Positions 1 through 34,852 of a DNA stretch of 34,852 nucleotides are shown one piece after another (the first letter of the stretch is position 1; each line of letters starts with the position of its first letter). A program made the position numbers and the translations under genes. Source of the stretch: Candidatus Omnitrophota bacterium (lineage in GTDB: Bacteria; Omnitrophota; Gorgyraeia; Gygaellales; Profunditerraquicolaceae). The notes under the pieces are model-generated. The model was not told the DNA's origin. It saw only the letters and a list, made by a program, of their open reading frames with translations, and did not search any database. The stretch is taken from the NCBI GenBank assembly GCA_016867115.1, contig VGKG01000012.1, positions 1 through 34,852 of the forward strand, given 5' to 3'.

Positions 1-587
1 AGATAGTAGAGGTCTCCCTTGATGTGCTTGGTCAGGATAAAACTTAAGCCCGCGTAGAAACGGTTGTTATTCACGGCACTCCCCAGCGAGCTGACAAAGA
101 CCTCATCCGCAAAATAGGGGTTGATCTCAAACTTGGTGAACTTCCAGGGGAGCCTGACGGTGAGCATGTTCCGGTACCTGAAGGCATCCGCCTGGTAATT
201 GAAATGCCGGTATTCAAAGCGGAAACGGTTGCTCAGCTTATAGCCGAAGGCGTCCCACTTGAGGATCGCGTTCACATTCGGCTCATTCTCCGTCCTGAAC
301 TTACCCCTCTTTTTCTCGATAACGTGGCGGTAACTTAAGGTAAGATCAAGGTTCTTATTAAAGGCGTAGGCAAAGGCGGTGTCATAGTGCTGATAATACA
401 ACTCATGGCCGTTATTTCCGTAGCGGAACTCCTCTTCTACGACGATCTTTGCCTTACCGTTTATCTTAAACTCCTGGCCTTCGGTGTTCCAGACCTGGAA
501 GTCGTCGTTATCATAGGCATAAAGGCCGTTCGTCACGGCAAGAAGAAGTATCCCTGATACCAGACAGCGGGTTCTTGAGATGGACAT
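1..587 (-). CDS. DUF2490-like outer-membrane beta-barrel protein, 3' end cut by window edge
   Basis: Reading from an ATG at 587 gives 195 codons with no stop before the window edge, so the C-terminus is missing. The product starts with a signal peptide (hydrophobic stretch at about residues 8-23, ending near LYAYD). It continues with alternating polar and aromatic strands typical of a small outer-membrane barrel. The opening FQVWNT, a 'VEEEFRYGNN' strand, a 'YYQHYDTAFAYAF' strand and 'DLTLSYRHVIEKK' resemble the DUF2490 family, whose function is unknown. The start lies 8 bp after the greA stop, so the two genes are probably co-transcribed. The ribosome binding site is weak (GGGAA about 14 nt upstream), which would fit translational coupling. 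The family call is from memory of the pattern, not from a search. Confidence 0.7.
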   Translation of the reverse strand, partial: MSISRTRCLVSGILLLAVTNGLYAYDNDDFQVWNTEGQEFKINGKAKIVVEEEFRYGNNGHELYYQHYDTAFAYAFNKNLDLTLSYRHVIEKKRGKFRTENEPNVNAILKWDAFGYKLSNRFRFEYRHFNYQADAFRYRNMLTVRLPWKFTKFEINPYFADEVFVSSLGSAVNNNRFYAGLSFILTKHIKGDLYY

Positions 588-595
588 AAACTTAA

Positions 596-1069
596 TTATT
601 CCCTGGAGATCTTCAGGATTTTGTATCTTAAGGTCCCAGCGGGTATTTTTATCTGGACTGTTTCGTTTTCCTTGTGGTTAAGCAGGCCCTCTCCGACCGG
701 AGAAGAAATTGAGATCTTGTTCTGATTGTAATCCGCCTCTTCAGCCGAGACCAGGGTGTACTCGAGCTCCTCCCCGGTATCCAGGTCCTTCAGTCTTACG
801 GTAGCGCCGATTAAGACCTCATCCGCTTTGATATCGTGGTCTTCGATGATACGTGCTCCGGCTAACTTCGCCTCAAGTTCGGCAATGCGCTTTTCGTTGT
901 GCGCCTGCGCTTCCTTGGCCGCGTCGTATTCGGCGTTCTCCGAGATGTCTCCGTGCGAGCGCGCCTCGCCCACTGCCCTGGAGAGCTCTCTTCGCTTTAC
1001 CTTCTTTAAATGTTCAAGCTCCTCTACCAGCTTCTGGTGACCTTTTCTGGTCAGATAGATATCTGCCAT
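596..1069 (-). CDS. greA: Transcription elongation factor GreA
   Basis: 157 aa, the normal GreA length. GreA binds in the RNA polymerase secondary channel and stimulates cleavage of backtracked RNA. The N-terminal coiled-coil hairpin spans residues 1-75. Its tip, GDISENAEYDAAKEAQ, carries the acidic pair D41 and E44 at the same positions as in E. coli GreA. The C-terminal FKBP-like domain includes 'VSAEEADYNQNKISISSPVG'. The ATG at 1069 lies 10 bp after the stop of the DUF47 gene, with AGGG just upstream, so greA is probably the third gene of a pit-phoU-greA operon. Nothing appears damaged. Confidence 0.97.
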   Translation of the reverse strand: MADIYLTRKGHQKLVEELEHLKKVKRRELSRAVGEARSHGDISENAEYDAAKEAQAHNEKRIAELEAKLAGARIIEDHDIKADEVLIGATVRLKDLDTGEELEYTLVSAEEADYNQNKISISSPVGEGLLNHKENETVQIKIPAGTLRYKILKISRE

Positions 1070-1079
1070 GGTTTAAGCC

Positions 1080-1748
1080 CTACTTTGACTTGATGGCGAC
1101 TACCTTCACCAGGTCTGCCGCATCTTCGATCTTGTCGGTGACGCCTTCCAGGTACTCTGCCAGCTGGTAGCAGAGGAAGAATACCACCGGCTGCAGTTTC
1201 GCATGGATAAGGCTTTCAATCAGGACCTTCTTGGCGTCATCCGCATCGTGCTCAAAGCGCCCTACATCCTCGCAATCGGCAAGTGCTATCTTCAGGTCGT
1301 TCTTGGCCAGGGCATAGATCCCTTCTTTGAGCTTGGTGATGGAGTTTACGATCAGCTCCGTAGCCGAAGAGATATTCTTCAAGACGCTCTCCGGCAGGTT
1401 ATCCTCGATAAAACCCAGGATCCTGGCTGCGCCGTTAGTCCAGTCAGCGATGCGGTCAAGGGTCTTGACAAAGTGCATCAGGTCTTCCCTGTCCGGCGGC
1501 ACAAGCAGGCTCTCTGAAAGCTTGTCCACCATCTTGGAGCGTAAAATATCCGCCAGGTGCTCGCTCTCGCGCACCCTCTCGATAGCCGCGCTCTTAGCCG
1601 CCAGGTCTTTGCGGATAAAGGCATTCACCGCCTCGGAAAAGTAAGTGACCGTCTTACAGGTCTCCTCTACATGCATCTTGGCATCTTCAAGGATAGACTT
1701 CTCTTCCGCCATGCCTAACCAGCCTAAAATATTCCTGATCTCTTTCAT
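1080..1748 (-). CDS. DUF47 / PhoU-like phosphate transport regulator
   Basis: 222 aa, all-helical, matching the DUF47 (TIGR00153-type) family related to PhoU. These proteins usually sit beside PiT permeases and are thought to modulate phosphate uptake. Visible features are an N-terminal helix with 'EETCKTVTYFSEAVNAFIRKD', repeated ExxAD metal-site patterns ('ESEHLADILR', 'FEHDADDAKK', 'IEDAADLVK') and 'LDRIADWTNGAARIL'. It starts one base after the stop of the permease gene. Its ribosome binding site GGGAGG lies within the last codons of that gene, so translation is coupled. A role in phosphate uptake control is inferred from family and neighbour. Confidence 0.9.
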   Translation of the reverse strand: MKEIRNILGWLGMAEEKSILEDAKMHVEETCKTVTYFSEAVNAFIRKDLAAKSAAIERVRESEHLADILRSKMVDKLSESLLVPPDREDLMHFVKTLDRIADWTNGAARILGFIEDNLPESVLKNISSATELIVNSITKLKEGIYALAKNDLKIALADCEDVGRFEHDADDAKKVLIESLIHAKLQPVVFFLCYQLAEYLEGVTDKIEDAADLVKVVAIKSK

Positions 1749-1749
1749 C

Positions 1750-2736
1750 CTAACCTCCCGTTTTTAAAAAGAAAATCATTAGCTTTAACATAATAAAACT
1801 GATTATTCCTGAGATAAGGGGCGTGAGCAGCCAGCAGATGACGATCTCGCGCATGATCTTCAGATTCACCACGCGCACCCCCCTGACCAGGCCCACCCCG
1901 AAGATCGCTCCGACGATAGAGTGGCTGGTCGAGACGGGGATCCCCAGGATCGTATAAAAATGCACGTTTATGGCGCTGGCCAGCTGCGCGGAAAAGGCCA
2001 TGATCGGCAACAGATTCGTGATCTCCGAACCGATGGTCTGGATCACTTTGTAACCCCAGGTGATGATCCCGAGGATTATTGCTAATCCTCCCAAAAGGAT
2101 CCCGTCCCTCACTGAAATCACCCCTGTGCCGGCGATGACGCCCACGGCATTAGCCACGTCATTAGCGCCCCAGGTATAAGCCACATAACAGCCGCTAAGG
2201 ATGATCAGGCTGCTTAAGATGAACCTTACGAACTTACGCGGCATGAACCGGTAGAAAATACTCTTAAAGATGCGGTAAAAAATGTAGCCTAAGAGTGCCG
2301 CGCCCAGAGGCGTAAAGACCCAACAGATAAATATATCGAGGAGTTTCTTCCAGACGATGGGCGCATGCACAGCAAGACCCGCACCCGCGACCGCGCCGAC
2401 AATAGAGTGGCTGGTTGAGATGGGCATCTTCCAGTAAGTGGCCAGGACCACCCAGGCGCAGGCGCTAAAGGCAGCCACCAGCGCCACATAAAAAGAAAGA
2501 TCCCGGCCTAATTTATCCAGCGGCACGATCCCCTTGCCGATAGTCTTAATGACGTATGAACCTTGCAGGAAGGCGCCTAAAAAGCCGAAGATGACGATCA
2601 GGATGATCGCCTGGCGGAGGGTGAGCACGCGCGAGCCTACTGCCGTACCCAGAGAGTTGGCTGCGTCATTTGCGCCGATGGACCAGCCTACGGCAATACC
2701 CATGAGCAAGGTAAGAGATGCTATTAGTAGGAACAT
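1750..2736 (-). CDS. pit: PiT family inorganic phosphate permease
   Basis: 328 aa integral membrane protein with about ten hydrophobic segments. It shows the internal duplication that defines the PiT (PHO-4) family. Signature one is GANDAANS at residues 21-28 and GANDVANA at 190-197. Signature two is PISTSHSIVGA at 105-115 and PVSTSHSIVGA at 267-277. Such proteins carry phosphate or metal-phosphate complexes by cation symport across the inner membrane. A DUF47 regulator follows one base later, the usual pairing. A promoter overlaps the end of the preceding gene. The ATG at 2736 lacks a clear Shine-Dalgarno sequence. Whether the substrate is phosphate or sulfate cannot be decided from sequence alone, but phosphate is usual for the DUF47-linked type. 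Confidence 0.95.
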   Translation of the reverse strand: MFLLIASLTLLMGIAVGWSIGANDAANSLGTAVGSRVLTLRQAIILIVIFGFLGAFLQGSYVIKTIGKGIVPLDKLGRDLSFYVALVAAFSACAWVVLATYWKMPISTSHSIVGAVAGAGLAVHAPIVWKKLLDIFICWVFTPLGAALLGYIFYRIFKSIFYRFMPRKFVRFILSSLIILSGCYVAYTWGANDVANAVGVIAGTGVISVRDGILLGGLAIILGIITWGYKVIQTIGSEITNLLPIMAFSAQLASAINVHFYTILGIPVSTSHSIVGAIFGVGLVRGVRVVNLKIMREIVICWLLTPLISGIISFIMLKLMIFFLKTGG

Positions 2737-2769
2737 TTATTTAGTTGGGGGTTGGCGGGAAACCAGAAG

Positions 2770-2798
2770 ATTAGACCATAAAAAAAGCCCCTTGTCAA
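2770..2798 (-). promoter_or_regulatory. Promoter for pit-phoU-greA operon
   Basis: On the minus strand TTGACA (2793-2798) is followed after 17 bp by TCTAAT (2770-2775), a perfect -35 with a five-of-six -10. The TGA stop of the upstream iron-sulfur gene (2795-2797) lies inside the -35 hexamer. This suggests the phosphate operon starts here rather than by read-through alone. Confidence 0.65.
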
Positions 2799-3472
2799 AC
2801 CTTATTGCGGCCCCTGCAGGCCTTAACGCAGACCCCGCAGACATACTGGTCGGCTAATCTCTGTTTCTGGAATTCTTTGAGCTTTGCGAAACAGGCCTGA
2901 AAATCGTATTCTTCTTTTCTCTCTTTGATCGCGCCGGCAGGGCACATCCTGATGCAGAGACGGCATTTGCCGCAATCGTCCTTTACCTGCTTATCCGTCT
3001 TAAGCGGCATATCGGTGAGGACCGTCGCCAGGCGAAACTGCGCGCCCAGGTCCCTGTTCACCAGAAGATTGCTCCTGCCTACCCAGCCCAGGCCCGCCAG
3101 GGAGGCGAGCTTGCGGTGCGAAAGATGCCCCCTCTGTTTCTCCCAGTCAAGGATCTGCGAGGCAGGGACAGGCAGGGCCAGGAACCCGATTTTTTGGATA
3201 TAATTAGAGACTTTCAGGGCTATCTGATCCAGCAGGTTATTCAGTGTCCGGTAGTGGTGGAAATAGAGGCGGGTAGGGGAATCTGATATCTCATTAAGGA
3301 TGCTTGCGGATAATCTGACGCCGAGGCAGATGGCATAATCTAATTTTTGCGTCACTCCCGGCGAGAGAACAAAGTCTTTTTTTACCTTGCGGATGTCCGC
3401 GACGCCAAAAAGGTCCGCCCCCTGCTCCAGGGCGAAATTTTTTAGCTGCGTGTAATCTTTATTTTTATCCAT
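2795..3472 (-). CDS. QueG-related 4Fe-4S protein, short form
   Basis: 225 aa. The C-terminal half carries eight cysteines in the order found in epoxyqueuosine reductase: C167-x2-C170-x2-C173-x3-C177-P and C194, then C212-x2-C215-x3-C219. These should hold two 4Fe-4S clusters. The core motif LAGLGWVGRSNLL (residues 125-137) and 'RLATVLTDMPL' also match the QueG family. It is much shorter than true QueG (roughly 300-380 aa) and ends right after the last cluster, so I call it a QueG-like paralogue rather than queG. Its ATG overlaps the last 8 bases of mnmG, so the two are translationally coupled; both relate to tRNA wobble-position chemistry if the QueG analogy holds. The substrate is unknown. 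Confidence 0.8.
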   Translation of the reverse strand: MDKNKDYTQLKNFALEQGADLFGVADIRKVKKDFVLSPGVTQKLDYAICLGVRLSASILNEISDSPTRLYFHHYRTLNNLLDQIALKVSNYIQKIGFLALPVPASQILDWEKQRGHLSHRKLASLAGLGWVGRSNLLVNRDLGAQFRLATVLTDMPLKTDKQVKDDCGKCRLCIRMCPAGAIKERKEEYDFQACFAKLKEFQKQRLADQYVCGVCVKACRGRNKV

Positions 3473-5324
3473 CTAAATTTTTTAGGTATACCATCAAAAG
3501 CGAGACCGCAGCCGGGGTCACCCCGGAGATACGCGATGCCTGGCCCAGATTAAGGGGCCGGAATTTCTTTAGCTTCTCCCTGATCTCGCGGGAAAGACAG
3601 GCGATGCCGTCGTAATCCAGCTCTTCCGGCAGCCTGATCTTCTCAAGGTTCTTGAACCTTTCCACATCCCGCAATTGGCGCCGGATGAATCCTGAATATT
3701 TTACCTCTATTTCGCACTCGCGCAAAGCGGAATCCGTAAGATCCATTTCCAGATGATCCAGGTTTTTTAAGTCTTTTACGCTGACCTGCGGCCGTTTAAG
3801 GATCTCTTCTAGTGTAGCTGGCCTTTTTATGGCAGCCGTACCCATTGCCTCCAGGCGTAAATTGACTTCGGCAGACGGCTTTATGCGCGTAGCCTTAAAG
3901 ATCCCGATCCCGCGCTTTATCGCTTCTTCCTTCCTCTTTGTATTTTCATACTCCTCTTTAGTGACCAGCCCCAGGTCAAAACCGTATTTTCTTAAGCGCA
4001 GGTCCGCATTATCTTCACGCAGGATCAGGCGGTACTCTACGCGCGAGGTAAACATCCGGTAGGGCTCGTCAGTGCCTTTGGTGGTCAGGTCATCGATCAG
4101 GACGCCGGTATAACTTGAGGCGCGGTCAAGTATAAAGGGTTCTTTTGATTTTACGCGCAGGGCCGCATTGATCCCGGCGATGAGGCCCTGGGCTGCCGCC
4201 TCTTCATAACCGGTAGTGCCGTTAATTTGACCGGCAAAATAGAGGTTACGGACAGACTTTGCCTCAAGCGTGGGACGGATCTGGGTGGGTTCGACTACAG
4301 TGTGCTCGATCCCGTAACCGAAACGTATGACCTTAGCCTTTTCCAGGCCTTCAATGGAATGGATCAGATCCAGCTGCACATCTTCGGGCAGGCTCGTCGA
4401 TAAACCGTTAGGATAGACCAGGTCCGTATCCAGGCCCTGCGGCTCAAGGAAGATCTGGTGCCGCTCTCTATCCGCAAACTTGACCACCTTATCCTCGATA
4501 GACGGGCAATACCGCACGCCCTGCGCCTTGATTATGCCGGCATAAAGCGGAGATTTATCCAGGTTGTCGCGGATGATCCTGTGCGTATCGTTATTTGTAT
4601 AGGTGATATGGCAGGGGACCTGTTCCCGCTTTATTTCCTGCGTAGAGAATGAGAACGGCACCGGCACTTCGTCTCCGTTTTGTACGGTTAGCTTTGAAAA
4701 ATCTATGGTATTTTTATCCAGGCGGCTGCAGGTGCCGGTCTTAAACCTCAAAAGATTAAACCCGATCCTCCTTAAATCAGCGGTCAGATCATTCGCAGCC
4801 GGCTCATTGATGCGGCCTCCGGAATAGTGCTTCAGGCCGACATGGATCAGGCCTTCAAGGAAAGTCCCGGCAGAGATCACCACGCATTTAGCGGTTATTT
4901 CTTCTCCTGTTGCGGTGACTACGCCATAAGCCTCGGCCTTTTTCACCAGTAATTTCTTTACTTCCGCCTGTTTAACGGCGAGGTTCTCCTGACGGCTCAC
5001 CAGCTCGCTCATATAACGGTTATATCTATCCATGTCGATCTGAGCGCGCGAAGAGTGGACCGCAGCGCCTTTTGAGGCATTAAGGATGCGGAATTGTATG
5101 GCGCAGGCGTCAGCAGCCTTACCCATGGCTCCGCCCAGGGCATCGATCTCTTTCACTAATTGGCCCTTGCCCACCCCTCCGATCGCCGGATTGCAGCTCA
5201 TCAGGCCGATAGAAGCGGCATCAAGGGTCAGCATAAGCACCCGGCAACCCATGCGGCTTGCCGCAAAGGCAGCCTCAATAGCGGCATGCCCCGCACCGAT
5301 TATGATTACGTCGTAGTTTGACAT
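3465..5324 (-). CDS. mnmG: tRNA uridine 5-carboxymethylaminomethyl modification enzyme MnmG (GidA)
   Basis: 619 aa from the ATG at 5324. A TTG four codons upstream is possible but less likely, because MSNYDVIIIGAGHAA is the usual MnmG start. MnmG works with MnmE to modify U34 of several tRNAs, using FAD. The FAD site GAGHAA lies at residues 10-15. SCNPAIGGVGKG follows with C44, and a second conserved cysteine sits in YCPSIEDKV. 'GTFLEGLIHVG', 'GQINGTTGYEEAAAQG' and 'TSRVEYRLILREDNAD' are all canonical. The C-terminal helical MnmE/tRNA-binding domain is complete. The gene is preceded by a 92-bp spacer made of degenerate TTGG/CCAA repeats and followed, with an 8-bp overlap, by the QueG-like gene. 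Confidence 0.97.
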   Translation of the reverse strand: MSNYDVIIIGAGHAAIEAAFAASRMGCRVLMLTLDAASIGLMSCNPAIGGVGKGQLVKEIDALGGAMGKAADACAIQFRILNASKGAAVHSSRAQIDMDRYNRYMSELVSRQENLAVKQAEVKKLLVKKAEAYGVVTATGEEITAKCVVISAGTFLEGLIHVGLKHYSGGRINEPAANDLTADLRRIGFNLLRFKTGTCSRLDKNTIDFSKLTVQNGDEVPVPFSFSTQEIKREQVPCHITYTNNDTHRIIRDNLDKSPLYAGIIKAQGVRYCPSIEDKVVKFADRERHQIFLEPQGLDTDLVYPNGLSTSLPEDVQLDLIHSIEGLEKAKVIRFGYGIEHTVVEPTQIRPTLEAKSVRNLYFAGQINGTTGYEEAAAQGLIAGINAALRVKSKEPFILDRASSYTGVLIDDLTTKGTDEPYRMFTSRVEYRLILREDNADLRLRKYGFDLGLVTKEEYENTKRKEEAIKRGIGIFKATRIKPSAEVNLRLEAMGTAAIKRPATLEEILKRPQVSVKDLKNLDHLEMDLTDSALRECEIEVKYSGFIRRQLRDVERFKNLEKIRLPEELDYDGIACLSREIREKLKKFRPLNLGQASRISGVTPAAVSLLMVYLKNLDG

Positions 5325-5329
5325 ATTAA

Positions 5330-5403
5330 TTTCCAATGGCCGATTTCCAACTGGAAATTGGGTAATTGGCCATTCATTGGGATTTGGTCATTGGTAATTG
5401 GGA
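5330..5403. repeat. Degenerate TTGG/ATTGG simple repeat with inverted copies
   Basis: The spacer between apgM and mnmG consists of repeated attgg/ccaat units. It also holds a perfect 7-bp inverted repeat ATTTCCA-ac-TGGAAAT (5343-5358) and a wider aatggcc/ggccatt pair. It looks like slippage-generated intergenic filler rather than a gene or operator. Similar-looking filler occurs at 6722-6751 and, in coding sequence, at 34507-34543. Confidence 0.6.
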
Positions 5404-5410
5404 TTAAACT

Positions 5411-5439
5411 ATTATACTATTCTTTGGCGGATTTAACAA
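5411..5439 (-). promoter_or_regulatory. Possible mnmG promoter
   Basis: On the minus strand TTGTTA (5434-5439) and a perfect TATAAT (5411-5416) are separated by 17 bp. They straddle the apgM stop codon. The start of mnmG is about 85 bp downstream. Confidence 0.45.
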
Positions 5440-6700
5440 GGAGGGGCATGATCTCGACGCCTTTGATCGCGCCGATGGAGCCGTGAGTAGCTGCCTTTTC
5501 GGAGAAACTGAGGGAGCCGTCGGACTTAATGTTTCCGCCGGAAATCAACAGCGGCACCGGGTCTGCGGTGTGCGCCTTGACCTTGCAGGCGGTAGAGTGG
5601 TCTGCGGTCACCGCGATCACGGTGTTCTGGATATCGAGGCTAGGAAGGAGTGCTCCGAAGAAATACTTATCTATGGCTTCGATGATCTCTTTCTTGAGCA
5701 TAAAGTTTCCGTCGTGCGCCGGTTCATCCGGGCCCTTGATGTGGATATAAATGCCGTCATAGGTCTTACATGATTCGATGGCAAGCTTGGCCCAGACCGG
5801 ATAATCCACATCCAGATGCCCTGAACTCTGAGGGACATCGATAATATCTATGCCGGTAAGAAGCGCGATCCCTTTTTCTACGGGCATCTGCACAAAGGAA
5901 CCGAACTTTAAGCGGTATAGCTCGCTTAACGGAGGGAACTTCGGTAAGTGGTCACCGGCATCGCGCGATAAGATGATATTGCCCGGCATCTTGCCTTCAG
6001 CGACCCTTTTCTTATTCACTGCCGCTTCACTAAGCGCCTTGTGAGATTTCTGGGTGAACTCATTCAGCAGCTTTGCCGCCTCCTGCGCCTCCGCAGTCTT
6101 CTCATATCCCGGCATGGGCATAGATTCGGCGACAAAGTTCTCGAATGTCTCCTTGGCTACTCCGAAAACCCCTTCCCGGTCATAGGCAGGGTCGGTGTTA
6201 GTGATCCACCCGGAGAGCTTTGAACGGATACCCCTGATCACCAGCACTCCGCGGTGGCCGATGGTATTCTTAAACTCAAAAGTGGCGCCCGACAAAGTGA
6301 CCTTGGAGTTTATCTCTTTGGCCAGGGCAGTCGCCTCATCGGTAGAAAGGTTCCTGCCCACCCGGCGGTCTTTGATGGTCCTTCCGTCCGCGTCAACCGT
6401 GGCAAAGTTCACCCGGAAAGCCACATCCCCGTCATCCACGCTTAAGCCCTCGGCAAAAGACTCTAACGGCCCGCGGCCGGTGTAATACTTGTGCGCGTCA
6501 TAACCCAGGAGGCTGATCACCGCGATATCCGATTCCGGAGCGATCCCCTTGGCCACAGGATAGACCTGGCCGGTCTCACCCTTTTGGGCGAGCCGGTCCA
6601 TATTCGGGGTCAATGCCGCCTCAAGCGGGGTCTTATCTCCCAGCTCCTTGATCGGCAGGTCGCCGAGACCATCTAAAACTATGTAAAGTATTTTCTTCAT
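5417..6700 (-). CDS. apgM: Cofactor-independent phosphoglycerate mutase, archaeal type (ApgM)
   Basis: 427 aa member of the alkaline phosphatase superfamily. It interconverts 3- and 2-phosphoglycerate in glycolysis without 2,3-bisphosphoglycerate. Metal and catalytic residues are visible: D10 in VLDGLGD, the phosphoserine candidate S57 in APESDIAV, 'GPLESFAEG', 'IHIKGPDEPAHDGN' and the C-terminal TADHST. This is the short archaeal-type enzyme, not the ~510 aa GpmI. The ATG at 6700 has only a weak GAG ribosome binding site, and the gene lies 55 bp downstream of nrdJ. It is separated from nrdJ by short GTCAC repeats. Confidence 0.95.
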   Translation of the reverse strand: MKKILYIVLDGLGDLPIKELGDKTPLEAALTPNMDRLAQKGETGQVYPVAKGIAPESDIAVISLLGYDAHKYYTGRGPLESFAEGLSVDDGDVAFRVNFATVDADGRTIKDRRVGRNLSTDEATALAKEINSKVTLSGATFEFKNTIGHRGVLVIRGIRSKLSGWITNTDPAYDREGVFGVAKETFENFVAESMPMPGYEKTAEAQEAAKLLNEFTQKSHKALSEAAVNKKRVAEGKMPGNIILSRDAGDHLPKFPPLSELYRLKFGSFVQMPVEKGIALLTGIDIIDVPQSSGHLDVDYPVWAKLAIESCKTYDGIYIHIKGPDEPAHDGNFMLKKEIIEAIDKYFFGALLPSLDIQNTVIAVTADHSTACKVKAHTADPVPLLISGGNIKSDGSLSFSEKAATHGSIGAIKGVEIMPLLVKSAKE

Positions 6701-6721
6701 TTTACTCTAAAAGCTTTAACT

Positions 6722-6751
6722 TGTGACGTGGTGACTTTGTGACTTGGTGAC
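6722..6751. repeat. Short tandem GTGAC/GTCAC repeat
   Basis: The nrdJ-apgM spacer contains four GTGAC units about 8-10 bp apart on the plus strand. I see no gene, promoter or terminator in it. Confidence 0.55.
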
Positions 6752-6755
6752 GCTA

Positions 6756-9059
6756 CTAGCACTTCGAATAGCCGCAGGCGTAGCACTTTACGCAGCCTTC
6801 TTCGTGGCGCAACGCCCCTCCGCAGTCAGGACAGACACCGACGATCTCTCCGCGGTCATCCAGGTCTCTTAAAGCCGACCCCGAAGCACCGCGGTCATCG
6901 TCATGGGAATGCTTCATGGCGATAGGCGTGACTTCCGCCGCGCCCACTGCCTGGCTGCTGATCAGCCTTTTCTCTACCACGCGGGCAATAGCGTCGGCGC
7001 AGGAGAATATCCTCTGCCCCTTTTCCCAGGAAGGCGAAGGGCAGCGGATATTACGCAGCTGTTCGATGATGGATTTGACTTCAACGCCGGCGCGGAAACA
7101 CAGGGATACCAGGCGGCCCAATGACTCAAGCTGACTGGCAGCGCATCCGCCGGCCTTACCCATCTGGGTAAAGAGTTCGAAAGGCTTCCCCTCTTCATCC
7201 ACATTGATGGTGACATAAAGGTTGCCGCAGCCGGTGGAGACCTTGGTAGTGGTACCGATGATCACCTCAGGCCTCGGCCTGGGAGTGACCTCTCTTTTGG
7301 CATCCGCAGCCTTCTGCTCCTGCTTGGGAGAACTACTTCCGACATTCAGCACCTGTTCTTCGCGGCTGTTGTCGCGGTAGATGGTAATGCCTTTGCAGCC
7401 CAGGTCATAAGAAAGCAGGTAACTCTTCTCCACATCTTCAAGGGTTGCGTCGTGCGGGAAGTTGATGGTCTTGGAGGTGGCGTTGTGCACGTATTTCTGG
7501 AAGGCAGCCTGCATGCGCACGTGCCACTCGGGGCTGATATCGTGCGCGGTGACAAATACGCGCTTCACATCCTCGGGGATCTCCTTGATGTGCTGCAGCG
7601 ATGAGCTCTCGGCGATCTTTTCCATAAGCTGACGGCTGTAGAATCCGCGGCTCCTCGCCACCTCTTCGAACAAAGGATCCACCTCGACCAGTTTGTCATT
7701 ATCCATGACATTGCGGTAATAAGAGACGGCAAACAGGGGTTCGATCCCCGATGAACAGGGCCCGGCGATGATGCTGATCGTTCCCGTCGGAGCGATGGTG
7801 GTGAGGGTGGCGTTACGCACCCTGACTGCGCCCTCTTTCTTGTCGTAGATGCTTCCCTTGAACGCCGGAAAGACGCCCTTTTCCTTACCCAGCTCAAGCG
7901 ACTTTTTATGCGACTCTTCCAGGATAAAGCACATCACCTTCTCAGCCAGCGCTACCGCCTCTTCGCTGTTGTAAGGGATATTCAGGCGGATGAGGAGGCT
8001 TGCCCAGCCCATAACGCCCAGGCCGATCTTGCGGGTAGCCTTGGTTGCTTTTTCTATCTGGGGAAGCGGAAACTTATTTACGTCGATCAGGTTATCCAGG
8101 AAGTGCACGGCAAGGCGTGTAACCTCTCTTAACTTATCCCAGTCGATCTCGGTGCGTCCGCCGGCCTTCTTGATCATGCGTTCAAGGTTAACTGAGCCCA
8201 GATCGCAGCTCTCATAAGGCAGGAGCGGCTGCTCGCCGCAGGGGTTAGTAGATTCGATCTTGCCCAGTTTCGGGGTGGGGTTATACTGATTGATGCGGTC
8301 TATGTAGATGATGCCGGGCTCGCCGTTCTTATGTGCCTGTTTGACGATCAGGCTGAATACTTCTTTGGGATTAAGCCGTTTTGTTCCTGTATGCGTGTGC
8401 GGGTCGATCACCTCGTACTCTTCGCTTTTTTTAAGCTTCTCCATGAACTCATCGGTGATAGCGACGGAGATATTGAAATTGGAGATGTGCTTGTCGCTGT
8501 CTTTGCAGGTGACGAACTCCATGATATCGGGGTGGTCCACTCTTAAGATCCCCATGTTCGCGCCGCGGCGGGTCCCTCCCTGTTTCACCGCTTCGGTCGC
8601 CGCGTCATAAACTTTCATGAATGAGATCGGGCCTGAGGCGATACCTCCGGTAGTCTTGACCACCGCATTCTTGGGGCGAAGGCGCGAAAAAGAAAATCCT
8701 GTCCCCCCGCCGGATTTATGTATAAGGCTGGTGACCTTAAGCGTTTCAAAGATCGACTCCATCGAGTCGTCGATGGGAAGGGTAAAACATGCGGAGAGCT
8801 GTCCTAAGTCCTTTCCGGCATTCATCAGGCAGGGCGAATTGGGCATAAACTCCAGGCCCGACATGATCCGGTAAAAAGACTCTTCGAGGTCCTTTACCTC
8901 TTTTTCGCTTCTGCCGTAGTTCTTGTCTGCTACGGCAATGGCGGAGGCCACCCGGTGGAATAATTCTTCCGGCGTCTCGATCACTTTTCCCTGCTCGTCC
9001 TTGCTCAGGTACCTTCTCTCCAATACCTTCAGGGCGTTCTCGGATAATTTTGAAGACAT
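6756..9059 (-). CDS. nrdJ: Adenosylcobalamin-dependent (class II) ribonucleotide reductase
   Basis: 767 aa. It makes deoxynucleotides from ribonucleotides with a radical generated from vitamin B12. The active-site triad is in place: N272, C274 and E276 in TNPCGEQPLL, with partner cysteine C91 in LSACFTLP and further C285. The loop GGTGFSFSRLRP and 'GTRRGANMGILR' are typical of the NrdJ/NrdZ type. The C-terminus ends in a zinc-ribbon-like CPDCGG...CVKCYACGYSKC tail that carries the redox-active cysteines. The ATG at 9059 follows GAGGTG. Promoter and tandem NrdR-box-like sites lie upstream. The enzyme works with or without oxygen; use of B12 means the cell must import or make cobalamin, but no B12 gene is seen here. 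Confidence 0.96.
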   Translation of the reverse strand: MSSKLSENALKVLERRYLSKDEQGKVIETPEELFHRVASAIAVADKNYGRSEKEVKDLEESFYRIMSGLEFMPNSPCLMNAGKDLGQLSACFTLPIDDSMESIFETLKVTSLIHKSGGGTGFSFSRLRPKNAVVKTTGGIASGPISFMKVYDAATEAVKQGGTRRGANMGILRVDHPDIMEFVTCKDSDKHISNFNISVAITDEFMEKLKKSEEYEVIDPHTHTGTKRLNPKEVFSLIVKQAHKNGEPGIIYIDRINQYNPTPKLGKIESTNPCGEQPLLPYESCDLGSVNLERMIKKAGGRTEIDWDKLREVTRLAVHFLDNLIDVNKFPLPQIEKATKATRKIGLGVMGWASLLIRLNIPYNSEEAVALAEKVMCFILEESHKKSLELGKEKGVFPAFKGSIYDKKEGAVRVRNATLTTIAPTGTISIIAGPCSSGIEPLFAVSYYRNVMDNDKLVEVDPLFEEVARSRGFYSRQLMEKIAESSSLQHIKEIPEDVKRVFVTAHDISPEWHVRMQAAFQKYVHNATSKTINFPHDATLEDVEKSYLLSYDLGCKGITIYRDNSREEQVLNVGSSSPKQEQKAADAKREVTPRPRPEVIIGTTTKVSTGCGNLYVTINVDEEGKPFELFTQMGKAGGCAASQLESLGRLVSLCFRAGVEVKSIIEQLRNIRCPSPSWEKGQRIFSCADAIARVVEKRLISSQAVGAAEVTPIAMKHSHDDDRGASGSALRDLDDRGEIVGVCPDCGGALRHEEGCVKCYACGYSKC

Positions 9060-9102
9060 ATCACACCTCGATATAGTTAAAAAGAGTTAAAAATACCAAA
9101 AA

Positions 9103-9131
9103 AGTATATCAGCTCCTGATTCTTATGTCAA
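9103..9131 (-). promoter_or_regulatory. nrdJ promoter
   Basis: On the minus strand a perfect TTGACA (9126-9131) is followed after exactly 17 bp by TATACT (9103-9108). The predicted RNA starts near 9096, giving a leader of about 37 nt with GAGGTG before the ATG. Confidence 0.85.
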
Positions 9132-9138
9132 GCGGAAA

Positions 9139-9154
9139 ATACAATATCTTGTAT
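9139..9154. promoter_or_regulatory. NrdR-box-like site, promoter-proximal
   Basis: ATACAATATCTTGTAT matches the known NrdR box consensus ACACWATATATWGTGT at 13 of 16 positions. It lies 7 bp upstream of the -35 of nrdJ. With the second site it forms the usual tandem arrangement. Confidence 0.75.
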
Positions 9155-9169
9155 ATTTTAGCATGAAAT

Positions 9170-9185
9170 ACACAATAAGTTGTGC
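9170..9185. promoter_or_regulatory. NrdR-box-like site, promoter-distal
   Basis: ACACAATAAGTTGTGC matches the NrdR consensus at 13 of 16 positions. Its centre is 31 bp, three helical turns, from that of the first site, as in characterised NrdR-controlled promoters. The nrdR gene itself is not in this window. Confidence 0.75.
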
Positions 9186-9212
9186 TAAGAGCGACGGGAG
9201 CGGTTTGAAAGT

Positions 9213-10238
9213 TTAACCGCCAAGCTGCCGGCAGGATTCCCGGATGATCAATTCGGTGGGCAGGAGCACTTTCTTGGGAGTAATGTTTTTCTTTAAAGTC
9301 ATAAGACGGTTTAATTCTTTTACGCTCTCCTCCGCCATCTTGATCAACGGCTGCCTTACCGTGGTCAACGCCACCGGCCCGTAAAGGCCGGAAGGGTTAT
9401 CGTCAAACCCCACGATGGATAGATCCCCAGGGATATCCCTGCCCGCTTCCCTGGTAACGCTCATCACCTCCAGGGCCATGGCATCCGAGGCGACAAATAC
9501 CGCCGTCGGAGCGTCGGCCAGTTTAAGCATGTTTTCCGCCGCGGCCCTCGCCTGCCCGCGGGAATAATCGGTCTTAAAAACGTAATCCTGCCTCTCCTTT
9601 ATATTATTCTTCTTAAGGGCCCTCCTGTACCCTTCGTAGCGGCCTGCCGCTGCCTGAGTGGAAAGGTCTCCTGAGATGTGCGCGATTCTTTTGTGCCCCA
9701 GGCTGACCAGGTAATTGACTGCATTCTCCGCCCCCCCCGCATTATCGATGGCAATACAGCTGGCATCGATGTCCTCTGCATAATTATTGATCACGACACT
9801 GGGCAGCCCCTGCTTCAGCGCTGCCTCAAGCTGATGGCGGTTGCCGATGATATCCGCAAAGATCACTCCTCCTATGCCGCGCAGGTCCAGGCCGGAGCGG
9901 GCATCAGTAAGGTGCAGCAGGAGGTCCAGCTTAAAGACGTCGCAGAGTGTGCCTATTCCCCGGATCAGCTCAAGGACATAGAAGGAATAAAAGACCCCTT
10001 CATAACGCGGGATGACCAGCGCTACGACATTGCTCTTTCCGGTAGCCAGCCTCTGGGCGAATATAGAAGGCGAAAACTTAAGCTCTTTAATGGCACCTAA
10101 GACCTTAAGCCGGTTCTTCTCCTTGACGCTGGGGAACTTGTTGATCACGCGCGAGACCGTAGTAATGGATACTCCGGCGAGGCGGGCAACATCTTCAATA
10201 GAGACGGTTTTGGAGGGCGTCTTTTTAATGCGGACCAT
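9213..10238 (-). CDS. LacI family transcriptional regulator
   Basis: 341 aa. Residues 12-60 form the LacI DNA-binding head: VSIEDVARLAGVSITTVSRV, followed by the hinge helix region SPSIFAQRLATGKSN. The rest is a periplasmic-binding-protein-like sugar-sensing domain ('ALVIPRYEGVFYSFYVLELIRG', 'HISGDLSTQAAAGRYEGYRRAL', 'VGFDDNPSGLYGPVALTTVRQP'). It likely represses sugar genes in the neighbouring cluster, but the effector cannot be read from sequence. A palindrome AAACGTTT with the central CG common in LacI-family operators lies just before its own start, suggesting autoregulation. It lies 69 bp downstream of the coiled-coil gene. Confidence 0.93.
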   Translation of the reverse strand: MVRIKKTPSKTVSIEDVARLAGVSITTVSRVINKFPSVKEKNRLKVLGAIKELKFSPSIFAQRLATGKSNVVALVIPRYEGVFYSFYVLELIRGIGTLCDVFKLDLLLHLTDARSGLDLRGIGGVIFADIIGNRHQLEAALKQGLPSVVINNYAEDIDASCIAIDNAGGAENAVNYLVSLGHKRIAHISGDLSTQAAAGRYEGYRRALKKNNIKERQDYVFKTDYSRGQARAAAENMLKLADAPTAVFVASDAMALEVMSVTREAGRDIPGDLSIVGFDDNPSGLYGPVALTTVRQPLIKMAEESVKELNRLMTLKKNITPKKVLLPTELIIRESCRQLGG

Positions 10239-10245
10239 TTATATA

Positions 10246-10253
10246 AAACGTTT
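10246..10253. promoter_or_regulatory. Possible LacI-family operator before the regulator's own start
   Basis: AAACGTTT is a perfect 8-bp palindrome centred on CG, 7 bp upstream of the ATG of the LacI-type gene. LacI-family operators usually have a central CG. No matching second copy was found by eye before the sugar genes, so this is weak support. Confidence 0.35.
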
Positions 10254-10307
10254 AGCTCGTAGTAGTAGTAAAAGCTTCTTCTGTGAGCCGAGAGCTAAGA
10301 GCGAAAA

Positions 10308-11471
10308 CTATCTGACCGTATCGCCGATTGCCACCGGCGTCATTTCCTTCTTTATATCGCAGGCGGAGATATTCTTGCGCAGCTGTATGACCTCGACCAT
10401 CGCCACTGCCTGGCCGTCACGGTATATCTGGAACCTGTCTCCCATCTTGGCGCCTGCCTCTTCTCCGAGGTCCACGATCACGAAATTATTGTCTCTGTTT
10501 ACAGCCAGGACCTTGCCGCTGAGCCTCGAAGTGACGTCAATTACCGGAGGTTCCTGCTGCGGATAGACCACTATCGGAGGAAGCTCTACCGATCCACTCT
10601 TTGCCGCGGCCTCAGCCGGGGCCTCGCCCCTGCGGATGGCGTCCAGCTGTTCCTTGAGGCTGCCCACCTGAGAAGCCCTTTCCAGCAGCATGGTTTCGAT
10701 ATCGGTGAGCCTGCGTTCGACGCTGTCTTTCTTGTCCTGAAGATCCTGAAGTTTCTTCTCCAGGGTGATCTTGCGGTTATTCAGGCCCTTTAACTGGCGC
10801 AGGAGCAGCGTATTCTCGGTCCTGGCCTGCTTGAGGTCTATCTGGATCTGCATCTTGTCGTTTCTCTCTCTGACCAATTCCTGGGAGATGCTGTCCATCA
10901 GCTTCTTATTGTAGTTTAGCTGACGATCCAGGTCTTCTTTTTCGGTCTTCAGGGTGCTCAGGTCCAGCTCCATGGAGGAGCGGTCGCGCTGCAGCTGTTC
11001 GTTATTGATCTGCAGCGACTTTAGCTCTTCGCGCACCTTGTCCAGCTGGAACTCAAGGTCTGTCTTTGCCTTTAGGACCGCTGCCCAGTAAGCCTCGTTC
11101 GCATCCCTTGAGGGCGTAACCAGGCTTGTCGCCGCCGGCTGCGTTGCTGCCGGCTGTGCCTGTCTTTCTTTCAGCTTTTTTAGCAGCTCATCCCTGGCCT
11201 GGTTGACTAACTCGTATTTTCTCTGCAGCTCGTCCCTTTCGCGGCCGATGCCTTCAAGCTGCTGGCGCAAAGTCGAGACCCTGCCCTCTGCCGCGCTGGC
11301 CCTGCTCTTGGCGCTATCCAGCTCTCCCTGCATAGCCTCGACCTGTTTCTTGGCGGTATCCAGGTCTTTGGTTAATTTCTGATTGGTACTCAGTGCCCCC
11401 ATATAAAGCACCAGGAAAAATACCGATACGATGATGAGTCCGATCAAAATGAATTTCGTCTTCTGTTCCAT
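10308..11471 (-). CDS. Membrane-anchored coiled-coil protein with small C-terminal beta domain
   Basis: 387 aa. A single membrane helix (about residues 7-25, FILIGLIIVSVFFLVLYMG) is followed by a long coiled coil (about 30-275). The coiled coil is rich in L/E/K/Q heptads and broken by an Ala/Pro linker near residue 107-118. After a Pro-rich stretch ('VELPPIVVYPQQEPPVIDVT'), residues 318-387 form a compact domain, 'GKVLAVNRDNNFVIVDLGEE...GDRFQIYRDGQ...AIGDTVR'. That domain resembles the FlgT C-terminal/SH3-like beta barrel seen in cell-envelope proteins. The ATG at 11471 has a strong AGGAGG. It lies 34 bp after the ROK gene. A role in envelope structure or scaffolding is a guess from architecture; no enzyme motif is visible. 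Confidence 0.8.
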   Translation of the reverse strand: MEQKTKFILIGLIIVSVFFLVLYMGALSTNQKLTKDLDTAKKQVEAMQGELDSAKSRASAAEGRVSTLRQQLEGIGRERDELQRKYELVNQARDELLKKLKERQAQPAATQPAATSLVTPSRDANEAYWAAVLKAKTDLEFQLDKVREELKSLQINNEQLQRDRSSMELDLSTLKTEKEDLDRQLNYNKKLMDSISQELVRERNDKMQIQIDLKQARTENTLLLRQLKGLNNRKITLEKKLQDLQDKKDSVERRLTDIETMLLERASQVGSLKEQLDAIRRGEAPAEAAAKSGSVELPPIVVYPQQEPPVIDVTSRLSGKVLAVNRDNNFVIVDLGEEAGAKMGDRFQIYRDGQAVAMVEVIQLRKNISACDIKKEMTPVAIGDTVR

Positions 11472-11505
11472 TGGCCCTCCTAAGTAATTTGCCCCAGACC
11501 CCGGG

Positions 11506-12741
11506 CTACCATAACTGAGCGAATAATTTCTGCATCACGATGCTGGCAGCGCCCAGCGCCACAGCATTCTCTCTTAACTGCGAATAGGTGATCTTTAAGT
11601 CATCCGTTGCCTCGCGGAAAGCCCATTCCCTGGCCGTCTGATTCACCTTATTCAAGAAATCTTCCCCTGCCTCCTCCAATCCCCCGCCGATGATGACGAT
11701 CTGGGGGTTAAGCAGGTTTACGAGGGAGGCGATCTTTATCCCTAATCTCTTGGCAGCGCGCGCAAGTGCTGCCTTTGCGGTATCATCCCCGGCACGGTTG
11801 GCGATAAACACGCTTCTTAAATCCAGGTTGTCGATATTGCTTGCGGTGAGCTTAAAAAAGTTCTCGGCCTTTACGGGGTCTGCCATAAGCTGCGCCCTCA
11901 CGTCATCGACCATCCCCAGGTCCAGCTCCCAGCGTTTCAGGAAACAGTTATTGCCCGCCTCGCAATTAAAGAGGTCCTGCTCCTTGAAATTATAGACGGA
12001 GGTCTCACCGGCATACCCCTGCGAGCCGCGGTAGACTTCGCCGTTGATCAGGATGCCGCAGCCGACTCCCGAAAACATATAAAGGCAATTCTGATAATCC
12101 TGGTCTAACCCCAGCCAGTGCTCGCCGAAACAGGCGGAGGTGGCGTCATTCTCGATCAAAGTGGGAAGGCTGAACTCTTTTTCCATCAGGTCGCGTAAGG
12201 GCAGGTCAACCGAAGCGTAAGTGTAGTAGTGGTTCATCTTCTGCGGCCAGTGGATGGTGCCGGTCTCTTTATTGATCAGGCCGGCGATGCCGATGCCGAT
12301 GCCGCGGATCTTGGGGGTGTATTCTTTGGAACGCCTTAAGATCTCGCGCACGATCTCAAGCAGGCATTCGGAGATCTCTTTTACCGAAGCCTTGGGCCTG
12401 ACCACCTGAGTCTTGGTGACGATATTACCTTTCAGGTCTACGAGCAGGCCGACCATGTTCATGAGGTTTAGCCCCGCTCCGATCACAAAACCCGCCTGGG
12501 GATTCAGGTCCAGGAGCACGGGGCGCCTGCCGCCCTCAGAGACATCCAGCTCTTTTTCAAAGACAAGGTTGCGTTTTATGAACTCGTCGATATAATTGGA
12601 GACAGTCACCACATTGATGCCCATCTCTTTGGAGATATCCGGCCGGCTGATGGGGCCGCGCCTGCGCAATATCTCCAGGATATCGATATTACGCTTCTCT
12701 TTTTCGCTGAGCAGTTCTTTTTGGAAGTCTATCGCGCGCAT
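11506..12741 (-). CDS. ROK family transcriptional regulator (NagC/XylR type)
   Basis: 411 aa. An N-terminal winged helix-turn-helix (about residues 18-65, 'ILRRRGPISRPDISKEMGINVVTVSNYID') is fused to a ROK sugar-kinase-like domain. ROK features are 'GIGIGIAGLINKETGTIHWP', 'LIENDATSACFGEHW' (the END aspartate is the kinase base), 'GVGCGILINGEVYRGSQGYAGE' and 'IVIIGGGLEEAGEDFL'. The zinc motif is reduced: only C-x5-C in NCEAGNNCF remains where most ROK proteins have three Cys and one His. Such proteins repress sugar-uptake or catabolic genes until a sugar binds. The adjacent glycosidase and transporter genes are the natural candidates. Its own promoter carries a palindrome, consistent with autoregulation. 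Confidence 0.9.
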   Translation of the reverse strand: MRAIDFQKELLSEKEKRNIDILEILRRRGPISRPDISKEMGINVVTVSNYIDEFIKRNLVFEKELDVSEGGRRPVLLDLNPQAGFVIGAGLNLMNMVGLLVDLKGNIVTKTQVVRPKASVKEISECLLEIVREILRRSKEYTPKIRGIGIGIAGLINKETGTIHWPQKMNHYYTYASVDLPLRDLMEKEFSLPTLIENDATSACFGEHWLGLDQDYQNCLYMFSGVGCGILINGEVYRGSQGYAGETSVYNFKEQDLFNCEAGNNCFLKRWELDLGMVDDVRAQLMADPVKAENFFKLTASNIDNLDLRSVFIANRAGDDTAKAALARAAKRLGIKIASLVNLLNPQIVIIGGGLEEAGEDFLNKVNQTAREWAFREATDDLKITYSQLRENAVALGAASIVMQKLFAQLW

Positions 12742-12867
12742 AAAAGCCTATATAGAATAACGGCCAGCTGGCTGTAAGTTAGTTTCCTGTAACCCGGACA
12801 ACTCTTAGCAACAAACTGGCCATTAGTTAATAATTTATTTAATGATTTATGATGATAACTTTCTTTC

Positions 12868-12896
12868 TTTATACTACGAAACAAAGTATAAGTCAA
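12868..12896 (-). promoter_or_regulatory. ROK gene promoter with embedded palindromic operator
   Basis: On the minus strand TTGACT (12891-12896) and TATAAA (12868-12873) are 17 bp apart. Within the spacer a 21-bp inverted repeat TATACT-N9-AGTATA (12870-12890) overlaps the -10, the place where a repressor would block polymerase. The predicted leader is about 120 nt and AT-rich, with no gene in it. Confidence 0.7.
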
Positions 12897-12935
12897 GTAT
12901 TTTTAATAATTAATGGAATTTGAAGGCGGGCGGCG

Positions 12936-14534
12936 CTAGCGGACATCCACTATCGCTATGCCGCGGTCGATTATACCGACGGGAGAGGTGACCACAAGGA
13001 ATACCACCTTGGTGCCGGGTGTCGGGTATTTTGTCCTGAGGGCGGGCTTATCTCCGGGGGGGGTCTCGCTTGCCAGGTCCCCTGACCATAGATATTGTAG
13101 CACTACCTGCATGCAGCCACTCTCTGTTGTATAGGCGCTCGATGAGATTTCGACATCGCTCTCGGGCTTGGCCGGATTCGGGGCTACTGCCGTCTCCACT
13201 TTGCTCATATCAAAATTACCGGACTCTTCCTTCAGGGAGGCGTCCAGAAAAGTATCCAGGTTGTATTCCAGGGGCTTTCTTTCATTGATCTCTTTGAGCC
13301 GCTCTTTGGCAAGGGCAACGGTATCCGCGAAGCCGTCTTTAGCTTTTTCAACCAAAGCCGTATAATATTTTTTGGCTCCTTCGAAATCGTCCTGCCATTG
13401 CAAAAGAAGCCCCAGATGATATAAGGAAGATATGGCCCAGGGATCGGCTTCTTCTTTTTTTGCCAGCTTCTTAAAATAGTCCTCTCCCTCTTTAGCGTTC
13501 CTCAATATATAGGTAAAGATGACCCCGGTCTTAAAATCCGCTTCATCCGCATAAGTGGAACCGGGGTAAAATCCGGTCAGCTGCACAAAGTAATCCTTGG
13601 CTTTGGCATAGTCTTTGGCTTTCTCTAAATTATTGGCGCGCAAATACATTAATTCCTGGTCAAAAACCTCTTTCCCTCCCAGCTCCTCTACTTTCATAAA
13701 GACCTTTTCCGCATAAAGCGGATCGTTCGGTTTATCGGGCTGATAGGAAAATTGCCTGGCCAGCCCGGTTAAAACAGGCAAGGCCTTTTCTTTGGGCCCT
13801 GCCTTGATCACCCTTTCAATATAAGCGTCGTAGATAGTCTCTGCCAATCCCAGGTTTCCCTGACTGAAAAAACCCGCAGCCAGCCGTTCTAAATCCGGGG
13901 TATCGGAATCCGGGGAGATGACTTTTTGCGCATAAAGCCTGTACAACTCTTTGGATCTCGATTTTTCACCGTATCCGGAAAGGATATCCGCTGCCTCCCT
14001 TAAAGGCTCGTAATCCTTGGCGCTCTTTGCGTATTCGCCAAGCGCGCCGGTCAGGGCAATAAGCGATTCTTCGGCAAAAGCATCCTGCTGGTCCTGATGG
14101 AACTGCCATAAGGCTAAACGGCTGTAGATCTGCGCGCTGTCAGCCGGCGTAGTGGCATCAATGGCAGCCTGCGCGCAAGACACCAGGTCCTCGCGGTAGG
14201 CATTGCCCTCGTTAAAATATTCATCCCAGAGCTGCTGCTCTTCCAGGTACTTAAGCTGCCGGTAGCGGGTGAGCGCAATATAGTAGTTTGCGCAAGGGGC
14301 GACAGATTTATTCTTCTCGGTAAGGGTTTTTAAATAAGCGGCGAACTCGTTGTATTTATTTTCTCTTACATATTCATCCATCACCGCTCTAAAGCAGGGG
14401 CAGTTGCCCTCAAACTCCTTTAGCTCTTCAATCTGCTTTTTGCAATCGGCAGCTGCCTCCTCTTTGGCAAAAGAGAAACCGCAGGCCAATAAAGTTGAAC
14501 TTAATACTAAAATGAGAAGATTGGATTTTTTCAT
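12936..14534 (-). CDS. Secreted TPR-repeat protein
   Basis: 532 aa with a clear signal peptide (MKKSNLLILVLSSTLLACGF, cleavage near FAKEE). The mature part is a helical repeat protein with TPR/SEL-like units. Examples are 'FFSQGNLGLAETIYDAYI', 'YLRANNLEKAKDYAKAKDYF', 'GVIFTYILRNAKEGEDYFKKL' and 'YHLGLLLQWQDDFEGAKKYY', at about residues 200-400. The C-terminal ~100 residues are different and beta-rich ('VEISSSAYTTESGCMQVVLQYL'). The ATG overlaps the stop of the glycosidase gene as ATGA, preceded by GGGGAAGAG, so the two are co-translated. It may act as a periplasmic scaffold for glycan handling; this is inference from context. Confidence 0.8.
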   Translation of the reverse strand: MKKSNLLILVLSSTLLACGFSFAKEEAAADCKKQIEELKEFEGNCPCFRAVMDEYVRENKYNEFAAYLKTLTEKNKSVAPCANYYIALTRYRQLKYLEEQQLWDEYFNEGNAYREDLVSCAQAAIDATTPADSAQIYSRLALWQFHQDQQDAFAEESLIALTGALGEYAKSAKDYEPLREAADILSGYGEKSRSKELYRLYAQKVISPDSDTPDLERLAAGFFSQGNLGLAETIYDAYIERVIKAGPKEKALPVLTGLARQFSYQPDKPNDPLYAEKVFMKVEELGGKEVFDQELMYLRANNLEKAKDYAKAKDYFVQLTGFYPGSTYADEADFKTGVIFTYILRNAKEGEDYFKKLAKKEEADPWAISSLYHLGLLLQWQDDFEGAKKYYTALVEKAKDGFADTVALAKERLKEINERKPLEYNLDTFLDASLKEESGNFDMSKVETAVAPNPAKPESDVEISSSAYTTESGCMQVVLQYLWSGDLASETPPGDKPALRTKYPTPGTKVVFLVVTSPVGIIDRGIAIVDVR

Positions 14535-15817
14535 CTCTTCCCCTTTTTCTTAGGCAGGGGTTTGGGATTCTTCCAGAACTCCCTGACCACATAATAGGCC
14601 TTGCGGGGCATCCTCTTATTCAGGCCGCTCTCCGTCTCTTCGGAAAGTGCAGTGATCCCGAACCACTCCTCGTTCATGTTCTTGTTATTTTCGGCCTTGA
14701 TATCGAAATAATAACTCCCGTTTGACCAGTTGGAACCGGTGTCATGGACCTTCCAGGCCTCGGGGTCGCTTTCGTTATGCTTCCACCATTCATCCGTCCA
14801 TTCAAACATCGCCCCGCCCAGGCAATTTCCTTCGCCCTCCGGATTTTTCGCCAGGTTATCGTAGATCTGGCGCCACTGCGATTCCAGGAAGAAGGCCTGC
14901 ATATTCTGGTCCTCTTTTTTCAGGAACGCATCATATGCATCCGCACCGAACTCAGCAAGCAGTATCGGTTTATCGAAGGTCGCTTTCAGCGATTTAAAAA
15001 GATTTCCGAAGGTCTTGCCTCTATAGATGATGCAGGCGACCAGGTCCACGTCGGGCGCGGACTCTTTGGCGTACTCAAGGCCGATCAGCTCACCGTTACC
15101 CAGGGCCACCGGATGATTAGGGTCAAGTTTATGGATCTCTTTAGCAATATCATTGACAAAAGAATAATAAATCCGGAAACGCATCGCCTTCTGTTTCTGA
15201 GGGTCGGGTTCCTTATCTATCTCATCGCTGGACCAGGGATTCACCTGGCCGAGGCAGGAATAATTATTTTCATTGCCCAGGATCCACAGCAATACTCCCG
15301 GCTCATCCTTGAAGGCCTTCACCATATCCAGGACTTCTTTCTTGAATCTCTCCTGAAAAGCCTTATCCCCGTAAAAGGGAGCCGGATACTCCCAGAACCC
15401 GAGCCAGTTGCCGAGAATCGTGCGGATGCCGAAATTAGCGTACAGGTCGCGGATCACCTGTCTTACTGCCTCGGGGTTTGGGCCCGGCTGATACACCCGG
15501 ATCGTATTGATGCCCATCTCCTGCATCAACTTGCCGTCGGTCATCCAGGGTTTATTCGGGTCAGACCACCAGTCGTATTCGTGGTTGGCTCCCACCGGCA
15601 CCGGGCTGTAACAGACGCCCTTTACGATCATGGGTTTTCCGTCCGCAATCAGCTGGTACTGGCTTTTTTTAAGTTTCTTGATGTAGGCTCTCGGCCGGGC
15701 CGCTGCCAGGGCGCTGGTCAGAAGTACGGCAAAAAATAAACTACAGGCCGCAAGCAAAAAGAGCCTGCGACCTGTAGTTTTAGGTTGATGATCTTGTTTA
15801 TTCGTACTTGATCTCAT
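14531..15817 (-). CDS. Secreted clan GH-A-like glycoside hydrolase (TIM barrel)
   Basis: 428 aa. An N-terminal signal segment (about residues 17-41, GRRLFLLAACSLFFAVLLTS) precedes a small beta lead-in ('QYQLIADGKPMIVKGVCYSP') of the kind seen before GH2 catalytic barrels. The barrel then has the two acids of clan GH-A: acid/base E183 in WILGNENNYS and nucleophile E289 in ILLAEFGADA. 'MGINTIRVYQPGP' and 'AMFEWTDEWWK' also fit. The substrate cannot be read. It shares layout and many motifs with the glycosidase at 17042-19381, so the two are paralogues. Its 5' end overlaps the upstream binding-domain gene by 20 bp, and its signal-peptide region contains an intrinsic terminator. Confidence 0.85.
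   Translation of the reverse strand: MRSSTNKQDHQPKTTGRRLFLLAACSLFFAVLLTSALAAARPRAYIKKLKKSQYQLIADGKPMIVKGVCYSPVPVGANHEYDWWSDPNKPWMTDGKLMQEMGINTIRVYQPGPNPEAVRQVIRDLYANFGIRTILGNWLGFWEYPAPFYGDKAFQERFKKEVLDMVKAFKDEPGVLLWILGNENNYSCLGQVNPWSSDEIDKEPDPQKQKAMRFRIYYSFVNDIAKEIHKLDPNHPVALGNGELIGLEYAKESAPDVDLVACIIYRGKTFGNLFKSLKATFDKPILLAEFGADAYDAFLKKEDQNMQAFFLESQWRQIYDNLAKNPEGEGNCLGGAMFEWTDEWWKHNESDPEAWKVHDTGSNWSNGSYYFDIKAENNKNMNEEWFGITALSEETESGLNKRMPRKAYYVVREFWKNPKPLPKKKGKR
15731..15780 (-). terminator. Intrinsic terminator inside the start of the glycosidase ORF
   Basis: In minus-strand RNA, AAACUACAGGUCGCA (from 15780 to 15766) pairs with UGCGGCCUGUAGUUU (15752 to 15738), giving a 15-bp stem with one U-G wobble and a 13-nt loop. 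It is followed directly by AUUUUUUG. The stem begins 18 nt after the stop of the upstream gene (15798). It therefore fits as that gene's terminator, yet it lies inside codons 13-27 of the glycosidase. Confidence 0.8.
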
Positions 15818-16949
15818 CCAGGTAAAACACCGCTCCTTCGGGGTTATTGTCGATGTTCAAAACGAAACAGAAACCGCCGACGATATAGGAAAGGTCCTTG
15901 CCTTTAAGATCGATGGTATACTGGGTCCATTCCTTGTTCAGGATCACCGGGCCGACGCTTGCGGAATCCGAATCAGAGAACTCTCCCATGATCCCGCCGA
16001 CCTTGAACTCTTCGATGCGCTCGCCACCCTTAGCGCCGCGCGCCCAAAGGGTGATCTTGGCGGCCTTGGAGAGGTCAAAACCGGCGTCAATAGAACCCCA
16101 GTTGTTCGCCGGGTTCTGCCAGTAGATCCCTGCCCAACGCGCGCCCTGCGTGATCTTACCGCTATAGATGATCTTGATGCAGGTATCGCCCAGGTACGGA
16201 TCCTCTTTGCTTGCGCCGTCATATTTCAGGTCGCCGTAATCGCCCATATAACCGGAGGGGATATAGTGATTGCCTGCGGTCGAGCGGTCGGCATAGACGT
16301 AGAACGGCATATTTTCCTTTTTCTTTCCTTCGGGTTTCATGGCCGGGTCTGCCTCAAACTTGATGTTATCGATATAGAATGTCGCGCCCTCAGGATTAAG
16401 GTCTGCGGTGGTAGACCAGCCGAAACCGCCGCTCAAGTAAGAGAGGTCTTTGCCGGCCAGGTTCACCGTGTACTGTTTCCAGGAATCGGTCAGCTCTACC
16501 GGTCCGATCTCGATGTTTACCGTATCCGGATAAGTGCCCTTGATCCCGCCGACGGTGAACTTCTGGATCACCTCGCCACCCTTAGCGCCGCGCGCCCAGA
16601 AGGTGAGCTTGGTCATGCCGGTGAGGTCAAAACCGCCCTTTTTGCTGCCCCAGTTGTTCGCCGGGTTCTGCCAGACCACTCCGGCCCAGCCCTGCCCCTG
16701 CGCTTTCTTGGCGCCGTAGACGAACTGGATGCAGGTAGCCCCGGATTGGGGATTTTCCGCAGACTGGTCGTTCATCTTGATGTCACTTGTGTCGCCCATC
16801 CAGCCGGAAGGAATAAAGTGGTTGTCCCGCGCATTCTTATCCGTGTAGACCACGAACTCCTTCGGGGCCTGGGCAGCCGGCTCTTGCGCCGATACGCATA
16901 AAGGTATCGCCAGCGATAGCGCCGCCATTAATACCAATAACTTTTTCAT
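15798..16949 (-). CDS. Secreted protein with two tandem carbohydrate-binding-like domains
   Basis: 383 aa from the ATG at 16949, which has GGAGG 5 nt upstream; a GTG two codons earlier is less likely. The signal peptide is MKKLLVLMAALSLAIPLCVSAQ. Two homologous domains of about 170 residues follow. Each has the series NH[F/Y]IPSG[W/Y]MGD, WAG-x2-WQNPANNWG, a FWARGAKGGE-like strand, GG[I]-x-G, W-x-QYT and FY[I/L]D-x-IK. The jelly-roll-like pattern resembles galactose-binding/CBM folds, so sugar or glycan binding is likely, but I do not recognise a numbered CBM family. No catalytic motif is seen. The gene precedes the glycosidase with a 20-bp overlap and should be expressed more strongly because of the terminator behind it. 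Confidence 0.8.
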   Translation of the reverse strand: MKKLLVLMAALSLAIPLCVSAQEPAAQAPKEFVVYTDKNARDNHFIPSGWMGDTSDIKMNDQSAENPQSGATCIQFVYGAKKAQGQGWAGVVWQNPANNWGSKKGGFDLTGMTKLTFWARGAKGGEVIQKFTVGGIKGTYPDTVNIEIGPVELTDSWKQYTVNLAGKDLSYLSGGFGWSTTADLNPEGATFYIDNIKFEADPAMKPEGKKKENMPFYVYADRSTAGNHYIPSGYMGDYGDLKYDGASKEDPYLGDTCIKIIYSGKITQGARWAGIYWQNPANNWGSIDAGFDLSKAAKITLWARGAKGGERIEEFKVGGIMGEFSDSDSASVGPVILNKEWTQYTIDLKGKDLSYIVGGFCFVLNIDNNPEGAVFYLDEIKYE

Positions 16950-17041
16950 ACACACCTCCAGTTTTAGAATATTTCCCTTATAGATTAGACGTTATTAAAT
17001 GACTTTTTATTCCCTTAAATTCCCCCTTTCTCATCCTGATG

Positions 17042-19381
17042 TCAATTCTTAAGCCACAATTTTTTATAGGTAAAATAGGCCTTACGAAGCTGCCTCAGGA
17101 ACGGGCTTAATTTCCCGTCTCCCTGGCTGCAAAGGCCCAGCCATTCCTCATGCATGGAGCCGTCCGGGAAGGGACCCTTCCATAATCCTTTGGTATCGTG
17201 CAAAAACGGCTCGTAAGCCTTCCACCATTCATCAAGCCACTCAAAGACAATGCCGCCGGCGCTGTTTCCGGTACCGCCCCGGAATGCGCAATTATTCCTG
17301 ATATCCTCCCATGAACCCAGGTGATAATCCGCCTGAAAGTCCTCTGCCTCCTTCTGCGGCTTGCCTTCGTAATGAGCCGGGCAGCCGTATTCGGTGATAA
17401 ATGCCGGCTTATCCGCCTCTTCTTTGACATCCAGCCAGAACCGGCCAAAGCCGTATTCTCCGCGGTAGGCATTGGCGCCGAAGAGGTCTATATCAGGGCA
17501 GTCTTTGCCGAACTTATCCAGATATAAGATATCGCCGTTACAGATCGCTACCGGATGGTCCGGGTCGATCGCCTTGATGGCCCTGGCGGCTTCGTTGGCG
17601 AACTTAAAAAACGCATCCGGCTCTTTATCCGCGTTACAGCCGTAGCCGTAGACATTCTCATTGCCCAGGAGCCAGAACAAGATGTAGGGTTCATCCTTGA
17701 ACTCCTCTACCATCTTAGTCACTGACTCAAGCATCTTTTTCTGCTGAATCTCGCTGGTATAATCCGTGCCGGGGTTCCAGGGCGCCCCCGAACCCAGCGC
17801 ATACTTGCCTAAAAAGTCGCCCATGATCACCCGGATGCCGAAGTCTTCGTAGGCCTCGCGCAGAAGTTCCTTGTTTACCGGGAAAGGCTGATGATAAACG
17901 CGGATGGTATTTACGCCCATCTCCTTCATCAGCCGGAAATCCCCCACTGCCGGCTCAAACTTATCCTGGATATTATTCTTATTCTTATCCACAAAGGCGT
18001 CATACGGCCCGTCGATCTTGCCGTTCTGGTTGAAATCGTCCTCCATCCAGTTGGTCATCGTGCCGTTATCCGGCGACTGCCCCACTTTTGTCGGGGCATA
18101 GGTGACTCCCTTTATGACGTAGGGCTTATTATTCACCAGCAGTTCCCAGTCGCCGGTCTCATACTGGATGAGGCGCACCTTTCCTTTTCCCACCCTCTTC
18201 TTAACGCTCAAAAACCGGGTAGCCGGCCGCATCTTGAACGATTCTTTAAGCCTCTCCCAGAAGCTCACCTTCACGAACCTGCCCGGATTGGTAATGGCGA
18301 CATCGTCAGCCACGTTATTGTCGTAGCCGTTAACAATGCGCACATCCGCATCCACGAGTTTATAGCCCAGCTCCGGATGACGGCTGAGCAGATAATTGAT
18401 CTTGCCGATCGCAGCCTGCGCCACATACCAGGGCGTGCGCCAGTAGGTCCAGCCGTAACTGCCGGGAAAGTGCACTACGATTGCGTAATAGCATTTGATC
18501 GCTTGCTTTATCAGCCCGGATTTCTCAAGGATCAGGCCGGTGTAAAATAATTTCACCCCCTGCGGCTCTGAGGAGGTCGCCCATTTTAAAAATGCCGCTT
18601 CTAGGTCCGGTGAATGCACAAAATCCCAGTGCGAGCCTTCAAGGCGCTTTTCCTTCTGTGCCTTCTTGAATGCCGGGTCCCACCTGACCGCAGAGCTGTT
18701 CGGATATATCCCTTCGCCGACTGCGGCGATCAGGCCTTCCTGGTCCCTGACTTCATACCGGTAATCTTTTGTCCCGACATTCTTGAACTCGCCGTATTTT
18801 AAGTAGTCTACGACTTCTTCTTTGCCCGGGTCATGCAAGGCTATCTTTGTAGGAAGCTGCGAGACGCCTGCCGCCGGCCTCTCTTCCGGCGCCTCGGTGC
18901 CCGGGCAGGGCTCAGGCAACGGCTCGGCGGGATTCAGCTTGATGATGCTCTCCCTGGAAGCGCGGGCAATAGACCAGAACCAGCCGCGCGGGTCCCAGGC
19001 CTGCGCAAAACAATATTTCGTCAATACCGCCTTAAAGGCCTTGATCGAATCTTCGTTCTTTGCCTGGTCCCGGTATATCTCACCGAGCAGAAAGTAGGCG
19101 GTGGCGACGTTGTTCAATGTCGGTACTGCCTCTATCTCGGGCCTGGTCTTAGGCAGGGCCTTTAAACTTGCTTGCTCTCTATCCGCTTCGCCATGATAAC
19201 GGTCGATGCACTGCCTGAGAGAAGCTATCGCCGCGTCAATATCCTTCCTGTCCCGCGCATCCCGGGCCCTGGTGATCAGCCTTGCCGAAGCATGGTTCTC
19301 TTCTTCCGCATTCAAGCCGCAGGTAATGCAGGCTAAAAACGCAAAAACAAGGATCAAGCTAATCCTGTTGCCTTCTTTCAC
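17042..19381 (-). CDS. Secreted glycoside hydrolase (clan GH-A-like) with long N-terminal helical region
   Basis: 779 aa from a GTG at 19381. The frame is open upstream, but only this start gives a signal peptide (VKEGNRISLILVFAFLACITCG) and a ribosome binding site (GGAGAGG 7 nt before). It overlaps the symporter gene by 23 bp. Residues ~25-150 are TPR-like ('ITRARDARDRKDIDAAIASL', 'TAYFLLGEIYRDQAKNEDSI'), and a second helical stretch runs to about 350. From about 410 a beta lead-in ('RLIQYETGDWELLVNNKPYV') introduces a TIM barrel with acid/base E575 (LLGNENVYG) and nucleophile E664 (FITEYGCPA), ending 'GIVFEWLDEWWKAYEP'. It is a larger paralogue of the glycosidase at 14531. Inserted Asp/Asn-rich loops ('DDFNQNGKIDGPYDAFVDKN') look dockerin- or EF-hand-like and may bind calcium. 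Confidence 0.83.
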   Translation of the reverse strand: MKEGNRISLILVFAFLACITCGLNAEEENHASARLITRARDARDRKDIDAAIASLRQCIDRYHGEADREQASLKALPKTRPEIEAVPTLNNVATAYFLLGEIYRDQAKNEDSIKAFKAVLTKYCFAQAWDPRGWFWSIARASRESIIKLNPAEPLPEPCPGTEAPEERPAAGVSQLPTKIALHDPGKEEVVDYLKYGEFKNVGTKDYRYEVRDQEGLIAAVGEGIYPNSSAVRWDPAFKKAQKEKRLEGSHWDFVHSPDLEAAFLKWATSSEPQGVKLFYTGLILEKSGLIKQAIKCYYAIVVHFPGSYGWTYWRTPWYVAQAAIGKINYLLSRHPELGYKLVDADVRIVNGYDNNVADDVAITNPGRFVKVSFWERLKESFKMRPATRFLSVKKRVGKGKVRLIQYETGDWELLVNNKPYVIKGVTYAPTKVGQSPDNGTMTNWMEDDFNQNGKIDGPYDAFVDKNKNNIQDKFEPAVGDFRLMKEMGVNTIRVYHQPFPVNKELLREAYEDFGIRVIMGDFLGKYALGSGAPWNPGTDYTSEIQQKKMLESVTKMVEEFKDEPYILFWLLGNENVYGYGCNADKEPDAFFKFANEAARAIKAIDPDHPVAICNGDILYLDKFGKDCPDIDLFGANAYRGEYGFGRFWLDVKEEADKPAFITEYGCPAHYEGKPQKEAEDFQADYHLGSWEDIRNNCAFRGGTGNSAGGIVFEWLDEWWKAYEPFLHDTKGLWKGPFPDGSMHEEWLGLCSQGDGKLSPFLRQLRKAYFTYKKLWLKN

Positions 19382-20870
19382 CTTTACGCCTCTCCTCTTC
19401 CACTTGTATTGCTGCTTTTCGCCTTTCCTCTCTTCTCCGTTCCACCTGGTCACGGATTTCATATGCCCTGTCCTCTGAGATATCGAAAGCCATGATAATG
19501 AAAATGGCAATTAAAGAGGTTACGATCGGGATGCCGATATCAAAGATCCTCATCCACAACATAGTTCCGGGCGCTTGAGCCAGGCCGATCTCCTGCCGGA
19601 AACCGGTTGCGTTGATAAGCAGCCCTGAGATAAACGATGAAAGCGCTACCCCAAGCTTGACCATCCACCAGTATACGGCACTGAACATGCCTTCGCGCCG
19701 GGTGCCGGTTTGAAGTTCGTCATAATCGCAGACATCGGCGACCATGGAGCTCATCAGCGTAAAAAGCGATCCTAAGCCGAACGCGATGAAAGGAGCGGCG
19801 ATAAAGAGCAAATAGGGATTATTGGGATTATACCCTATCCATTTCAAGGCGTAACCGATGATCGAAAGAGGGATAGTGATAAAAAATGCGTTCCTCTTCC
19901 CGAGCTTTCTGGATAGCCAGGTAGTCAACCAGATCACGCCCATAGTACAGATAGCGCTGAACGTCCCATAGAAGCCAAGCAAAAGGCCTCCTCTTGCATA
20001 GGCCTGATCAAGCACAGGGGCATTCTTAAAGACATAGAAGAAAACGACATAGATGGTAAAGGCTGACGCGCACATGAATCCGCCGAAGATCAACAAGGTG
20101 GCCAGGCAGAGCTTGACAAACGGCTTGCATTTAAGGGTGATGAAAGCCCCCTTAAAGAAATCTTTCATGACATTCCGACCGCCCCTGATATCGGGCTTTG
20201 GCAAGTTACTGAAGTATTCTTTATTGAAAATTGCCGGCAGGATCCCGCAGCCGACGATAACGGAACCGATGATGATAGCCAGGACCCGGCCGCCTGCAAC
20301 GACATCCAAAAACCATCTTTGGTAGTGCATAATGGCCCAGCACCAGGGAGCGATGAGCCAGGGCAATTGGCCGACAAAATTACTGGCCGCCTGCAGGCGC
20401 GTGCGCTCATGATAGTCAGGGGTCATTTCATAGCCCAAAGCGATCCAGGGGATGGAAAAACAGGTGAATCCTATAAAGTAGAGAGTTTGAAATAATAAGA
20501 AGTACCAGAAATAAAACAATTCGCTATGCCCCTTAAATAGCTGAAACATCAGGGCGTAGCAAATCCCCCCGGTTATCGCGCCGAAGAAGATGACCGGCTT
20601 GCGGCGCCCCCAGCGGGTACGGATATTGTCTGAAATGTAGCCGGTAATTGGGTCTGATATGGCATCGACTATACGGGGAAGGGCTCCCACCAGGCCCACT
20701 AAAGCCGGATTCACGCCTAACCCGAGGTTTAAAACAATGACCATCTGTCCGATGAAAGCAGCCTGGGCAGTATTTGCAAATGCCCCTATGCTATAGATGA
20801 CTTTTTGAAAAATGGGAATGCGGTCCTGGGGAGCTGTAATATGGTGCTTATCCTTAACGGCTTGCTCCAT
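19359..20870 (-). CDS. GPH-type (MelB/YicJ-like) sugar:cation symporter
   Basis: 503 aa with about twelve membrane segments. The family signature is DPITGYISDNIRTRWGRRKP (about residues 56-75), the conserved loop of glycoside-pentoside-hexuronide symporters. A second hallmark is the C-terminal 'ADVCDYDELQTGTRREGMFSA'. These carry sugars or oligosaccharides with H+ or Na+. The tail is strongly charged (REERRKAAIQVEEERRKGER) and, at the DNA level, provides the ribosome binding site of the next glycosidase gene. The ATG at 20870 has a strong AGGAGG. A separate promoter precedes it, so it heads a symporter-glycosidase unit and likely imports the enzyme's products. Confidence 0.92.
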   Translation of the reverse strand: MEQAVKDKHHITAPQDRIPIFQKVIYSIGAFANTAQAAFIGQMVIVLNLGLGVNPALVGLVGALPRIVDAISDPITGYISDNIRTRWGRRKPVIFFGAITGGICYALMFQLFKGHSELFYFWYFLLFQTLYFIGFTCFSIPWIALGYEMTPDYHERTRLQAASNFVGQLPWLIAPWCWAIMHYQRWFLDVVAGGRVLAIIIGSVIVGCGILPAIFNKEYFSNLPKPDIRGGRNVMKDFFKGAFITLKCKPFVKLCLATLLIFGGFMCASAFTIYVVFFYVFKNAPVLDQAYARGGLLLGFYGTFSAICTMGVIWLTTWLSRKLGKRNAFFITIPLSIIGYALKWIGYNPNNPYLLFIAAPFIAFGLGSLFTLMSSMVADVCDYDELQTGTRREGMFSAVYWWMVKLGVALSSFISGLLINATGFRQEIGLAQAPGTMLWMRIFDIGIPIVTSLIAIFIIMAFDISEDRAYEIRDQVERRREERRKAAIQVEEERRKGERRQQD

Positions 20871-20916
20871 TAGTTAGGCCTCCTATTCTTAATTAGATAA
20901 TAACGACGGGTGCTGT

Positions 20917-20945
20917 ATTATAACAAATGTACCTGGTGTAAGCAA
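20917..20945 (-). promoter_or_regulatory. Promoter for symporter-glycosidase unit
   Basis: On the minus strand a perfect TATAAT (20917-20922) has the extended -10 TGT directly before it. TTGCTT (20940-20945) lies 17 bp upstream as a poor -35. The predicted RNA starts about 45 nt before the ATG. Confidence 0.6.
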
Positions 20946-20955
20946 TAGGAAGCAC

Positions 20956-21804
20956 TTATCCGTATACTGCTCCGGAGGTGACTCCCCTGACAATATACTT
21001 CTGCATCAACAGATATATTATTACTATAGGCAGGGCGGCGATGGTCAGGCCTGCCATCAGAAGCGGATAATTAGTCACAAACTCTCCCTGAAAGAGCTTG
21101 ATCGCCACCTGAAGCGGCATAAACTCCCGGGAATCGAAGATGATCAGGGCAAGGATGTATTCATTCCAGACTGTCAGCGCGTTAAATACCACGACCACCG
21201 CCAGGACAGGCTTCGCCAAAGGCAGGGCCACATGCCACCAGATGCCCAGCTTCGAACAGCCGTCGATCCTGGCCGCATCTTCCAGCTCCGTGGGCATCCG
21301 GTCAAAAAATGTCTTTAGCAGGAAGATGCTCATGGAGAGCCCCACATTGATCATCGCCAGGATATAGCCCAGCGGCGTGTTCCTCAGATGCAGTTTATTC
21401 AGCAGGACATACAGGGCCACGAAACTTCCCGGGATAGGTATCATCATCGCGGCGATAAATAGGATGAATAAAACGTTTTTCCCCGGGAACTTGAGCCGGC
21501 TGAAGGCGTAGGCGGCTAATGACGCGACGATAACTATGCCGGTCACCACTGCGGCAGTATAGAATATGCTGTTCAAGAAATACCTGCCGAATCCGCCTTC
21601 TCTCCAGGCAAGCAGATAATTATTCAGGTGCGGGTCAGCCGGGATCAGGGAGAAATCCCTGAATACCGTCTCCTGGGTCTTAAGGCTTGCCGAGACCATC
21701 CAGGCCAGGGGATAAAGGCAGGTAACGGTGACGCTAAGCAGAAAAAGATGGATCAGGAGGTTTATCGTGCTTTTTTTGGCCTTATAATAAATTGCCGTTT
21801 TCAT
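20956..21804 (-). CDS. ABC sugar transporter permease (MalG-like)
   Basis: 282 aa with six membrane helices. The EAA loop that docks the ATPase is EDAARIDGCSKLGIWWHVAL, with the usual G and following 'PLAKPVLAVVVVFNALTVWNEY'. The N-terminus 'HLFLLSVTVTCLYPLAWMVSASLKT' is typical of the MalG/AraQ branch. The start ATG overlaps the upstream permease stop as ATGA, so the pair is co-translated to form the heterodimeric channel. It is the last gene of the importer operon; no ATP-binding protein follows. Confidence 0.93.
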   Translation of the reverse strand: MKTAIYYKAKKSTINLLIHLFLLSVTVTCLYPLAWMVSASLKTQETVFRDFSLIPADPHLNNYLLAWREGGFGRYFLNSIFYTAAVVTGIVIVASLAAYAFSRLKFPGKNVLFILFIAAMMIPIPGSFVALYVLLNKLHLRNTPLGYILAMINVGLSMSIFLLKTFFDRMPTELEDAARIDGCSKLGIWWHVALPLAKPVLAVVVVFNALTVWNEYILALIIFDSREFMPLQVAIKLFQGEFVTNYPLLMAGLTIAALPIVIIYLLMQKYIVRGVTSGAVYG

Positions 21805-22697
21805 AGCTTTCTGATCTGCCGCTCTTTTGCAAAACGGTACTGGATAAAGGAGATTATGACTAAGATAGCGCCGAAACTGATCCCCTGCGCGCAGGCGTAG
21901 CCGAAACGCGATGAGTCGCGCATGACCGCAAGGATCCTTAATACCGGCACCGAGGTGTGGCCGGCGAACTCTCCCCCCACAAGGCCGATGATCAGGACAA
22001 AGGCCTGCATTGTGCCCAGGACCGTAAGTATCGCTACCAGTATGATCACCGGCATCATCAGGGGAAGAGTAACGCTCTTAAAAGACTTCCAGGCATTGGC
22101 GCCGTCAATGCGCGCTGCCTCGTAAAGCTCTCTGGGGATAGCCTGCAGCCCGGCTAAAAAGATCAGGAAACCCCAGCCAAAACCCTTCCAGCTGTGCACA
22201 AGGGCGACTGTGGTCAGGGCGTACCTGGGGTCGTTGAGCCAGCTGTGGGTAAAGTGAGGCAGGCCCATCTGTATAAGCAGGCGGTTGATCATGTTGGCGC
22301 CGTCAACGTCGTTGATGATAAAACGCCACACCAGGCCGACGACTATTTCCGATAATACCGGAGGGATGAAAAAGACCACGCGGTAGAAGTTCTTCATGCG
22401 TATTTCGCGGTCGCACGCCCAGGCCAGAAGAAAAGCGAGGCAGTTCTGAAAGGTGAGGGCGATGAGCGTGATCCAGCCGGCATTGCGCATCGCCTGCCAC
22501 CAGCCGGGATCATGAAAGAGTATCTCCTTGAAATTGCTCAATCCCACAAATACCGCATCTTTAAGAGGCACTATTCCGTCCCAGTCGTAAAAACCGAGCC
22601 TGAATACGAATATGAAGGGAATAATATAGAATACGCTGAATATTAAAACTGCGGGCGTGACAAACAAATAATTTTCGAGAGTAGATTTAATCTTCAT
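21801..22697 (-). CDS. ABC sugar transporter permease (MalF/UgpA-like)
   Basis: 298 aa with six membrane helices and the EAA loop YEAARIDGANAWKSFKSVTL. The opening 'LFVTPAVLIFSVFYIIPFIFVFRLGFYDW' is characteristic of the MalF/UgpA branch that takes up glycosides and oligosaccharides. The ATG at 22697 lies 15 bp after the binding-protein gene, and its stop overlaps the second permease gene. The substrate is not readable from the permease. Confidence 0.93.
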   Translation of the reverse strand: MKIKSTLENYLFVTPAVLIFSVFYIIPFIFVFRLGFYDWDGIVPLKDAVFVGLSNFKEILFHDPGWWQAMRNAGWITLIALTFQNCLAFLLAWACDREIRMKNFYRVVFFIPPVLSEIVVGLVWRFIINDVDGANMINRLLIQMGLPHFTHSWLNDPRYALTTVALVHSWKGFGWGFLIFLAGLQAIPRELYEAARIDGANAWKSFKSVTLPLMMPVIILVAILTVLGTMQAFVLIIGLVGGEFAGHTSVPVLRILAVMRDSSRFGYACAQGISFGAILVIISFIQYRFAKERQIRKL

Positions 22698-22712
22698 GTT
22701 ACCTTTGGTTGC

Positions 22713-24020
22713 TTATGGTAACTTTCTCTTAGCTAATTCCCGTTCCTTGATTTTCTGAACCTCTCGAGCTACCTGTTCCGGAGTCTTCTCGCCGATGATG
22801 ATCGCCTGGATCCCTTTATCCCGGGCATCGATGACCGTGGAGAACTCAGAGACCTCCCAGGCATTCGGATGCGTGGCATTTTCCATGCCTTTGAAAAACT
22901 GGGCCAGCTGCCCGGGGATCTGTCCTAAGCAATCCTTATTGGCAGGCAGGTTATTCGTAGCTTCGGCAAGATACGCCTGCTGGTCGCGGTCAGTCAGCCA
23001 CTCTAAAAACTTAACCGCCTCCATCTTGTTCTTGGCGGCGGCATTCACCATGAAGGACGAGCCGGCACCCCCCCAGATCGCCATCGGGTATTTATCCGAG
23101 GCCTTCGGCGGAAGCATGACCTCGTAATTTAATCCGGGATTCATTCCGCGGTAGACATTCACGCACCAGGAGCCGTTAAAGGCAAAGACCGCTTTGCCGT
23201 TGGCAAAGAGCTGCTCTGCGGTCTTGTTGATCATGGTCACCAGGCCCCTGGCAAGGATTCCCGAATCCTGCAGCTCCTTAAACAGGGCAAAGACCCGGAT
23301 CCAGTCAGGGTCGGTGTAAGGGACTTCACCCTTAAAAGTCGCGATGACCTTATCCTTGCCCATGATGTTAAAGGCGTAATTAGTAAAGAAGCAATCTACC
23401 ATCCAGGTCTCGCCCCATCCGGAGACCAGGCCCTGCATATTCATTGCAGCGATCTTCTTACCTATATCCAGTAATCCGGTGAAAGTATGCGGCGGCCTTT
23501 GGGGATCAAGGCCTAATTGTTTGAATAAATCCTTATTATAGATTATCTGAATGGTGGTGATGTCTATGGGGACCCCGTATATGCCGGGGGCGACTCCGTA
23601 GCTGTTGCCCAAAGTAAACTCATTGACCGCCAGGGCTTTGGGAAAGAAAGCGCTCCTCCAGGAAGCATTATCTGCTTCCATGTAAGGAGTCAGGTCAAGG
23701 ACATAACCTGCCTTGACAAAAGAGGCAAAATCCCGCTTTTCGCCGAGGATCCCGAAGATGTCGGGGAGATTCGCGCCTTGTGCCGCAGCGCGCACCTTTT
23801 GTGAATATATATCGGAGGGAGCGTAAAGTTCAAAATTTACTTTTATGCTCGGGTCTATTGCTTCATATCTCCTGGCGAGCTCCTGGAATACCGGATCCCT
23901 GTCAGTCATCCAGTGCCAGACAGTGATAGTAACCTTACCCGGCTCTTTTTTCGGGCTGCACCCCGAAGCAAAAAGCGCGGTAAATAAGCTTAAAAAGATG
24001 ATCGTGCAAGTGCGGTTCAA
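22713..24020 (-). CDS. Sugar-binding lipoprotein of ABC importer (solute-binding family 1)
   Basis: 435 aa from a TTG at 24020, supported by AAGGAAGG 9 nt upstream and by a good lipoprotein signal peptide with lipobox FASGC (C21). The mature protein is a family 1 extracellular solute-binding protein: 'VTITVWHWMTDRDPVFQELARRYEAIDPSIKVNFE', 'LPDIFGILGEKRDFASFVKAGYVLDLT', 'TIQIIYNKDLFKQLGL' and 'FNGSWCVNVYR'. It should capture a sugar or oligosaccharide at the outer face of the inner membrane and pass it to the two permeases. It heads the importer operon and has its own promoter. The ligand is unknown. Confidence 0.92.
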   Translation of the reverse strand: MNRTCTIIFLSLFTALFASGCSPKKEPGKVTITVWHWMTDRDPVFQELARRYEAIDPSIKVNFELYAPSDIYSQKVRAAAQGANLPDIFGILGEKRDFASFVKAGYVLDLTPYMEADNASWRSAFFPKALAVNEFTLGNSYGVAPGIYGVPIDITTIQIIYNKDLFKQLGLDPQRPPHTFTGLLDIGKKIAAMNMQGLVSGWGETWMVDCFFTNYAFNIMGKDKVIATFKGEVPYTDPDWIRVFALFKELQDSGILARGLVTMINKTAEQLFANGKAVFAFNGSWCVNVYRGMNPGLNYEVMLPPKASDKYPMAIWGGAGSSFMVNAAAKNKMEAVKFLEWLTDRDQQAYLAEATNNLPANKDCLGQIPGQLAQFFKGMENATHPNAWEVSEFSTVIDARDKGIQAIIIGEKTPEQVAREVQKIKERELAKRKLP

Positions 24021-24081
24021 GAGTATGAACCTTCCTTTTTGATGGAAAAAACGCCTTAACCCCCTTAAGAAACAATACTAA

Positions 24082-24110
24082 AATCTAACATAAGTTCAAA
24101 GGGCGGTCAA
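24082..24110 (-). promoter_or_regulatory. Promoter for ABC sugar importer operon
   Basis: On the minus strand TTGACC (24105-24110) is followed after 17 bp by TAGATT (24082-24087), which has an extended -10 TGT. The lipoprotein gene starts about 60 nt downstream of the -10. Confidence 0.6.
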
Positions 24111-24122
24111 GGTATTTAATGA

Positions 24123-24253
24123 GGCCACAACTTACGGAATGAGCGCCTGCAAGCCGGCAGCCAAGAAGCGAATGAACGTAAGTTGTGTGGCCGAATTAAT
24201 CCCGCGAGTACACCAAAATTACGGAACGGAATTTTGGTGTGATTACGAGCGGG
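24123..24253. repeat. Two adjacent inverted repeats, REP/MITE-like
   Basis: Most of the 261-bp spacer between the PilZ and lipoprotein genes is made of two hairpin-forming units. Unit one (24123-24192) has GGCCACAACTTACG facing CGTAAGTTGTGTGGCC around a 40-nt centre with an inner CTGC/GCAG stem. Unit two (24201-24253) has a perfect 11-bp stem ACACCAAAATT/AATTTTGGTGT (24210-24220 and 24230-24240), flanked by CCCGC/GCGGG. Neither is followed by a T-run on either strand, so they are not typical intrinsic terminators. A small transposon remnant or REP-like element is possible. Confidence 0.6.
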
Positions 24254-24281
24254 AATACTATGTAATAGGCAATAACTCATC

Positions 24282-24986
24282 TTAGCCTGCCCTTAACACG
24301 CGCGAAAGCCCCATAAAATCCGCTTTTTCCAGGTTTACGCCGATGCGGTACTTTCCCGGCTCTACCTGCCTGGACCAGACGACTTCGCCCCGGGTGTAGA
24401 GCGCATCCGCCTTGTCCGGGATCTCCAGCCACATCTCAAGAGATGTGCCGCGGCCAAGCTCTTCCTTTGCCGTGAAGCCTATCCCCTTGGCGCTGATGTC
24501 ATTGGCAAACCCCCTGCCTTCGCGGTGCTCCTTTGAATCAATGAACCTGACCGGGAACTTCGCCACGAATCTGGAAAAGACTCTTCTGTCTTCCATTGGT
24601 ATACCTCCTTTCTCCTCTTTTCCCAAAGTTATCCCCTGCCACCACTGTTTGTTCAGCTCCTGCGGAAAATCCTGGCGCATAAACTTATACAGCCTCTCCT
24701 TGTCCGGGTCTGCTATGCGCGTAAAATAGAGGCCGTAGATGTTATGTCCGTCCACCGCCTTTTCCCAGGCTACCCAGCACTCCACATGCAGGGTGAAATC
24801 ATCGGTCAAAGCAAGGGCTAAGTTGAAGAACTTATCCGCCGGCAATTTGGTGGAGAGCGCGATCTGCATCCCCTTGAAGTTCAGGTCCTGCAGCTTGCAG
24901 GGGATAAAACTCTCAGCACCCTTAAGCCTTAGCTTGGTCTGCCTTCCCAGCTGCCACCGAAAAGCATTTCTGCGTTCAGGCGTCAT
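24282..24986 (-). CDS. Tandem PilZ-domain protein (c-di-GMP effector candidate)
   Basis: 234 aa with two PilZ domains, the fold that binds cyclic di-GMP. Domain one has R5R6xxxR10 and D34-x-N36-x-x-G39, where Asn replaces the usual Ser. Domain two has R134R135xxxR139 and the canonical D163-x-S165-x-x-G168, so it should bind best. It follows the giant gene by 32 bp with GGAGGAG before the ATG, so it is probably co-transcribed with it. A second strong ribosome binding site inside the gene could yield the C-terminal PilZ domain alone. No output domain is attached, so it probably acts by protein contact. Confidence 0.88.
   Translation of the reverse strand: MTPERRNAFRWQLGRQTKLRLKGAESFIPCKLQDLNFKGMQIALSTKLPADKFFNLALALTDDFTLHVECWVAWEKAVDGHNIYGLYFTRIADPDKERLYKFMRQDFPQELNKQWWQGITLGKEEKGGIPMEDRRVFSRFVAKFPVRFIDSKEHREGRGFANDISAKGIGFTAKEELGRGTSLEMWLEIPDKADALYTRGEVVWSRQVEPGKYRIGVNLEKADFMGLSRVLRAG
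24594..24610 (-). promoter_or_regulatory. Internal ribosome binding site and ATG within the PilZ gene
   Basis: On the minus strand a perfect AAGGAGG (24604-24610) lies 7 nt before the in-frame ATG of Met131 (24594-24596). This position is the exact start of the second PilZ domain (MEDRRVFSRF), giving a possible 104-105 aa product. Confidence 0.6.
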
Positions 24987-25018
24987 CTGCTCCTCCTCTC
25001 TCTTCTGCTCCGTTAAAA

Positions 25019-28000
25019 TTACCTCAGTGTTTTAATATATTCTTCAAGTCCGATCGTCACCTGCGCGACCGAATCGTTTTCTCCGGGAACCATCGTTATC
25101 CCGGGTTTACCCGCTAACGCACCGGCGAATGCCTGGCTGTCTTTGGGGCTAAGGATGCTATTTACTCCGCTTCCTCCGATGATGTATCTTTTATAATGGT
25201 TTGCGTGTAAATGCTCGATCAGGCGGTTACGCAGTCTTGTGCCTATCCCGTCGCGCCGCCTGCTTGCCGCTACATAGATACCGTCACCGTGGATTTCCTC
25301 GTCGGAGACTCTGACAAACGAAACTAACGCGACTGCGCGGCCGTTTTCATAGGCAATCAGCGCATCGTGCCCGGGCCTCTGCCAGTATTCATCATCCCAA
25401 CCCTGCCAGAACCCGCGCTCCTTCTGCGCCTCTAAGACCAAAAGCGCCACACCTGAATCGTAAAGTCTATCCCGATCAAGCTCTGACGCAAACTCAAATA
25501 CTGAATTCGCCGCGATTACCATTCCCCGGTTAGTCGGATACCGGTGCGGAAAGGCATCCTCAACGCGCAATCTTGCCTTGCCGGCCAAAATATTTGCCCG
25601 CTGGTGGGCAGTGTCCGAATCTACGATCAGATGCGCCTTAAAAGCAAGGAACTCGCCTGCTTCATGGTAAAGGGGTGCGCCCTCTTCAAGGAGCTCATCT
25701 TCGGCTTCGATGATAAGCGTCCGGTCATTCAACCTGACGAGCCTGCCGCCGTTATATTCTGCGAGGCTCCCTTTTTCGACGACATGCAGGGAAACACGGT
25801 AAGTTATGCCTTGGTAATCAATAACCAGGGTCTTCTGTTTAGCCGGCCCCAAGGTAACATGCCTGCCGATAAACTTATTATTGCAGCTTGCCGCCACGAT
25901 TACTACGATCTTGTCTTTTGCAATGATCAGGGAGTTGTCGCCGAAATAAGAATACGTGCATTCGCTTGAACTGACATATTTATCTGAATAAGGGTTGAGC
26001 ATGACCATGCCGGCTTCGGGCACGACGCTATCCACGATCATGGTCCTGGTCCTGCCCCTTATGAATCGGCCTGTCTCGGCATTCCTTATGGACCTGGTAA
26101 AGAGTACGATCTGGCCCTTCTTGAGCTGGTCAATCGTCTTTACGGTGAACTTACGTTTGTTTAATGCCATAGTCGCTTCTACGTCCATAATAAAGTTTGT
26201 CCCGAACCTTGCCGTATAATCCTCGTCGAGCCTGACAAAGACTGCCCTACCTGTTGCCTCAATTACCCTGAGCAGCTTGATTACATTTTCAAAGATATTT
26301 GCCGTCACTGAATCCGGATCTGATTCGGCGGCTAACAGTGAAGCGACAGTTCTGTCCGTGGACGATAGCATAGCCGCAAGATTCCCTATGCCCATTAATG
26401 TATTCGCTATATCTACCTTAATAAAACTCTTTCTCTTCTTGGAAGCGGTGCCTCTAAGTTCCTGAATTATTATGGCGGGTTCTATCTGGATCGAATATCC
26501 GATAGTCCCGAGGGCGGAATTTTTATCGCCGCATAAATATTTTTTGATATCGGCCTGCAGCCCCCTGCACAGGGCTTCAAGTTTCCCCCCCTCAGAAATC
26601 CTTATCGTCTGAAAAATCTCTTTTCTTCCTTGCGCCAGCACATCTATTACCCGAAGCAGGACCTTTCTCTCTTCCTCGCCCAGAGAAACTGTCTTCCTTT
26701 CTCCGGCTTTCAGGCTAAAACATGCCTGCGCAAAGGCTTCATTATCTTTATCTTTGCTCTGGGGGTAGGCGATGACGCGGGCTTCATGAATTATAGTCAG
26801 GAGGAGTTCATTGCGGGAGGCGGTTGAATCAAGGTAGAGGATATTGTTGCGGAAGGTGCCGTAGATATAGGTAAAGCTCCCGGCGCGGATCTCGATAGAA
26901 TGGCGCAGCCTCTCTATAGCAGCAGCTACCCGGGGGTCATTATCTCTACTAAGCCCTATTGCTTCTTCAAGAATTATATCCCACATGGTTGCCTCTACCG
27001 GAAGCCGCTTACTCGCCTTATTCAGGTCTTCTCTGATCTGCTCTTCAGTCGGATTCATGCCCGGCTTTGCGCGGTGAGGATCGGCACTCTTTGACCACCC
27101 GTGGATACATTCCCATATTCCCGGGATGGGCCTTTTGGCGTTCAAAAAGGCGTAAGCGACCATGTCTTCAGGGACCGAGCGCATTGCGATCAGGATAAGC
27201 ATCGTAGTAGGCATAATAACTTCTGCCGCACAAAGCCCATATAGGATGAGATTAGTAAAGAAGTAATAAATCGCCATGTAGATAAATAGTCTGTTCAGTT
27301 TCTTAAGCTGCTCTTTTATATTATAGAGGTTGCGGATGCCGCCATCTTTTCTGCTGGTCAGGTAAGGCAGGAACATATACTCAAATGCAACCAGGTAGGA
27401 AGAACAGATAAGCAGCAGGCTTTTTAAGACAATATTCCCGGTGCAAAGATTTATTAGATAGAGCAGCCCGGCGTATTGCGCCCAGCTGAATACGCCGTAG
27501 ATAAACATGAGCAGTGTCTGCTTAAAAGAATAGCCTGGACGGTCGGATACGTACTGGCTGATAAAATCTATCAACATTCCTATAACGGAGCTTGCAAGAA
27601 CCGCCACCGCCCAACCGGCGAAGGACGCAAGAAACATGGAGCTTTGATCGGAAAATATGCTAAAGGCCAGAGAAACAACTATGCCGAATACGGCAAGCGG
27701 GACCATCCGGACGATACGCTTCTTTAAGGAGGATGACTTGGGAAAAAGTTTAAAATCCCTATCCGGACGAGAAACGCTCTCTTTATCGGGAGTCCTGCCG
27801 GTCAAAGTAAAAATTTGCCTGGAGATATGCTTCTGGCTGTCTAAACGTTCAACCGCAACCTCCCCGCTTCCCGGATCGAAATAAAGAGTCCTTGAATAAT
27901 TGTTCCCTAAATCTTCTGCTACACAGGGTATATTATATTTCTGCAATGTTGTCTTTGCGGCCTGGATATTCATGCCCCCAACGCAGGTTGCACCGGTAGT

Positions 28001-31000
28001 TGCGCCGGAAATCCCGGCGACTAAGTTACCGACCTCGCAACCCTTTTCCCGCATTTCCTTAACCATAGCCGGAATCGCGCAATCCACAAACTTCAGGAAA
28101 TCCTCTTTATCTTCATCGCAATCACATAATTCAATGCTCGGCAACATAGCATGGGCCAAGCCGCCCGTCTTTTTGACGGGGTCATACAGGGCAATCCCCA
28201 GGTACGGACCCAACGCATAGGTGACAAGGATATCCGGGGAGGACGCAACTTTCATCTTTCCCATATATACTGTTATATTGTTTAGCCCGTCATTAGAACT
28301 GTGCGAAGCCGCCGCTTTTCCTGTATCGGCCGTAGCCACGGCCAAGATGCCTGCGTTAGGCTTACCTGCGGTTGCCGCATCAAATACCGCCAAGTTAATT
28401 TGGGCGTGTCTATCACCGGCGCTTATGATCCCCTCTTCCCTGATTAACCTGACAAGACGCTGAAGATTTGCCGAATCCCTGATCTGCGCTCTGATGTAAT
28501 CACATTTATCTTTATATGCCTTCTCGCATCTTGACCAGCTTCTACGTAAATATTCTCTGTCCTCGCCGGTCATCGGCCTTAAAGAACCGCAAACCACATC
28601 TATAACTCCATCCTTATGCCAGTTCAGCCACTCCTCGAAACTAATGCGCTCGCCGTTTTCTTTAGTCTTCTCCATTTCCTCTTCAAGCGATCTCCGCTCA
28701 ATAAAATCCCGTAACGCCTTCCTTCTCGCTTGCCGCTCAAGATCCGGAAGGCATTTTTCTTTATAAGCCTCCCAGAGTTTGCGGAACTCAGGATACACCG
28801 ACGAGCGCAGGGCAAGGGGCATCGTTTTTTCAGAACTAATACACGGTCTTATGCTACGAGTAGCCATAGCCGAAAGATGTTTATTTGAAAACATCCCGAA
28901 GCAAAGGGGCAAAGATACTCTTATATCAAAGTTTCCTTTAAGGCAGAACAAGGCTCCGCCGACACACCCTAATCCCGGCCCTATAGCCTCCACAATCCTC
29001 CCGTCGTCAAGGAACCTTGTTTTTTCTCCACCGAAGGGAGAGATCGTTTTTACTCCCAATTCACGCAGCATGCTGGTCACTGGCCCCCAGGAATAACCTT
29101 CCTTCAGACAGGGAAATGGTTCGCCGATAGCTGATGGGATATCAATGAGCACTGCCTCTGTTTCTGTCTCCCTCAATCTTTCATAATTCCCTCCCAAAAT
29201 GAATATAACTCCACAAGCATCCCTTAAATACCTCTTGATATCCTCAAAGTAAATACCCGCGGCTTCAAGGTCATTCTTAAAAATAGAGTCCCTGTCATCT
29301 TCCTGAAAGACTTTTCCCGGATGGACAAAGAACGCGGCCGTGCCTTTATCCCTGGCAATCATTCCGGAAAGTATCTCTTTATACTTATGGATATCCTGCC
29401 AGGCAATCACCCGCGCAAAGGAAAAATAATACATACCCGAGCCATCGTCACGCGGATTGTCACATTTAAAACCGAACCGCAAAGCCAGTTTCGCAGTGGC
29501 AGTGTGGTCGACGCCTTTTTCAAAATAGGTCACTCCTCTCCTTTGCATATCCTGCATCATCAAAGCCCATAATGCCGAACCTATCTTGCGGCGTTGAAAA
29601 TCTCTTTTCACCGCGATCTCGCGGATAATCGCCTTGTTGCCTGTCTGTTCAGCCCAGATATATCCGAGTACAACTTTATCTTCGGCATAAACCAATATCT
29701 GGCTTCCGTATGCCTTGCCCCGCTCAATGATGCCCCTGTACGCTTGCGGCATGCCTTCGGAATATTCATTGCTCTCCTCTAACAGACACATGGCTAACCT
29801 TGTTATGCCCTCTTCATCGCCTGGCTGCGCAGGCCGGATATTCTGCAATACCTGCGCGGGCAATTCGTATTCTTCTCCATAAAGCCTGATTTTTTCCTGT
29901 CCGTCGGGCGGATGCACGCGGGGCTTTGCGCGGTGGGGATCGGCAGGAACGGCCTCTCTGCTTAATAAGATCGCTGCTCCCGTAAGTTTACCGTATTCTA
30001 CCTTCGGCTCAAGGCCGGCCAGCGTTACTTCTCCCTGAACTGGATTGACCCGGATCATCTGTTTGCGCCTTTTTATCCAGTAATCAAGAGGGCCGCCCGG
30101 GCGGAAATCGTTCCAGTCCAGGCAAAGAATATCGCAATTGGCTGCCTGGCTACCCTCTGCAGGGCGTTCTTCAAACCTGGCTAAAGCGAACAAGACCCTG
30201 TCGCAAGCTAAAATCATATACCTGCCGTTTTTTGTCCGCTCAGAACCGCCGGCAAAGACTCCATCGAGCTTTGCCTTGTCAGAGGCTTCCGGATCAAGAT
30301 AGCATTCGGCGATAAGCGGGCGGTGCGGGGCATATTCCGATATGTCTTTAACCGGGACAATGATCCTCTCGTCGCAGGAAGGCGGACGCATATCGCGGTA
30401 TTTTCCGGGGTCCTCAAGAACTCCTCCGTCAGGCAGGATGCTAAGGGAAAGGTCGAATTTCCGGCCGAAAAACTCTTCAAATACCCGATAAACCACCGGC
30501 TCGGCTCTCTGCCAGAACTCTACGCTCGTATCCAATACGAGGTCATAGTAGAACTTGAGAGAATCCGGGTATTCCTGTTTTGTTTCTTGCAGGCGCAAGC
30601 GGACTTCTCTTGTTTTGCAGCCGTCGATTTCGCAAAATATCCACTGCCGGGTCTGAGGGTCAGCCGCAACATGGATACGGATATCAAAATCTTCCGGCCT
30701 GATATCTGTCTCCTGGCAGATCTTAAAAAGCTCAAAACCTTCCGCCAGAACTACCCTTACGTCACGGGCCTGCCTTAGGCTATTAATATCATAGCCCATC
30801 CTCCTCCAGTCCCAACCCTCTTTTTGAACTAACTCGCAATCAAGAAACATCCCTTCTTCGTAATAATTATCAGCATTGATCACCTTGCGGCTGAGATCTT
30901 TATGTAATTCGCGGTTCAGGGCTTCAGTAATGGTGGTCTTGAAGACATGCTTATCGCCGTCGATCCCTACAAGAATTACGCCTTTTTTACGGCTGGCTGC

Positions 31001-34000
31001 CTCCTCAATGTGCCGGGATATCATTTCTATGGCGCCATCGTTGAGCCTAAGGAAGCGCGTCTGGCCGATCTTAAATCTAAAGAAGGAAGTATTTTCACCG
31101 AATACGCAGATTCGGGCAAACGCTTCGTTCTCTTCGTCTCTGCTCTTGGGATAAGCGATGACGCGGGCTTCATGGATGAGGGTAAGCAAGAGTTCTCCAT
31201 AAGAAGAGGTTGAATCAAGGTAGAGGATATTATTGCGGAAGGTGCCGTAGATATAGGTAAAAGGCCCGGCGCGCACAGTGATAGTGTCGCGGATCCTGAC
31301 TAAAGCATCTGTTACGCGCACATCCTTATCTCCTACAAGTTTTATCGCCAGATCGCAGGTCTGCCTGAATATCTGATTTTTAGCTATCGTAGCGCTTGCC
31401 CTGCCGATATCTTCCTGTACCTGCGCTTCAGTCGGATGCTTGCCGGGCTTTGCGCTGTGCGGGTCTGAGCCGGCTTCTGTCAACAGCCTGAATAACGTTA
31501 ACATAATGTCCGCTCTGGCATGATCATTCACGAAGGTAGTCCTGATAGGCGTGCCCCGACAACAAAGCTTTATCTTAAACCAGAGCCTTAACTCTTCAAA
31601 AAATCTCTTCGCGCCGGTAAGATAAATAACCACCGGAACCCCCATGTTTAATTCTTTCATAATATTTACGACTTCCAGGGCCGAATTATCTTCCCTGTAG
31701 CGCGCATAGTACTTGGGGCCGTACTTGCCGCGCATAAATATACGCAAGTTAGTGACTACCGCAATCAACCCCTCTTTATGGGCTTCTAGAATCGGCCTCA
31801 GCGAAGCGATATTATTTACGGCCAAAACACTATTTTCGCCAAAAGTCTTTTCAAATATCTCTTTTAAATCATCCTGCCTTCTCGTATAATTCTCTATTAA
31901 CAGGACTTTTTTCTTCTTGGGCGCTGCCCCGGAATCAACTGCCGCAGCGGCTCCAGCCATGGCGAAGATGCCCCCTGATTCATGCGCAATCCTGTTAATG
32001 GCAAAATGAAGATCGCAAGCAGCTTTTAAATTTAACCTGCGGGCTTCTTCAAGCGAGTCCCAGACCTGCTTCAGATATGCAATATGTTCGGCGGTTAATG
32101 CAATTAAGGAACCGGTAGAGGAATCAATTACTCCGCTTCCGTGCCAGCCAATCCAGGCTTCAAAGGTAACCGGCTCCGCGGCAAAGTTTATCTCGCATTC
32201 CTCTCTATAAGATTCTTCCTGAATAAAACTAAGCAGGCTAGCCCCGCGCCTTGATCTTTCTTCTTCGTAGATAGCTTCGCTGGTATGCCACGCTGTCCAG
32301 AGCCGGTGGAACTCCGGATACACCGACGAGCGCAGGGCAAAGGACGAAGTCTTCCTTGACCGGCTTAAAAGCATTTTTCCGACTTTGAGGCGTAAAAATA
32401 TTTTTCCGCAAAGACTCTGGTTGAACTGTAAAGTCCTCTGAACGTCAATATAAGAGGCAGGTATGTGCCCGAGCCTTCCTTTTCTAAAAAGGAAATCAAG
32501 TTCTTTCCAGAGCGGCAAAGGATCAAGAATAAATGCGACTTCCTTGCGGCGCAACCGGCTCAGATCAGTCCTGCACCCGTGTAAGATATTTTTCCTTTTT
32601 ATATGCCGCAGAAGCTCTTCGGGCAGGACTTTTGCTCTTGCCGCTATGCTTAGATGGCGAAACTCCGGCCCTATTCCATGCGCGATCCATTCCTCTGGCA
32701 CGCGGAAAAATACCGTAAAGACTTCGGGACGGCAACCCTGCCGTATTTCAGCGGCCCATTGGTTATAAGAAACAGCTGTATTAGATGCCTCATCCTCTTC
32801 ACACAGGTATCCTCCCGGAGATTCTAGATTTGCGTAAAAACCGTATTTCAGGATCAATTCAACATTATCCGCCGGCGCAGAATGAGAGATTAAAACGCTC
32901 TTTTCGGAATGACGCGGCCTGCGGGCGGTTATGTATTGCGCAAACTCTTCATTTTCTTCGTCGGTCCTTTGAGGATGCGCTAAGTGGCTGGCTTCATGCA
33001 GCCGGGTGAGGAGTAGTTCAGTATAGTTTTCTTTATTCAGGAGAGTGCGGTCAATATGGCAAGCATTGTTGCGGATGACGCTATAAAGATTAGGCATGCT
33101 TTCAGGCGGGACGCGGGTAGGCATCGCGCTCATCTGAGCGATTGCCTCGATTATTCCAGAGTAACCCATCGCCAAAAGCATCGCATCCTGGTCAACTTCG
33201 CGAAGATGCTCCGACTCTTCTACGCTGATCAGCTGATTAGCGCTTATCTCCTGCTGTATAGCCTCTTCTCTTTGTGCAGGATCTTGGGGCAGATGATTGC
33301 CAGGCTTTGCGCGGTGGGGATCGGTTTGCTCTTGGTTTCCGATGTAAATTACCCAATCAGCAAATTGAGCGTGCAAAGGCCGCGCTACCCATATTTTATT
33401 CCCAATACCAAGCTTCTTTGCGCCTTCAATTATTCTGCTCATCAAAAACGATCCGCGGTAAGCGCCGCTTGCCTCCTTCTCTGCTTCAGGGATGATTGTA
33501 ATTGACCAGACAGGATGGAATACTAGCGGGTCGATTAAATCCACTGATAAAGCCGGTTCACCTAATTTCTGCACTACTTCATCCTTAACTCGATCATTAT
33601 GAACATTGCCGAGCCATACAGCTATTTTTGCATCCGGATATCTACGACGTAAACCCCTGACCACGTTAACTAGTATTTCTCTTTGCCTATTAACCGCTCC
33701 CGCTCTTTTTTCTGAAGAAACCTGTGTAAAACTAACCGCTTCTTTTAGAGGAACGGCTGCGCCGTAAACCATAATACCATTTGTCCTTGCCTCAAGGAGT
33801 ATCCCCTTAAAAGTCCCTTTCGGTAATTTGCCGGCTTCCTCCATATAATCAAGATACGCCTGCAATGCAGGGTGGATCTCTCCCGTAACATTGAATTTAT
33901 CGATTAAGGGCTGGGCTTCCGAAGGCATATATTCCATCACTAGGATATCCACGCCGCTTGATTTTAATCCTGGGATGACCAAGGTGCGGAATATATCCTT

Positions 34001-34852
34001 GATAGCTATTGAAAAGTGCATATCACCGAATAAGAATAATTTCTTATCGCTTTTTGCCAATACTTTTTTTACCCAATCATCCGGATTCAGGCGCGTCTCT
34101 TCTATACGACGGGAATATTCCTCAATATCTTTTTGTTGCGGCGGAAGCTTGATCTCATCGGAAGAAACCGTTCTGGTAACGGCATTATCGGCTAAAATAG
34201 ACTCGTTGTTATGCTTAAATACCAGCCTACAAATAAGGCCAACGGTTACAAATAGCGCGATGCCGAGAATAACCAGCGACGATATTCTGTCTAGTTTCTT
34301 AATCCGGAGGCTTAAATCTTCCTTAGCGGCATTCCTGGCTCTGCTTAAATTATGTCCTATGCCGCTCCTTTCTTCGCAACACTTCTTATACTTAAGCCCG
34401 CTTCCGCAGGGGCAGGGGTGATTGCGGCCGACTTTCTCTACGGCACACATCCCCAGTGCAAGAGGTAGTGTGGCCAAGGGGTCGGCGGTTGCCGGATGCG
34501 CTAGATGAGTTAGGAGTTGGGAGTTAGGAGTTAGGAGTAAAGGAGCAATGAAGAATGCTGCCAGCGCGGCCAACGCCACCAGACCGAGAAATACGATCAA
34601 GCCCTGCCCGGATTTTTTTTCATTTTTAGGTCCGGGCTTCGGAGCATTTTTTGCCTTAGCCGCGCGCGCAGGAAGCGAACGGACGTAAGAACGATAGTTT
34701 GGGACCTCTTCTTCAATAATAGAGAGTAGTCTTTGAAGCCTTACAGGATGTCCTAATTTTCTAAACGCCTTATTGATTATTTGCAACACCCTTTCCGGAC
34801 ACAGACGCAAATTCTTAGCTATCTGCGCTATCGAAAGCGGCTTGCCGCCTTC
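25019..34852 (-). CDS. Giant multidomain membrane protein, 5' end beyond window
   Basis: The frame is open to the right edge (in-frame IAQIAKN precedes the first possible TTG start at 34810), so the gene is 5'-partial. Residues below count from that TTG (3263 aa). Order: helix-turn-helix-like segment (1-40); membrane helix (67-90); SEC-C zinc motif NHPCPCGSGLKYKKCC (~130-146); membrane helix (168-190); TIKI/ChaN-like (235-480); zincin-like copy 1 (494-630); ART-like (637-745); ALRSSVYPEF repeat 1 (822-945); receiver-like (963-1108); zincin-like 2 (1114-1235); P-loop kinase-like (1262-1440); unknown (1440-1615); GNAT (1645-1800); unknown (1800-1995); repeat 2 (1997-2130); CheD-like (2172-2320); polytopic block (2361-2565); zincin-like 3 (2575-2705); unknown, beta-rich, with YHEAGEF (H3049); GNAT (3095-3263). 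Many catalytic residues are missing. The function is unknown; a surface or envelope role is possible. Confidence 0.85.
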   Translation of the reverse strand, partial: EGGKPLSIAQIAKNLRLCPERVLQIINKAFRKLGHPVRLQRLLSIIEEEVPNYRSYVRSLPARAAKAKNAPKPGPKNEKKSGQGLIVFLGLVALAALAAFFIAPLLLTPNSQLLTHLAHPATADPLATLPLALGMCAVEKVGRNHPCPCGSGLKYKKCCEERSGIGHNLSRARNAAKEDLSLRIKKLDRISSLVILGIALFVTVGLICRLVFKHNNESILADNAVTRTVSSDEIKLPPQQKDIEEYSRRIEETRLNPDDWVKKVLAKSDKKLFLFGDMHFSIAIKDIFRTLVIPGLKSSGVDILVMEYMPSEAQPLIDKFNVTGEIHPALQAYLDYMEEAGKLPKGTFKGILLEARTNGIMVYGAAVPLKEAVSFTQVSSEKRAGAVNRQREILVNVVRGLRRRYPDAKIAVWLGNVHNDRVKDEVVQKLGEPALSVDLIDPLVFHPVWSITIIPEAEKEASGAYRGSFLMSRIIEGAKKLGIGNKIWVARPLHAQFADWVIYIGNQEQTDPHRAKPGNHLPQDPAQREEAIQQEISANQLISVEESEHLREVDQDAMLLAMGYSGIIEAIAQMSAMPTRVPPESMPNLYSVIRNNACHIDRTLLNKENYTELLLTRLHEASHLAHPQRTDEENEEFAQYITARRPRHSEKSVLISHSAPADNVELILKYGFYANLESPGGYLCEEDEASNTAVSYNQWAAEIRQGCRPEVFTVFFRVPEEWIAHGIGPEFRHLSIAARAKVLPEELLRHIKRKNILHGCRTDLSRLRRKEVAFILDPLPLWKELDFLFRKGRLGHIPASYIDVQRTLQFNQSLCGKIFLRLKVGKMLLSRSRKTSSFALRSSVYPEFHRLWTAWHTSEAIYEEERSRRGASLLSFIQEESYREECEINFAAEPVTFEAWIGWHGSGVIDSSTGSLIALTAEHIAYLKQVWDSLEEARRLNLKAACDLHFAINRIAHESGGIFAMAGAAAAVDSGAAPKKKKVLLIENYTRRQDDLKEIFEKTFGENSVLAVNNIASLRPILEAHKEGLIAVVTNLRIFMRGKYGPKYYARYREDNSALEVVNIMKELNMGVPVVIYLTGAKRFFEELRLWFKIKLCCRGTPIRTTFVNDHARADIMLTLFRLLTEAGSDPHSAKPGKHPTEAQVQEDIGRASATIAKNQIFRQTCDLAIKLVGDKDVRVTDALVRIRDTITVRAGPFTYIYGTFRNNILYLDSTSSYGELLLTLIHEARVIAYPKSRDEENEAFARICVFGENTSFFRFKIGQTRFLRLNDGAIEMISRHIEEAASRKKGVILVGIDGDKHVFKTTITEALNRELHKDLSRKVINADNYYEEGMFLDCELVQKEGWDWRRMGYDINSLRQARDVRVVLAEGFELFKICQETDIRPEDFDIRIHVAADPQTRQWIFCEIDGCKTREVRLRLQETKQEYPDSLKFYYDLVLDTSVEFWQRAEPVVYRVFEEFFGRKFDLSLSILPDGGVLEDPGKYRDMRPPSCDERIIVPVKDISEYAPHRPLIAECYLDPEASDKAKLDGVFAGGSERTKNGRYMILACDRVLFALARFEERPAEGSQAANCDILCLDWNDFRPGGPLDYWIKRRKQMIRVNPVQGEVTLAGLEPKVEYGKLTGAAILLSREAVPADPHRAKPRVHPPDGQEKIRLYGEEYELPAQVLQNIRPAQPGDEEGITRLAMCLLEESNEYSEGMPQAYRGIIERGKAYGSQILVYAEDKVVLGYIWAEQTGNKAIIREIAVKRDFQRRKIGSALWALMMQDMQRRGVTYFEKGVDHTATAKLALRFGFKCDNPRDDGSGMYYFSFARVIAWQDIHKYKEILSGMIARDKGTAAFFVHPGKVFQEDDRDSIFKNDLEAAGIYFEDIKRYLRDACGVIFILGGNYERLRETETEAVLIDIPSAIGEPFPCLKEGYSWGPVTSMLRELGVKTISPFGGEKTRFLDDGRIVEAIGPGLGCVGGALFCLKGNFDIRVSLPLCFGMFSNKHLSAMATRSIRPCISSEKTMPLALRSSVYPEFRKLWEAYKEKCLPDLERQARRKALRDFIERRSLEEEMEKTKENGERISFEEWLNWHKDGVIDVVCGSLRPMTGEDREYLRRSWSRCEKAYKDKCDYIRAQIRDSANLQRLVRLIREEGIISAGDRHAQINLAVFDAATAGKPNAGILAVATADTGKAAASHSSNDGLNNITVYMGKMKVASSPDILVTYALGPYLGIALYDPVKKTGGLAHAMLPSIELCDCDEDKEDFLKFVDCAIPAMVKEMREKGCEVGNLVAGISGATTGATCVGGMNIQAAKTTLQKYNIPCVAEDLGNNYSRTLYFDPGSGEVAVERLDSQKHISRQIFTLTGRTPDKESVSRPDRDFKLFPKSSSLKKRIVRMVPLAVFGIVVSLAFSIFSDQSSMFLASFAGWAVAVLASSVIGMLIDFISQYVSDRPGYSFKQTLLMFIYGVFSWAQYAGLLYLINLCTGNIVLKSLLLICSSYLVAFEYMFLPYLTSRKDGGIRNLYNIKEQLKKLNRLFIYMAIYYFFTNLILYGLCAAEVIMPTTMLILIAMRSVPEDMVAYAFLNAKRPIPGIWECIHGWSKSADPHRAKPGMNPTEEQIREDLNKASKRLPVEATMWDIILEEAIGLSRDNDPRVAAAIERLRHSIEIRAGSFTYIYGTFRNNILYLDSTASRNELLLTIIHEARVIAYPQSKDKDNEAFAQACFSLKAGERKTVSLGEEERKVLLRVIDVLAQGRKEIFQTIRISEGGKLEALCRGLQADIKKYLCGDKNSALGTIGYSIQIEPAIIIQELRGTASKKRKSFIKVDIANTLMGIGNLAAMLSSTDRTVASLLAAESDPDSVTANIFENVIKLLRVIEATGRAVFVRLDEDYTARFGTNFIMDVEATMALNKRKFTVKTIDQLKKGQIVLFTRSIRNAETGRFIRGRTRTMIVDSVVPEAGMVMLNPYSDKYVSSSECTYSYFGDNSLIIAKDKIVVIVAASCNNKFIGRHVTLGPAKQKTLVIDYQGITYRVSLHVVEKGSLAEYNGGRLVRLNDRTLIIEAEDELLEEGAPLYHEAGEFLAFKAHLIVDSDTAHQRANILAGKARLRVEDAFPHRYPTNRGMVIAANSVFEFASELDRDRLYDSGVALLVLEAQKERGFWQGWDDEYWQRPGHDALIAYENGRAVALVSFVRVSDEEIHGDGIYVAASRRRDGIGTRLRNRLIEHLHANHYKRYIIGGSGVNSILSPKDSQAFAGALAGKPGITMVPGENDSVAQVTIGLEEYIKTLR
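25022..25528 (-). other. GNAT acetyltransferase-like domain 2 (C-terminal)
   Basis: Residues 3095-3263, ending at the stop codon. 'GIYVAASRRRDGIGTRLRNRL' carries a complete R/Q-x-x-G-x-G acetyl-CoA motif, so this copy looks functional. 'DALIAYENGRAVALVSFVRV' is the preceding strand pair. Confidence 0.8.
26696..27088 (-). repeat. Zincin-like repeat, copy 3 (degenerate)
   Basis: Residues 2575-2705. It opens with ADPHRAKPGMNPTEEQ and contains FTYIYGTFRNNILYLDST and IIHEARVIAYP (H2675), again with Val for the second zinc His. 52 of 53 bases in 26823-26875 match copy 2 at 31209-31261. Confidence 0.75.
27063..27084 (-). repeat. DPHRAKPG linker repeat, unit 4
   Basis: This unit encodes DPHRAKP before zincin-like copy 3 and matches unit 1 at 21 of 22 bases. 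Confidence 0.8.
27110..27730 (-). other. Polytopic membrane block in giant protein
   Basis: Residues 2361-2565 contain five to six hydrophobic segments, for example PLAVFGIVVSLAFSIF, AGWAVAVLASSVIGMLI and IVLKSLLLICSSYLVAFEYM. I do not recognise a transporter family. The block separates the CheD-like domain from zincin-like copy 3. Confidence 0.75.
27851..28297 (-). other. CheD-like domain with catalytic Cys replaced by Tyr
   Basis: Residues 2172-2320. DILVTYALGPYLGIALYDPV and GGLAHAMLP match the chemoreceptor glutamine deamidase CheD. Thr2197 and His2220 of the triad are present, but the catalytic Cys position is Tyr2203. The 6- and 17-residue spacings to Thr and His are those of CheD. 'ISGATTG', 'GGMNIQAAKTTLQKYNIPCV' and 'EDLGNNYSRTLYFDPGSGEV' complete the fold. 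Confidence 0.8.
28421..28822 (-). repeat. ALRSSVYPEF repeat, copy 2
   Basis: Residues 1997-2130. ALRSSVYPEFRKLW, FEEWLNWHKDGVID and GSLRPMTGEDREYL parallel copy 1. A 33-bp stretch (28783-28815) is identical to 32308-32340 except for one base. Confidence 0.7.
29411..29878 (-). other. GNAT acetyltransferase-like domain 1
   Basis: Residues 1645-1800. 'IREIAVKRDFQRRKIGSALW' is the acetyl-CoA-binding motif A (R-x-x-x-G-x-A), followed by LRFGF near the end. It is preceded by a DPHRAKP linker. Confidence 0.75.
29922..29943 (-). repeat. DPHRAKPG linker repeat, unit 3
   Basis: This unit encodes DPHRAKP before GNAT domain 1 and is identical to unit 1 at all 22 bases, although the domain behind it is unrelated. 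Confidence 0.8.
30491..31027 (-). other. Uridine-kinase-like P-loop domain with broken Walker A
   Basis: Residues 1262-1440. VILVGIDGDKHVFKTT (G1282-T1293) lines up with the GxSGSGKTT P-loop of uridine kinase/phosphoribulokinase, but the Gly before Lys is Phe1290. 'KVINADNYYEEG' and 'VVLAEGFELF' match the Asp-x-Phe/Tyr-Tyr and 'vi.EGi' motifs. Nucleotide binding is doubtful. Confidence 0.6.
31106..31471 (-). repeat. Zincin-like repeat, copy 2 (degenerate)
   Basis: Residues 1114-1235. It opens with the DPHSAKPGKHPTE linker and contains FTYIYGTFRNNILYLDST and LIHEARVIAYP, where Val replaces the second zinc His (H1213, E1214 remain). It closely matches copy 3. Confidence 0.75.
31446..31467 (-). 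repeat. DPHRAKPG linker repeat, unit 2
   Basis: This unit encodes DPHSAKP before zincin-like copy 2 and matches unit 1 at 18 of 22 bases. Confidence 0.75.
31487..31924 (-). other. Receiver-like (CheY fold) domain without phospho-acceptor
   Basis: Residues 963-1108. KKKVLLIENY and IAVVTNLRI match strands 1 and 3 of a response-regulator receiver, and VPVVIYLTGA matches strand 4. The phospho-acceptor Asp of strand 3 appears as Asn, and the acidic pair of strand 1 is reduced to one Glu. It is probably a non-phosphorylatable pseudo-receiver. Confidence 0.5.
31976..32347 (-). repeat. ALRSSVYPEF repeat, copy 1
   Basis: Residues 822-945 of the giant protein. ALRSSVYPEFHRLW is followed by charged helices, FEAWIGWHGSGVID, GSLIALTAEHIAYL and a closing helix. 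Copy 2 lies at residues 1997-2130 (28421-28822). I do not recognise the family. Confidence 0.7.
32576..32902 (-). other. ADP-ribosyltransferase-like segment in giant protein (tentative)
   Basis: Residues 637-745. 'LISHSAPADNVELILKYGF' and a later 'FTVFFRVPEEWI' plus 'AKVLPEELLRHI' follow the pattern of ART-like folds, in which a His-containing strand, a GF turn and a C-terminal 'V.P..I' strand recur. I cannot identify a complete catalytic triad. Confidence 0.3.
32921..33331 (-). repeat. Zincin-like repeat, copy 1 (intact HExxH)
   Basis: Residues 494-630 of the giant protein. It starts with the DPHRAKPG linker and contains LLLTRLHEASHLAHPQ with H605-E606-x2-H609, then a downstream acidic helix DEENEEFA that could give the third zinc ligand. 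Copies 2 and 3 are homologous but have lost the second His. Confidence 0.65.
33303..33324 (-). repeat. DPHRAKPG linker repeat, unit 1
   Basis: This 22-bp stretch encodes DPHRAKP plus flanking bases just before zincin-like copy 1. It is identical at all 22 bases to the unit at 29922-29943. Confidence 0.8.
33371..34108 (-). other. TIKI/ChaN-like domain in giant protein
   Basis: Residues 235-480. LFLFGDMHFS (G262, H265), a following EYMP acid and a second GNVHND (H404) match the two GxxH-type motifs and acid of the TIKI/TraB/ChaN/erythromycin-esterase-like superfamily. The key residues appear to be present, so this domain could be active, but the substrate is unknown. Confidence 0.55.
34507..34543. 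repeat. Simple GAGTTAG repeat inside giant gene
   Basis: Repeated gagttag/gagttgg units are translated on the minus strand as LLTPNSQLLT, directly after the first membrane helix of the giant protein. It resembles the degenerate short repeats seen between genes elsewhere in the window, here absorbed into coding sequence. Confidence 0.65.

Follow-up and report, generated by a model that had tools for sequence, protein, structure and literature searches.

In an operon of the Omnitrophota, a conserved stem-loop stands at the 3' end of the cistron for a binding protein, and it has the form of a terminator both in the DNA studied here (the window, meaning the whole analysed stretch of 34,852 nt) and in most of the relatives. 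In the window the element lies within the signal-peptide codons of the following gene, an exported glycosidase, and, judging from its sequence, it would probably, though by no means certainly, act as a leaky terminator within the operon that also forms the 3' end of the binding-protein transcript, while at the same time serving as signal-peptide code. The genes and elements concerned are the following.

17042-19510, minus strand: TPR-plus-glycosidase gene, first of the operon, a distant paralogue of the glycosidase (41% identity)
15798-16949, minus strand: upstream cistron, a secreted protein with a choice-of-anchor-J / carbohydrate-binding-like domain (NF038128 over its cut-off, E 1e-8), here called the binding-domain gene; ATG at 16949, Shine-Dalgarno (SD) sequence GGAGG at 16959-16955, UAA stop at 15800-15798
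14531-15817, minus strand: downstream cistron, an exported clan GH-A glycosidase; ATG at 15817, without SD
12936-14534, minus strand: third cistron, a TPR protein, with a 4-nt overlap with the glycosidase
15704-15817, minus strand: glycosidase signal peptide MRSSTNKQDHQPKTTGRRLFLLAACSLFFAVLLTSALA, its boundary set by eye
15780-15738, minus strand: whole stem-loop, 18 pairs (15 plus three basal A-U), 9 of them G-C, with a 7-nt loop
15763-15780, minus strand: 5' arm of the stem, AAACTACAGGTCGCAGGC, coding KTTGRR of the signal-peptide n-region
15756-15762, minus strand: loop TCTTTTT (RNA UCUUUUU), 7 nt
15738-15755, minus strand: 3' arm of the stem, GCTTGCGGCCTGTAGTTT, coding LAACSL of the signal-peptide hydrophobic core
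15730-15737, minus strand: U-rich tract AUUUUUUG behind the stem
15767-15769, minus strand: codon 17 (CGC, Arg), which pairs with codon 23 (GCG, Ala, 15751-15749)

The best solved relative of the glycosidase is GH158 (E 2e-7), with the Pfam family Glyco_hydro_2_C falling slightly below its cut-off, and the ATG of the gene overlaps the end of the binding-domain gene by 20 nt. A separate glycosidase promoter was rejected, as the minus strand near 15817 holds no sigma-70-like site. A 331-aa ORF running antisense to the glycosidase (14744-15739, plus strand) is most likely a coding shadow. Elsewhere in the window, a 3263-aa open frame with multiple domains and ADPHRAKPG-type linkers (25019-34810, minus strand) becomes even longer at the edge of the window; proteins of giant size are a typical feature of Omnitrophota. 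Another palindrome (24201-24249, score 33) occupies the spacer upstream of an ABC-transporter binding-protein gene, where it may be a terminator or an operator.

The stem begins 17 nt past the UAA of the binding-domain gene and forms codons 13-27 of the glycosidase, the encoded part of the signal peptide being KTTGRRLFLLAACSL. The original prediction of a terminator-like hairpin inside these codons is thereby confirmed, with a stem that is even 18 bp long. Behind its 15-bp core stands the U-tract UUUAUUUUUU, so that a stable, G-C-rich stem-loop is followed directly by a U-tract, as in intrinsic terminators, and the terminator-type score (our own implementation of the d'Aubenton-Carafa form, taken at every stem length and for comparative use only) reaches +32, against values below zero in 456 of 456 control segments. 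The 103-nt fold has an energy of -39.7 kcal/mol, compared with -19.6 ± 3.4 in shuffled sequences (z -5.9), and 0 of 200 shuffles were as stable; the energies of the longest stems vary with the fold window. In a 435-kb sample of the window's own genome it scores highest of all hairpins that have a U-rich tail; among the others that follow a stop on the same strand, most do so at a distance of 5-26 nt, as expected of intrinsic terminators. No second mismatch-free copy of the stem arm was found elsewhere in the genome. A comparison with Rfam gave no family match at the gathering score, the only hit being mir-578 with 19.7 bits against the 98 required (E 0.72). The top score, the unique arm and the strong stem-loop found at orthologous junctions together place the hairpin beyond chance.

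These junctions, 94 in number and each with both genes, were gathered from the family, order and class, and they come from related, MAG-based genomes. By energy density, a strong stem-loop is present at 85 of them, which answers the proposal that the hairpin be compared in orthologous loci. When the stem score was instead applied to the 100 nt past the binding-gene stop, its cut-off was reached at 69 of 94 junctions and in 13 of 2319 other 100-nt bins, which include the operon's other junction; by this score strong stems are rare at the operon's upstream junction and elsewhere. The element is thus a stem-loop at a cistron 3' end within an operon, position-specific across the 94 loci, as expected of hairpins of selective RNA processing and stabilisation (SRPS). 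All 13 further class-level loci fold to a stem-loop at the junction (the weakest being L174), and the same arrangement is seen in a closed genome, that of Ca. Velamenicoccus archaeovorus (NZ_CP019384.1, at about 161 kb, locus L178/L261), whose junction hairpin is long and lies in coding sequence. The survey also brought up glycosidase-like stretches in stop-free frames of 57,756 and 35,009 codons (G010:C2:57079-58056 and G088:C9:33606-34817, respectively), and, in G088 and G092, a second glycosidase copy that is 66-67% identical and separated by about 8 kb from the one in the operon.

That the hairpin is also read as protein is supported by the frame and the start. In 72 of 94 loci, a conserved glycosidase codon stands at a distance of 1 mod 3 from the binding-gene stop (p 1e-17), and in 60 of 94 an in-frame ATG inside the upstream gene is followed by an open frame through the hairpin. 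This overlapping ATG sits in the codons for the conserved binding-protein end FYLDEIK(Y/F)E*. As 66 of the 70 coding-class loci preserve the frame through the hairpin and the start is conserved in 60, the predicted double use as signal-peptide code is supported. In the window the glycosidase N-terminus reads RR, then LFLLAACSLFFAVLL, then ALA, which by eye and by simple rules has the features of a Sec/lipoprotein signal peptide; by the same kind of rules, a lipobox-like motif occurs in 43 of the 60 overlapping loci. Signal cores that the hairpin encodes have a lower hydrophobicity than those of loci where the glycosidase has a start of its own behind the hairpin (Kyte-Doolittle mean about 1.8 vs 2.9, coding and spacer loci; rank test p 7e-9).

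Such own starts, certain or probable, occur in about 16-23 relatives, and they raise the question of whether the true start in the window, too, lies behind or inside the hairpin (e.g. at TTG 15757), which would make the hairpin an ordinary intergenic terminator; a published warning states that REPs placed at the N-termini of predicted ORFs are in many cases extragenic (PMC3733652). However, no ATG or GTG exists in the window between the hairpin and the mature glycosidase, TTG 15757 has neither a basic n-region nor an SD, and a search for an alternative start behind the hairpin found no better one. The constancy of the frame in the coding class also stands against the spread of the own-start and unassigned loci, whose distances fall into the three frames as 12/6/6. 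We therefore regard a misplaced start as very improbable.

The overlapping start has consequences for translation. An SD match of at least 4 nt is found in 91% of the orthologous binding-gene starts, as opposed to 0 of the 60 overlapping glycosidase ATGs; it is absent also from the 16 own downstream ATGs (0/16). The contrast between the overlapping ATGs and the upstream gene suggests that translation of the glycosidase is coupled to that of its neighbour, i.e. that the ribosomes translating the glycosidase are probably those which have just finished the binding gene. It had further been proposed that ribosomes initiating at 15817 cover the stem and so switch termination off. A ribosome initiating there would, from its footprint size, extend to about 15802 and thus fall short of the stem at 15780, so that several codons of elongation would be needed; as the start moreover has no SD (0 of 60 such ATGs, as given above), the occlusion switch is unsupported. 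Ribosomes entering the glycosidase frame could nevertheless melt the stem, and some translational control of read-through is possible.

The junctions exist in two states, which differ in the sequence behind the stem. A positive terminator-type score was obtained for 54 of the 60 overlapping loci, for 4 of the 23 loci with an own or no assignable start and for 0 of 456 control segments, and at least five T in the eight positions after the hairpin were counted in 47 of 56 coding-class loci vs 1 of 21 own-start or unassigned loci (Fisher 1e-10). Part of this U-tract is a coding by-product, since hydrophobic residues have T-rich codons in any case: at least six T in eight are seen at about 42-45% of the h-core positions. 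Of 7 independent pairs with support on the tree, 4.7 and 4.8 show agreement between the junction traits and the start type, too small a number for a firm conclusion. Strong stems are kept in 21 of the 23 spacer or unassigned (own-start) loci, mostly without the U-tract; termination therefore cannot be a function common to every one of these hairpins, and the part that is always kept is the stem itself. In the own-start loci, the roles left for the stem are RNA protection, RNA processing and polymerase pausing.

This leads to a different reading, in which the hairpin does not terminate at all and is instead a processing or stabilising element of the SRPS kind, which guards the binding-protein mRNA at its 3' end once a full-length transcript has been cleaved; the U-tract would then be no more than a consequence of Phe/Leu coding. 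The persistence of stems in the own-start loci and the T-richness of h-cores by themselves speak for it, and hairpins at cistron 3' ends are proposed to set the ratios of cellulosome subunits in this manner (PMC4423207). Nevertheless, the synonymous enrichment of T in the 12 nt right behind the hairpin is much stronger in the coding class (z 7.2, and 4.4 farther on) than in the own-start h-cores (z 1.7), the terminator-type scores are far above those of all control segments, and the U-tract and spacing in the window are terminator-like. A purely processing or stabilising role is on this evidence somewhat unlikely, and the leaky terminator is the reading we prefer.

The stems were also compared with respect to their sequences. 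In type A, which is the window's type and the commonest (34 coding loci), 95% of cells are paired vs 84% in shuffles, in which the maximum was 86%. The base pairs of this type covary, and as a result an n-region codon and an h-region codon (window codons 17 and 23) are reverse complements in 27 of 30 loci, namely CGC/GCG (Arg/Ala) in 11, TAC/GTA (Tyr/Val) in 9 and TGC/GCA (Cys/Ala) in 7, with at least 7 changes of the couple on the tree. The stems outside type A are made of unrelated palindromes (CACAAGGTCACC, GGGACGGTTCTC, GTCATTGCGAG, heptamer-periodic arms and others), and the palindrome type switches approximately 39 times on the tree. To the original prediction this adds that the hairpin is conserved class-wide and that different species form it from palindromes unrelated to one another.

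Some of these palindromes are repeats. The near-perfect palindromes GGGACGGTTCTC..GAGAACCGTCCC, with variable centres, are dispersed and REP-like, with about 40 copies in G104 (e.g. L166, L168, L170 and L172) and 5 in G052 (L165, L167, L169, L171 and L173), and one copy of the GGGACGGTTCTC type is located at the studied junction. Genes for Y1/RAYT-type transposases (Y1_Tnp) are present in 10 of 10 genomes tested, including that of the window (G000), with several in G104 and G052, and locus L119 reads as a dispersed-type palindrome placed beside the remnant of a type-A hairpin. Dispersed copies of the kind that characterises REP/RPE elements were thus found in G104 and G052, and none was found for the window arm within its own genome, where it is unique; a genome-wide repeat family was for this reason rejected as the origin of the window hairpin. 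The GGTCACAAGG octamer family was likewise rejected as the source of the type-B hairpins, as its other copies are mostly stemless tandem repeats. Tandem octamers GGTCACAA / GGTCACCA occur in relatives (L054, L055, L048 and L038), mostly without stems. At L010, L023, L025 and L177-L179, the arms of the junction stems are tandem repeats of about 7 nt (TAGCGTT, ACAGAGT, GGACGAA), and such arms may be a fast route to palindrome growth.

The dispersal of several junction families in some genomes, the transposase genes and the palindrome beside an older remnant at L119 would all be expected if functionless palindromes of the REP or Rickettsia-palindromic-element type had repeatedly invaded the junction, where signal peptides accept almost any hydrophobic insert. 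Against this, the window arm is unique yet perfect, strong stems are rare at the operon's upstream junction and elsewhere, and the occupancy of 85 of 94 junctions despite some 39 changes of type is hard to explain without selection. The covariation of base pairs, with its compensatory changes in relatives, weakens the case further, and we consider an origin by functionless invasion alone improbable.

Returning to the leaky terminator, we infer from the sequence features a route by which the two proteins would come to differ in amount. The perfect stem begins just past the ribosome standing at the binding-gene stop, and should for that reason be able to form in the nascent RNA, with the U-tract coming next. 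The hairpin would then stop a share of the RNA polymerases, leaving a hairpin-capped and presumably stable binding-protein mRNA. The glycosidase and the TPR protein would be made from read-through RNA and hence at a lower level, the TPR protein being reduced together with the glycosidase. A second lowering would apply to the glycosidase, which has no ribosome-binding site of its own and would need ribosomes from the upstream gene. Both arms and the U-tract would simultaneously supply the n-region and hydrophobic core of its signal peptide. Codon bias hints faintly that more of the binding protein is made (95th vs 82nd percentile, with a reference set that barely discriminates).

A comparable arrangement is known from cellulolytic Clostridia, in which internal terminators between the genes of substrate-binding proteins and translocators set gene ratios (PMC9045158). 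There, as here, the first cistron in a carbohydrate operon is followed by a U-tailed stem-loop, and the proposal made for it, abundant binding protein and less downstream product through partial termination and 3'-end stability, is the one put forward here; the clostridial stem-loops are, however, intergenic and measured, whereas the Omnitrophota hairpin lies within the signal-peptide codons of the next gene and is known from sequence. Similarly, the SRPS stem-loops of the cip-cel operon of Clostridium cellulolyticum are located at cistron ends of a polysaccharide-degradation operon and are proposed to set subunit ratios; in that system RNA processing has been mapped, while the stem described here is protein-coding in most members (PMC4423207). 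Palindromes translated in frame are known, as far as the cited accounts go, from the Rickettsia palindromic elements (Ogata et al. 2000, 2002, via PMC10969869) and from intragenic REPs (PMC3733652), and the present case shares with them the in-frame palindromes, some of them REP-like and dispersed in genomes with Y1 transposases. In those same accounts, the Rickettsia elements are found in many unrelated genes, whereas in the Omnitrophota a single junction has retained a stem while the palindromes forming it, many and unrelated, replaced one another; its pairs show compensatory changes, and what it encodes belongs to a signal peptide. A literature search, in which few subscription papers were covered, returned no precedent for the combination of a signal peptide with an intrinsic terminator or with REPs. 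To our knowledge, the known hairpins that set stoichiometry all lie in untranslated spacers.

For the class as a whole, we put forward more tentatively that palindromes which end or cap a transcript have been a recurrent source of signal peptides, whichever palindrome occupies the junction becoming, once it is read in frame, the export signal. If that is true, one element would set both the level of an enzyme and its export, and RNA pairing would dictate amino acids, at the price of a less hydrophobic signal core. A conserved hairpin that is also protein code places the same bases under the demands of RNA structure and of export, which is visible as co-changing codon pairs and weaker cores. 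The junction would thus offer a natural system of about 100 species for the sharing of bases between terminator and coding sequence, for the behaviour of polymerase at terminators possibly traversed by ribosomes, and for the origin of signal peptides from palindromic DNA.
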